From Prolixibacteraceae bacterium (GTDB taxonomy: Bacteria > Bacteroidota > Bacteroidia > Bacteroidales > Prolixibacteraceae), in assembly GCA_030602265.1 (NCBI GenBank), contig JAUWAB010000028.1, positions 1 through 48,754 of the forward strand: DNA of 48,754 nt, written 5' to 3'. Under the pieces are notes generated by a model. It searched no databases and was not told where the DNA came from. It saw nothing but the letters and a program-made list of their open reading frames with translations. Below are positions 1-48,754 of the stretch, in pieces. The stretch's first letter is position 1. Each line of letters begins with the position of its first letter. The position numbers were made by a program, and so were the translations under genes.

Positions 1-217
1 ATTCCTACATAGAAACTTTGTCCATCAAAGGTTTTTTCATTAACTTTCGTCCGCATAAGCTATTATTTTTAATTGTTTGATACATACGCAATTTATGAAA
101 TTTTAGCTTATGCATTTATTTTTCAAACATAACACCTTTGCATGAAAATCTATATCTTTATTAAAATTTTCTCTTAATACTTGGCGTCTTCGTTTCTTTG
201 CGGTAAAATTACAAACT
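1..217. other. AT-rich leader region, no gene seen
   Basis: No convincing coding frame, RNA gene or strong hairpin was seen here. The stretch is very AT-rich up to about 180. Around 181-205 there is a phrase (TTGGCGTCTTCG followed by TTTCTTTGCGG) that resembles dispersed intergenic phrases seen in many bacterial genomes. It lies directly before the acetyltransferase gene and probably contains its promoter, but no full TAnnTTTG box was found. Confidence 0.5.
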
Positions 218-814
218 ATGGAAGATTTCTTTATTCATCAAACGGCGGTGGTCGATGAAGGGGCCTCCATCGGGGCCGGTACCAAAATCTGGCATTTCTG
301 CCATGTATCTTCGGGGTCGGTGATCGGCAACCATTGTGTCCTGGGCCAGAATGTCTTTGTGGCCAGTGAGGTTACCCTGGGCAATAATGTCAAAGTACAG
401 AACAATGTTTCGATATATACCGGCGTAATATGTGAAGATGATGTTTTTTTAGGACCTTCGATGGTGTTCACCAATGTGATCAACCCCAGGAGCACCATTA
501 ACCGGAAAAGTGAATTTATGAAAACCCTGGTGAGGAAAGGGGCATCCATCGGGGCAAACGCTACCATAGTCTGCGGGGTTACCCTCGGACGTTATTGTTT
601 TATCGGAGCCGGTGCCGTGGTTACCCGCGATATTCCCGAATATGCCCTGGTGGTTGGCAATCCTGCCCATCAGGTGGGGTGGATGAGTGAAGCCGGAGAG
701 AAACTGGTGTTCATAGAAAGCCGTTATGCCCAATGTGCGGTTACCGGCGAAAAGTATGTGCTGGAAGGGGGTAAGGTCAGAAAAGTTTCCGGCAATTCAG
801 GTGTAATGGTTTAA
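218..814 (+). CDS. Hexapeptide-repeat sugar N-acetyltransferase, WbpD/WlbB-like
   Basis: Predicted acetyl-CoA-dependent N-acetyltransferase acting on a UDP-3-amino-sugar uronate for cell-surface polysaccharide. The 198-residue protein is mostly a left-handed beta-helix: repeats of the I/V-G-x-x type run from about residue 10 to 155 ([49 protein letters not shown]). The stretch [14 protein letters not shown] followed by [12 protein letters not shown], and the ending [15 protein letters not shown], are characteristic of the WbpD/WlbB family rather than serine or galactoside acetyltransferases. Length matches the family. It converges on a glycosyltransferase gene, which fits surface-glycan work, but the dehydrogenase and aminotransferase partners are not in view. 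The family call is strong; the exact substrate is inferred. Confidence 0.85.
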
Positions 815-860
815 CCTTTTCCTGAAAACGTTTTCTGATTGTATTCCGTTATCCGAAACT

Positions 861-2162
861 TCAATATTCCCCGGAAAACGGCAGTTGCATAATCTTCCGG
901 GCCAGGTTTTTCCTGGAAAATTTTTCATACCCTTCGGGACTTACCTCCAGTTTGCCTTCCATAAAATCCGACCAGGTTTTCAGGATGTCTGACTTAATAC
1001 CGTCAACCGCATCAAATCCTTGTACATAGCCTGTCCGCGTTTCCCGGATGATGTCCGCAAAATCCCCGTCGGGCGGTCCGATGGCCAGTATGGGCCTGCG
1101 AAGGGCCATATACTCATACATTTTCCCCGGAAGTATTCCCCTGACATTGGGGGCATCGTTCAGCGGTAACAGAAGCAATTGTGATTCAGCCAGAAGCCGG
1201 AGGCCTTCACGGTGTTTCATATGGCCGATCAGAACCAGATGATCACCAAGACCTTCCCTTTCGAGGTCGCGGAGAATGGTGTCGTCGGTCTGGCCGATCA
1301 GCTGTATTCTGAGTTTCATGCCGAACTCAGGATTTTCATTTTTGAGCATGCCTAACGCTTTCCACAATGCCGAAGGATTACGGTCACGGTTGAAGGCCCC
1401 GAAGTGGGAGAGGGTAAAGTGGCTGTAGTCCGGATCAACCTTAAAATCAAAGTCTTCCGGGTCGAATCCGTTATGGATTACCTCCACCTTTCTGCCTGCG
1501 ATCTTCTCCGTGGTTTGTTTCAGGTAGGGGCTGACGGTGGTCACCACATCAGCAGATTGCAGAATCTTTCTCTCCATCCCTCGATGGATCTTGTCGGCCA
1601 AAGAGGTGAGTTTCAGCCGGTGATAGAAATCGATCTCCGTCCAGGGATCCCTGAAATCGGCTAACCAAGGGATCTCCGGGAAATATTTTTTCATTCCGGC
1701 ACCGATCAGGTGCATGCTGTGGGGCGGTCCGGTCGTAACCATCAGGTCGACGGGGTTTTCCTTCAGGTATTTCTTCAGGAATTTCACCGAAGGCCTTACC
1801 CAGAATACGCGCGGATCGGGAATCAGGAAGTTGCCGCGCAGGAAAACGGAGAACCGGTCTTTCCAGTTGCCCCGGGAGGCTTCCGAAATATATCCTGCCT
1901 TGAATTCCGCGGATTTCTTTTTCCCGGTCAGCTTCCGGTAAAGATCATAAGGTTCCCGGATGGGCGTACGGATCACTTCCGTTGCCGGATGGACTTCTCT
2001 CAGCAGACTTTCATCCTGCACCGACGGATCCGGGTTTTCAGGAGTATAAACAACCGGTTGCCAGCCATTTTCGGGAAGATATTTCGACATTTTGAGCCAG
2101 CGCATCACCCCTCCGCCACCGCTGGGGGGCCAGTAATAGGTGATGATGAGTACCCGTTTCAT
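861..2162 (-). CDS. Glycosyltransferase family 4-like protein
   Basis: Predicted retaining GT-B glycosyltransferase of 433 residues, probably moving a nucleotide-activated sugar onto a surface glycan. The N-terminus begins MKRVLIITYYWPPSGGGG, the usual start of GT4-type enzymes with a glycine-rich first loop. A central segment near residues 200-235 (VVTTVSPYLKQT, then VIHNGFDPEDF) is the typical acceptor/donor domain junction. The C-terminal donor domain has LPGKMYEYMALRRPILA near residues 340-360, containing the KxYEYMA glutamate region that binds nucleotide-sugar. No signal peptide is seen, so it is cytoplasmic or membrane-associated. It converges with the acetyltransferase at 218-814 and lies downstream of glyS, separated by a terminator. 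Acceptor and sugar cannot be deduced. Confidence 0.85.
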   Translation of the reverse strand: MKRVLIITYYWPPSGGGGVMRWLKMSKYLPENGWQPVVYTPENPDPSVQDESLLREVHPATEVIRTPIREPYDLYRKLTGKKKSAEFKAGYISEASRGNWKDRFSVFLRGNFLIPDPRVFWVRPSVKFLKKYLKENPVDLMVTTGPPHSMHLIGAGMKKYFPEIPWLADFRDPWTEIDFYHRLKLTSLADKIHRGMERKILQSADVVTTVSPYLKQTTEKIAGRKVEVIHNGFDPEDFDFKVDPDYSHFTLSHFGAFNRDRNPSALWKALGMLKNENPEFGMKLRIQLIGQTDDTILRDLEREGLGDHLVLIGHMKHREGLRLLAESQLLLLPLNDAPNVRGILPGKMYEYMALRRPILAIGPPDGDFADIIRETRTGYVQGFDAVDGIKSDILKTWSDFMEGKLEVSPEGYEKFSRKNLARKIMQLPFSGEY

Positions 2163-2197
2163 ATTCCTGGAGTTTTTAATTCCGAATGATATGGAAT

Positions 2198-2221
2198 AAA
2201 AAGGCGGCCAATTTTGCCGCC
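2198..2221 (-). terminator. Rho-independent terminator after glyS
   Basis: Read on the minus strand, GGCGGC and GCCGCC form a 6-bp stem with a 7-nt loop (2203-2208 with 2216-2221), followed by a run of Ts (A-run at 2198-2202 on the plus strand). It lies 8 bases past the glyS stop codon and before the glycosyltransferase gene, so it should separate the two transcripts. Confidence 0.75.
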
Positions 2222-2228
2222 CTTGTAT

Positions 2229-3782
2229 TTATTTCAGTTTTTCAAATAATCTCCTGAAGCTGACTTCACCTGAGATAATATCCCGAAGGTTTTCAACCGG
2301 AACGCGTTCCTGCTCCATGGTATCCCTGTAGCGGATGGTTACCGTGTTGTCCTGCATGGTCTGGTGGTCGACCGTCACACAGAAAGGTGTCCCGATGGCA
2401 TCCTGCCGCCGGTATCTCTTGCCAATGGAGTCTTTCTCGTCGTATTGGCAATTGAAATCGAACTTGAGGTGGTCGATGATCTCCCTGGCTTTTTCGGGCA
2501 GCCCTTCCTTCTTAACCAGTGGCATAACGGCCAGTTTAACAGGAGCAAGCACTGCCGGAATCCTCAGTACCGTGCGGATGTCTTTTTCCCCGTTGGCACC
2601 CGTGACCTCTTCCTCATGGTAGGCCGCGGATATTACCTGAAGAAACATACGGTCCACACCGATCGAGGTTTCCACCACATAAGGAACATACGACTCGTTC
2701 AGTTCAGGATCGAAATACCTGAGTTTTTTCCCTGAGAATTGTTCGTGCTGGGACAGGTCAAAGTCAGTTCTCGAATGGATTCCCTCCACCTCCTTGAATC
2801 CGAAGGGGAACCGGAATTCCACATCGACGGCTGCATTGGCGTAGTGGGCGAGTTTTTCATGCTCGTGAAAACGGTAGTTCTCAGCCCCGAATCCAAGTGC
2901 CTGGTGCCATTTCATGCGGGTCGTTTTCCATTGCTCGAACCAGTCGAGTTCAGTGCCCGGTTTCACGAAGAACTGGAGTTCCATCTGTTCAAATTCGCGC
3001 ATCCTGAAAATAAACTGCCTGGCCACGATTTCATTGCGGAAGGCCTTTCCGATCTGGGCAATCCCGAACGGGATCTTCATCCTGCCGGTTTTCTGTACAT
3101 TCAGGTAATTCACGAAGATCCCCTGTGCCGTTTCGGGCCTGAGAAACACCTTCATGGCCCCGTCGGCAGTCGATCCCATCTCAGTAGAGAACATCAGGTT
3201 GAACTGGCGTACATCGGTCCAGTTGCGCGTACCTGATATCGGACACGCGATCTCATTATCGATGATAATCTGTTTCAACTCTTCCAGGTTGCTGTCGTTC
3301 AGGGCATTGCTGAAGCGTTGGTGCAGCTCATCCCACTTCTGCTGGTTCTCCAGAACCCGGGCATTGGTTGTTCTGAACTGCTGCTCATCGAAAGCCTCTC
3401 CGAAACGCTTACGGGCCTTGTCGACCTCTTTCTGGATCTTGTCTTCGATTTTGGCTAACTGTTCTTCGATCAGAACGTCGGCACGGTATCTTTTTTTGGA
3501 GTCTTTGTTATCAATAAGCGGATCATTGAAGGCATCCACATGGCCGGACGCTTTCCAGATGGTGGGATGCATAAAAATGGCCGAATCGATACCTACCACG
3601 TTTTCGTGAAGGAGTACCATACTGTCCCACCAGTATTTTTTGATATTGTTTTTCAGCTCCACGCCATACTGACCATAGTCATACACAGCACTGAGCCCGT
3701 CATAAATTTCACTCGACTGAAATACATAGCCATACTCTTTGCAGTGGGCTACCAATTTTTTAAACACATCTTCCTGAGCCAT
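2229..3782 (-). CDS. glyS: Glycyl-tRNA synthetase, single-chain (alpha2, eukaryote-like) type
   Basis: Class II aminoacyl-tRNA synthetase that charges tRNA-Gly. The 517-residue length and sequence fit the homodimeric type, not the two-subunit glyQ/glyS type. Motif-2 region is seen as RPETAQGIF then KIPFGIAQIGKAFRNE and RMREFEQMELQFF around residues 215-270; the end of the catalytic core has VVETSIGVDRMFL (motif 3 region) near residue 370. The C-terminal anticodon-binding domain starts around 410 (LAPVKLAVMPLVKK). The start at 3782 gives MAQEDVFKKLVAHCKEYGYVFQSSEIY, the standard family N-terminus. Upstream on the same strand is a small DUF4834-like gene 41 bases away, possibly co-transcribed. 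Confidence 0.96.
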   Translation of the reverse strand: MAQEDVFKKLVAHCKEYGYVFQSSEIYDGLSAVYDYGQYGVELKNNIKKYWWDSMVLLHENVVGIDSAIFMHPTIWKASGHVDAFNDPLIDNKDSKKRYRADVLIEEQLAKIEDKIQKEVDKARKRFGEAFDEQQFRTTNARVLENQQKWDELHQRFSNALNDSNLEELKQIIIDNEIACPISGTRNWTDVRQFNLMFSTEMGSTADGAMKVFLRPETAQGIFVNYLNVQKTGRMKIPFGIAQIGKAFRNEIVARQFIFRMREFEQMELQFFVKPGTELDWFEQWKTTRMKWHQALGFGAENYRFHEHEKLAHYANAAVDVEFRFPFGFKEVEGIHSRTDFDLSQHEQFSGKKLRYFDPELNESYVPYVVETSIGVDRMFLQVISAAYHEEEVTGANGEKDIRTVLRIPAVLAPVKLAVMPLVKKEGLPEKAREIIDHLKFDFNCQYDEKDSIGKRYRRQDAIGTPFCVTVDHQTMQDNTVTIRYRDTMEQERVPVENLRDIISGEVSFRRLFEKLK

Positions 3783-3823
3783 AAAATCTATCTAATTTTT
3801 TTTGAATCGGTAAAATAAGTGAA

Positions 3824-4093
3824 TTAATCGACTTCCTCGAAATCGACGTATTCCCCTGATTGGGCATTGCGGTTATTTTGGTTTGGTTTTTTTTCAATGG
3901 TAACTTCCCCTTCACGTTTACCCTGGCGCTGCTGTTCACGCATCTGCTGCTGCATCCTTGCCTGCATGTCATTGATGGTTTTCCTCAAAAGGAGGGGTAC
4001 CACGAAACGGGTAATCAACCGCACTGCATAGAAAATGATGAGCAGTATCAGAACGGTCCGGATAAATCCAATTAAAAGTATTGTCGGGATCAT
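3824..4093 (-). CDS. Small membrane protein, DUF4834-like
   Basis: 89-residue protein with one N-terminal hydrophobic helix (residues about 3-35, with ILLIGFIRTVLILLIIF), a charged glutamine-rich segment (MQARMQQQMREQQRQ) and an acidic tail ending DFEEVD. This layout matches the uncharacterised Bacteroidota family DUF4834, often found beside housekeeping genes. It is likely an inner-membrane protein with a cytoplasmic coiled segment. No function is known or inferred. It shares orientation with glyS, 41 bases downstream. Confidence 0.75.
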   Translation of the reverse strand: MIPTILLIGFIRTVLILLIIFYAVRLITRFVVPLLLRKTINDMQARMQQQMREQQRQGKREGEVTIEKKPNQNNRNAQSGEYVDFEEVD

Positions 4094-4202
4094 TTCAATC
4101 TATTCCTTTATTTAAAATGTATAATGGCCTGCAAAGGTACAAATTAATTTACTGAAGCGCATAAGGCCGGTTTCAGCTGGCTGATTATTAATCGTTTCGT
4201 AA

Positions 4203-5510
4203 TTAATTGTATCCGGCCATCTCGGGGATGGATACCCACTCCATCAGTTTGTCGGTCACCATCCGTTTGTTGTATTCATCTAATCCTGAAATCCGGATAC
4301 CATGGCTTGCCCCCGGTTGTACTATCCGGAGAAAATTTTCCCTGGCTGGAGGTATAATTCCGCTGGCAGTCCAGGGATCATTGCCTCCATATATAAAAAT
4401 CATGCGGGCATCGGTGGTTTCCAGAAAGGCCTTGGTTTTCAGCACCGAAGTTTCATCAAATTCCGTGGAATAACCCTCCGGGAGGAAAAGCCTTTCAAGG
4501 TAATTCTCTGCTGTTTTTATCGTAAGCATTCTGCGGAATGGCCGCGTGTCGTAACCGTAGTATCCCAGTTCCCTGGCAGCCTGCACGAAGAACGACCCGA
4601 TCCTCTCCAGTCCCTCCAGTGAGAAATAATCTGGGGAAGATATTTTTATGAAGTGGGCAAAAACAACCTCATCCGTAGCTTTTGTGGATGGGATCTGCCC
4701 CGGATCTGTGCCCCACTGCCAGAAGGCAAAACTGTATTCCAGCACACAGAAATCATAGATTTCATCCAATCCGGCATTAAAAGTATACTGTTTTTCCTCC
4801 ACCAGTTTCCGGAACATCGGCATCAGGGTGGCCCTGCGCTTCAAGACCTCTTTCTGGAACTCTTCTACCTTCTTCCGCTGGCTTTTGGTACCCACCACCT
4901 TTTTAATATAGGGTTCATGGCGGCCGTCCTCCACCCCGAAATTGAAAGGGGCCACATAGGAAACCGATACGTCAACATCTTCAGGGTAAAATACCCGGTG
5001 GAGCAGGGCCGTCTGACCTCCCTTGCTGATACCCGTGTTTACCCAGCTTCCGGTGAGGTAAGGTTTGAGCAATCTGACCACCCGGTGATGGTCCCCGGCC
5101 GCGTTTTCAACGGTAAGGTATTGCCAGTCAACAGGTATAGGCCAGGACTGTCCGAAATAGCGGTGCTCTACCACGACCTGGCTCGACGACAGTATCGGGC
5201 ACAGTTCGTTCAGGTATCCCTGATTCGCACCGTAACCAGCTGTATATCCCTCGGTTACCAAAACAACAGGGGCATCGGGTTGACGAACCGAAATAAATAC
5301 CCTCTGTAAAAATGTGCCTGACTCCGGACGGGTATGATCGAACGGCTGTCGAAGTTTTACCTGGACAGCCTCCGTGAAAAAACTGTTCGGGGTCATTTCC
5401 TGAATGTCTTCCACCTCCGGAAATTGTTTCAGGTAATCCAGCAGGGAGCCAGCCTGCGCTGCGTTCAGGGTGAACCAGACCTGAAAAAACAGAAAGAGAA
5501 ATTGTTTCAT
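4203..5510 (-). CDS. Secreted S37/S28-type serine peptidase (tripeptidyl aminopeptidase-like)
   Basis: Predicted exported alpha/beta-hydrolase peptidase of 435 residues. A signal peptide is clear (MKQFLFLFFQVWFTLNAAQA). The nucleophile elbow is GISKGG with Ser162; probable partners are Asp378 in GGNDPW and His403 in GASHG, in the order expected for this fold. The motif VVVEHRYFGQSWP near residues 112-124 is shared by S28 and S37 peptidases, whose members trim peptides from the N-terminus, often at proline. The overall pattern best fits PS-10/S37 proteins, but activity could be an esterase or other peptidase. It stands alone, divergent from the cyclophilin gene. Confidence 0.82.
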   Translation of the reverse strand: MKQFLFLFFQVWFTLNAAQAGSLLDYLKQFPEVEDIQEMTPNSFFTEAVQVKLRQPFDHTRPESGTFLQRVFISVRQPDAPVVLVTEGYTAGYGANQGYLNELCPILSSSQVVVEHRYFGQSWPIPVDWQYLTVENAAGDHHRVVRLLKPYLTGSWVNTGISKGGQTALLHRVFYPEDVDVSVSYVAPFNFGVEDGRHEPYIKKVVGTKSQRKKVEEFQKEVLKRRATLMPMFRKLVEEKQYTFNAGLDEIYDFCVLEYSFAFWQWGTDPGQIPSTKATDEVVFAHFIKISSPDYFSLEGLERIGSFFVQAARELGYYGYDTRPFRRMLTIKTAENYLERLFLPEGYSTEFDETSVLKTKAFLETTDARMIFIYGGNDPWTASGIIPPARENFLRIVQPGASHGIRISGLDEYNKRMVTDKLMEWVSIPEMAGYN

Positions 5511-5618
5511 ATTGAATTCAAATAAGGCCCTAAAATACTTACTTTGTCTTAATTCTGCCTGTTAAATCCTGAAATCAGTCGGAATGAATCAGGTAAACAA
5601 CCATTTTCTCCACAAATC

Positions 5619-6206
5619 ATGAGGTACAATATGTATTTATTCTTTCTCCTGATGGTGTTGCTTCTGAACGGAGGTTGCAAAAGAGACAGTCTGCCCGTTG
5701 TGGAAGTAGTCACCGAAGCCGGATCTTTTGTTCTCGAAATTGATACCGTCCGTGCACCGCTGACGGCCGGGAATTTCCTCTGGCATGTTCAGGAAGGCAC
5801 CTTTGAGCAGGGCGTGTTTTATCGTACGGTTCGCCCGGACAATCAGCCCGGTAACAAGATAACGATTGAGGTGGTTCAGGGCGGGCTGTTTGCCGACAGC
5901 CTGATTGCCAGGTATCCGGTTATTCTGCATGAAACTACTGCCTCCACAGGAATCAGACATCTGGATGGGGTGGTCAGTATGGCCAGAAATGAACCCGGGA
6001 CAGCCTCCACCGAGTTCTTTATCTGTATCGGAGATCAGCCGGAGTTGGATTATGGCGGTAAAAGAAATCCCGACGGACAGGGTTTTGCAGCATTTGGAAG
6101 GGTAATCCGGGGCATGGAAACCATCCTGAAGATACAACAGATGCCCGATTCGGGTCAATATCTGAACAACCCGCCCGGGATTATTTCAGTCAGAAGGTTG
6201 AATTGA
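5619..6206 (+). CDS. Cyclophilin-type peptidyl-prolyl isomerase lipoprotein
   Basis: 195-residue predicted lipoprotein: hydrophobic N-terminus followed by LNGGC with Cys20 as lipidation site. The mature part is a short cyclophilin domain that would catalyse cis-trans isomerisation of Xaa-Pro bonds in periplasmic or surface proteins. Family marks are APLTAGNFLWHV, GVFYRTVRP, GVVSMARNEPGTASTEFFICIGDQPELDYGG (continuous, given here in pieces: GVVSMAR, TASTEFFI, QPELDYGG) and the C-terminal FGRVIRGMETILKIQ. The canonical FHRVI at the active site reads FYRTV, so the usual catalytic arginine is kept while the preceding His is changed. It converges with the small gene at 6212. Confidence 0.88.
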   Translation: MRYNMYLFFLLMVLLLNGGCKRDSLPVVEVVTEAGSFVLEIDTVRAPLTAGNFLWHVQEGTFEQGVFYRTVRPDNQPGNKITIEVVQGGLFADSLIARYPVILHETTASTGIRHLDGVVSMARNEPGTASTEFFICIGDQPELDYGGKRNPDGQGFAAFGRVIRGMETILKIQQMPDSGQYLNNPPGIISVRRLN

Positions 6207-6211
6207 CCAGG

Positions 6212-6403
6212 TCAGGCAGCCTTATACCGGAAAACCTTGTCAATAATTTCAGGGTAGGCATGGTAAAATTTCACGTAACACCATTTTTTCAGTTCTTCCA
6301 GTTCCTGCGGATTCATCCATCCGATACACTTGACAAGTTCCTTCCTGAACAGTTCCTCGCTGAAACTAACTTTGGGAAGAATGGTTTTCGCATATTCTAT
6401 CAT
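6212..6403 (-). CDS. Small conserved Bacteroidota protein of unknown function
   Basis: 63-residue soluble, helix-rich protein without signal peptide. It reads as natural protein, with an amphipathic pattern and the segment LEELKKWCYVKF, and it resembles short proteins of this size scattered in Bacteroidota genomes. Its stop lies five bases from the cyclophilin stop in the opposite direction. I cannot assign a function. The opposite-strand frame over the same bases looks like a shadow. Confidence 0.65.
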   Translation of the reverse strand: MIEYAKTILPKVSFSEELFRKELVKCIGWMNPQELEELKKWCYVKFYHAYPEIIDKVFRYKAA

Positions 6404-6503
6404 GGCCTGTGGTTTATAAATTCTCTACTAAAATAACTATCCGTTTTGGCATTTCGTATGCTGCAAAACATACCTTAACATTGTTTAACGAATTCAGACA
6501 AAT

Positions 6504-6535
6504 TTGTATGAATTACAATTTATTGGCTAATTTTG
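6504..6535 (+). promoter_or_regulatory. Bacteroidota promoter for the hemerythrin-luxR pair
   Basis: TTG at 6504-6506 and TAATTTTG at 6528-6535, separated by 21 bases, match the -33/-7 promoter of Bacteroidota. The expected transcription start near 6541 lies 12-13 bases before the ATG at 6554, giving a very short leader. Confidence 0.7.
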
Positions 6536-6553
6536 TAATAAATATTCTTTGAA

Positions 6554-7276
6554 ATGGAACTTTTTACCAGGGATGACAAACTCAGTACGGTGATTATCAA
6601 CAACCAGCATCTGCTGCCGGTACTCAACCGGTTTGAGATCAGGCTCGGGTTTGGTGATGCCACCATTGCGGAAATATGTTCGGCCAGAAATATTAACCTG
6701 CCGTTTTTTCTTGATATTATCAACGCATTTCACAATCCGGATTATTTTCCGGAAGCAGAATTGCTGACCATATCCCCGACCCTGATCGTGGATTACCTGC
6801 AGAGGACCCACCACTACTATCTTCACTGGTTGTTGCCCAAAATAGAAAACCAGCTGGAGAGCCTGATCCTCTCTGGTAAGCCAAACGATGAAAACCTTAA
6901 GTTGCTGAGGATTTTTTTCAGGAAATACAAGAAAGAGCTTCTGGCCCATATCATGGATGAGGAAGAATCGGTGTTCCCATACGTGCTGAACCTTACGGAA
7001 GCCTACGAAACCGACGGCATTATACCCGAGAGTATCAGGGGCAAATCGATTCTGGCGTATGAAAAGGAGCATTCAGATGTAGATACCAAGCTGAACGACC
7101 TCAAAAACCTGGTAATCAAGTTTCTGGTTGCCGATTACGACGATAATCTGTGTAATGAATTTCTGATTACATTGCTGAGATTTGAGAAAGACCTGATTGA
7201 CCATGCGCGGATTGAGGATAAGATTTTGGTACCCGTGGTTGCCCGTATTGAAAAGCTGATGCACCATGGAAAGTAA
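6554..7276 (+). CDS. RIC/YtfE-like di-iron hemerythrin-domain protein lacking the Cys pair
   Basis: 240-residue cytoplasmic protein with the architecture of RIC (YtfE/ScdA), proteins that carry a non-haem di-iron centre and help recover iron-sulfur proteins after nitric oxide or oxidative damage. The C-terminal four-helix domain keeps all expected ligands in family spacing: His87, His132 with Glu136, His173, His217 with Glu221. The N-terminal about 60 residues resemble the DUF542 segment (RFEIRLGFGDATIAEIC), but where RIC proteins have a Cys-Cys-Gly-Gly core this protein has RLGFGD, so the thiol pair is missing. It overlaps the following luxR-type gene by 11 bases, so both are co-translated and likely function together. 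Role in stress sensing rather than repair is an inference. Confidence 0.85.
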   Translation: MELFTRDDKLSTVIINNQHLLPVLNRFEIRLGFGDATIAEICSARNINLPFFLDIINAFHNPDYFPEAELLTISPTLIVDYLQRTHHYYLHWLLPKIENQLESLILSGKPNDENLKLLRIFFRKYKKELLAHIMDEEESVFPYVLNLTEAYETDGIIPESIRGKSILAYEKEHSDVDTKLNDLKNLVIKFLVADYDDNLCNEFLITLLRFEKDLIDHARIEDKILVPVVARIEKLMHHGK

Positions 7277-7841
7277 AATTGCTGTTGTCCACCGCTCTGA
7301 GATAGTCAGGCGTGGGCTTGTTGCCGTTTTAAATCCTATCTGGAAAAGTGATATTGTTCAGAGCGAAAGCGTTGAGCTTTTTCTGGCACTTGGCTATTGC
7401 AACACCTGCCGGTCGTTGGTTTTCCTGGATGCGGAGTTTTCCGTTCAATCAGACAAAATTCCCGGAAAGACATCACTGGTTCCGGTTTATTATTTACCTC
7501 CACCTGTCCCGGAACCTGAACAGCCGGTTTATATCAGTCTGATGTCGGATTATGAGGAACTCCGGAAAATTGTAGACGATTTTAAATCTCAAGATGCTTC
7601 CGGAGGACTTAACGAAAACGAACTTACCCAGCGTGAAACGGAAATTCTCAGGCAGGTGGCTATGGGATATTCCAACAAGGAGATTGCCGACAGCTTGTTT
7701 ATCAGCATACATACGGTTATCACCCACCGCAAGAACATCACTGGGAAACTGGGAATAAAGTCGATTTCCGGCTTGACGGTATACGCCATCATTAATCACC
7801 TCATTGATCCGGACCTTATCGATCCTGAAAAGCTGATCTGA
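7266..7841 (+). CDS. LuxR-type transcription regulator with degenerate receiver-like domain
   Basis: 191-residue regulator. The C-terminal domain (about residues 118-180) is a clear LuxR/NarL helix-turn-helix: LTQRETEILRQVAMG, NKEIADSLFISIHTVITHR, then a dimer/helix segment. The N-terminal about 100 residues start like a response-regulator receiver (KIAVVHRSEIVRRGL, then SLVFLDAEF with Asp55), but the usual acidic pair after the first strand is replaced by His-Arg-Ser. It also carries CNTC at residues 45-48. It therefore may not be controlled by ordinary phosphorylation. It shares a transcript and an 11-base overlap with the di-iron protein gene, suggesting that the hemerythrin protein or its redox state controls this regulator. 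Its targets are unknown. Confidence 0.85.
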   Translation: MESKIAVVHRSEIVRRGLVAVLNPIWKSDIVQSESVELFLALGYCNTCRSLVFLDAEFSVQSDKIPGKTSLVPVYYLPPPVPEPEQPVYISLMSDYEELRKIVDDFKSQDASGGLNENELTQRETEILRQVAMGYSNKEIADSLFISIHTVITHRKNITGKLGIKSISGLTVYAIINHLIDPDLIDPEKLI

Positions 7842-7857
7842 GGAAAATCCTGTTGAT

Positions 7858-8847
7858 TTATTGAATATTTACCGGATAGCATATCCGGGTTACCCAGGCC
7901 GAAGGATCTGCTTCGGATGTGGCACTGGTCACAAAAATTTCCATTGGTGGTCCGCTCAGGGTGAATCCCCTTTCGCTGATCCATTGCTGGACTGCATCAT
8001 GTCCTTTTTGCAGGTTATCGTAATTTCCGACGTACTCGGTTATGATGCAGTCGGATTCGGGAAAGGTCCCTGAGAGGATAATCCCCCGGTTGTCTGTCAC
8101 TTTTTCAATGGGAAACCCGCACTCTATGTCAACCCGCTCTTCGCCCATCGAATGGTAAACGGCGTAGGCATGGCCGATGATGTTGTAAGAGGTTTCTCCC
8201 GATTGACTGATCAGCTGCTCATACATCTTACCCATTGACTCACTCAGCTCTTCCCAGGGGATCTGGCGGCGGATGCTTACAAAAGGGAAAGCTGATATTA
8301 CCCCCTGCTCAACCACCTGAATTCCCTGTGAATGCCAGAGTTCAGCCATTTCGCGGAGATTGACGGCCGCTTTACGTACTTGTCTTTTTGTATCAAGCCA
8401 CAGAAATATACTCTTCCAGCCTTCAGATTTCAATCCCGAATTCCAGGTGAGCATGGTTCTTTCTTCATGCTGTTGTATTTGTATTGCTGACAAAACAAAT
8501 CCTTTATCCCTGAAATCCATGGCTATTTCGATAAGTTGGTGCGGGTCTGACTTTACAATGGTAAACCGTTGGGCCGGTGTGCTGCTGTTTCCGTGTATCC
8601 ACTCTGCTGTCCCGCCCCTACCGAATCCTACGTTCCGGTAAATGGGCAAAGGCATCTCCCTGATATTCCAGGGAGACCAGAGTTCCCAGTTCCTGAGATC
8701 ATTCAACTGAACAAATACTACCCTGGCAGGGGCGTTAATTCCTGATGAATGCCTGATATTGAGTGTTTCAGGAAGGGTGTATGGTATGATGAGCCATATG
8801 ATCAGGATGATCGAGATAAACACCATCGGATTGCGATATTTTGCCAT
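7858..8847 (-). CDS. Membrane-anchored SRPBCC plus GyrI-like small-molecule-binding protein
   Basis: 329-residue protein with three parts: an N-terminal transmembrane anchor (about residues 8-26, VFISIILIIWLIIPYTL), a START/SRPBCC polyketide-cyclase-like domain (about 30-170, with FVQLNDLRNWELWSPW and TMLTWNSGLKSEGWKSIF), and a C-terminal GyrI/AraC effector-binding-like domain (about 180-329, with DIECGFPIEKV and ISERGFTLSGPP). Both fold types bind hydrophobic or drug-like ligands in a cavity. No catalytic residues are evident. It converges on the luxR-type gene with 16 bases between stops. The tandem of these domains is common in Bacteroidota with no known substrate. Confidence 0.8.
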   Translation of the reverse strand: MAKYRNPMVFISIILIIWLIIPYTLPETLNIRHSSGINAPARVVFVQLNDLRNWELWSPWNIREMPLPIYRNVGFGRGGTAEWIHGNSSTPAQRFTIVKSDPHQLIEIAMDFRDKGFVLSAIQIQQHEERTMLTWNSGLKSEGWKSIFLWLDTKRQVRKAAVNLREMAELWHSQGIQVVEQGVISAFPFVSIRRQIPWEELSESMGKMYEQLISQSGETSYNIIGHAYAVYHSMGEERVDIECGFPIEKVTDNRGIILSGTFPESDCIITEYVGNYDNLQKGHDAVQQWISERGFTLSGPPMEIFVTSATSEADPSAWVTRICYPVNIQ

Positions 8848-9072
8848 ATTCTGAAAATTTATATTGAACCGGTTGCCAGTGGTTTTTCCGGCACCTCAAA
8901 GATACAAAATTGAAATGCTTACCGGATAATGCAATTTGCTCCTCGAAAAGTAAAATTTAAGTTCGAAATATTTGGTACTGGTATCAGCATCCGTTAAATT
9001 CGCAACCTGACACACTGCCCCGAAAATTTCGGGTCGGAAAAGATTAATTTTAATTACAAACAGATTTTCCAT

Positions 9073-11220
9073 ATGAAGAAGATTCTTGCGCTGTTCGTCC
9101 TGGCCATTATATTATTTGCTCCTGCCAGGGCTGACGAGGGGATGTGGATCCCGGCACTTATTCACAAGCTGAATATCAATGATATGCAGAAAACCGGCCT
9201 CAGGCTTACCGCTGAGGATATATACAGTATCAACAACAGCAGCCTGAAAGATGCCGTGGTTCACATCGGCGGGTGTACGGCTGAAATGATATCTCCGGAT
9301 GGACTTATGCTCACCAACCATCATTGTGCTTTTGGTGACATTCAGCGCCACTCTTCCGTAGAGCATGATTACCTGCAGAATGGTTTCTGGGCCAGGACAA
9401 AAGCAGAGGAGCTTCCCAATCCGCAGAAAATTGCCCGGTTCCTGATCAGTACGGAAGAGGTGACCGACAAGGTTTTGGCTGAGGTTACCCCGGGTATGAG
9501 CTTTGAGGAAAGGAACAGAAAAGTAAGCCAGGTCTCTGCCCGTCTGGAACGTGAAGCTACCGAAGGCACCCATTATCAGGCCCAGGTTCGCAGTTTCTTC
9601 GAATCGAACAAATATTTCCTTTTTGTTTACGAGACTTTCCGTGATGTAAGGCTTGTCGGTGTACCTCCGCAGGCACTTGGCAAATTTGGCGGGGATACCG
9701 ATAACTGGATGTGGCCCAGGCATACTGCCGACTTTGCCCTTTACCGGGTTTACACCGGTCCCGATGGTAAACCGGCATCATATTCCAAGGATAATATCCC
9801 GCTGAAGCCGCGCCATTTTTTCCCTATTTCTCTGAAAGGCGTGCAGGATAGCGATTATGCCATGGTGATCGGTTATCCGGGAACCACTAACCGTTACCGG
9901 ACATCCACAGAAGTCCAGTTTACCATGGATGTTACCAACAGCATCCGGATTGACGTCAGGGAAAAGAAACTGGAAATTATCAAGGCTTATATGGAAACCG
10001 GACCGCGTGCCCGTATCCAGTATGCCAACAAGTACGCAGGAAGTTCAAACTACTATAAATACAGCATCGGACAGAACCAGGGGCTCACAGACCTGAACGT
10101 AATTGCCAAGAAACAGGCATTTGAAGATGAATTCAGCAAATGGGTGGCTGCCTCGCCGGCGAGAACGGCCAAATATGGCAAAGCCCTGGAGATGATCAAA
10201 GGAGCGTATGTGGATATTGAAGATGAAACCGCCCAAAGTTATCTTATGGAAGCCTTAATTCAGGGTCCGGAAATTTTCATGTTTGCCTATCGTATCCGCG
10301 CGCTGTATAATCTGCTCGAAAAACCGGACGAGAACCGTGAACGGATTACCCAGATTGCCGGGAACATCGAAGAGTCGCTCGAAAGTTATTTCAAGGATTA
10401 TGATGCCGCTACCGACCAGAAACTGGCAGGCCGGTTGATGAAGCTCTATGCTGATCGGACCAATACCCGGTTCCATCCAAAATTCTTCAATACGATCCAA
10501 TCCAAATTTAAAGGCGATTTCGATAAATATGCATCACAAATGTTCAGCAGGACCATCTTTGCCGATCAGGCCAAGATGTCGGCCTTCCTGAAGAATCCTT
10601 CGAAGAAGGTTTTAGATAAGGATATGGCCTTCCTGGCTTCCGGAGATGTGTTTGACATGTTGCGTTTGATCGGGGAAGAAACCCAAAAATCTGCAGCCCA
10701 GCTGGAGGAAGGGCGTCACCTTTTGGTAGCGGGGATGATGGAGATGCAGCCCGACAGGGTTTTCTATCCCGATGCCAATTCAACCATGCGCCTTACCTAT
10801 GGTACGGTAGGCAGATACCAGCCGCGCGACGGGGTTATCTATAAGGAAACCACTACCGTTCAGGGATATCTGGAGAAAGAGATACCGGGAGATGATGAGT
10901 TCGATGTCCCGGCCAGAATGAAGGAACTGATCCTGGCCCGCGATTTTGGCCGATATGCCGATGAGAACGGAGACCTGATCGCCTGCTTTATCAGCAACAA
11001 CGATATTACCGGCGGTAACTCCGGCAGTCCGGTGCTGAACGCCAACGGCGAACTGATCGGTTGTGCCTTCGATGGAAACTGGGAAGCCATGAGCGGTGAC
11101 CTGGCCTTTGAACCCGAAATCCAACGGACCATCAGCGTCGACATCCGCTTTGTTCTCTGGGTAATCGACAAATATGCCGGTGCCACCCATCTGATCAATG
11201 AGATGACCATCGTAGAATAG
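9073..11220 (+). CDS. Dipeptidyl-peptidase, family S46, DPP7-type
   Basis: Periplasmic serine exopeptidase of 715 residues that removes dipeptides from the N-terminus of oligopeptides, a key step in amino-acid use by proteolytic Bacteroidota. Signal peptide residues 1-20 (ending APARA). Chymotrypsin-like triad: His84 in TNHHCAFGD, the Asp of GGDTDNWMWPRH, and Ser650 in GNSGSP. The residue that sets specificity lies 18 positions after the catalytic Ser: Gly668 (FDGNWEAMSGD). In Porphyromonas enzymes Gly here marks DPP7, which prefers hydrophobic P1 residues, and Arg marks DPP11, which prefers Asp/Glu, so this one is called DPP7-type. Length fits the family. It is a single gene followed by a long inverted repeat. 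Confidence 0.95.
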   Translation: MKKILALFVLAIILFAPARADEGMWIPALIHKLNINDMQKTGLRLTAEDIYSINNSSLKDAVVHIGGCTAEMISPDGLMLTNHHCAFGDIQRHSSVEHDYLQNGFWARTKAEELPNPQKIARFLISTEEVTDKVLAEVTPGMSFEERNRKVSQVSARLEREATEGTHYQAQVRSFFESNKYFLFVYETFRDVRLVGVPPQALGKFGGDTDNWMWPRHTADFALYRVYTGPDGKPASYSKDNIPLKPRHFFPISLKGVQDSDYAMVIGYPGTTNRYRTSTEVQFTMDVTNSIRIDVREKKLEIIKAYMETGPRARIQYANKYAGSSNYYKYSIGQNQGLTDLNVIAKKQAFEDEFSKWVAASPARTAKYGKALEMIKGAYVDIEDETAQSYLMEALIQGPEIFMFAYRIRALYNLLEKPDENRERITQIAGNIEESLESYFKDYDAATDQKLAGRLMKLYADRTNTRFHPKFFNTIQSKFKGDFDKYASQMFSRTIFADQAKMSAFLKNPSKKVLDKDMAFLASGDVFDMLRLIGEETQKSAAQLEEGRHLLVAGMMEMQPDRVFYPDANSTMRLTYGTVGRYQPRDGVIYKETTTVQGYLEKEIPGDDEFDVPARMKELILARDFGRYADENGDLIACFISNNDITGGNSGSPVLNANGELIGCAFDGNWEAMSGDLAFEPEIQRTISVDIRFVLWVIDKYAGATHLINEMTIVE

Positions 11221-11224
11221 ACTT

Positions 11225-11371
11225 AAAGACTAAAAGACAACAGACAACAGACATCTGAGAAACCCGCTATACCTCATGTGCTGCGAGTAGTATAAGGTAA
11301 CAATGAAGTATATAAAATTCCTCCGATGCAAGTGAAGTCTTAAGTCTAATGTCTGTTGTCTTTTAGTCTTT
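11225..11371. repeat. Long inverted repeat between dpp7 and rnhA
   Basis: Arms of 21 bases, perfectly complementary, at 11225-11245 and 11351-11371, about 105 bases apart. The left arm contains AGACTAAAAGACAACAGAC and a second partial copy of its CAACAGAC end; the right arm contains GTCTGTTGTCTTTTAGTC and runs into a stretch of Ts to 11376. A smaller palindrome (AGTCTTAAGTCT-like) abuts the right arm at about 11336-11347. The 105-base loop holds no open frame. The right-hand T-run means the structure could also end the dpp7 transcript. The type of phrase suggests a dispersed intergenic element. Confidence 0.7.
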
Positions 11372-11393
11372 TTTTTCGTGTTTAATAAACGAT

Positions 11394-11870
11394 ATGTCTT
11401 CATCTTCAATGAAAGGACCTGCTGTAACTATTTTTACCGATGGCGCGGCACGGGGTAATCCCGGACCGGGCGGTTACGGCATTATCCTGATGTCGGGGCA
11501 GCACCGCAAAGAGTTATCCGGGGGATTCCGCCATACCACCAATAACCGGATGGAACTGCTCGCGGTTATTCTGGCGCTTGAAGCTTTGAAAATTGATGGC
11601 TCAGAAGTGACTATCTACACCGATTCAAAATATGTGGCCGATGCGGTCACTAAAGGCTGGGTTTTTGGATGGGCATCCAAAAGGTTCAAAGGGAAAAAAA
11701 ATCCCGATCTGTGGATCAGGTTTCTGGAGGTATATAAGAAACATCAGGTTAAATTCGTCTGGATAAAAGGACACAATGATCATCCCCTGAACGACCGTTG
11801 TGATCAACTTGCCGTGGAAGCCTCCATGCGACCAGGTCTGCCGGAGGATACAGGATATGATCCGGATTGA
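11394..11870 (+). CDS. rnhA: Ribonuclease HI
   Basis: 158-residue cytoplasmic nuclease that cuts the RNA strand of RNA-DNA hybrids. Catalytic carboxylates are visible in family order: Asp in IFTDGAARGNPGPGG, Glu in NNRMELLAVILAL, Asp in IYTDSKYVADAV, and Asp in NDRCDQLAVEA near the C-terminus. The basic protrusion with GWVFGWASKRFKGKKNPDLW is typical of bacterial enzymes. The start at 11394 adds five serine-rich residues; the Met at 11409 is a possible alternative. The gene converges with the GIN-domain lipoprotein gene, 9 bases apart. Confidence 0.95.
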   Translation: MSSSSMKGPAVTIFTDGAARGNPGPGGYGIILMSGQHRKELSGGFRHTTNNRMELLAVILALEALKIDGSEVTIYTDSKYVADAVTKGWVFGWASKRFKGKKNPDLWIRFLEVYKKHQVKFVWIKGHNDHPLNDRCDQLAVEASMRPGLPEDTGYDPD

Positions 11871-11879
11871 GTGCCCGGA

Positions 11880-12599
11880 TTAGTCGCGTTTGCTGATGTT
11901 GCCGCCGGAAGAAGAAGAGGTGTTGGTGCGCCCGGGTGATCCGTAGTAAAATATGTTTCCACCGCTGGAGGCATGTGCGGTAAGATCCTTCATGGTGGTA
12001 ACCCATACGTTTGCCCCGCTGGAAACCCTGATGTCAGTAGTATCTGCATGAAAATCCTCGGCTTTCAGGTTGGCCCCGGAAGAGGTTTTGGCTACCAGTT
12101 TTTTAGCATTTCCCTGAAGGAAGACATTTGCCCCTGAACTTACGGAAACGTCAACTGTCTGACCTTCAATATCCATTCTGATGTTGCTGCCAGCTGATCC
12201 TCTGATGATCAATTGGTCAATTTTAATCTGGCCGTCTGTAAATACATTACTGCCGGCAGTACCCTGAATTTCTTTGATATCGTTGATCGTAATGACTACT
12301 TTTTTGGACGATGCGCTCCAGATGTTTGCAAGTGCCTTGATTTCGAGGGTGTTGCCCGAAACCCTGGTTTCAATCAGCTCATGAAGATTTTTATCGGCTA
12401 CCACTACAACCTTCTGTTTTTCACCCTGAACAAAATGTACATTCATGCCGCTGGTCACCTGTACCCCGCTGAACTCCCCTACTTCACGCACTTCCTCAAC
12501 CACGTCGCCATCGCCTCTCACCGATGGCCCCATAAAAAGGCACGATGAAAATATTAAGGCGGTTAATGACGAAACGACCACTTTTAAAATATTATACAT
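11880..12599 (-). CDS. GIN-domain (DUF2807) lipoprotein
   Basis: 239-residue predicted lipoprotein: signal with LIFSSC, lipidated Cys20. The rest is a GIN/DUF2807 domain, a right-handed beta-helix-like fold of short repeats rich in SSGANV, SAGSNI and SSGGNI that runs to the C-terminus. This family is frequent in Bacteroidota and is called a putative autotransporter adhesin head; its real function is unknown. The frame stays open further upstream to 12641, but the Met at 12599 is preferred: it is preceded by AGAGAG, it starts a proper lipoprotein signal, and a -7 promoter box at 12623-12630 lies inside the longer version. Confidence 0.85.
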   Translation of the reverse strand: MYNILKVVVSSLTALIFSSCLFMGPSVRGDGDVVEEVREVGEFSGVQVTSGMNVHFVQGEKQKVVVVADKNLHELIETRVSGNTLEIKALANIWSASSKKVVITINDIKEIQGTAGSNVFTDGQIKIDQLIIRGSAGSNIRMDIEGQTVDVSVSSGANVFLQGNAKKLVAKTSSGANLKAEDFHADTTDIRVSSGANVWVTTMKDLTAHASSGGNIFYYGSPGRTNTSSSSGGNISKRD

Positions 12600-12622
12600 T
12601 GCTCTCTCATTATTAGTGATAT

Positions 12623-12630
12623 CAAAGTTA
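12623..12630 (-). promoter_or_regulatory. -7 box before GIN-domain gene
   Basis: TAACTTTG on the minus strand matches TAnnTTTG; the expected start of transcription, near 12617, is about 18 bases before the ATG at 12599. No matching -33 TTG was found at the right distance, so this is a partial match. Confidence 0.5.
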
Positions 12631-12712
12631 CGGAGCAGCATTGGATTAAGTTCCTCTATTTCGACGAACAGCCTGGTTTTACCGGTAAATGAAGAATTAA
12701 TGGTTCAGAATG

Positions 12713-12745
12713 AAAAAGCGCCGGGATTTTGTACCGGCGCTTTTT
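12713..12745 (-). terminator. Rho-independent terminator after the Ig-like gene
   Basis: A perfect 12-bp inverted repeat, AAAAAGCGCCGG with CCGGCGCTTTTT, loop of 9 bases, followed by T-rich sequence on the minus strand. It lies about 70 bases beyond the stop of the gene at 12818 and before the GIN-domain gene promoter, separating the two. Confidence 0.8.
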
Positions 12746-12817
12746 AACGATTTTCTCTGATTACAACCCGATCTTCTGTTTTGTGTGATCCCGAAAGACC
12801 ACTTCCATTAATTCTTC

Positions 12818-13402
12818 CTACAAATCAGCATAATAATTGTATTGTTCATTCCCGGCTTCAAGTATGATGTTGTAATGTCCCTCAGGCAATCCGGAGAGGT
12901 TATACCTGTTTTGTATTACAAAATCTGACCCTAACCTGGTATCGAAAACTACCTGGTTGTTCTGCATAATTTTCAGGTGAACAGGTTCAAGCCCCGAATT
13001 CAGATAAGTTATGTCCAGTTTTCCCTGGTGAAGGGCAAATACCGGATCACTATTCAACAGGGCTTCACCTACATTTATCCTATCTCCTGAAAGGTTTACC
13101 TTTCTGGATATTTTGGTGTCATTTACGGCAATCCGGAAAGTATATTCCCCATCTTCGAGGTAAGAAAGGTCGTAAAGAGCACGGAATTCTGAGGTCGGCC
13201 TCAAGGTTGATTTGTAATAGACCACCCTTCCATTCTGATCCGATATCGACAGGCTGATCCTGTCATTGTTCTGGCTGCTGAATGCAACCAGGACTTTCTC
13301 TCCCTCAATGGGAATTACATTCATTACGGTTCTTTCGCCTGCATGAACCAGAATTGCAGTGGCCAGGGCCAAAACGGTAAACACTGATTTAATTGTTTCC
13401 AT
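12818..13402 (-). CDS. Secreted two-domain Ig-like protein (DUF3244-like)
   Basis: 194-residue protein with an N-terminal signal (METIKSVFTVLALATAILVHAGE). Two similar beta-rich halves follow, each with a phrase near its end like LEDGEYTFRIAV or LPEGHYNIILEA, preceded by a strand pattern VVYY/VVFD. This is the style of short DUF3244/Por-type sandwich domains that interact with other secreted proteins. No catalytic residues, lipobox Cys or T9SS sorting domain are seen, so it is probably periplasmic or released. It is divergent from the S41 protease gene, which could share its regulation. Function unknown. Confidence 0.7.
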   Translation of the reverse strand: METIKSVFTVLALATAILVHAGERTVMNVIPIEGEKVLVAFSSQNNDRISLSISDQNGRVVYYKSTLRPTSEFRALYDLSYLEDGEYTFRIAVNDTKISRKVNLSGDRINVGEALLNSDPVFALHQGKLDITYLNSGLEPVHLKIMQNNQVVFDTRLGSDFVIQNRYNLSGLPEGHYNIILEAGNEQYNYYADL

Positions 13403-13570
13403 GACATTTCTTAATTTGTTAGACTTCTTGTTTTCTGATTGTTGCTTTCGCGGTTTTGACTGGCCATTTGCAGAAAGGTTTAACCGGATAAACTACTCTT
13501 AAATTATAAATTACAAAATTTTAACATTGGGCCACGCTGGGGTATGATGCCGTATATGTACAAGAATTGT

Positions 13571-13578
13571 TAGTTTTG
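13571..13578 (+). promoter_or_regulatory. -7 box before S41 protease gene
   Basis: TAGTTTTG matches TAnnTTTG, 23 bases before the ATG at 13602. A correctly spaced -33 TTG was not seen. Confidence 0.5.
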
Positions 13579-13601
13579 CTGAATGTTTAAAAGGAAATAC
13601 A

Positions 13602-15275
13602 ATGAATTTTAAAAAGTCTCTCATTGGGTTGTTCATCGTTTTGGCAGCAGGTCTCACGCTGTACAGTTTTACACATGACAACAAGAATTTTGAAATCGCA
13701 AAAAACCTGGATATATACTACACCCTGTTCAGGGAGCTGAACGCTTTTTATGTAGATGAGGTTGATCCCGGCACTTTGGTTAAAACCAGTATTGACAAAA
13801 TGCTGGAATCTCTTGATCCTTACACGAATTTTATTTCGGAGGCCGATGTGGAGGATTTCAGGTTTATGACAACCGGTGAATATGCCGGAATCGGGGCCCT
13901 GATCAGCAAGCAGAAAGGTAATATTATCATTGCCGAACCTTATGAAGGTTTCCCGGCACAGAAACATGGGCTTCGTGCCGGCGACATCATCCTGGAAGTG
14001 GAAGGTAAACCCACGGCCGAAATGAATACCGAAGATGTCAGTAATCTTCTGAAAGGGCCTGCCATGCGTCCTGTGAAAATCAAAATCAGGAGACCGACCG
14101 ATAACAGTACCTTTGAGGTGGATGTCGTCCGCGAGAAGATATCCATCGATGCAGTTCCCTATTACGGAATGCTGGATGATAAAACGGCCTATATCCGTCT
14201 GGCCAATTTTACCCAGAATTGTGCGGAAGATGTGAAGAAAGCCTATCTGGAACTCAGGAATACTCACAAGCCCGAAGCCCTGGTGTTAGATTTGCGGTCC
14301 AATCCCGGCGGACTCCTGATCGAATCGGTAAAGATTATGAACCTGTTTGTGCCAAAAGGTACCGAAATTGTCAGTACACGCGGAAAGGTAAAAGAATGGG
14401 ATAACACCTATAAAGCCATGCAGAACCCTGTTGATACCACGGTTCGCATCGCCGTTCTGATCAACCGCGCATCTGCATCTGCATCCGAGATCATTGCAGG
14501 AGCCATGCAGGACCTCGACCGCGGTGTGGTAATTGGCAACAGGAGTTTTGGTAAGGGGCTTGTTCAGACAACGCGTGACTTGAGCTACAACGCAAAACTG
14601 AAAGTAACCACGGCCAAGTATTACATACCCAGCGGTCGCTGTATTCAGGCCATCAATTATTCTGAGCGAAATGAAGACGGAAGTGTTGCCTCGGTACCTG
14701 ATTCACTGGTGAATCAATTTACTACGCTCAAGGGACGCAAAGTATTTGATGGCGGTGGAATTGTACCCGATGTAAAAGTCGACCAGGAAGGATTGAGTAC
14801 ATTGGCCATTGAACTGGTAACCCGGTTTTACATTTTTGACTTTGCCACTTATTATGCGGCCAAAACCCCATCAATTCCGGGACCGGAGAAATTTGAAGTT
14901 ACCGACGCCATTTTCAGTGAATTTACCGGATTTGTCAAGAAGAGCGACTTTAAATATGATTCTGAAACAGAAGACGCCTTTGCCGAATTGCTGAGAACCG
15001 CTAAAGATGAAAGATATTATGATTTAGCCAGTGCTGAATTTAAGGCACTCGAAGCAAAACTGAAACCCGACTTTGATAAAGATATCCTTTTGTTCAGAAG
15101 TGAAATCAGTGAACTGCTCCGTGATGAAATTGTTTCCAGATATTATTATCAGAAGGGTTCAATCAGGGCAACTCTTGGCAGTGACCCGAACATCCTCAAG
15201 GCAAGGGAGGTGTTAAACCAGTCGGCTGTGTATGCCGGCTATTTCAAACCAGGAACGGTAATATCCCCGAATTAA
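13602..15275 (+). CDS. S41 family C-terminal processing protease
   Basis: 557-residue exported serine protease of the Tsp/CtpA type that degrades or trims periplasmic proteins from the C-terminus. An N-terminal hydrophobic helix (about residues 7-23) is a signal or anchor. A PDZ domain spans about residues 90-165 (YAGIGALI, HGLRAGDIILEVEGK). The catalytic dyad is Ser293 in ASASASE and Lys318 in FGKG, 25 residues apart as in Escherichia coli Tsp, with Asp304 also in place; LRSNPGG at about 231-237 is the substrate-cleft motif. A helical C-terminal extension of about 130 residues follows the peptidase core. It ends at a strong bidirectional terminator shared with pheS. Confidence 0.94.
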   Translation: MNFKKSLIGLFIVLAAGLTLYSFTHDNKNFEIAKNLDIYYTLFRELNAFYVDEVDPGTLVKTSIDKMLESLDPYTNFISEADVEDFRFMTTGEYAGIGALISKQKGNIIIAEPYEGFPAQKHGLRAGDIILEVEGKPTAEMNTEDVSNLLKGPAMRPVKIKIRRPTDNSTFEVDVVREKISIDAVPYYGMLDDKTAYIRLANFTQNCAEDVKKAYLELRNTHKPEALVLDLRSNPGGLLIESVKIMNLFVPKGTEIVSTRGKVKEWDNTYKAMQNPVDTTVRIAVLINRASASASEIIAGAMQDLDRGVVIGNRSFGKGLVQTTRDLSYNAKLKVTTAKYYIPSGRCIQAINYSERNEDGSVASVPDSLVNQFTTLKGRKVFDGGGIVPDVKVDQEGLSTLAIELVTRFYIFDFATYYAAKTPSIPGPEKFEVTDAIFSEFTGFVKKSDFKYDSETEDAFAELLRTAKDERYYDLASAEFKALEAKLKPDFDKDILLFRSEISELLRDEIVSRYYYQKGSIRATLGSDPNILKAREVLNQSAVYAGYFKPGTVISPN

Positions 15276-15283
15276 CCAGGGGT

Positions 15284-15323
15284 AAAAAAGGGAGGCGGAC
15301 CAATGATCCGCCTCCCTTTTTTT
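15284..15323. terminator. Bidirectional terminator between S41 protease gene and pheS
   Basis: A perfect 10-bp stem, GGGAGGCGGA (15290-15299) with TCCGCCTCCC (15307-15316), loop of 7 bases, flanked by an A-run on the left and a T-run on the right. It can stop transcription from both converging genes. Confidence 0.9.
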
Positions 15324-15337
15324 GAATCCCCTTAACG

Positions 15338-16363
15338 TCATAGGGCAGCTTTAAACTGCCTGAGGAACCGGAGGTCATTCTCAAAGTAGTGCCTGATGTC
15401 TTTGATGCCGTAAAGCAGCATGGCAATACGTTCGATCCCCATGCCAAATGCGAAACCGGTATATTTCTGGCTGTCGATGTTACAGGCCTCCAGAACATTC
15501 GGGTCGACCATCCCGCAACCCAGGATTTCAAGCCATCCGGAATATTTGCACACATTGCAGCCTGCTCCACCACAGATTGAACAGCTCACATCCATTTCTG
15601 CCGAAGGTTCGGTGAACGGAAAATAGGATGGCCTCAGCCGTATTTGAGTTTCTTCGCCAAAAAGTTCCTTGGCAAAATAGAGCAGAGTCTGTTTCAGGTC
15701 GGCAAAAGACACATTTTCATCCACATAGAGTCCTTCCACCTGGTGGAATATGCAATGCGACCGGGCAGAAATGGCCTCATTACGGAAAACCCTTCCGGGG
15801 AAAATGGCCCTGATGGGTGGCTGGGTGCGTTCCATGACCCTGATCTGTACGCTTGAAGTGTGGGTTCTCAGCAGTACATCAGGATTTTTTTCAATAAAGA
15901 AGGTATCCTGCATATCTCTTGCGGGATGTTCAGGAGCGAAATTAAGTGCCGAGAACACATGCCAGTCGTCTTCAATTTCCGGTCCTTCAGCCACACTGAA
16001 TCCCAGGCGGGCAAAGATGTCGATGATACGGTTCCGGACAACCGCCAGGGGGTGACGGCTTCCCATCGAGATAGAATCACCCGGTGCGGTAAGATCCAGT
16101 CCTGTGCTTCCGTCACACGTTGTTTCAAAAGATTCCTTCAACTGGTTAATCTTTTGCTGTGCCGCCTCTTTAAGATCGTTGAGGGATTTTCCCACCTCTT
16201 TCTTCAATTCAGGGGCTACATCCTTGAATTCGGTAAACAGCTGGTTTACAACCCCTTTTTTGCTGATATAACGGATCCTGAGTTCTTCCACCTCTTCGCG
16301 GGTAGCTGCCTTCAATACTTCTATTTCATTGAGCAATGCTCTGATTTTATCCAGCATAGACAT
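15338..16363 (-). CDS. pheS: Phenylalanyl-tRNA synthetase alpha chain
   Basis: Catalytic alpha subunit of the class II heterotetrameric enzyme that charges tRNA-Phe. The 341-residue protein starts with a helical coiled-coil arm (about residues 1-90), then the core: FRNEAISARSHCIFHQVEGL (motif 2), YFPFTEPSAEMD, and GFAFGMGIERIAMLLYG (motif 3) near the end. A CxxC-GGAG-CxxC insertion at about residues 262-275 is found in relatives. The start chosen is the Met at 16363 (MSMLDKI); the frame is open to 16423 but the extra residues do not look like PheS, and a -7 box at 16377-16384 lies within them. The beta subunit gene is not in this window. Confidence 0.95.
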   Translation of the reverse strand: MSMLDKIRALLNEIEVLKAATREEVEELRIRYISKKGVVNQLFTEFKDVAPELKKEVGKSLNDLKEAAQQKINQLKESFETTCDGSTGLDLTAPGDSISMGSRHPLAVVRNRIIDIFARLGFSVAEGPEIEDDWHVFSALNFAPEHPARDMQDTFFIEKNPDVLLRTHTSSVQIRVMERTQPPIRAIFPGRVFRNEAISARSHCIFHQVEGLYVDENVSFADLKQTLLYFAKELFGEETQIRLRPSYFPFTEPSAEMDVSCSICGGAGCNVCKYSGWLEILGCGMVDPNVLEACNIDSQKYTGFAFGMGIERIAMLLYGIKDIRHYFENDLRFLRQFKAAL

Positions 16364-16376
16364 TAATTTTAGACTG

Positions 16377-16384
16377 CAAAGATA
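16377..16384 (-). promoter_or_regulatory. -7 box before pheS
   Basis: TATCTTTG on the minus strand matches TAnnTTTG and would start transcription about 8 bases before the chosen start codon, which makes a near-leaderless message. No -33 TTG at the right distance was found. Confidence 0.45.
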
Positions 16385-16463
16385 AATATTCCTTTTTAAA
16401 GGAGCAGGCCACCTGAAATTCAATTTTTTCCCTGATTATGGCGGTTATTGTTCCCGGGGTTGC

Positions 16464-16471
16464 TAACTTTG
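16464..16471 (+). promoter_or_regulatory. -7 box before MBL-fold gene
   Basis: TAACTTTG matches TAnnTTTG, with the predicted transcription start near 16477, about 17 bases before the ATG at 16494. The -33 element is not clear. Confidence 0.45.
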
Positions 16472-16493
16472 TCTGTTCAAAATATTGACCGGC

Positions 16494-17189
16494 ATGAAAG
16501 ATCCTCATATAATTCAGTTGCGGATTGGCTTTACCGGACCTGTTGTTATAACCACAGGCACCGATTCGGTCCTTGTGGATACAGGTGTCCGGGGGAAAAT
16601 GCACGAATTTGAACGGCAGTTCCAATTGCATGGCATCGATCCGCGCACCATTCGTCTGATCATCCTGACCCATGTCCATTATGACCATACCGGAAACCTA
16701 AGGGAACTTAAACAACTTACCGGTGCACCGGTGGTAGTCAACAAACGTGAGGCGGAATGGCTGAGGACCGGCTTAATGCCCATTCCCCGCGGTACATATT
16801 TTTTCAGCAGGATGATCGTGGCGCTGGGTGATCTGCTGATGCCGGGGTATGCATCGCCGGTGCCCTTTGAAGCTGATATCCTGACAGACGAGTACATGGA
16901 TCTTTCACCTTACGGGATCAGGGGAGAGATAATCTTTACCCCGGGGCATACCGAAGGTTCGCAGTCGGTGCTGGTCGGCAAAAACCTTATTTCAGGAGAT
17001 TGTTTCTTCAATATCCGGAATTCCATGGTGTTTCCGCCATTTGCCAATGACATCCGGCAATTGCTGAAATCGTGGGAAAAGGTTTTTGCAATGGGGGTGG
17101 AAACGATATATCCGGGCCATGGCCCCATACTGAAGGTTGAGGATGCTCAGAATGTTTTCGCGAAGAGAATGTCGGCCTTAAAGGCCTGA
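16494..17189 (+). CDS. MBL-fold metallo-hydrolase
   Basis: 231-residue cytoplasmic hydrolase of the metallo-beta-lactamase fold. The metal-binding motif is THVHYDHTG (HxHxDH), followed by the His of TPGHTEGS, the Asp of ISGDCFF and the His of YPGHGP: a full two-metal site. Such proteins include glyoxalase II, lactonases and other thioester or phosphoester hydrolases; the substrate cannot be told. The start at the ATG of 16494 is preferred to a TTG nine bases earlier. It faces the coiled-coil membrane protein gene across 77 bases. Confidence 0.88.
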   Translation: MKDPHIIQLRIGFTGPVVITTGTDSVLVDTGVRGKMHEFERQFQLHGIDPRTIRLIILTHVHYDHTGNLRELKQLTGAPVVVNKREAEWLRTGLMPIPRGTYFFSRMIVALGDLLMPGYASPVPFEADILTDEYMDLSPYGIRGEIIFTPGHTEGSQSVLVGKNLISGDCFFNIRNSMVFPPFANDIRQLLKSWEKVFAMGVETIYPGHGPILKVEDAQNVFAKRMSALKA

Positions 17190-17266
17190 AACTGGATTTG
17201 CCCATCCTTAATCGATTGAGGCAGACAACTCTTGTCTGAAGTAAAATATTTGGCTGACAGGTCCGG

Positions 17267-18181
17267 TTATCTGAGTTCCAAAGTAGTAGTTCCGATATTA
17301 TTCCCGTCGGCGAAAACATCAATGGTGTAGATCCCGGTCATAAAAGGCTTGCCTTCGTTGTCCCAGTAAATGGCAACCGGCAGGTCATTCCCTTCGTAAT
17401 TTACCTCTCTCATAGCCGAGTACTGGATTCTGAGATCTTCATACTGAAACAGATGATCGGGTGATTTGCTCAGGAGCAGCTGGTCGGGCCTCATGATCCG
17501 GACATAAATATTTTTGGCACCCCTCCTGGCTGTTATATTCCTGTTCAGGGTGAAATTTATCCTGATCATGGTAGCTCTGTTGGCAGCCCTGGTTTCCCTG
17601 TCGCGGTTATTCACGCCTTCGGCTACCAGTCCGGAAGCTTCCAGCTGTGCCGCCCGCTGAAGGTTCTGCTCAAGCCGTTGTTTTTCCTGTGACAACTGGA
17701 TATTCTGGGATTCCACCTGTCTGACCTGTTCCTTCACTTCCAGGTTTTCAGCCATTAGGATCTGATTTCTCCGGTTCAGAGAGTCAATCTGTACAACATA
17801 GTTCCGCATAATGTCGCGAAGGGTGGTAACCTCCTGCTGGTAACGGGTAATGCGTTCGATACTCAGCCGTTTGGTCTGTTCAACCTCAAGAAGCAGGTCT
17901 TTTACTTTGGTCTGGGCAATATAGAGCTGTTCGTTGATGGTGTCATTTTCCGTCCGGAGCGAGTCATAACCTACAATAATGCGGGTAAGCTCAAATTGAA
18001 TAGAGTCTTTCTCAGCAGAAATCTCGCTTACAATCTGCCGGTAATCACTGCGCTGCATGAAAAATACAGCAAGCAATGCGACAAGGACGAGAGAGAGAAA
18101 TATCACCACGATATTGTTTCGTCTGTCCTTTGGGGTACTTCCCAAAAAATGCTTTTTATTTCCGGTAGTTTCTTCTGCCAT
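17267..18181 (-). CDS. Single-pass membrane protein with long coiled coil
   Basis: 304-residue protein of unknown function. After a polar N-terminus there is one transmembrane helix (about residues 24-43, NIVVIFLSLVLVALLAVFFM), then a heptad-rich coiled coil over about 50-200 (many E, Q, L, R, with no glycine), and a compact beta-rich C-terminal domain of about 90 residues (MIRINFTLNRNITARRG to the end) that would lie in the periplasm. The design suggests a spacer that holds a binding domain away from the inner membrane. The frame runs 8 codons further up to 18205; the Met at 18181 (MAEETTGNKK) gives a more natural start. It lies downstream of the TonB receptor gene, about 90 bases apart. Confidence 0.7.
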   Translation of the reverse strand: MAEETTGNKKHFLGSTPKDRRNNIVVIFLSLVLVALLAVFFMQRSDYRQIVSEISAEKDSIQFELTRIIVGYDSLRTENDTINEQLYIAQTKVKDLLLEVEQTKRLSIERITRYQQEVTTLRDIMRNYVVQIDSLNRRNQILMAENLEVKEQVRQVESQNIQLSQEKQRLEQNLQRAAQLEASGLVAEGVNNRDRETRAANRATMIRINFTLNRNITARRGAKNIYVRIMRPDQLLLSKSPDHLFQYEDLRIQYSAMREVNYEGNDLPVAIYWDNEGKPFMTGIYTIDVFADGNNIGTTTLELR

Positions 18182-18269
18182 AAAGTGTTTCCCAATCGGT
18201 TTCATGCAAAAATACTAACTTTTCGCGTATAAAAACCAGTCTTTTCAATAATCCGTGCTGGCTTCCTGG

Positions 18270-20627
18270 TCAGAAACCCCCAAACTTCAGGCCAAAGTAG
18301 AAACTTCTGGGTAATGCGGGACCATATATGTATGCCGGGTCGCGGTTAATCCCTGTGTCGAAGTCATCCTGGAATGCGTTGAAAATATTCTTCAGTCCGG
18401 TGTTGACCTGCAGCTTTATGGCTTGTGTAATGCGGATGTCATAGCTTACTTTTATACCGGTATCGAAAAAAGAACGGGTGGAAACCAGCGTTCCTTCTTC
18501 GGGGTCTGAAATACGTGTTCCGAAATACGGGACCAGCATGGAACCGGTATAATTTCCGGTTGCTGAAAAGGTGAATGGTGACCGCGGGTCGTATGTCAGG
18601 GATAAATATCCGTAATGGGAGGGTGAGCGGAAAAATCTTCGTTCGCCAAATTCCTGGGGTTCTTCATATCTGCTGTTCTGCAGGGTAAAACCACTCTGCA
18701 GCTGAAGCCGCCTGGAAGGGGAGGCATTAAACTCGAAGTTTACTCCCTGCACGGTTGCCCCTTCTTCTGCATTCATCCGGGTATATACCACCACCCCGTT
18801 TTCATCAGGTTCTCCATATTCATTGGCAAAGGGGTTGTTCAGGCGGGTGACAAATCCTTCGGCCAAAAACTGGTATTGCCAGTTGAGGGCTTCAATAGAA
18901 TAACTCAGCGATGCGGTATAGCTGTTGGAGCTTTCCTGCTTCAGGTTTTCGTCGTTACGGTGTAAAACCTGTCTGGCTCCTGAAGTTTCGATATGCAGGT
19001 CTTCATCGAATATTTGTGGTGCCCTGAATCCTCTTGCAAAGGCTGTCCTGAGCTGCAGGTTCCTGTTCAGGTTCAGCAACAGGCTCAGTCTTGGGCTGAG
19101 TACATTGCCGGTCACGGTTTCCGTTTTCCAGAGGAGGTCGTCAATGGCATAGCGGTCGAAGCGCAGGCCTGCAGTGACCATAACCGGGTTGATCATCCAT
19201 TCGCTCTGAACAAACGCACTGCCACCGGATATTTGCTGGTCGGCCACTCCTGTGTTTCCGGTGTGGGTACCCGATTCGGTATCAAAGTACCCGAGCTTAG
19301 TGTCTTCCAGACGGTTAAAGTTCCATTCCGCGCCGGAAGTGAGAGTGGCAGGAGAAAACAATAGTCGGGAGAAAGCCCTGACATATTGGACTCCTGAAGA
19401 TACGGAAATATCATTGGTCTGACCATAGGCAGAAAGGTCCTGGTTGGCTCCGTAATATGATCCGCGGTCAACAGCCACTCCCGACACCCAAACGGAGAAT
19501 TTATCGGAATCTCTGAAGAGCTGGTCGAAAGCAATCGATCCGGAGTTGATCTTGTGGGTAGTGCTTTCCGCAATATCTGATTCGTGAAGGGGAAGGTTAA
19601 ACAGGTTTCCTCCCCTGCGGAATTCGTGGATATTGAAATAATCGAAGGAGATTTTCCCCCTGTTTCCGGTCCTTTGAAAAACCCGGGCTCCCATGGTCGT
19701 ATTTTCTATGGAAGACAACTCGGAGAAGCCATCCTGGTTTGCATCAAACGGATCCCTTTTTCTGTGGAAACCGTAAAAACTCAGGCCGCTGGTATTGTCA
19801 TCAGAAACGAATGAACCGTTGAAATTGAGGTTGTAGTCCGGGGCTCCGCTGTTTTTTTCGTATGCTGTAGCTCCGTAGGATGTGGATACCGAAAAGCTGT
19901 TGCTGACCGGATCTTTGGTAATCAGGTTTATGGTTCCGGCAATGGCGTTACCCCCGAACATGGCTGATCCACCTCCGCGGATTACCTCCACCCGCTCAAT
20001 CATATTTACCGGGATAAGCTCCAGTCCGTATACCCCGGCCAGCCCGCTGAAAACAGGCCTTGAGTTGATCAGGATCTGGGAATAGGGTCCTTCGAGACCA
20101 TTCATCCGTACCTGTGAGAATCCGCAGTTCTGACAATTGTTTTCCATCCTGATTCCCGGGGCAAAGTTCAGACCCTCACTCAGCGTAACGCTCTGCATCC
20201 GCTCGAACAGTTTCGGATTGATACTGTTGACAATGGAAGTGACTTCCCTGCGGCTTTTAGCATTACGGTTAGCCGAAATTACTACCTGCTCAAGGCCAAT
20301 GTTGTCTATTTCCAGATCGACCGAGAGCATCAGGTTTTCCCCTGGGTCAAGGCTGATATTCCTCTGAACAGGTTTAAAACCTACAGCAGAAAAAACTATG
20401 GTACGTTCACCCGGTGGAACATTCATCAGCCTGAAATCTCCGTTTACGTCGGAAGAAACGCCCATTGACGTGCCCTTCAGGAAAATGGTTGCAAAGGGAA
20501 CATGCTCGCCCATGGATTCAACTCTGCCTGAAATGGTGGCGCTTGCAGGTGTATTTTTTACAGGTCCATCAGGGATATTCCGGTCCAGATTAAATAAAAG
20601 GGCAATTACAAGAATTATAAAATTCAT
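18270..20627 (-). CDS. TonB-dependent receptor with CxxC motif in the plug
   Basis: 785-residue outer-membrane receptor that would import a scarce ligand using energy from TonB. Order: signal peptide (1-15); carboxypeptidase-like beta-sandwich (about 30-105, ATISGRVESMGEHVPFATIFL); TonB box-like region around 112-118 (GLEQVVISA); plug (about 125-245) with IRGGGSAMFGGNAIAGTINLI; 22-strand barrel to the C-terminus, ending in an aromatic-rich strand with terminal Phe (FYFGLKFGGF). In the plug, CQNCG (Cys165 and Cys168) precedes FSQVRMNGLEG. Such cysteines are unusual for the glycan importers and suggest metal or haem binding. The upstream His-rich small gene is likely in the same operon. Substrate unknown. 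Confidence 0.9.
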   Translation of the reverse strand: MNFIILVIALLFNLDRNIPDGPVKNTPASATISGRVESMGEHVPFATIFLKGTSMGVSSDVNGDFRLMNVPPGERTIVFSAVGFKPVQRNISLDPGENLMLSVDLEIDNIGLEQVVISANRNAKSRREVTSIVNSINPKLFERMQSVTLSEGLNFAPGIRMENNCQNCGFSQVRMNGLEGPYSQILINSRPVFSGLAGVYGLELIPVNMIERVEVIRGGGSAMFGGNAIAGTINLITKDPVSNSFSVSTSYGATAYEKNSGAPDYNLNFNGSFVSDDNTSGLSFYGFHRKRDPFDANQDGFSELSSIENTTMGARVFQRTGNRGKISFDYFNIHEFRRGGNLFNLPLHESDIAESTTHKINSGSIAFDQLFRDSDKFSVWVSGVAVDRGSYYGANQDLSAYGQTNDISVSSGVQYVRAFSRLLFSPATLTSGAEWNFNRLEDTKLGYFDTESGTHTGNTGVADQQISGGSAFVQSEWMINPVMVTAGLRFDRYAIDDLLWKTETVTGNVLSPRLSLLLNLNRNLQLRTAFARGFRAPQIFDEDLHIETSGARQVLHRNDENLKQESSNSYTASLSYSIEALNWQYQFLAEGFVTRLNNPFANEYGEPDENGVVVYTRMNAEEGATVQGVNFEFNASPSRRLQLQSGFTLQNSRYEEPQEFGERRFFRSPSHYGYLSLTYDPRSPFTFSATGNYTGSMLVPYFGTRISDPEEGTLVSTRSFFDTGIKVSYDIRITQAIKLQVNTGLKNIFNAFQDDFDTGINRDPAYIYGPALPRSFYFGLKFGGF

Positions 20628-20683
20628 GATTTTTGGTTTTTGGTTGAAATAAATGAGCTGAAATTAAGGCAAATACAAATCAT

Positions 20684-21040
20684 TTATGCAACCGGAGGTG
20701 CCCTGAGGGAAATGGTTATAAGGGTGATTCTTACCGGGAAAGGCGATATATAGTCATAACTGACGGTTTCAATGCCACAGGCGTAATTCTTATTTTCAGA
20801 AAGCGGTGTGTTTTCCTGGAAATCAAATAAATTACATTGAAAATCAATGGTTTCTCCGGGGTGGTGTGTGTGATTGCCCGATGGTTTGTTTTTATCTTTC
20901 TGGAAAGGATGCACATGATACACGACTTCACCGTCGGGCAGTATATGACAGTGCTTTTCGTGCGTGGTAATGAACAAAGCCGACAAATATCCTGTCAGCA
21001 GAGGAATGATCAGAAAAAGTATGTTTCTATTCTTTGGCAT
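20684..21040 (-). CDS. Small His-rich membrane-anchored protein ending in RAPP, partner of the TonB receptor
   Basis: 118-residue protein. One hydrophobic N-terminal helix (residues about 6-24, NILFLIIPLLTGYLSALFI) is followed by a region dense in histidine: THEKHCHILPDGEVVYHVHPF and NHTHHPGE, about ten His in 45 residues, plus cysteines at 31, 69 and 88. The C-terminus ends LRAPPVA. No enzyme motif is seen. The His clusters suggest a metal-binding periplasmic peptide. It is 56 bases upstream of, and in the same direction as, the CxxC TonB receptor gene, so co-transcription is likely. Function is inferred from composition and context only. Confidence 0.7.
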   Translation of the reverse strand: MPKNRNILFLIIPLLTGYLSALFITTHEKHCHILPDGEVVYHVHPFQKDKNKPSGNHTHHPGETIDFQCNLFDFQENTPLSENKNYACGIETVSYDYISPFPVRITLITISLRAPPVA

Positions 21041-21062
21041 TAATAATAGAAAAAAGACCCTG

Positions 21063-21070
21063 CAAAATTA
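21063..21070 (-). promoter_or_regulatory. -7 box before the His-rich/TonB operon
   Basis: TAATTTTG on the minus strand matches TAnnTTTG, 23 bases before the ATG of the small His-rich gene. No TTG lies at the standard -33 distance. If real, it drives the small gene and the receptor together. Confidence 0.45.
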
Positions 21071-21120
21071 AGGAATGCCCAATACAGGAAAATACCAATA
21101 TATAGGTATATTATCCAGTT

Positions 21121-21414
21121 TTAGTGCACTGGTTTGATTGTGGCAGCAAGATCTTCAAGGGCAGTATCAGCAGACTTATACAGGTCATCTACCACCTTCC
21201 GGAGATATTCCCTGACCAGTTTGGGATTGTCCTTTCCGTTGAGGTGGTTGACCTTCAGGCGGAGTTCCCGGTGGCTGGCTATAACCTTTCCGGCAATTTC
21301 AAAAATTTTCTCTTTATCTGCTTCAGGATAAGCGTGTGCAACATACATACATTCCTCTAATACCAGTGATAGCAGGAAATCTATATCTTTCTTGAGTTGC
21401 CTTAAACTTGCCAT
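21121..21414 (-). CDS. Conserved helical protein of unknown function
   Basis: 97-residue soluble protein, all helix by pattern, no signal peptide, ending VDDLYKSADTALEDLAATIKPVH. The sequence has the feel of a small conserved Bacteroidota protein (LLSLVLEECMYVA near the start, HRELRLKVNHLNGK in the middle). No catalytic motif is evident. It lies between the Big_5 lipoprotein gene and the His-rich gene on the same strand. I cannot name its function. Confidence 0.72.
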   Translation of the reverse strand: MASLRQLKKDIDFLLSLVLEECMYVAHAYPEADKEKIFEIAGKVIASHRELRLKVNHLNGKDNPKLVREYLRKVVDDLYKSADTALEDLAATIKPVH

Positions 21415-21581
21415 AATGTCTTTTTTTCGGAACCGGAGATTTCAGGAGAAATCGTTCAGTCTTTATGTTAATGGAGTAAAAATAGATAAAAAACGGAGAA
21501 AAACGCCATTCGGTACAAATAAAAGAGCAGGCAATAACAACATATATCATTCGGGAAGAGATGGGGGCTATTTCCGGAAAA

Positions 21582-23525
21582 TTATCGACGGCCGGGCATT
21601 CCCAGGTTCCTGCCTCCAACATCCAGCTGAACCGGTTCCCTTTCCTGCTGGTCCTGCTTCATTTTTTCTTCCTGCAACTTCTTCAGCCGCTGTTCTTCCT
21701 CTTCTTTGTCGATGAGCGATTTCCTCAGCGTTGGATCTGGTTTCATATCCCATTGGAATACGCTCTCCCAGTTCGACCTGACTTTTACGATTTCGGGCAG
21801 ATAGGCGACCCTTTCAGGCTGCTGTGAGTCTGAAAATGAACCGGTATCCCATTTACCGTTGTGGTTGGTGTCGTAGATTACTTTTATCTTGTATTTATTG
21901 GGAGCCAGAAAATCAAAGGCAACTCTTCCGTTTACTGAGGTTCTTATCTCGCGGAGGATTTTCTCTTCTTTGCTGTTATTCAGCAGTTGAATGATCAGAG
22001 GATCCTCCACCGATGATAATTCCAGGATGATACTGCCGTAAAAGTCCTCCTTCTGGGTGGTAAACTGTTTCCTGAATTTCCGGCTGGTGATTCCGTAAAT
22101 ATTCTGGCTTGATGCTGAATCTATCTCCAGGACGTATTGGGCGTCGGGCTGCCAGTTATGGTCTATCCGCCAGGTGCGCCACAAGGTGGTATCCTTGGAA
22201 ATCCTGACCTGAAGCGGGGTCTCGGTCAGGTCTTCCGCATCATATAACCTGATATTTTCGGTAGAAAATGAGGCAATGGGTTCGGGGGCAGTAATCAGGA
22301 TCGGAATATTCAGATCAAATCCCGCACTTTTGATATTGTCGGAGAAAGTAAACTGCACGATCTCGGGTTTTTCATCATCGTCCCTGCGGCTTCTTCTGGC
22401 TTCAGGCCGTGCCCGTTCTGTAAAGATCAGGTTTACGGTATCCCTGGTCAGATATTTTTGGCTTAGTGAATCTAACTTAGAAAAAGCCAGTTCAAGCCTG
22501 AGGGTATCGGATGCAGCGATTAGGGTATCCTTAACCCAGAGGGTCAGTGAATCCATATTCTGATTATGTTCCAGCAAGTACCAGTCTTTTGCTTCCTGGT
22601 TCAATAACCTGATCCCCAGAGTATCAGCCACTGGTTCATTGAATACGATCTGGCTCCTGAACCTGGTGTCCCTGGAGATTTTGTCGATATACTGGTCGGG
22701 GATATGTTCCGTGAAGGTCCTCAGGTAAAATGGTTCAGGAAAAAAATAGGTATTACCCGATATGAGCAGTGAATCAGCGCCGGAAACCAGTGTGTCGGGT
22801 TCGGCCCTGAATTCGGCCCAAGGAATTACCAGACTGTCGGCAAAGGCAATCTCCTCAGCTCCCGGAGTATATCTGAGGTCACGGTTGGCATCGTTTATGG
22901 CAAACAGCCGATAGGTGCCTTCTTTCAGATTGTCGAAAAGGAACATTCCCCTGGCATCGGTCCGGGCGACATAGTCAGGTACATTCTTTACAACGGCCGA
23001 ATCGTCCAGGTTTTTGTGCAACATCACGAGAAGTTTTTCCTGGGGTTCAAGGTCAAAGCTGTTTTTTACAACCCCTGCAACCCTGAGCGTATCAATATTT
23101 CCACCTGTGCTGAAAATCATCCTCAGGTTATAGTAGGGATTCCGTTCATTGTTGTCAACCACTGAATTTTTAAAGTCCAGCGAATAGGTTACCTCTTCTT
23201 TAAGGTCTTCGTTGAATGCGACAATCAGCGTTTTTGAGCGGGTCCGGATCGATGGCCTTTTTTCGAGTGGGGGCGAAACCACCAGTTCTTCAGAAATAGC
23301 ATCAGAAATGATAAACTCATCGAAAGTAAGCCGTACTTCTTTTCCGGTAAAGTTCAATCCGCGGTGTACGGGTAAAGTTTCAATAAGTACCGGCGGGATG
23401 GAATCTTTGGGACCTCCTGTGGGCATGCCCTGGTTGGCGCATGAAGTATAAAATGCGAGGGCAATGAACAAGGCTACTGCCGAAAGTAGGACACTATTTT
23501 CAATTCTGATCTTATATCTGTACAT
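21582..23525 (-). CDS. Lipoprotein with bacterial Ig-like (Big_5) domain
   Basis: 647-residue predicted outer-membrane or periplasmic lipoprotein. The signal ends FYTSC with Cys29, followed by ANQGMPTGGPKDSIPP, a start typical of a large Bacteroidota family whose first domain is Big_5 (about residues 40-140: PVHRGLNFTGKEVRLTFDEFI). The middle contains a carboxypeptidase-like repeat (ARGMFLFDNLKEGTYRLFAIND), and a second similar segment is near residue 560 (FDFLAPNKYKIKVIYD). The last 55 residues are charged and Gln/Lys-rich. It is likely structural or involved in envelope assembly; no enzyme motif. It diverges from the GlpD-like gene across 111 bases. Confidence 0.82.
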   Translation of the reverse strand: MYRYKIRIENSVLLSAVALFIALAFYTSCANQGMPTGGPKDSIPPVLIETLPVHRGLNFTGKEVRLTFDEFIISDAISEELVVSPPLEKRPSIRTRSKTLIVAFNEDLKEEVTYSLDFKNSVVDNNERNPYYNLRMIFSTGGNIDTLRVAGVVKNSFDLEPQEKLLVMLHKNLDDSAVVKNVPDYVARTDARGMFLFDNLKEGTYRLFAINDANRDLRYTPGAEEIAFADSLVIPWAEFRAEPDTLVSGADSLLISGNTYFFPEPFYLRTFTEHIPDQYIDKISRDTRFRSQIVFNEPVADTLGIRLLNQEAKDWYLLEHNQNMDSLTLWVKDTLIAASDTLRLELAFSKLDSLSQKYLTRDTVNLIFTERARPEARRSRRDDDEKPEIVQFTFSDNIKSAGFDLNIPILITAPEPIASFSTENIRLYDAEDLTETPLQVRISKDTTLWRTWRIDHNWQPDAQYVLEIDSASSQNIYGITSRKFRKQFTTQKEDFYGSIILELSSVEDPLIIQLLNNSKEEKILREIRTSVNGRVAFDFLAPNKYKIKVIYDTNHNGKWDTGSFSDSQQPERVAYLPEIVKVRSNWESVFQWDMKPDPTLRKSLIDKEEEEQRLKKLQEEKMKQDQQEREPVQLDVGGRNLGMPGRR

Positions 23526-23636
23526 TATTTTCCTGAGATAACGGTTGGAAAATTCAGGTTACAAACATACAAATTAGTTCACTAAATGCGGATTGGGCCT
23601 TGTTAATTAACCTAAATTCGCAATTTTGTATCTGCA

Positions 23637-24797
23637 ATGAAAGAGACTCACCGGGAGGAAATATGGAGAGAGATAAAACCGGATACCCGTTATTTGGTAT
23701 ATCCGGGCCCTGATCTGGAGGGCATTGTGCATGCCGTTGCGGAGCAGTCGGTCGGCCATGGTGTGCTGATCCTTTATCCGGAAGATATCCCCCGGGAAGA
23801 TGACTGGAGGCACCTTTCCACCCTGCCTGATTCGCTTGCGGCCATTCCCCTGGGCATTATCCGGAGAAGAAGGCTTTCGGAATGGGCCATGCTGTGGCCT
23901 CACCTGTTCAGACCAGTCAAGTCTGTTTATGCCGGTGAGGCAAAGCCGGCATGGTTCATGAAAATTACAGACCTTTTGGCTGGAAATGACTTTCAGAAGA
24001 AATCGGCCAGGGTTAAGTTAGATGATATTCCCGGTTTCGGGAGAATTCCTGAAAAGTACAGCGAGGCCTGGTTGTTTCAGGAAATGATGGTCAATGTCAC
24101 ACGACTTCGAATGGAACTGCTGAAGGTGGTCCATAAAAGGGGAGGCACCGTGATTAATTTTGCAGGCGGAACCATGAAGGACAACCAGTTCAGGCTTGAA
24201 GACCACATTTCAGGCGGGAGAATCAATGCCGGATGCAGAGGGTTATATCCGGTCAGAAAGCAGATGTTGCGGATTTGTATTTCCGACCGGCTGCCCTGGA
24301 ATGAATTTTCGATGCACCTTGTCTCCGGGAAGAATCGCCTGACTTTATTTGACCATAATGGCCGGTTAGGGATTTTGTCCGCGGGAAAACAGGCATCAGC
24401 ATGTAATGGTCTGTTTAACAAAGAGTGGCCCGGAGCCGGGATTACTCCTGAAATTAGAACCATATCTGATGAGGCCGGAATACTTGTTAAAAGAGTACCC
24501 CCGGCCATAAAATCGCTGGGTTCTGGATCCCCGGCCGGAAGTGAAGAGGTCAGGCCCGTCGAAGATCTGATGGAGTCGGCGTTTGACCTGGCCAAACAAA
24601 CGGGCATTGGTTTCAGGGATTTCATGGCTATTTATTACCGGTACGGAAATCCGACTGAGCAGATAACGGAAAATGCCTACGCTATGATGGCCATGAGCCG
24701 CAATTCGGCCAGGATTTGGCATGACGCCATCAGGGAATATGAAATGAAATATGAATGGAGACTGCCCTTTGAGGATAAAAATATCTGTAAAACTTAA
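23637..24797 (+). CDS. Degenerate GlpD/GlpA-like protein (probable pseudoenzyme)
   Basis: 386-residue protein that reads as a shortened relative of FAD-dependent glycerol-3-phosphate dehydrogenase (usually about 500 residues). Shared landmarks, in order: a first strand-loop-helix (RYLVYPGPDLEGIVHAVAE, residues 18-36), MLWPHLFRPVKSVYAG (85-100), KPAWFMKITDLL (103-114), VTRLRMELLKVVHKRGGTVINF in the place of the GlpD helix and strand before the FAD domain, and a C-terminal helical piece with YYRYGNP and AIREYEMKYEWRLPF like the GlpD C-domain. Lost are the GxGxxG nucleotide motif (YPGPDLEG here), the substrate-loop segment that ends GGLRYL, and the later GTTD and GVRPL motifs. FAD binding and catalysis look impossible; a binding or regulatory role is inferred. 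Recognition is by eye, hence moderate certainty. Confidence 0.6.
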   Translation: MKETHREEIWREIKPDTRYLVYPGPDLEGIVHAVAEQSVGHGVLILYPEDIPREDDWRHLSTLPDSLAAIPLGIIRRRRLSEWAMLWPHLFRPVKSVYAGEAKPAWFMKITDLLAGNDFQKKSARVKLDDIPGFGRIPEKYSEAWLFQEMMVNVTRLRMELLKVVHKRGGTVINFAGGTMKDNQFRLEDHISGGRINAGCRGLYPVRKQMLRICISDRLPWNEFSMHLVSGKNRLTLFDHNGRLGILSAGKQASACNGLFNKEWPGAGITPEIRTISDEAGILVKRVPPAIKSLGSGSPAGSEEVRPVEDLMESAFDLAKQTGIGFRDFMAIYYRYGNPTEQITENAYAMMAMSRNSARIWHDAIREYEMKYEWRLPFEDKNICKT

Positions 24798-24853
24798 CAT
24801 GGTTTATTTTTATTTCACGGGATGGTTTAGTAATTTCAGCGAAAATTTCAGAA

Positions 24854-27031
24854 ATGGCTAAAAATAAAAAGAAAAAGAGGGGTGGCAAACTGGCCACCTA
24901 CGATAAAAAGAACCTGAAGAAGGTGATTCTGTCTATGATGTATGAAGATCCTGCAAAAACGTTCAATTACAAGCAGGTTTCCTCATATTTGGGCATAAAG
25001 GACGATGAATCGAGAAAGCTCGTGAATGTCTGTCTTGAGGAGCTGTATGACAACGGTTACCTTGAGCGGCAGGGGCAGGGCAAATACCGGTTGAAAAGCA
25101 GGGGCGGATATGCCGTGGGGGTTCTGGACGTACAGTCGAAGGGTTTTGCCTATGTTAAAAGTGAGGAGGCCGACACTCCGGTATATATTGCATCAAGAAA
25201 TATGATGCACGCCATGTCTGGCGACAAGGTCAGGGTACACCTTTTTGCCCGCAGAAAAGGGCATGATCTTGAAGGAGAGATTGTTGAGGTGCTTGAAAGG
25301 GCCAAAACACAGTTTGTGGGAACGGTTGAAAAGACCAGTACATACGCTTTTTTGGTACCTTCCGGCAAGGCGACTTTCGACATTTTTATCCCCGGTGATG
25401 CGCTTAACGGTGCCGAAAACGGTCAGAAAGCCATTGCCGAAATTACAGAATGGCCGGCCAATGCCAAGAATCCGGTAGGTAGAATTATAGACGTACTGGG
25501 TGACAAGGGGCATCATGATACTGAAATGCATGCCATTTTAGCAGAGTATGAACTTCCCTGGAAGTTTCCGCCCAAAGTAGAACGGGCTGCTGAAAAAATT
25601 CCGGAGGAGATTCCTGGCCAGGAAATCAGGAACCGGCGTGATTTCAGAACGGTTACCACTTTTACGATCGATCCGGCTGATGCCAAGGATTTTGATGACG
25701 CCCTGTCGCTCAGGAAACTGGAGAACGGCAACTGGGAAGCGGGTGTGCATATTGCAGATGTATCCTATTATGTGAAACCGGGAACGATCCTTGATGAAGA
25801 GGCATACAGCAGGGCTACTTCTGTTTATCTTGTCGACCGGGTTGTCCCCATGTTACCTGAGAAACTTTCCAATGGCGTCTGCTCATTGCGTCCCAATGAG
25901 GATAAGCTTTGTTTCTCGGCGGTTTTTGAGATGAACGACAAAGGCGAGGTAGTTGACGAATGGTTTGGCAAAACCGTTATCAATTCCGACAGGCGATTTA
26001 CTTATGAAGAGGCGCAGGAGATCATTGAAACCGGTAAAGGTGATTTGTCTGATGAGGTACTGACCTTCAACAGCCTGGCAGGCAAACTTCGCGAACGCAG
26101 GTTCAGGGAGGGCTCGATTGCTTTCGACAGGGTGGAAATCAAGTTTGAGATCGATGAGAACGGGAAGCCGCTTTCGGTATATTTTAAAGAATCCAAAGAG
26201 GCCAACAAACTTGTCGAGGAGTTTATGCTTCTGGCCAACCGGCGGGTGGCGGAATTTATCGGTAAGCCCAAAGGCCGTCAGTCGCCCAGGACATTTGTGT
26301 ACCGGATCCACGACCGGCCTGATCCGGAGAAGCTTGAAAATTTCAATAATTTCATCCATAAATTCGGTTTGGGGATCCAGTTGGTTACCCCCAGGGCAAT
26401 AGCCACCTCTATGAATAATCTTCTGGAAAATATCAAAGGGAAGAAAGAACAGAATATTGTTGAAATGTTAGCTATAAGGGCCATGGCTAAAGCGGCCTAT
26501 TCAACGAGGAATATAGGGCATTACGGCCTTGCTTTCGAGTTTTATTCCCATTTTACGTCACCCATACGGCGCTATCCCGATGTTATGGTCCACCGGCTGC
26601 TTGAAAAGTATCTTGAAGGGGGCAGATCGGCGGATTCCGTTAAGTATGAAGAGATGTGCCGCCATTCTTCGGATATGGAGACAAGGGCTGCCAATGCGGA
26701 AAGATCTTCCGTAAAATACAAGCAGGTCGAATTTATGCAGGACCATATCGGGGAAGTATATAAAGGGGTAATTTCCGGGGTTACCGAGTTCGGACTGTTT
26801 GTTGAATTAGAGAATAAAATTGAGGGAATGATTCCGATATCCGGAATTGATGATGACTTCTATATGTTCGACGAGAACAACTATCTGCTTCGCGGGAGAC
26901 ATACCGACCGGATTTTTCAATTGGGCGATGAAGTGAGCATTCGGATCTGGAGAACCAATCTGGAGCGAAAACAACTTGATTTTCTGTTAGCTGAAAATAA
27001 GGCACCCAATGGAATTCGTCGCAAAAATTAA
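24854..27031 (+). CDS. rnr: Ribonuclease R
   Basis: 725-residue processive 3'-5' exoribonuclease of the RNB family that degrades structured RNA and helps rRNA and mRNA quality control. A lysine-rich start (MAKNKKKKRGGK) is followed by a winged-helix segment (about 20-75), a cold-shock-type domain (about 80-220), the RNB catalytic core with IDPADAKDFDDALSL near residues 272-286 holding the metal-binding aspartates, the FTSPIRRYPDVMVHR motif near residue 570, and a C-terminal S1 domain (IGEVYKGVISGVTEFGLFVEL, near 635-655). It begins 56 bases after the GlpD-like gene on the same strand; the two may be co-transcribed. Confidence 0.96.
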   Translation: MAKNKKKKRGGKLATYDKKNLKKVILSMMYEDPAKTFNYKQVSSYLGIKDDESRKLVNVCLEELYDNGYLERQGQGKYRLKSRGGYAVGVLDVQSKGFAYVKSEEADTPVYIASRNMMHAMSGDKVRVHLFARRKGHDLEGEIVEVLERAKTQFVGTVEKTSTYAFLVPSGKATFDIFIPGDALNGAENGQKAIAEITEWPANAKNPVGRIIDVLGDKGHHDTEMHAILAEYELPWKFPPKVERAAEKIPEEIPGQEIRNRRDFRTVTTFTIDPADAKDFDDALSLRKLENGNWEAGVHIADVSYYVKPGTILDEEAYSRATSVYLVDRVVPMLPEKLSNGVCSLRPNEDKLCFSAVFEMNDKGEVVDEWFGKTVINSDRRFTYEEAQEIIETGKGDLSDEVLTFNSLAGKLRERRFREGSIAFDRVEIKFEIDENGKPLSVYFKESKEANKLVEEFMLLANRRVAEFIGKPKGRQSPRTFVYRIHDRPDPEKLENFNNFIHKFGLGIQLVTPRAIATSMNNLLENIKGKKEQNIVEMLAIRAMAKAAYSTRNIGHYGLAFEFYSHFTSPIRRYPDVMVHRLLEKYLEGGRSADSVKYEEMCRHSSDMETRAANAERSSVKYKQVEFMQDHIGEVYKGVISGVTEFGLFVELENKIEGMIPISGIDDDFYMFDENNYLLRGRHTDRIFQLGDEVSIRIWRTNLERKQLDFLLAENKAPNGIRRKN

Positions 27032-27041
27032 AATTTTCAAT

Positions 27042-27049
27042 TATATTTG
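27042..27049 (+). promoter_or_regulatory. -7 box before tetR-type gene
   Basis: TATATTTG matches TAnnTTTG and would start transcription about 27 bases before the ATG at 27082. No TTG was found at the -33 distance. It lies just after the rnr stop codon, so the regulator gene can be expressed independently. Confidence 0.5.
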
Positions 27050-27081
27050 TATTGGATTAACAAACTATAGAGAATCAGCAT

Positions 27082-27684
27082 ATGGAAAAAGGTATTGAAC
27101 CTGGAACAAAACGAGATGCCAACCGGGAGAATATCCTGAAAATTGCCCAGGACATTTTCAGTAAGTACGGTTACAAGAAAACTACACTTGACGATATTGC
27201 CAATGCTGTCCGGAAAGGCAAAAGTTCCCTCTATTATTATTTTAAAAGTAAGGAAGATTTGTTTCAGGCAGTGATTATGAAAGAGGTTGACCTGCTGACG
27301 CGGGAACTCGACCGGGTAATTAACCGCAATACCGAACCGGTGGATAAACTGCGGGATTACATGCTTACCAAAATCACCACTTTCAGGAACCTGGCCAATT
27401 TTTACCATGCTCTTGAGAACGATGTTACTGCCATTACGTTTATCAACGATGTAAAAAACCGTTACGAACAGGATGAGATCAGGCTGATCAAGCGTATCCT
27501 GATTGAAGGCGTAAGAAAGGGCGAGTTTGAAATATACGATTTTAACCTTGCCGCGATAGGGATTACCATGGCCATAAAAGGGCTCGAGATGCCCCTGTCG
27601 GCCGGAACATATGGCAATCTTAACCTGGAAAGAAGTATTGATGTAATACTGAAAATTATCTGCTACGGAATTATGAAACGATAG
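27082..27684 (+). CDS. TetR/AcrR-family transcription regulator
   Basis: 200-residue DNA-binding protein. The N-terminal helix-turn-helix is complete: ILKIAQDIFSKYGYKKTTLDDIAN then GKSSLYYYFKSKEDLF (about residues 16-65). The rest is an all-helical ligand-binding and dimerisation domain without a recognisable ligand. Members usually repress efflux or lipid genes and are released by a small molecule. No likely target operon is adjacent: rnr lies upstream and a convergent coiled-coil gene lies downstream. A -7 promoter box lies about 35 bases upstream. Confidence 0.92.
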   Translation: MEKGIEPGTKRDANRENILKIAQDIFSKYGYKKTTLDDIANAVRKGKSSLYYYFKSKEDLFQAVIMKEVDLLTRELDRVINRNTEPVDKLRDYMLTKITTFRNLANFYHALENDVTAITFINDVKNRYEQDEIRLIKRILIEGVRKGEFEIYDFNLAAIGITMAIKGLEMPLSAGTYGNLNLERSIDVILKIICYGIMKR

Positions 27685-27697
27685 TATCCCGTTGAAT

Positions 27698-27747
27698 TTA
27701 TTCACAACAAAGGCTGCCCGGGTAAGGGCAGCCTTTGTTGTGAATAA
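27698..27747. terminator. Very long perfect hairpin between convergent genes
   Basis: Two 22-base arms, 27698-27719 and 27726-27747, are perfectly complementary with a 6-base loop (GGGTAA). The core AAGGCTGCCC/GGGCAGCCTT is the kind seen in Bacteroidota bidirectional terminators; the outer part (TTCACAACA with its complement) extends it well beyond normal length, and there is no plain T-run after either arm. It sits 14 bases past the tetR-type stop and 14 bases before the stop of the opposite gene. Confidence 0.75.
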
Positions 27748-27760
27748 CATCGCTGGCTGG

Positions 27761-28627
27761 TTATTTAATATTCTGAAGTTTTGTTTTTATTTCGTTCACC
27801 ACAATTTTCTGACGGTCTATAGTATTCATCAGTTCGCCCTGTTCGCGGAGGTTCCTGTTACCCTGCCGTTCAAATTTATTTATCCTTCGCTCATTTCGGT
27901 TTATCTTTTTCTGATTTGACCTGATGTCTTTTCTTAGTTTTTTTGCATCGGCTTCATGTTGTTCAAGCATTCCCTGAGCTTCATTTCCCGATGCATCAAA
28001 GAGCTCTTTTCTCTGCAGACGCATTTCATAATCCCTTATTTCACTCCGCATATCCTGATTGTCGGAACGCATATTGCTGATCTTTCTATCGTTACTGTTC
28101 TGCTGTCTTCCCATTTTCCGGAGATCACGTTCGAGTGCCCTCAGGTTATTTTCCTCACCATGCAGTTCCTTTTCAACCGCATCGCGATAAACCGCCAGTG
28201 CGTAATCCCGCACAAACCGGGTGGCATCTTCAACCGTGGCACCGCCCGATTCCTTTGAGCCAATAAAAACACCTCCCTCCTGAAAGAAAATCTTTATAAA
28301 GATCCTTTCCGGAAAAGCAGACACCTGGGCATATACATTCAGCGCTTGAGCACTTATTTTTTTTACTTCCACATCACGCATGATCCATTCGTCCTTCTCC
28401 TGTACAAGCCTGGGATTTTTACTGAAAATGCCGAAAAGTCCACGGGGGGCAAGGGTCCTTTCAAGAATGCTGATGGCGTCATTGGCAGTGGCCTGCGGGA
28501 CTTCCACCTCAAAGGCCGGCTGAATTCCCTGAGAGGACGGCCTTTCCTGTATACTGACCGTAATCTGTTCCTGACCAAAAGCGATTAACGGACAAATCAA
28601 TAGAATAAAAAGAGCAATCTTATTCAT
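27761..28627 (-). CDS. Exported coiled-coil protein of unknown function
   Basis: 288-residue protein with a clean signal peptide (MNKIALFILLICPLIAFGQ). Residues about 22-150 form a compact beta-alpha region (VSIQERPSSQGIQPAFEVEVP, then FPERIFIKIFFQEGG and TRFVRDYALAVYRDAV). Residues about 155-285 are a charged coiled coil rich in R, E, N and K (RALERDLRKMGRQQNSN to the C-terminus). It is likely periplasmic. No enzymatic motif is visible. The frame runs further upstream to 28699, but the Met at 28627 gives the signal peptide directly and is chosen. The gene converges on the tetR-type gene across the long hairpin. Confidence 0.75.
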   Translation of the reverse strand: MNKIALFILLICPLIAFGQEQITVSIQERPSSQGIQPAFEVEVPQATANDAISILERTLAPRGLFGIFSKNPRLVQEKDEWIMRDVEVKKISAQALNVYAQVSAFPERIFIKIFFQEGGVFIGSKESGGATVEDATRFVRDYALAVYRDAVEKELHGEENNLRALERDLRKMGRQQNSNDRKISNMRSDNQDMRSEIRDYEMRLQRKELFDASGNEAQGMLEQHEADAKKLRKDIRSNQKKINRNERRINKFERQGNRNLREQGELMNTIDRQKIVVNEIKTKLQNIK

Positions 28628-28728
28628 GACATATAGTTTATTAATATGGTAAATATACGTTGAAACGGAGAATACGTTCCAGCCTTTAAATGATTTCAAT
28701 GGAATTCAGGGTTTATAACGGCGGACCA

Positions 28729-28860
28729 CAAAAAAAGGCCGGTACAGCTACCGGCCCTTTTAATCAACCTAAACCTAAACTAAACCAAAAACCAAATCAA
28801 TGAATTGATTTATTTTAAAAACAACCAGACGTAATAAACATACGTTAATTGTTTTTGATT
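28729..28860 (-). ncRNA. Candidate small RNA downstream of the GH13 gene
   Basis: A 342-base gene-free gap at 28628-28969 contains, on the minus strand, a -7 box (28865-28872), then about 130 bases without a frame, ending in a GC-rich hairpin and T-run (28730-28756). Inside are small hairpins (ACGTA at 28829-28833 with TACGT at 28841-28845; AATCAA at 28795-28800 with TTGATT at 28805-28810) and a run of repeats, GGTTTAGTTTAGGTTTAGG, at 28768-28786. The arrangement is that of an independent short transcript, but it could equally be the 3' untranslated tail of the GH13 message. No known RNA family was recognised. Confidence 0.4.
28730..28760 (-). terminator. Terminator at the end of the GH13 operon/candidate RNA
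   Basis: GGCCGGTA (28737-28744) pairs perfectly with TACCGGCC (28749-28756) over a 4-base loop. On the minus strand it is followed by seven Ts (As at 28730-28736). It is the only strong terminator between the GH13 gene and the coiled-coil gene at 27761-28627. Confidence 0.85.
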
Positions 28861-28864
28861 TCTG

Positions 28865-28872
28865 CAAATATA
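28865..28872 (-). promoter_or_regulatory. -7 box of candidate small RNA
   Basis: TATATTTG on the minus strand is an exact TAnnTTTG match, the same octamer as in the sugar-transporter promoter at 33813-33820. The -33 position has TTA rather than TTG. The predicted transcription start is near 28858. Confidence 0.45.
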
Positions 28873-28969
28873 AAAGTTAATAATAGAATAACTAATTAAT
28901 ATACGGAAATGTTCATTATTGGTTGAGATTTTTACAATATATTTTTTACTGTAATCAAAAGAGCATTAA

Positions 28970-30799
28970 TTATTTCAATTCAAAAATGGAAACAGACTTC
29001 GGCGGAAGCGAAATTGAACCCAGGCCAGATATTTTTTTCCCTGTAATAACTTCGGTGGCAGAGGACTTGTCTTTTAGTAATTCAGTCAGCCGGTCAGTTT
29101 TCAGCACCGTCTCTCCGGAGTTCTTGTTTAGCACTACCATGATCATGTCGTTTTCATTATGCCTGAAGTATACGTACATTCCTTCGAATGGCAGGAAATG
29201 GGTGGTTTTGCCTGAATGGACCACTTCTTTGTCTTTTCTCCAGAGCAGCAGTTTCCGGATAAATTCCTGGGCTTCTTTCTGCCTGGATGTCAGGCCGTAT
29301 CCGGTAAAGCCATTAATTTTATCATCTTTCCAGCCTCCGGGGAAATCTTTACGAATGTCGCCGTGATTATCACCGGGATGGGTGAGCAGTACCTCTGTTC
29401 CGTAAAAGATCTGGGGGATGCCCCGGGTAGTCAGGAAATAAGCAATTCCCATCCTGAACAGGTCATAGTCTTCATTTACCTGCATGTAAAACCTGCTCAT
29501 GTCGTGATTATCCGGAAATATGACCAGGTTCATCGGGTCTGGATACTGGAAATCCATGGCCAGTGCGTCATAGATCTGCATCAGGCCGCCGTTGCCGGGT
29601 TCGTTCAGTCCTCTGGAAACTGCGTTCTGCAGTGGAAAGTCCATCATGCTTGGGATCTGTCCGTCGTATCCGTCGAGGTTTTTCTTACCTTTCTGCCAGT
29701 AGGAGACGATGGCCGCATTATTGTGCCACTCTTCGCCAACATTGTTGAAGTATGGGTACTCCTCCAGAACCCTCAGGTTCCATTCGGCCATCATATGTTT
29801 ATCAGGGTATGGGTAGGTATCCATACGGATTCCGCTCAGCCATGCATATTCAATCCACCATATGCTGTTCTGGATCAGGTATGTCGCCAGAAATGGATTG
29901 TGCTGGTTCAGGTCGGGCATAGTAGGTACAAACCATCCGTTGAGCATCTGGTTACGGTCATATTCCGAGCCGTTCGGGTCCTGGATCAGGGTTTTCACAT
30001 GATTGGTGATCTGATAATCCGGATATTGATTGATCCAGTCGGAGGATGGAAGGTCCTTCATCCACCAGTGTTCAGAGCCGCAGTGATTGAAAATCATGTC
30101 CATGATGAGCTTAATTCCCTTGTCTCTGGCTTTAAGCGCGAAAGCCTGATACTCCTCGTTGGTCCCGTAGCGTGGATCAACCTTGTAGAAGTCGGTAGTG
30201 GAATAACCATGATAAGAATACGAGGGCTGGTCATTTTCAAGGAGCGGATTGAGCCAGATAGCCGTAAAGCCCATACCGGCGATATAGTCGAGGTTGTCTA
30301 CCAGTCCCTGAATATCCCCTCCATGCCGGCCACCCTTTAAATTCCTGTTGGGTTTCTCCTTCATGCCTTCAACGTAGTCGTTGTCGGGATTGCCATTGGC
30401 AAACCGGTCGGGCATGATCAGGTACATGGCATCTGCCGGAGTGAATCCTTTCCGGTTAGCTGAACCAGGCTCCCGGTGCTTTAGTTCATAAGAGTAATCT
30501 GCTATGGCTTTTCCGTTCCGGAAAAACGTAATGGGAAAAGTGCCGGGCCTGGCTCCTTCTATGTGGAGGTCGATGAACAGATAGTTTGGGTTCTCCACCT
30601 GGGAAACGCTTTTCAGGGTTACACCGGGATAGTCAACAGATACCCTGGAATTGCCAATTTCAGGCCCGTAAACCATCAGCTGTAGGTTCGGGTTTTTCAT
30701 TCCGGCCCACCAGAACATGGGCTCCACCCTGACATTTCCGGAAGAGTATACCTGGATTGCCAGGAAAATAATAAGAAGCGATGTGGTTAATTTTTTCAT
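28970..30799 (-). CDS. Periplasmic GH13 alpha-glucan hydrolase (cyclomaltodextrinase/neopullulanase-like, SusA-like)
   Basis: 609-residue exported alpha-amylase-family enzyme expected to cut maltodextrins, cyclodextrins or pullulan pieces in the periplasm. Signal peptide 1-20 (MKKLTTSLLIIFLAIQVYSSG). An N-terminal beta-sandwich (about 21-120) precedes the TIM barrel (YLIMPDRFANGNPDND onward) with the four GH13 regions: MDMIFNH, GIRMDTYPY with nucleophile Asp327, NVGEEW with acid/base Glu356, and FPDNHDMSR with Asp433. A small C-terminal beta domain ends FELK. The frame is open to 30913, but the extra residues are a translated tandem repeat, so the Met at 30799 is used. It is the last gene of the minus-strand half of the starch locus. 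Confidence 0.93.
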   Translation of the reverse strand: MKKLTTSLLIIFLAIQVYSSGNVRVEPMFWWAGMKNPNLQLMVYGPEIGNSRVSVDYPGVTLKSVSQVENPNYLFIDLHIEGARPGTFPITFFRNGKAIADYSYELKHREPGSANRKGFTPADAMYLIMPDRFANGNPDNDYVEGMKEKPNRNLKGGRHGGDIQGLVDNLDYIAGMGFTAIWLNPLLENDQPSYSYHGYSTTDFYKVDPRYGTNEEYQAFALKARDKGIKLIMDMIFNHCGSEHWWMKDLPSSDWINQYPDYQITNHVKTLIQDPNGSEYDRNQMLNGWFVPTMPDLNQHNPFLATYLIQNSIWWIEYAWLSGIRMDTYPYPDKHMMAEWNLRVLEEYPYFNNVGEEWHNNAAIVSYWQKGKKNLDGYDGQIPSMMDFPLQNAVSRGLNEPGNGGLMQIYDALAMDFQYPDPMNLVIFPDNHDMSRFYMQVNEDYDLFRMGIAYFLTTRGIPQIFYGTEVLLTHPGDNHGDIRKDFPGGWKDDKINGFTGYGLTSRQKEAQEFIRKLLLWRKDKEVVHSGKTTHFLPFEGMYVYFRHNENDMIMVVLNKNSGETVLKTDRLTELLKDKSSATEVITGKKISGLGSISLPPKSVSIFELK

Positions 30800-30826
30800 A
30801 TCATTTTTTATCAGTAAACATTTATT

Positions 30827-30908
30827 GGTAATCAGTGAACGGTAATCAGTAATCAGTGAACGGTAATCGGTAATCAGTGAACGGTAATCAGTAAACGGTA
30901 AACAGTAT
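30827..30908. repeat. Tandem array of GGTAATCAGTGAAC-type units
   Basis: About six imperfect copies of a 7- to 14-base unit (GGTAATCAGTGAAC, GGTAATCAGT, AATCAGTGAACGG, GGTAATCGG and so on) run without spacer. In the minus frame it gives the peptide repeat TDYRSLI, which artificially lengthens the GH13 frame. The array lies in the likely untranslated leader of that gene. Such ATCAGTGA/ACGGTAAT phrases are probably dispersed in the genome. Confidence 0.85.
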
Positions 30909-30910
30909 GG

Positions 30911-30939
30911 CAAAGGTAAACGACTGTTAGTGAGTTCAA
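30911..30939 (-). promoter_or_regulatory. Possible promoter for the GH13 gene
   Basis: On the minus strand TTG (30937-30939) and TACCTTTG (30911-30918) are 18 bases apart, one base short of the usual 19-21. The transcript would start near 30905 and carry the tandem repeat array in a leader of about 105 bases. Confidence 0.45.
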
Positions 30940-30975
30940 TAATAAATAATCAATAATAAATAATCAATAATAAAT
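30937..30975. repeat. 14-base AT tandem repeat
   Basis: Two full copies and one partial copy of CAATAATAAATAAT in direct order. It lies just upstream of the possible GH13 promoter, partly overlapping its -33 element. No protein frame is involved. Confidence 0.85.
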
Positions 30976-31021
30976 CCCCCAGGTCCCGTCTCTAGAGATT
31001 GTCACTCTCGCTGGCCGGTAT

Positions 31022-32158
31022 TCAGAAATTTACTGAAAGGCTTTCATTTCCCTGAATTTCCCTGGTTCGGTTGTTAAGGATGAGGCTTATGGAATTGGTC
31101 GTAAGATTATGCAGTACAAATTTCTGCCGGTCGGCCTCGATTTCCAGGACGGTATTCCGGAGATGGAACTGAAAGCAGAAGGAATTCCAATCGCCGGGCA
31201 ACTCAGGGTGCAATACCGGATGCCTGTTTTTCAGGCTGAAGCCAAGGCAATAGAGGAGGGTAGAGTTCCAGCGACTGGCAAGATGATTCAGTCTGGATTC
31301 ACTGCCGGATTGCTTGTCCGGTGAGATATCCGTAAATAGGTCCGTCAACTGGCTTCTGCCATCCTGATGCAATTCATCCATTTTCATTTTTTTCATCAGT
31401 GATGACCAGCCGTCGGAACCTGCGATACCACTTTTCCGGATGATTTCTTTCCAGGCTGCGGTTTCCTTTATTTCGCTGAACCTGTAATTTTCCCTGAAAT
31501 CTTCGTACATCCAGGAGTTCTCGGATTTCAGGTAACTGATATTGCCCAGTGTCATATGTAAAACCCTTCCCGCTTTTTCCATTACCTGATGGTAATCTGC
31601 TGTTTCTGCCTTTAAGGCATCCGGTGAAGACTGGTCCCGGAGTAGCGAGGACCAAAGCCTGCTGAGGACAAGTTGCAGGTCAAATCCGCCCGATAGCAGA
31701 TATTCCCTATCCTCGGTAAACAGGTTATACAACAGCAATGAGTCGGAAATTGCTATCAGCCGTTCAATATCTTTGGGGCTTATCTGTTTCTGGCTTTTTT
31801 CATCCGGGTTTGCTAATACAGTACCAGGATAGAAAACCGGACCTGTATGAATTTCTTCAGGAAGATTTTTGACGGTGCTGTTCAGCAACTGTTTCATTTT
31901 CTTCAGATGGTACCTGCGTACTTCGGCAGTTGGATACCCAAGCATTAAAAGCAGCAGAACATGAGTGTCCAGGATATTGGGCCCCGCTGTTTTTGCGGTA
32001 CTTGATTCAGATCCCGGTTTATTGTGTGGGATCAGTTCAGAAGGCAACTGGTTTTTTAACTCCCGAATCAGGGAAAGTATGGAGTTTTGTGCTTCAGGAT
32101 TGCCCCGGATCAGGGTTTCATGATTCTGCCATATCATAATAGGGTGTATTATTTGCAT
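31022..32158 (-). CDS. Degenerate GH65-like protein in the maltose phosphorylase position (probable pseudoenzyme)
   Basis: 378-residue cytoplasmic protein, half the size of GH65 maltose phosphorylases (about 750-800). Read against that family it is colinear from the helical linker to the C-terminus: IWQNHETLIRGNPEAQN (about 9-25), LDTHVLLLLMLGYPTAEVRR (63-82), YNLFTEDREYLLSGGFDLQL with LSRLWSSLL (144-173), then RWNSTLLYCLGFSLKN and HPVLHPELPGDWNSF (about 296-327) and the small beta domain to the end. Missing are the N-terminal beta-sandwich, the catalytic Glu (Ser208 in LGNISY where GPNEY/GPDEY is expected) and the phosphate-binding lobe between about residues 260 and 280. The frame is intact, 30 bases after the MFS gene. 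No beta-phosphoglucomutase gene is present. A binding or regulatory role is speculation. Confidence 0.65.
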   Translation of the reverse strand: MQIIHPIMIWQNHETLIRGNPEAQNSILSLIRELKNQLPSELIPHNKPGSESSTAKTAGPNILDTHVLLLLMLGYPTAEVRRYHLKKMKQLLNSTVKNLPEEIHTGPVFYPGTVLANPDEKSQKQISPKDIERLIAISDSLLLYNLFTEDREYLLSGGFDLQLVLSRLWSSLLRDQSSPDALKAETADYHQVMEKAGRVLHMTLGNISYLKSENSWMYEDFRENYRFSEIKETAAWKEIIRKSGIAGSDGWSSLMKKMKMDELHQDGRSQLTDLFTDISPDKQSGSESRLNHLASRWNSTLLYCLGFSLKNRHPVLHPELPGDWNSFCFQFHLRNTVLEIEADRQKFVLHNLTTNSISLILNNRTREIQGNESLSVNF

Positions 32159-32188
32159 GAAGATAGAATCCTTAAAAGTTTATTTATG

Positions 32189-33721
32189 TCAGTCTGTTTT
32201 CCTGGCACCCGGGCTGTCCACGTCATTCACCAGTCCGACCGACAGAGCGGCCACCAGCAGGGATATTCCGCCTGCCGTTAGGGCATATATGGCCTGACCG
32301 TTGAAGAATTGCCGCATGAAGAATCCAAGAATGCTGGCAGCGAGGATCTGTGGAATAACAATAAAAAAATTGAATATTCCCATATAGGTTCCCATTTTGT
32401 CGGAAGGCAACGACCCGGTAAGGATGGCATAAGGCATCGACAGGATACTGGCCCAGGTAAAACCGATACCGAGCATGGGCAGAATCAGCATCATGGGTGT
32501 TTTGATCATGCCAATGGAGAGAAACGACAGTCCGCCAATGAGCAGTGCAATGGCATGTGTCCATTTACGGCTGGTATGTTTTGCAAGAACAGGCAATAAA
32601 AAGGCTACCAGTGCGGAGAAGCCGTTATAAATGCCAAAAAGTACGCCTACCCAGTTGGCTCCTTCGTTATACATGGCCGACCCGGTATCCGTGGTGCCAT
32701 AGATGTGGCTGGTTACAGCCGGGGTGGTATAAATCCACATGGCAAACAGGGCAAACCAGCTGAAGAACTGCACAACTGCTAATTGCTTCATGGTGGCGGG
32801 CATATTCACCATGTCGGTGAAGATTTCCACCAGGCCGTTTTTTACATTCTTCTTTTTAGTAAGAACCGTGGCTAGATACATCAGGACCCCGAACAGGACG
32901 AGGCCTCCGCCAATGATATAGAGTTCCTTTTCCAGTTCCCTGAAGTAGACAATCAGGATGAAAAGCAACCCGAAAAAGAGTGCGATAGTTCCGTTTCTCA
33001 GGAAGGCCGGTACCAGTTCGGGTGCACTTCTTGAACGGATTGATTTTTTAATGGTTGACTCCCGGTGCTCATAGGCTTCAAATTCCCTGAGTTGTTCAGG
33101 CGAATACTCCCTGGTCCGGAAGATGGTCCAGAGCACAGCCAGCAGGAAAACAGATCCACCTATGTAAAAAGAGTATTTTACCGTGGGGGGAATTTCGCCG
33201 GGTAGTGCCGTGTTGGCAATTCCGATCCAGTGGTCGAGCACATAGGGCAGTACTGAAGCCACTACTGCCCCAATCCCGATAAAAAAGCTCTGCATGGCAA
33301 ATCCGGTGGTTCGCTGTTCGGAGGGCAGCATATCGCCGACGAAAGCCCTGAAAGGTTCCATGGTGATATTGATGGATCCGTCCATAATCCAAAGCATGCC
33401 AACGGCCACCCATAGGGAAGGCGAGTTGGGCATGAAGAGCAGGGCCGCCGAAGCGAGCAGTGCTCCAATCAGAAAGTAGGGTCGCCTCCTGCCGAGCCGG
33501 TTCCATGTTTTATCACTGTAGTGCCCCACAATCGGCTGAAGGATCAGTCCGGTGACCGGTGCTGCGAGCCAGTATACTGCCAGGCGGTCGACATCACCGC
33601 CCAGAGTCTGGAAAATACGGGAGACATTGGCATTCTGCAGGGCAAATCCGAACTGGATCCCCAAGAAGCCAAAACTCATATTCCATATCTGCCAGAAATT
33701 CAGAGTAGGTTTCCTTTTCAT
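32189..33721 (-). CDS. MFS glycoside/maltose transporter (SLC45/GPH-like)
   Basis: 510-residue inner-membrane carrier with about 12 transmembrane segments and a long charged central loop. The N-terminal half has IVGHYSDKTWNRLGRRRPYFLIG, the D-x-GRRRP loop shared by plant sucrose carriers, SLC45 proteins and the Bacteroidota maltose carriers. The C-terminal half has FNFFIVIPQILAASILGFF, also typical. It would bring maltose or short maltodextrins across the inner membrane, probably with a proton. It is the first gene after its own promoter at 33813-33844, followed at 30 bases by the GH65-like gene. It appears complete. Confidence 0.88.
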   Translation of the reverse strand: MKRKPTLNFWQIWNMSFGFLGIQFGFALQNANVSRIFQTLGGDVDRLAVYWLAAPVTGLILQPIVGHYSDKTWNRLGRRRPYFLIGALLASAALLFMPNSPSLWVAVGMLWIMDGSINITMEPFRAFVGDMLPSEQRTTGFAMQSFFIGIGAVVASVLPYVLDHWIGIANTALPGEIPPTVKYSFYIGGSVFLLAVLWTIFRTREYSPEQLREFEAYEHRESTIKKSIRSRSAPELVPAFLRNGTIALFFGLLFILIVYFRELEKELYIIGGGLVLFGVLMYLATVLTKKKNVKNGLVEIFTDMVNMPATMKQLAVVQFFSWFALFAMWIYTTPAVTSHIYGTTDTGSAMYNEGANWVGVLFGIYNGFSALVAFLLPVLAKHTSRKWTHAIALLIGGLSFLSIGMIKTPMMLILPMLGIGFTWASILSMPYAILTGSLPSDKMGTYMGIFNFFIVIPQILAASILGFFMRQFFNGQAIYALTAGGISLLVAALSVGLVNDVDSPGARKTD

Positions 33722-33812
33722 TCAGTAATGATTTATAAGCATGTTAAAGCACAGGAAAAACCTGTGCGGCCGGGTTGGAGGTTATGCATTAAACTGAAGT
33801 AAGATTGCAATG

Positions 33813-33844
33813 CAAATATATAAAACTAAAAAGTTAAAAACCAA
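33813..33844 (-). promoter_or_regulatory. Promoter of the MFS-GH65-GH13 operon
   Basis: On the minus strand TTG (33842-33844) is followed after 21 bases by TATATTTG (33813-33820), an exact match to the Bacteroidota -33/-7 promoter. The transcription start is expected near 33806, about 85 bases before the MFS start codon. A LacI-type operator lies about 60 bases upstream of the -33 element. Confidence 0.75.
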
Positions 33845-33902
33845 ACAGATAATTTCTCCGGAAGCAGGGAAAGGGCTCGTTTTATAGAAAATTTCCTTAT
33901 TT

Positions 33903-33915
33903 CAAACGTTTGCGG
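33903..33915. promoter_or_regulatory. LacI-type operator upstream of the MFS operon
   Basis: CAAACGTTTG at 33903-33912 is a perfect 10-base palindrome extended on the right to CAAACGTTTGCGG, identical to the core and right arm of the operator before susC. It lies between the lacI stop codon and the MFS promoter, upstream of the -33 box by about 58 bases. Confidence 0.8.
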
Positions 33916-33944
33916 CAGAGGTAAAAATTTCTTAAAAAAAAAAA

Positions 33945-34961
33945 TTACAACCTGGATGAGCCCCGGATGATCAGGTCACCTTCAAGCACTTTGGTTTCCG
34001 GGGGATAATCGGTTTTGTTCTCCAGGATTCTTTTCAGCAGCATTTCCGTGGCAGTAATGCCCATTTCGTATCCGTGCTGGTCTACCGAGCTCAGGGATGG
34101 TTCAGTAATTCCGGAAAAACGGCCGTCGGAGAACCCTACCAGTGCCACGTCGTCGGGGATTTTGAAGCCCTGTTTCTGCAGTCCCTTCATGGCACCAATG
34201 GCGGTGATATCGTTCACAGAAAAAATGCCGTCGGGCAGGTTTCCTTCCGTTACGAAGTTTAAAATAGCCCGCTGAGCTTTCTCATAGTTATCGGCTTCAA
34301 CGATATAACGCGGATCCACTTCGAGGCCGGCTTCCCTGACGGCCTTCAGATAACCTTCTTTGCGCTGTTGCCCTATCAGCAGGTTTTGCGGTCCTGCAAA
34401 ATGGGCGATTCGTTTGCGCCCCTGGTCGATCATATGTTTTGTTGCCTGGTAGGCTGCCTCCATATCGTTAATGATTACCTGATCTGCGAAAATACCAGGA
34501 GCAACCCGGTCGTAAAAAACCAGAGGGATTTGGTTATTGACGATCTGCTGTAGATGCTGGAAGTCGATGGTTTCCTTGGAAATGGAAACCAGGATTCCAT
34601 CGACCCGCTGGGCGATAAGGGTTTTTACGTTGGAGAGTTCACGGTCGAATTTTTCATTCGACTGGCAGATAATGACGTTAAACCCTGCATTATAGGCCAC
34701 ATCCTCAATTCCGGAGATTACCGAAGAGAAGAAGTAGTGGACGATTTCGGGGATAATCACCCCGATGATGCGGGTACGCTGATTTTTCAGGCTGAGGGCG
34801 ATGGCGTTTGGCTGGTATTTAAGTTTTGCAGCCAGGTCGTTCACCGCTCTTTTGGTTTCTTCGCTGATATCGGGATGCCCCTGCAAAGCCCTGGAAACCG
34901 TAGATGCCGAGACGCCTAATTGTCTGGCTATATCTTTTATGGTAACCTGATTACCTTTCAT
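33945..34961 (-). CDS. LacI-family transcription regulator of the starch locus
   Basis: 338-residue regulator. N-terminal helix-turn-helix with hinge: VTIKDIARQLGVSASTVSRALQ (residues 6-27) and KYQPNAIALSLKN; the rest is a periplasmic-binding-protein-like effector domain (IIGVIIPEI, then MIDQGRKRIAHFAGPQ, and DVALVGFSDGRFSG). It should sense an intracellular sugar, likely maltose or a phosphosugar. It is divergent from susC across a 302-base gap that holds a perfect palindromic operator, and it is upstream of the MFS operon, before which the same half-site pattern recurs. Both halves are therefore its probable targets. Activator or repressor action is discussed in the findings. Confidence 0.92.
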   Translation of the reverse strand: MKGNQVTIKDIARQLGVSASTVSRALQGHPDISEETKRAVNDLAAKLKYQPNAIALSLKNQRTRIIGVIIPEIVHYFFSSVISGIEDVAYNAGFNVIICQSNEKFDRELSNVKTLIAQRVDGILVSISKETIDFQHLQQIVNNQIPLVFYDRVAPGIFADQVIINDMEAAYQATKHMIDQGRKRIAHFAGPQNLLIGQQRKEGYLKAVREAGLEVDPRYIVEADNYEKAQRAILNFVTEGNLPDGIFSVNDITAIGAMKGLQKQGFKIPDDVALVGFSDGRFSGITEPSLSSVDQHGYEMGITATEMLLKRILENKTDYPPETKVLEGDLIIRGSSRL

Positions 34962-35106
34962 AAATGATGTAAACTAAATTTCATAAAAATAGCTTTTTTT
35001 AAGCGAATAGGTGCAGAAATTGAGCGGAAAATCGTTTGATCAAAAACCGACCCCCAAACACCCAACAGTACCGATATGTTGTATAACATGTTTTATGCAA
35101 ACGTCA

Positions 35107-35122
35107 CCGCAAACGTTTGCGG
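35107..35122. promoter_or_regulatory. Perfect LacI-type operator between lacI and susC
   Basis: CCGCAAACGTTTGCGG is a 16-base perfect palindrome with the AAACGTTT core typical of LacI-family operators. It lies 141 bases before the susC start and 145 bases from the lacI start in the 302-base gap 34962-35263. A weaker half-site (ATCGTTTGATC) lies at 35030-35041. The only susC -7 candidate seen is TAATTTCG at 35167-35174, one base off consensus; there is no frame or other strong structure in the gap. Confidence 0.88.
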
Positions 35123-35263
35123 AACGATTTGGGTTAACGAGCTGTAAATCATATCTTAAGAATTCATAATTTCGTCATGGGTTTCAGGAAAATGCGAAGA
35201 AACTGACTAAGAAGATTGCCAGGAAGAATGTAGAAAGTTCTAATTAAAAACATCAAATGACTT

Positions 35264-38215
35264 ATGATGAAAATTGTTCAAAACAGTGTTAAAGTACTTT
35301 TGCTGATGGGTGTTCTGTTGTTTACTACAGCAGTTTATGCCCAGCAAAAGACCATTACGGGGAAGGTCACCGATGCCCGGTCTGGTGACCCTATGCCTGG
35401 TGTGACGATCATCATTCCGGGGACCACTACCGGTACCATAACCAACTTTGACGGGGATTACAACCTGACCATCAGTACGGGCCAGACCCTTGCCTTTTCG
35501 TTTATCGGTTATGAAACCCAGCAGATAGTAGTGGGCGACCAGAATGTGTATAACATCAGGTTGTCTCTTTCGACAGAAGCACTCGATGAGGTGGTGGTAA
35601 TTGGATACGGACAGGTAAGGAAGAGCGATGCCACCGGTTCAGTTACTGCGATAAGCTCAAGGGATTTCAACAAAGGGGCGATAACTTCAGCCCAGGACCT
35701 GCTGGTCGGTAAAAGTGCCGGGGTGGTGATTACCACTGCTGGCGGTGCCCCGGGCAGCGGATCAACTATCCGGATCAGGGGAGGATCTTCCTTAAATGCT
35801 TCTAATGATCCCCTACTGATCATTGATGGTGTACCCATTTCCAACAACAATGTATCAGGTAGCAGTAACCTGCTCTCATTTGTTAATCCAAATGATATTG
35901 AAACATTTACAGTTTTGAAGGATGCTTCTGCCACTGCAATATACGGTTCAAGGGCTTCAAACGGGGTGATTATCATTACGACCAAAAAAGGGCAGGCCGG
36001 TAGTCCGTTGCGGGTTAACTATGATGCCAATACTGCTGTCTCCAGCGCAATCCGATTTATGGATGTTTATTCAGGTGATGAGATCAGGCAGCTTGCCCTG
36101 GACAGGAAAACGCTTTTTGGATTGGATAATTTAAAGATCCTCGGACTGGAAAATACCAACTGGCAAAAAGAGTTGTTCAGAACAGGTTTAACCCTCGACC
36201 ACAACTTAAGTATCTCGGGTGCATATGAAACCATGCCATATCGGGTGTCTTTAGGCTATACCAACCAGGAGGGAATTATGAAGAATACAGACATGGAAAG
36301 ATTTACCGGTTCGTTTAGCCTTGATCCTGTTTTTCTGGATGGTTCACTCAGGGTTAATGCAAATTTGAAGGCGATGCTTTCGAACCACAATTTCGGAGAT
36401 ACCGGTGCTCTTGGTTCGGCAATAAATATGGATCCGACCCAACCTATCCGGGACGGAAATCCAAAATCGGCCGGTTATTTCCAGTGGACCAATTTCGGGG
36501 CAAATCTTGGCACGCCAAACCCGGTGGAACAGCTAAGGGCTGCAGACAACAGATCCGAAGTCACCAGAGTTATCGGGAATATTCAGATGGATTACCGTCT
36601 TCCTTTTTTGCCGGGTTTGCGGGCTAATCTGAACCTTGCCTCAGACCGGTCGAAAAGTGAGGGACACAACAACCGACCGACTACATCGCCCTCTACCCTT
36701 ACTGCTCCATTATGGGGAAGATTGAGTGATTACAGCGGGAAAAACACCAATGATCTTCTGGAATTTTATTTGAATTACGTAAAGGACATTGAGCCGGTTA
36801 AAAGCAGGATAGATGCTACAGCCGGTTATTCATGGCAGCATTTCCAACGGGAAGGGGAAAGTTACACCCGTGGAATTGTAGATGCTACCCACCCTTACCA
36901 AAAAAGCGACAGTACCAGTTTTATTACCGAGAATTATCTGGTATCCTTTTTCGGCCGTTTAAATTATACTTTAGCCGATAAATACCTGTTGACACTCACG
37001 ATGAGGGCAGACGGTTCCTCGAGGTTTATAGGCGATAACCAGTGGGGTATGTTCCCTTCGGCAGCTTTTGCATGGAAAATAAAGGATGAATCATTTCTCA
37101 AAGATGTTAAGACGGTATCCGAGTTAAAACTCAGGTTAGGCTGGGGGGTTACCGGCCAGCAGGATATCGGTAATGATTATCCTGCCCAGGCCCGTTACCT
37201 CATGTCGTCTGCAGGAAGTTACTATCCAATCGGTGGAACACACCTTCCGACTCTCCGGCCGAATGCATATGACCCCGATATAAAATGGGAGGAAACCACC
37301 ACCCAGAATATTGGTCTGGATTTTGGTTTCCTAAGCGACCGGATTACCGGTTCTTTCGATGTGTACAAAAGGGTAACCGAAGATTTGCTTAATACGGTTA
37401 CCATTCCGACCGGAAGTAACTTCTCTAACATACTGCTTACCAATGTAGGAAGCCTGGAGAATAAAGGGGCTGAATTCTCCCTTAACCTTGTTCCTGTTTC
37501 CACCCCTGATTTGTCTCTTAATGTCGGATTCAACTTTACTTATAATGAGAATGAGATCACGAAGCTTCTCTTTACCGATAATCCAGATTATTTGGGGATT
37601 CTTTATGGCGATGCCTTCACTGGACAAAAGCAGGTTACCAGGGTGGGATATCCGGCTTATTCCTATTTTGTCAACAAACAGGTTTATGATTCAAACGGAC
37701 GGCCTATTGAAGGTCTTTATGTGGACCTGTCGGGAGAAGGCGGTGTGGTTAATGGAGATAATGCCGATAAATATATCTACCATAATCCGGTTGCAGATTA
37801 CCTGCTGGGATTATCGCTCAGGGTCAATTACAAGGATTTCGATTTTTCTGCATCGAGTCGGACCAGTTTGGGGAATTACGTATACAACCAGGTGGCTGCA
37901 GGTGCTTCATACGATCAGATGTACCAGATCGGCTACTGGAAGAACTTTCCTAAGTTCCTGGATGATACTCAATTTGTCAAACGTCAGTTTACCAGTGACT
38001 ACTTCGTTACCGATGCTTCCTTCTTTAAACTGGACAATATGAGTTTCGGGTACACTATCCAGGATAAACTTTCGGCCCGGTTAAGTTTCACTGTTCAGAA
38101 TGTTTTTACCATAACAAAGTACAAAGGATTAGATCCTGAGGTACCTGGCGGTATAGACAATAATATCTACCCGAGGCCCCGTACTTATATGTTCGGAATA
38201 AATTTGTCGTATTAA
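35264..38215 (+). CDS. susC: SusC-type TonB-dependent starch oligosaccharide importer
   Basis: 983-residue outer-membrane transporter, the channel half of the SusCD pair. Order: signal peptide (about 1-26, ending VYAQQ); carboxypeptidase-like domain (about 28-105, TITGKVTDARSGDPMPGVTI); TonB box region (EALDEVVVIGYGQVRKSDATG, split here at 20: DEVVVIGYG then QVRKSDATGS); plug (about 125-240) with IRIRGGSSLNASNDPLLIIDG read as GTIRIRG-like motifs and DASATAIYGSRASNGVIIITT; beta-barrel to the C-terminus, ending RTYMFGINLSY. Start ATG at 35264, two Met codons in a row. First gene of the plus-strand half, 21 bases before susD. Starch as substrate is inferred from the neighbouring GH13, SusE/F and MFS genes. 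Confidence 0.94.
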   Translation: MMKIVQNSVKVLLLMGVLLFTTAVYAQQKTITGKVTDARSGDPMPGVTIIIPGTTTGTITNFDGDYNLTISTGQTLAFSFIGYETQQIVVGDQNVYNIRLSLSTEALDEVVVIGYGQVRKSDATGSVTAISSRDFNKGAITSAQDLLVGKSAGVVITTAGGAPGSGSTIRIRGGSSLNASNDPLLIIDGVPISNNNVSGSSNLLSFVNPNDIETFTVLKDASATAIYGSRASNGVIIITTKKGQAGSPLRVNYDANTAVSSAIRFMDVYSGDEIRQLALDRKTLFGLDNLKILGLENTNWQKELFRTGLTLDHNLSISGAYETMPYRVSLGYTNQEGIMKNTDMERFTGSFSLDPVFLDGSLRVNANLKAMLSNHNFGDTGALGSAINMDPTQPIRDGNPKSAGYFQWTNFGANLGTPNPVEQLRAADNRSEVTRVIGNIQMDYRLPFLPGLRANLNLASDRSKSEGHNNRPTTSPSTLTAPLWGRLSDYSGKNTNDLLEFYLNYVKDIEPVKSRIDATAGYSWQHFQREGESYTRGIVDATHPYQKSDSTSFITENYLVSFFGRLNYTLADKYLLTLTMRADGSSRFIGDNQWGMFPSAAFAWKIKDESFLKDVKTVSELKLRLGWGVTGQQDIGNDYPAQARYLMSSAGSYYPIGGTHLPTLRPNAYDPDIKWEETTTQNIGLDFGFLSDRITGSFDVYKRVTEDLLNTVTIPTGSNFSNILLTNVGSLENKGAEFSLNLVPVSTPDLSLNVGFNFTYNENEITKLLFTDNPDYLGILYGDAFTGQKQVTRVGYPAYSYFVNKQVYDSNGRPIEGLYVDLSGEGGVVNGDNADKYIYHNPVADYLLGLSLRVNYKDFDFSASSRTSLGNYVYNQVAAGASYDQMYQIGYWKNFPKFLDDTQFVKRQFTSDYFVTDASFFKLDNMSFGYTIQDKLSARLSFTVQNVFTITKYKGLDPEVPGGIDNNIYPRPRTYMFGINLSY

Positions 38216-38236
38216 ACCATCAAGTACTTAACAGAT

Positions 38237-39874
38237 ATGAGCAAAAAATTATTAACAATAATCTTCCTTTCCGTAATGGTTATGACATCATGCGTGAAAG
38301 ATCTGGATGTGATACCCAAAGATCCAAATACCATTCTCTCGGGAAATCTCCAGAATGACCCGGTTTACATGAAGCAGGTTCTTGGGAAAATTTACGCCAG
38401 CTTTATCATCAATGGGCAGGGTGCCAACGGTGGCCCCGACATTGCTGCTTCTGATGCGGATTTCTTTACCACTGCCAGGGCCTTGTGGAACCTGCAGGAA
38501 ATTACTACCGATGCGGCCATCTGTGCCTGGGGTGACGTGGGTATTTCCGATCTGAACACCCAGACCTGGAGCCCGAACAATCCCTTCCTTACTGCACTGT
38601 ACCAACGTTTGGGACTGAGTATTACCTATGCCAACGATTTCATTAAAATGACCAATGGCAACACCAATCCGGATATTATCCGATACAATGCTGAGGCCAG
38701 GTATCTTAGAGCGCTGGCCTATTACTACTATATGGACCTGTTCGGGAATCCTCCGTTTACGACTGAAGCCGACGGAGTCGGAAAATTCTTCCCGAAACAG
38801 CTCGATCCGGATGTTACCGTCGCCAGAAAGCTTCTGTTCAATTACATCGTTTCTGAACTGAAAAGTATCGAGGACAAGCTTGGTGAACCCAGATATTCCT
38901 ATCCTCAGGCCGATAAAGGTGCTGCCTGGATGCTGCTGGCCCGTGTTTATCTCAATGCTGAAGTTTTTACCGGTACAGCAAAGTGGGATAGCTGTAAGAT
39001 TTACAGCGACAAGGTTATCAACAGCCAGAAATATTCCCTGGCTACCAACTATCGCCAAAATTTCAGTGCGGATAACGATGGCCGGAACAATCCGGAGATG
39101 ATCTTTGCGTGGGCGCAGGATGGAATTCATACACAGGGAGGTGGAGCCGGTACAACCTTTATTATCCAGTCGACCAGTGATGCTGTGTATATAAGGTCAG
39201 AGGATTATCATGGTCTCACGGTAAACACTAACTGGAACGGAAACCGGGCCAGAAGGGAGTTTATGAATGTACTTGTGGATACCCTGGCTGTTTACGGGAA
39301 TAATCCGGTCCCGTTAACCGATCCGACTTTTTCTCAGGTAAAGGATAAAAGGATATTCCTGAAAATGAAGAGAAGCATGGATATCCCAAGCCCGTCCTCC
39401 AGTGGGGATTACGGAATTGGCGTGTTTAAGTTTACAGCTAAAAATTCAGACGGAAGCCAGGCGGCCAATTATAATCCTCAGTATTCGAATACGGATTTCC
39501 CGGTCTTCAGACTGGCTGATGCTTATCTGATGCGGGCAGAGGCTTCTTTCCGGATGAATAATACAGCCGCAGCCGTGACTGATATTAATATTATCCGGAC
39601 ACGTGCCTATGGAAATACCTCAGGAAATATTACTGCCGACAAGCTGACTGCACAGTTTATTCTGGATGAAAGGGCCCGTGAGTTTTATTATGAGGCTCAG
39701 AGAAGGACCGACCTGGTCAGGTTTGGAAAATTTACCGACGGAAACTATAACTGGACCTGGAAGGGTGGCGTATACAGAGGAACCAACACCAGCCGGCACC
39801 TGAATATTTTCCCGATTCCGGGCGATGAAGTGGCTGCCAATCCTAATATCAGGCAGAATCCTGGCTATAATTAA
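38237..39874 (+). CDS. susD: SusD/RagB-type glycan-binding lipoprotein
   Basis: 545-residue surface lipoprotein that closes the SusC channel and captures the glycan. Lipobox VMTSC with Cys19. The all-helical SusD fold has the family phrase RYLRALAYYYYMDLFGNPPF near residue 160 and FRLADAYLMRAEASFRMN near residue 420, then LDERAREFYYEAQRRTDLVRFG near residue 475 (marks of the C-terminal SusD_RagB segment). The ending HLNIFPIPGDEVAANPNIRQNPGY is the usual family C-terminus (given in short: FPIPGDEVAANPNI then QNPGY). It lies 21 bases after susC and 19 before the SusE-like gene, in one operon. Confidence 0.95.
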   Translation: MSKKLLTIIFLSVMVMTSCVKDLDVIPKDPNTILSGNLQNDPVYMKQVLGKIYASFIINGQGANGGPDIAASDADFFTTARALWNLQEITTDAAICAWGDVGISDLNTQTWSPNNPFLTALYQRLGLSITYANDFIKMTNGNTNPDIIRYNAEARYLRALAYYYYMDLFGNPPFTTEADGVGKFFPKQLDPDVTVARKLLFNYIVSELKSIEDKLGEPRYSYPQADKGAAWMLLARVYLNAEVFTGTAKWDSCKIYSDKVINSQKYSLATNYRQNFSADNDGRNNPEMIFAWAQDGIHTQGGGAGTTFIIQSTSDAVYIRSEDYHGLTVNTNWNGNRARREFMNVLVDTLAVYGNNPVPLTDPTFSQVKDKRIFLKMKRSMDIPSPSSSGDYGIGVFKFTAKNSDGSQAANYNPQYSNTDFPVFRLADAYLMRAEASFRMNNTAAAVTDINIIRTRAYGNTSGNITADKLTAQFILDERAREFYYEAQRRTDLVRFGKFTDGNYNWTWKGGVYRGTNTSRHLNIFPIPGDEVAANPNIRQNPGYN

Positions 39875-39893
39875 TTACTAAATTCAAAGAGCA

Positions 39894-40928
39894 ATGAATA
39901 GAAAATCAATATTATATTTAATCCTGTTTGGATTAACCGGCCTTTTTGCAGCATGCGAAAAGGATGAGGTGAAGGTAGTTATGCTGGATAATCCTGTTGC
40001 TCCCACATTGGTTACTGTTCCGGACCTAATCCTGAAGAGGGCCGATGGAAATAAAACACTTGAGTTTACTGGAACAGCTGTTGATCCCGGATTCCAGGCC
40101 TCGGCCAACTATTTTCTTGAAGGAAGCCGGGCTGGTACCAATTTTGCCAATCCGTTTACCATTTATTCAGGTATTCAGGGATTGACCATGAAGATAACCG
40201 TAAGTGACCTGAATACCATTCTTCTCAGAAACCTTGATGCTGACGTAACTTCATCGGTAGATCTGCGGCTTCGTGCCGTTCTGGTGGTTGATGCGGGAAC
40301 AGGTGCCCCGGGGACCAGTGCAAGCCCATTTGAGTATACTTCAGCAGTTAAAACCGTTCAGGTATCACCATATGGATTGCCAAGGCTCGATCTTATCGGG
40401 TCAGGAATCGACCAGAAAATAGAGTCAGCCCTCGGTGACGGCAAATATTTCGGGTACGTAAAACTCGATAAAGCCAAACCTTTTACCTTACGGAATCCGG
40501 ATACCAATACAACTTATGGGGTGTCAGGAGGAGCTTTGGCTGTAAACGGTGCTGCGATAGTCCCGGCCGACAACGGATGGCATAAACTGACTGTCGACAC
40601 ACAGGCCCTTACTTACAAGATTGAGGCATATATGATCGGACTGGTTGGATCTGCAACGCCTAACGGATGGGATTCACCCGACCAGAAAATGGATTATGAT
40701 GCCAAGACTGGTACCTGGAGAATCACTATAAACTTAGTAAACGGTGATATAAAATTCAGGTTGAACGACGGTTGGGCATGGAACCTGGGTGGTCCTTTGG
40801 ATGCACTGACTGTAGGTGGTGCCAATATTCCGCTCACTGCCGGTAATTATACCATTGTACTGACCATTACCAATCCGAATTCTACTGATGGCCAGGTTGG
40901 CGGAAGGTGTACCATTACCAAAAACTAA
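39894..40928 (+). CDS. susE: SusE-like starch-binding outer-membrane lipoprotein
   Basis: 344-residue lipoprotein with LFAAC, Cys21. An N-terminal SusE domain (about 30-155: APTLVTVPDLILKRADGN, LEFTGTAVDPGFQASANYF) is followed by a short linker module (about 158-243) and one C-terminal SusE/SusF-type carbohydrate-binding module (about 244-344: LVGSATPNGWDSPDQKM, IKFRLNDGWAWNLGG, TAGNYTIVLTI). Such proteins hold starch at the surface beside the SusCD pair. Compared with the two-module SusE of Bacteroides thetaiotaomicron this one seems to carry a single clear module. Same operon, 28 bases before the next gene. Confidence 0.88.
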   Translation: MNRKSILYLILFGLTGLFAACEKDEVKVVMLDNPVAPTLVTVPDLILKRADGNKTLEFTGTAVDPGFQASANYFLEGSRAGTNFANPFTIYSGIQGLTMKITVSDLNTILLRNLDADVTSSVDLRLRAVLVVDAGTGAPGTSASPFEYTSAVKTVQVSPYGLPRLDLIGSGIDQKIESALGDGKYFGYVKLDKAKPFTLRNPDTNTTYGVSGGALAVNGAAIVPADNGWHKLTVDTQALTYKIEAYMIGLVGSATPNGWDSPDQKMDYDAKTGTWRITINLVNGDIKFRLNDGWAWNLGGPLDALTVGGANIPLTAGNYTIVLTITNPNSTDGQVGGRCTITKN

Positions 40929-40956
40929 TTGAAAGAAACCTTTTAACAGAATTTTT

Positions 40957-42801
40957 ATGAATAGAAGAAACATATATAGTTTCATGGCATTCCTCCTCTT
41001 TTCAGTGATTGTTCTCACATCCTGTACGGAGGAAATGTCAGAGGTGAGGCTGGACCCCAAATTATCCACTACCCAGCTGATGAATGTCACTTCTGACTCA
41101 GCCACGGTTGTCGGTTTTGTAGTTGCCCAGGGCGATGGTTTCACGGAAAGGGGTATCTGTTACAACACCTCTCCCAACCCAACCATCAACGATAAGAAGG
41201 TGGCCTATACGGGTGAACTTAAATCAGCTGCCTTTAGCATCCGTCTGGGTGGTCTGAACTATGCGACTAAGTATTACGCAAGGGCTTACGCTATTAATCC
41301 TGACGGAGTTATCTACGGAGAAGAACAGACATTCACTACTTTGCCTGTTGTTCCGGTCCTGACGACGACGGCTATAACGGCTATCACCGGGAACTCTGCC
41401 AGTGGCGGTGGTAACGTTACCATAGGTGGCGGTGCCGAGGTTACTGTCCGGGGTATTTGTTTCAGCACGACCAATCCTCCCACCATCGCCGACAGCAAAA
41501 CAACGGATGATAAGGGAACGGGTGCTTTTACCAGCCAGCTTACCGGACTGAAGGGGAACACCACCTATTATGTAAGGGCTTATGCCACCAACAGTGCGGG
41601 TACAGGTTATGGTCCGGTGGTTACTTTCAAGACCCTGGTTGACCTTCCGGTGGTTACCACCACTCCGGCTACGGCCATTACCAAAACCAGTGCCGCCTCC
41701 GGAGGTGTTGTCTCCTACGACGGTGGTGCTGAGGTTACTGAAAGGGGTATTGTATGGGGCAGATCTGCTGAGCCTACCGTTTCTGACAACAAGATAACCG
41801 CAGGTACAGGCACCGGTGCATTTGTCAGCAGCCTGACCGGCCTCGAGCTGTTTACTACCTATCATGTACGCGCCTATGCCATGAATAGTGCAGGTGTAGC
41901 CTACGGATCCAATATCCAGTTTACTACCCTTGCCAATACCCGTACCTGGAATATTCCGGGGGATTATGTGGAAGCCAGCTATCCGGGTCTCGGACTGGCC
42001 AACTGGTCGCCCGACAGATCTCCGCAGGTCATGAGTACCGTATCGGCGCCGGATCATCTGGAAGGTTATGTATATATGGCCAATTCCTCGAACCAGTGGA
42101 AATTTGCTACCCAGAACAACTGGGATGGCCCCAATTACGGCGGACGCATCGGAGTACTTGATCCTTCAGGTGATAACTATAATTTGCCCAAAGGATACTA
42201 CAAAATCAATGCGAATGCTGCAGACATGACCTTTACGGCCATCGCAACCGAATGGGGCGTAATAGGTGATGCCACACCGAAAGGATGGGACGATGAAACT
42301 CCGCTTACTTACTATCCAGCACTGAAAACCTGGAGAGGCGGAATACACCTGAAAGCTGCCCAGTTCAAATTCAGGGCAAACCATTCCTGGGATTACAATT
42401 ACGGAAGTTCCTCAGGAAATGAAAAGCTCAATGCCGGCGGGGATAACATTCCGGTAGGCCTTGAAGCTGATTATTATATCATTCTTGATCTGAGCAAACC
42501 CAATGAGTATACCTACTCGGCCAATCGCTGGGGACTTATCGGAGATGCCACTCCCGGAGGATGGGGTACCGATACCGATATGACCTGGGATCCGGTTAAT
42601 AAGGTATTGAAAATTACCCTTGACCTGGTGGCCGGAAGCTTTAAGTTCAGGGCTAACGATTCCTGGGATTATAATCTCGGAGGTGATCTTAACAATCTGA
42701 CACCCAACGGGGATAATATTCCTGTAGCCTCTCCCGGAAATTATACCATCACGCTTGACTTATCAGGAAGTAGCATTAAGTCTACTGTAACAAAGAATTA
42801 G
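40957..42801 (+). CDS. SusF-like lipoprotein with three fibronectin-type and up to three starch-binding modules
   Basis: 614-residue surface lipoprotein: VLTSC, Cys23. Three tandem Fn3-like repeats fill about 30-325, each with an ERGI or VRGI core (FTERGICYNTSPNPTI, VTVRGICFSTTNPPTI, VTERGIVWGRSAEPTV) and an ending like YYVRAYATNSAGTGYG. Then come three stretches of about 90-100 residues: 330-430 (WKFATQNNWDGPNYGG), 431-525 (WGVIGDATPKGWD, FKFRANHSWDYNYG) and 526-614 (WGLIGDATPGGWG, FKFRANDSWDYNLGG). The last two are clear SusE/SusF-type starch-binding modules, the first a diverged one. The Fn3 repeats probably act as a stalk. Same operon as susCDE. Confidence 0.88.
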   Translation: MNRRNIYSFMAFLLFSVIVLTSCTEEMSEVRLDPKLSTTQLMNVTSDSATVVGFVVAQGDGFTERGICYNTSPNPTINDKKVAYTGELKSAAFSIRLGGLNYATKYYARAYAINPDGVIYGEEQTFTTLPVVPVLTTTAITAITGNSASGGGNVTIGGGAEVTVRGICFSTTNPPTIADSKTTDDKGTGAFTSQLTGLKGNTTYYVRAYATNSAGTGYGPVVTFKTLVDLPVVTTTPATAITKTSAASGGVVSYDGGAEVTERGIVWGRSAEPTVSDNKITAGTGTGAFVSSLTGLELFTTYHVRAYAMNSAGVAYGSNIQFTTLANTRTWNIPGDYVEASYPGLGLANWSPDRSPQVMSTVSAPDHLEGYVYMANSSNQWKFATQNNWDGPNYGGRIGVLDPSGDNYNLPKGYYKINANAADMTFTAIATEWGVIGDATPKGWDDETPLTYYPALKTWRGGIHLKAAQFKFRANHSWDYNYGSSSGNEKLNAGGDNIPVGLEADYYIILDLSKPNEYTYSANRWGLIGDATPGGWGTDTDMTWDPVNKVLKITLDLVAGSFKFRANDSWDYNLGGDLNNLTPNGDNIPVASPGNYTITLDLSGSSIKSTVTKN

Positions 42802-42817
42802 TTTTAATCAGAATCAG

Positions 42818-42850
42818 GAGGGTTGCCTTGACCGGGCAGCCCTCTTTTTT
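42818..42850 (+). terminator. Terminator inside the sus operon, before the amylase
   Basis: GAGGGTTGCC (42818-42827) pairs with GGCAGCCCTC (42835-42844) with one G-T pair, loop of 7 bases, followed by six Ts. It lies in the 67-base gap between the SusF-like gene and the amylase gene on the same strand. Confidence 0.82.
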
Positions 42851-42868
42851 CTATTTATTTTCATCCAC

Positions 42869-45592
42869 ATGAACCGTTTACTGACTTTATTCATCGTTGT
42901 CATTTTATCCCTGAAATCAGGGTATACCCAAATTACCACCGAACCGGCCATGCCAGTGGCAGCAAAGGAAGTAATTGTCACTTTTAACTCCGCGCAGGAA
43001 AGCCGTTTGGGATATTTCACCGGTGATTTGTATGCACACACCGGAGTGGGCATTGAAGGCGAAGGCAATTGGAAGAATGTCATCGGAACCTGGGGAAATA
43101 ACGCTGTCCAGCCAAAACTGACGAATAAAGGTAACGGTATTTATGAACTCAGAATAAGCCCTGATCTGTATACATTCTATTCCGTGGCTGCCTCTAAAAA
43201 GATTGTGAATATGTCGTTTGTCTTCCGGTCATCTGACCAAACCAGACAGACAGAAGACTTGTTCGTAACCGTATTCGAAGAGGGATTGTTTGTGCAATTC
43301 ACCAAACCGGTCGATAATTCGGTGCTGTTTGTCAATTCCCCGGTTGAGGTATCTTTTAATGCTTCCATATCAGCGTCGTTATCCTTGTTTGTTGATGATC
43401 AGTTGGTTTCACAGGCCGATGGAAAAAACCTCAGTTATTCGGTCAGTTTTGCTGAAAGCGGGAACCACTGGCTGATCGCCAGGGCAGTGCAAAGTGGCGA
43501 AACAAGCCATGACTCTTTATATGTGACCGTACAGGGCAGTGTGCCACAATCTCCCAAACCATCAGCCTACAGGAAAGGAATCAATTATCTGTCGGATACT
43601 GCAGCAGGGCTGGTATTATGGGCCCCTCAGAAGAACTATGTGTATGTGTTGGGTGATTTCAATGACTGGCGGCCAGACAACGCCTATCTGATGAACAAGG
43701 ATGGCGACTATTTCTGGATGGAGGTAGACAACCTGACACCGGGGAAACAGTACGTATTTCAGTATTTCATAGACAGCGATATCCGGATTGCCGATCCGTA
43801 TACTGAACAAACGTCAGATCCCGAAGATCAGTGGATACCTTCGGCTTCATATCCGGGGCTTGTTCCTTATCCGGCCGGAAAAGCAACAGGAATTGCCTCT
43901 GTGCTTCAAACGGCCCAGATTCCCTATTCCTGGGAAATTCATGATTTTGTGCCACCCCCGGTCGACCGGTTAGTCATATATGAAGTGCTGATCAGGGATT
44001 TTACCGATCAGCGAACGTATCTTTCTGTCATTGAGAAGCTGGACTATCTGAAGACGCTGAATGTGAATGTTCTCGAACTGATGCCGGTTAATGAGTTTGA
44101 AGGAAACCTGAGCTGGGGTTATAATCCATCTTTTTATTTTGCCCCCGATAAGTTTTATGGTCACCGGAATGACCTGAAACGGCTCATTGATGAGGCTCAC
44201 AAACGGGGAATTGCCGTGGTGATTGACATGGTCCTAAACCACAGTTACGGGCAGAGCCCTTTGGCCCGGATGTACCTCGATAAGGCTACAGGCCGGCCGG
44301 CAGCCAATAATCCATGGTACAACCCACAGCATAATTTCCAGAATCCGGATGCGCAGTGGGGTTATGATTTCAACCATGAAAGTATCCACACCAGGGCATT
44401 GGTCGACAGTATCAACAGTTTCTGGATAAATGAATATAAGGTTGATGGTTTCCGGTTTGATTTCACCAAGGGTTTCTCCAATACACCTTTCGGGCCTGGC
44501 GACTGGGGCAGTGCCTACGATGCGGCCAGGATTGCCAATTTGAAACGCATGGCCGACGAAATCAGAAAAAGAAAAAGTGATGCGTTGATCATTTTTGAAC
44601 ATCTTTCAGATAATTCTGAAGAAAGGGAATTAGCCAATTATGGAATTCTCCTCTGGGGGAACATGAATGGAAGTTACAGAAGTGCAGCCAAGGGTTTTTC
44701 TTCAGATTTATCATGGGGATTACATCAGAGCAGGAACTGGACGGTTCCGCACCTGATCAGCTATATGGAAAGCCACGATGAGGAAAGAGTGCTTGTCGAC
44801 TGTCTTCAGAACGGACTGAATGAAGGGGCCTACGATACCAGGAATTTCAGTATTGCCATCGACCGGATGAAACTGAATTCGGTTTTTCTGCTTCCGCTTC
44901 CAGGCTCAAAAATGATCTGGCAATTTGGGGAACTGGGGTATGACTATTCCATTAATCACAATGGGAGATTGGGTTTAAAACCTGTAGTCTGGAACTATAC
45001 GGATAATCCGGTCAGATATGATTTATACAAAACCAAAGCCCGGCTTAATTTCCTGAAACAGAAATACGAGGAATTTTCTAATCCTGTATTCCAGGGAAGC
45101 CTGAACTCCACCGTTAAATGGTACAGGCTTACCAATGGTGACCATCACGTGGTGGTAGTCGGGAATTTTGGCCTGACGGCCCAATCAGCTACCATAAATT
45201 TCCCCGTTACCGGGTTGTGGTATGACTATTTCGGGGCGACAACCTACAGTGTCACCCAATCTTCACAGCAGGTCAGCCTCGCACCGGGGCAATACCGGAT
45301 GTACAGCACCCGGAAATTTGATGATCCCTTTTTAATCAATGATATAAATACTATTACCGGAAGCACGGATGTTCTTCTTTATCCAAATCCGGCTGTGAGT
45401 GAGGTCAGCATTAGTTCGGGATCGGTAATAACCGGAATTGAGGTCAGAAATGTATCAGGGCAGCTGGTTTATTCCGGACAATATTCTGAAATGAAGGTTG
45501 TTTTACCGGTAAACCGTTTTCCTGCAGGTTTGTATTTGGTATCGGTTATTCAGGGGAGTGAAATGTCCCAACGGAAACTGATAATCCAATAA
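42869..45592 (+). CDS. Secreted GH13 alpha-amylase with T9SS sorting domain
   Basis: 907-residue extracellular starch-degrading enzyme. Signal peptide (1-20), then N-terminal beta modules (about 21-230; QITTEPAMPVAAKEVIVTF and a second Ig-like piece), a CBM48/E-set module (about 235-330: GLVLWAPQKNYVYVLGDFND), and the GH13 barrel from about 365 (VIYEVLIRDFTDQRTYLSV). GH13 regions: VVIDMVLNHSYG; VDGFRFDFTKGF with nucleophile Asp531; IIFEHLS with acid/base Glu577; YMESHDEERV with Asp637. A beta-domain follows, and residues about 830-907 form a type A T9SS sorting domain (LLYPNPAVSEVSI, GLYLVSVIQG, then SQRKLIIQ). The protein is thus carried by the type IX system. It comes 67 bases and a terminator after the SusF-like gene. 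Confidence 0.93.
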   Translation: MNRLLTLFIVVILSLKSGYTQITTEPAMPVAAKEVIVTFNSAQESRLGYFTGDLYAHTGVGIEGEGNWKNVIGTWGNNAVQPKLTNKGNGIYELRISPDLYTFYSVAASKKIVNMSFVFRSSDQTRQTEDLFVTVFEEGLFVQFTKPVDNSVLFVNSPVEVSFNASISASLSLFVDDQLVSQADGKNLSYSVSFAESGNHWLIARAVQSGETSHDSLYVTVQGSVPQSPKPSAYRKGINYLSDTAAGLVLWAPQKNYVYVLGDFNDWRPDNAYLMNKDGDYFWMEVDNLTPGKQYVFQYFIDSDIRIADPYTEQTSDPEDQWIPSASYPGLVPYPAGKATGIASVLQTAQIPYSWEIHDFVPPPVDRLVIYEVLIRDFTDQRTYLSVIEKLDYLKTLNVNVLELMPVNEFEGNLSWGYNPSFYFAPDKFYGHRNDLKRLIDEAHKRGIAVVIDMVLNHSYGQSPLARMYLDKATGRPAANNPWYNPQHNFQNPDAQWGYDFNHESIHTRALVDSINSFWINEYKVDGFRFDFTKGFSNTPFGPGDWGSAYDAARIANLKRMADEIRKRKSDALIIFEHLSDNSEERELANYGILLWGNMNGSYRSAAKGFSSDLSWGLHQSRNWTVPHLISYMESHDEERVLVDCLQNGLNEGAYDTRNFSIAIDRMKLNSVFLLPLPGSKMIWQFGELGYDYSINHNGRLGLKPVVWNYTDNPVRYDLYKTKARLNFLKQKYEEFSNPVFQGSLNSTVKWYRLTNGDHHVVVVGNFGLTAQSATINFPVTGLWYDYFGATTYSVTQSSQQVSLAPGQYRMYSTRKFDDPFLINDINTITGSTDVLLYPNPAVSEVSISSGSVITGIEVRNVSGQLVYSGQYSEMKVVLPVNRFPAGLYLVSVIQGSEMSQRKLIIQ

Positions 45593-45606
45593 GACATTCC
45601 AATTCA

Positions 45607-46824
45607 TCAGGATTTGGCGATCATTTCCACCTCCCGGAATACCCTGAAGAAGTTACCGCCCCAGATTTTGAGGATGTCTTCTTCGGAATAGCCGCGGACT
45701 AACAATTCCCTGGTAATGTTAGGGAACTGGCTGACATCGTTGCAGCCCGAAAGTCCGCCCCCACCGTCGAAATCACTGCCGATGCCCACATAGTCGACAC
45801 CGACCAGCCTGACCACATGGTCGATATGATCCACCAGGTCGCTGACGGTAGCCAGTTTTTTAGGGTATTTCTCCCGGATCTCGTTCCACTGGCGCCGGAA
45901 TTCCGCCTTTTCTGCGTCGTCCATAGCCGGCCACTTTTCGTTGTAGATCTTCCTCATTTCCTGGTCTTTCTGATATCTTACCGTTGTTGTGTCGGGATCT
46001 TTCACATATTCCGAAAGCAGACAAATCTGGATAACGCCCCCGTTTTTGGCCAAAGCACGGATCATATCATCGGTCATATTACGATCGCTCCGCGCGATAG
46101 CCCGCACGCTGCTGTGTGAAGCGATCACCGGTGCGTTGCTGGTTTCGATAACGTCGAAGAATGACTTATCGGAGATATGGGAGACGTCGACCATCATTCC
46201 CAGCCGGTTCATTTCCCTGACCACTTCCTTTCCGAAGGCGCTCAGGCCGTTATGTTCCGGTTTCGCCCTGTCGGTCGACGAATCGCATAGGTCGTTGTGG
46301 TAGGAATGGCTCAGGGTGATGTAGCGGACACCTTTTTTGTAAAATGATTCCACCCGGGACAGGTCTTTAGCCAGAGGAAACCCGTTTTCCAGGCCGATAT
46401 AGATGGCCCTTTTACCCTTCTGGCTTATTTTTTCAGCATCTACTGACGCAACGGCAATCTCCGCCTGGTCTGAATACCTGTTTACCTGGGCGATAGTCGT
46501 ATCGATCATCTCCATGGCCAGGGCATAGGCTTCATCGTAATTTTGGGGAGTTCTGGGTTTCTGACCTACGAATGCGGCAAAAAACATGGCATCCAGTCCG
46601 CCCTCTTTCATCCTTGGAAGGTCTACCTGGCCGGTGGATTGCTTCCTGCCAATATCAAAGCCGCTTCTTTGCATGTTCATCGGCGTGTCGCAATGGGTGT
46701 CTATGGTCAGGGCTTTTTCATGTACCCGTTTCACTTCGGCTTCGGATACGTTTCTCCGTGGTTGCCCCGAAAGCTGGAACCCGGTCAGTAAAATCAAAAG
46801 GCCAACTGAAATCTTAATGTTCAT
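45607..46824 (-). CDS. Membrane dipeptidase, family M19 (renal dipeptidase-like)
   Basis: 405-residue exported zinc dipeptidase that splits dipeptides, including those with D-residues at the C-terminal position. Signal peptide MNIKISVGLLILLTGFQLSG. Zinc-site residues in family order: TIDTHCDTPM (HxD), the Glu of IGLENGFPLA, the His of TLSHSYHND, and the His of ASHSSVRAI; VDVSHISDKSF and GIGSDFDGG are further signature pieces. The frame is open to 46854, but the Met at 46824 starts a proper signal peptide. It converges with the amylase, 14 bases between stops. It complements DPP7 and the other peptidases in peptide use. Confidence 0.93.
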   Translation of the reverse strand: MNIKISVGLLILLTGFQLSGQPRRNVSEAEVKRVHEKALTIDTHCDTPMNMQRSGFDIGRKQSTGQVDLPRMKEGGLDAMFFAAFVGQKPRTPQNYDEAYALAMEMIDTTIAQVNRYSDQAEIAVASVDAEKISQKGKRAIYIGLENGFPLAKDLSRVESFYKKGVRYITLSHSYHNDLCDSSTDRAKPEHNGLSAFGKEVVREMNRLGMMVDVSHISDKSFFDVIETSNAPVIASHSSVRAIARSDRNMTDDMIRALAKNGGVIQICLLSEYVKDPDTTTVRYQKDQEMRKIYNEKWPAMDDAEKAEFRRQWNEIREKYPKKLATVSDLVDHIDHVVRLVGVDYVGIGSDFDGGGGLSGCNDVSQFPNITRELLVRGYSEEDILKIWGGNFFRVFREVEMIAKS

Positions 46825-46960
46825 GCGGATAATTGTTTTAATTATAATGGCCACTTTCGTATATGCTTAACAATATTCTTTTCAGACCTTAAAAATGCAG
46901 AAAAGATTAATTGCATCCCCATAAAATCGAATGCAGCGCAAGTTAAAATAATTTTGAGGA

Positions 46961-48370
46961 TTACATTTTCCCCTGTGGATTCCTGATCCAGTCGCCACGT
47001 TGAAACTTTACCGGATCGCCGGTTATTTTCAAAGCGAAAGCGGGTAAGTCTTTTCCGTCGAAATTTCCGGAACTCATTAACAGCAGGTTTGCCTCTTTCC
47101 AGTCCATTTTTTCAAGATGGTCAAACAATTCACCGGAGTCGGTAAGTACCTGAAGGCCTCTCTTCTGAAATCCTGCCGATATCATTTCCGGGGTGATGGG
47201 CTCCAGTTTTTTGTGTTCCACTGTGTGTGGGTTGTAGTATACAAAGGCCAGATCGGCTTCTTCCATGCATTGGTTGTAATGTGGGAGGAACTCCTTTTTG
47301 AGTGAGCTGAAGGTGTGCAGTTCCATGCAGGCGACCAGTCTTCGTCCGGGAAATTGCTGCTTTACGGCACGGGTGGTTGCCTGCAATTTGGACGGAGAGT
47401 GGGCAAAATCCCGGAAAACCGTGGTTTGGTCATTCGCGGAAAGAACCTCGAGCCTTCGGGCTGCCCCTGAAAATGTCCGGATAGCCCGGTAAAACTGCTC
47501 ATTCGTTACGCCCAGCGCCAGGCAAACCGATTGGGCAGCCGAGATATTCTGCAGGTTGTGCTCCCCGAAAATTTTCAGCCTGATCTCCCGTTCGCCTGCC
47601 TTGAGGTAAGTGGTGTGGTCTTCAGTTATATATGGATGGATGTTGTATCCCTCTGTCCGGATATGGTGCTGTTCCGCGGCAATTTCCCTCAGAAGGGGAT
47701 CTTCATCATAATAGCAGAGTGTTCCGCCGGGTTCAATCAGCCGGGCAAAGATCCTGAACTGCTCCACATATCCTTCGAACGTCGGGAATACGTTGATATG
47801 GTCCCAGGCAATTCCACTGAGCACTGCGATATGCGGATGGTACAGATGGAATTTGGGGCGGCGGTCGGTAGGAGAGGAGAGGTATTCGTCGCCCTCAAAG
47901 ACCGCAATATGTGCGCTTTCGGAGAGACCAACCATGGTTTCAAAGCCTTCAAGCTGTGCTCCCACCATATAGTCGAATGCAATATGGTTTTCCCTGAGCA
48001 CATGCATGATCATGGAGGTGATGGTGGTTTTGCCGTGGCTTCCGCCAATCACGACACGGGTTTTGTCCCTGGTTTGTTCGTAAAGGAACTCCGGGTAGGA
48101 GAAGATTTTCAGTCCTAGCTCCCTTGCTCTTTGAAGTTCAGGATTATTTTCACGGGCATGCATACCGAGAATCACAGCATCCAGGTCTGGGCTGATCCGG
48201 TCCGGATCCCAGCCTTCCTGCTCCGGAAGCAATCCGTAACCGGCAAGCCGGGATTTGGATGGTTCGAAGATTTCATCGTCCGAGCCGGTAATCACATATC
48301 CTTTCTGGTGCAGCGCAATGGCCAGATTATGCATGGCGCTTCCGCCTATGGCAATAAAGTGTATTCTCAT
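46961..48370 (-). CDS. mpl: UDP-MurNAc:L-Ala-gamma-D-Glu-meso-DAP ligase
   Basis: 469-residue cytoplasmic Mur ligase that reattaches recovered murein tripeptide to UDP-N-acetylmuramate, an ATP-driven step in cell-wall recycling. N-terminal Rossmann domain (MRIHFIAIGGSAMHNLAIAL), central ATP-binding domain with P-loop IGGSHGKTTITSM (about 109-121) and EGDEYLSSPTDRRPKF (about 160-175), which is the Mpl-specific acidic segment, then GIAWDHINVFPT, and C-terminal domain (RDFAHSPSKLQAT). MurC would show a different central motif, so Mpl is preferred. It lies 8 bases after the orphan glycoside hydrolase piece on the same strand. Confidence 0.92.
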   Translation of the reverse strand: MRIHFIAIGGSAMHNLAIALHQKGYVITGSDDEIFEPSKSRLAGYGLLPEQEGWDPDRISPDLDAVILGMHARENNPELQRARELGLKIFSYPEFLYEQTRDKTRVVIGGSHGKTTITSMIMHVLRENHIAFDYMVGAQLEGFETMVGLSESAHIAVFEGDEYLSSPTDRRPKFHLYHPHIAVLSGIAWDHINVFPTFEGYVEQFRIFARLIEPGGTLCYYDEDPLLREIAAEQHHIRTEGYNIHPYITEDHTTYLKAGEREIRLKIFGEHNLQNISAAQSVCLALGVTNEQFYRAIRTFSGAARRLEVLSANDQTTVFRDFAHSPSKLQATTRAVKQQFPGRRLVACMELHTFSSLKKEFLPHYNQCMEEADLAFVYYNPHTVEHKKLEPITPEMISAGFQKRGLQVLTDSGELFDHLEKMDWKEANLLLMSSGNFDGKDLPAFALKITGDPVKFQRGDWIRNPQGKM

Positions 48371-48378
48371 TTCTTCAT

Positions 48379-48633
48379 TTAAACGAGGTAAAGATAATTA
48401 CCTTTTGTTTTCCGGCTAATAGTAGATCGCCGGAACTCTTTCAATGATCCTGCGAATGGTTTTTCTTCTCCGGTGGCTACCCGGTATACCCTGCGGTGAG
48501 TCTCCATGGCTGCATCAATCAGTTCCTGATGTGGATTATTGCAGATATCGAACAGCCCGATGTTGTAATTTTCCCCGTCAAACCGTCCGAAAATCGGCTG
48601 GTCGAGCCACTGGAAATAATGGATTCCAATCAT
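48379..48633 (-). pseudogene. Orphan C-terminal fragment of a glycoside hydrolase
   Basis: 84 codons whose first about 55 residues (GIHYFQWLDQPIFGRFDGEN, then YNIGLFDICN and HRRVYRVATGE) look like the C-terminal end of a large exported glycoside hydrolase of the agarase/beta-galactosidase type (GH-A clan), where HyFQWxDQPxxGRxDGEN is the last part of the catalytic domain. The remaining 500 or so residues are absent: upstream bases belong to the SMP-30 gene in another frame, which stops 14 bases before this ATG. The tail (about residues 60-84) is not similar to anything I recognise. Most likely a gene remnant left by deletion; an expressed small protein is possible but no start signal supports it. 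Confidence 0.6.
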
Positions 48634-48647
48634 TTCGGGCCTGATTC

Positions 48648-48754
48648 CTACCTGACTCCCTTTACCTTCATCCTCAGGCTGTAGAGATACTGGGAAGCGG
48701 TAATATAAAGGGTTTTCATGTCTTTCCCCCCGAAACAGACATTGGCTGTCCAGT
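48648..48754 (-). CDS. C-terminus of an SMP-30/gluconolactonase/LRE-family protein (cut by window end)
   Basis: The last 34 codons of a gene whose remainder lies beyond the window. The peptide has NVCFGGKDMKTLYITA and ends LYSLRMKVKGVR, as in the C-terminal strand of SMP-30/gluconolactonase six-bladed propellers, which hydrolyse sugar lactones. The stop codon is at 48648-48650. The short alternative frame through the same bases is open too, but only this one gives family sequence. Confidence 0.7.
   Translation of the reverse strand, partial: WTANVCFGGKDMKTLYITASQYLYSLRMKVKGVR

Follow-up and report, generated by a model that had tools for sequence, protein, structure and literature searches.

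Among described systems, the starch loci of Bacteroidota come closest to the locus analysed here. LacI, MFS and GH65 genes occur together in some Bacteroides sus loci, those of ‘Bf’ (presumably B. fragilis) and B. uniformis, according to the part of the report available to us (PMC11633381), and alpha-glucan PULs are described, in the part available of a second report, as combining GH65 with GH13 (PMC6794258). The window, the 48,754-nucleotide stretch of Prolixibacteraceae DNA that we analysed, holds a locus that has LacI, MFS, GH13 and SusC/D in common with these loci as the available parts of both reports portray them (PMC11633381, PMC6794258), but carries a shortened remnant in the place of GH65 and no adjoining beta-phosphoglucomutase (bPGM). 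In our own sample of 26 GH65 loci (23 from the family and three from the order, with short flanks and some contig ends), GH13 lies directly downstream in 21, bPGM directly upstream in 19 and MFS directly upstream in five. The GH65 maltose phosphorylase itself, represented by PDB 1h54 from Lactobacillus brevis and by the copy in the related genome G005, occupies the same starch-locus slot as the short gene and is colinear with the short protein over two stretches, but possesses six motifs, GP[ND]EY and HESSLS among them, and an N-terminal domain, none of which the short protein has. Pseudoenzymes turned regulators or partners, which have lost the catalytic motif and are kept by selection, are a known class. 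The short protein is like them in motif loss and in retention by selection, but differs in that about half of the protein is also gone and in that no active paralogue was found in its genome. No report of a GH65 pseudoenzyme was found in the openly accessible literature searched.

The short gene begins with ATG and has 378 open codons; 30 bp separate it from the MFS gene upstream and 222 bp from the GH13 Met (30799) downstream, and the original prediction of an open gene between the MFS carrier and GH13 is therefore borne out (Table 1). LacI, MFS, the short gene and GH13 share one strand, while susC to susF and a further GH13 lie on the other. By eye, the start of the downstream GH13 resembles a signal peptide. 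The interval that separates the short gene from the start of GH13 contains two short tandem-repeat arrays, one at 30827-30907 with a 21-bp or 14-bp GGTAATCAGT.. unit and a second at 30936-30975 with the 14-bp unit TCAATAATAAATAA. An ORF at 27764-28624 on the minus strand gave no Pfam match up to E 0.1; its homologue comes after GH13 in six of the seven genus genomes, the contig of G005 ending earlier, and it is possibly an unnamed partner of the starch locus.

Table 1. Coordinates of the short gene, its parts and its neighbours in the window.
Feature	Coordinates	Strand	Basis
Short GH65-derived putative pseudoenzyme gene, 378 aa	31022..32158	-	ORF, Pfam, HMM, HHalign
Most conserved patch of the short form, codons 193-240	31439..31582	-	Short-form alignment, segment identities
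C-terminal GH65C-like domain, codons 293-378	31025..31282	-	Pfam PF03633 residues 311-364; HMM residues 290-376
MFS sugar transporter, directly upstream of the short gene	32189..33721	-	Pfam MFS_1; neighbour conserved in genus
GH13, cyclomaltodextrinase-type, directly downstream of the short gene	28970..30799	-	Pfam; neighbour conserved in genus
LacI-family regulator of the locus	33945..34961	-	Pfam; neighbour conserved in genus
susC, susD, susE, susF and GH13 with C-terminal sorting domain, divergent	35264..45592	+	Pfam

The Pfam GH65C model (PF03633) matches the short protein above its cut-off (E 3.3e-7, 30.4 bits versus 22) and does so in all three short proteins, those of the window and of the two relatives described below. 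The GH65m catalytic domain (PF03632) matches below its cut-off (E 0.021, 14.2 bits versus 27), and the NCBIfam GH65 model scores 43.2 bits (E 1.6e-11), its cut-off for full-length proteins being 838. Comparing the three short proteins with 25 intact GH65 enzymes in HHalign resulted in a match of 99.7%, E 2.2e-26, over 340 columns; the intact set comprises 25 of 27 intact-type copies, L011 and L025, each cut by contig or locus, being excluded. An HMM of these 25 enzymes from related genomes aligns its positions 304-549 and 681-767 to residues 10-242 and 290-376 of the window protein, in keeping with the colinearity with the second half of GH65 that had been read by eye. A PDB sequence search with the single short protein was weak, 1h54 being its best match at E 0.012. 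AlphaFold2 models built from the three sequences were poor (pLDDT 53.5 and 47.6) and contain helices followed by C-terminal strands at low confidence. In a Foldseek search with the model of the window protein, GH65 enzymes fill the first 11 rows, with TM scores of 0.21-0.23 and an rmsd of ~17-19; row 8 (9lb6) carries a trehalose-6-phosphate name and matched intact GH65 by sequence. As only two of 258 matches reach E 0.001 and TM scores are low, we place the weight on the sequence evidence, by which the 378-codon ORF is a half-length descendant of a GH65 maltose phosphorylase. The proposed kinship was thus recovered, through GH65C and HHalign, and we hold it close to certain that the protein both descends from GH65 and has lost phosphorylase activity.

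Six motifs found in all 25 intact enzymes, GP[ND]EY, [YF][IV]KQ[AG]D, HESSLS, YWDTE, ECHNEWEI[TS]F[EQ]E and GPKGFTGEKYGG, occur in none of the three short proteins. The roles of motifs other than GPNEY are assumed here, KQ[AG]D and HESSLS being what we take to be the phosphate-binding region, and the loss of these two agrees with the original prediction that the phosphate-binding part is missing. That prediction was also right that the N-terminal domain is gone, as model positions 1-303 are without counterpart and PF03636, found in the intact G005 enzyme, gave no Pfam match in the short protein up to E 10. A further 131 model positions (550-680) are faced by 47 window residues that the HMM does not confidently align, and the short protein measures 378 aa against 769 aa for the G005 copy. 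Where the original prediction erred was in setting Ser208 at the position of the catalytic Glu, since this residue is part of I207-S208-Y209-L210-K211, which aligns with IDYLK of G005 past the catalytic loop. The Glu of GPNEY in G005 is E488 and aligns with residue 487 of 1h54, presumably the catalytic Glu; the window residue opposite it varies by method, being Ala181 with the HMM, Asp188 with HHalign and a gap with MAFFT. Residues 187-194 of both relatives read NLPFEPGE, placed differently against the old Glu by the HMM and HHalign, and a Pro-x-Glu may persist at their old catalytic loop, though a Glu there would still not be expected to give a phosphorylase, the other motifs being lost. With the six motifs lost, activity as a GH65 phosphorylase is very improbable for the short protein, and as a homologue of GH65 enzymes that is without their catalytic motif it classes as a putative pseudoenzyme.

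Within a genus sample of seven genomes, G000 (the window's own) to G006, the order LacI-MFS-short gene-GH13-ORF recurs in G001 and G004, judged to be Bacteroidales bacterium 6E and Prolixibacteraceae bacterium UBA5740, respectively. These hold orthologues of 364 and 363 aa in the same slot, and are the similar-length relatives in the same gene order for which a search had been proposed. In G005 the order is LacI-MFS-bPGM-intact GH65, and there the contig stops. Nothing lies between MFS and GH13 in G002 and G006 (LacI-MFS-GH13-ORF) or in G003 (partial MFS-GH13-ORF), and as these three congeners retain MFS and GH13 without the short gene, the short protein is not essential to either. MFS identity to the window is 82% for both G001 and G004, 76% for G005, 65% for G006, 66% for G002 and 61% for G003 (partial), which groups the short-form genomes together with G005 next; a single truncation after the split from G005 would be the simplest history. 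A GH65 tree was uninformative for placing the short clade, with branches of ~3-5 changes per site leading to the short forms.

In the scan of genome contigs a single short protein as the query returned no match and the alignment as the query returned two loci. Some match to the short model was obtained in 114 of 140 family genomes and 139 of 393 sampled order genomes; among the matches listed, only G000, G001 and G004 match over the whole model, the others matching in pieces as a full enzyme would. Of the short GH65 frames listed, which also include frames of 208 and 214 aa, seven others were inspected as further short forms and rejected (six at contig ends, one frame-split), and all seven keep GPNEY and HESSLS. 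In L090 (G091, 1671-3946), GH65 is split between two frames on a 4.9 Mb contig, by a frameshift or a sequencing error.

Neither a GH65 catalytic domain nor an above-cut-off bPGM was found in the scan of the window's genome, and a search of it for paralogues of the short protein returned only the protein itself. Both the GH65 catalytic domain and above-cut-off bPGM are confined to one of the seven genus genomes, G005, while weaker matches to the bPGM model occur in all seven and in 14 of 14 control genomes. GH77 is present in all seven. Five of the seven have a second GH77 (open frame, about 915-930 aa) and G003 a piece of one; none turned up in G005 (94% complete), the sole genus genome with maltose phosphorylase. 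This distribution suggests that a glucanotransferase may have replaced phosphorolysis. The second GH77 of the window's genome lies outside the window, on contig C155 at 11650-13545.

In intact enzymes the GPKGFTGEKYGG/YWDTE and ECHNEWEI segments are the most conserved (mean pairwise identity 0.90-0.91), the one that follows the catalytic loop ranks close to the bottom (0.52) and the C-terminal domain stands at 0.46. Between the short protein of the window and its relatives, the three former active-site segments have identities of 0.16-0.18, as against 0.81-0.91 in intact enzymes, and the top of eight segments is the post-loop one, window residues 193-240, at 0.50 (0.94 between G001 and G004). 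A single 45-residue stretch from position 196 takes up 24 of the 76 invariant positions, a concentration reached in 0 of 10,000 shuffles. Over the eight segments, conservation in the short and intact forms is negatively but not significantly rank-correlated (window versus relatives, rho -0.67, p 0.07; G001-G004, rho -0.26, p 0.53). By these identities the constraint is relocated, a variable part of intact GH65 having become the best-conserved stretch in the short proteins, and core packing as the cause of the patch conservation would give the same pattern.

The original prediction had offered maltose binding as one possible role, and a sensor of cytosolic sugar that binds maltose or maltodextrin through its C-terminal domain or what is left of the barrel would suit a gene adjoining the carrier and regulator of a maltodextrin locus. 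Such a role became less likely because the sugar-site motifs are gone from all three short proteins; the GPKGFTGEKYGG/YWDTE and ECHNEWEI segments, so uniform in the intact enzymes, have diverged to 0.16-0.17 between the window and its relatives, and the C-terminal domain is the lowest-identity segment of the closest pair, G001-G004 (0.55). We consider sugar binding unlikely.

For the short gene, G001 versus G004 (71% identity) gives a dN/dS of 0.136 (NG86) or 0.120 (YN00), values that rest on this one pair with a dS above 1 (1.27-1.40), the other two of three pairs being saturated. The same pair gives NG86/YN00 ratios of 0.050/0.062 for MFS, 0.056/0.054 for GH13, 0.035/0.029 for LacI, 0.030/0.048 for the downstream ORF and 0.033/0.042 for SusC, so that the ratio of the short gene is ~2-4.5 times that of the five neighbours compared. 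Differences between G001 and G004 number 65, 39 and 167 at the three codon positions over 363 codons, the reading frame is open in all three copies, and of 500 neutral simulations from the G001 gene at each of four divergences none preserved it. Along the gene, segment dN/dS for this pair ranges from a minimum of 0.041 at codons 196-250 to a maximum of 0.194 at codons 1-110, with dS saturated in the C-terminal part. Together, this one pair clearly points to purifying selection on the short gene, weaker than on the five neighbours, and we are highly confident that the gene is kept by selection.

Slow decay, in which the gene would be what is left of a maltose phosphorylase that can be dispensed with and would in time vanish as it has in three congeners, draws on the empty MFS-GH13 interval of those genomes, on a linker of variable length among the short forms and on rapid evolution, as the short protein of the window is only 26% identical to its relatives (with saturated dS) where MFS is 82% and GH13 75-76% identical. 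A dN/dS of 0.12-0.14, the third-position excess, the open frames and the neutral simulations speak against it, as do invariant positions clustered in the patch; simple decay is rejected, and we regard the slow form as quite improbable. The GH65 match, the short orthologues and the dN/dS instead uphold the view that a maltose phosphorylase gene shrank and stays under selection.

Strong selection would equally be expected if catalysis persisted, in a minimal hydrolase or transferase that derives from GH65 and has rebuilt its active site. Glu185, invariant in all three short proteins in one alignment, and the possible Pro-x-Glu in the old loop of the two relatives could be taken in favour of such an enzyme. 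However, all six motifs are lost, only 47 unaligned residues stand for the 131 model positions between the aligned stretches and the old site is not the most conserved segment, which leaves this reading doubtful at best. An assembly artefact, or a gene without kinship to GH65, as the sub-threshold catalytic-domain match and the weak hit to 1h54 might suggest, is scarcely credible given the HHalign match, GH65C above cut-off in all three proteins and three separate assemblies with the same gene and order.

The explanation we favour starts from a maltose phosphorylase placed as in related starch loci, between the sugar transporter and GH13. Comparison with intact enzymes shows that one branch of the genus lost the N-terminal domain and that a short non-aligning stretch took the place of the phosphate-binding part of the barrel; bPGM would have been lost too if the ancestor resembled G005. 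What remains, part of the helical barrel and the C-terminal domain, is under purifying selection in the one pair, and the short protein most likely acts in the cytosol by contact through the 193-240 patch; what it touches would be a further protein that takes up maltodextrin or controls its use, for example the MFS carrier or the LacI regulator. To this account as a whole, a pseudo-phosphorylase that works in the cytosol by making contacts with its patch, we give an even chance, and a contact or regulatory mode, taken by itself, may be right or wrong in about equal measure; any particular partner is unlikely. More tentatively, and with the balance somewhat against it, the phosphorylase may have been remodelled into an adaptor or regulator of maltodextrin use, half the original size and without catalysis, its catalytic and sugar sites freed from constraint and residues 193-240 serving as a new functional site.

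In a few related Bacteroidales a starch-locus enzyme is left without its active site and with half of its former length, and since selection keeps what remains, a new role outside catalysis is probable for it. Maltose phosphorolysis should not be assumed wherever a starch locus gives a GH65C match. One genus presents three states at one locus, an intact phosphorylase, a shortened and selected remnant and clean loss, and this series opens the transition from a metabolic enzyme to a non-catalytic protein to direct testing; Bacteroidales bacterium 6E, already sequenced, is one of the carriers.
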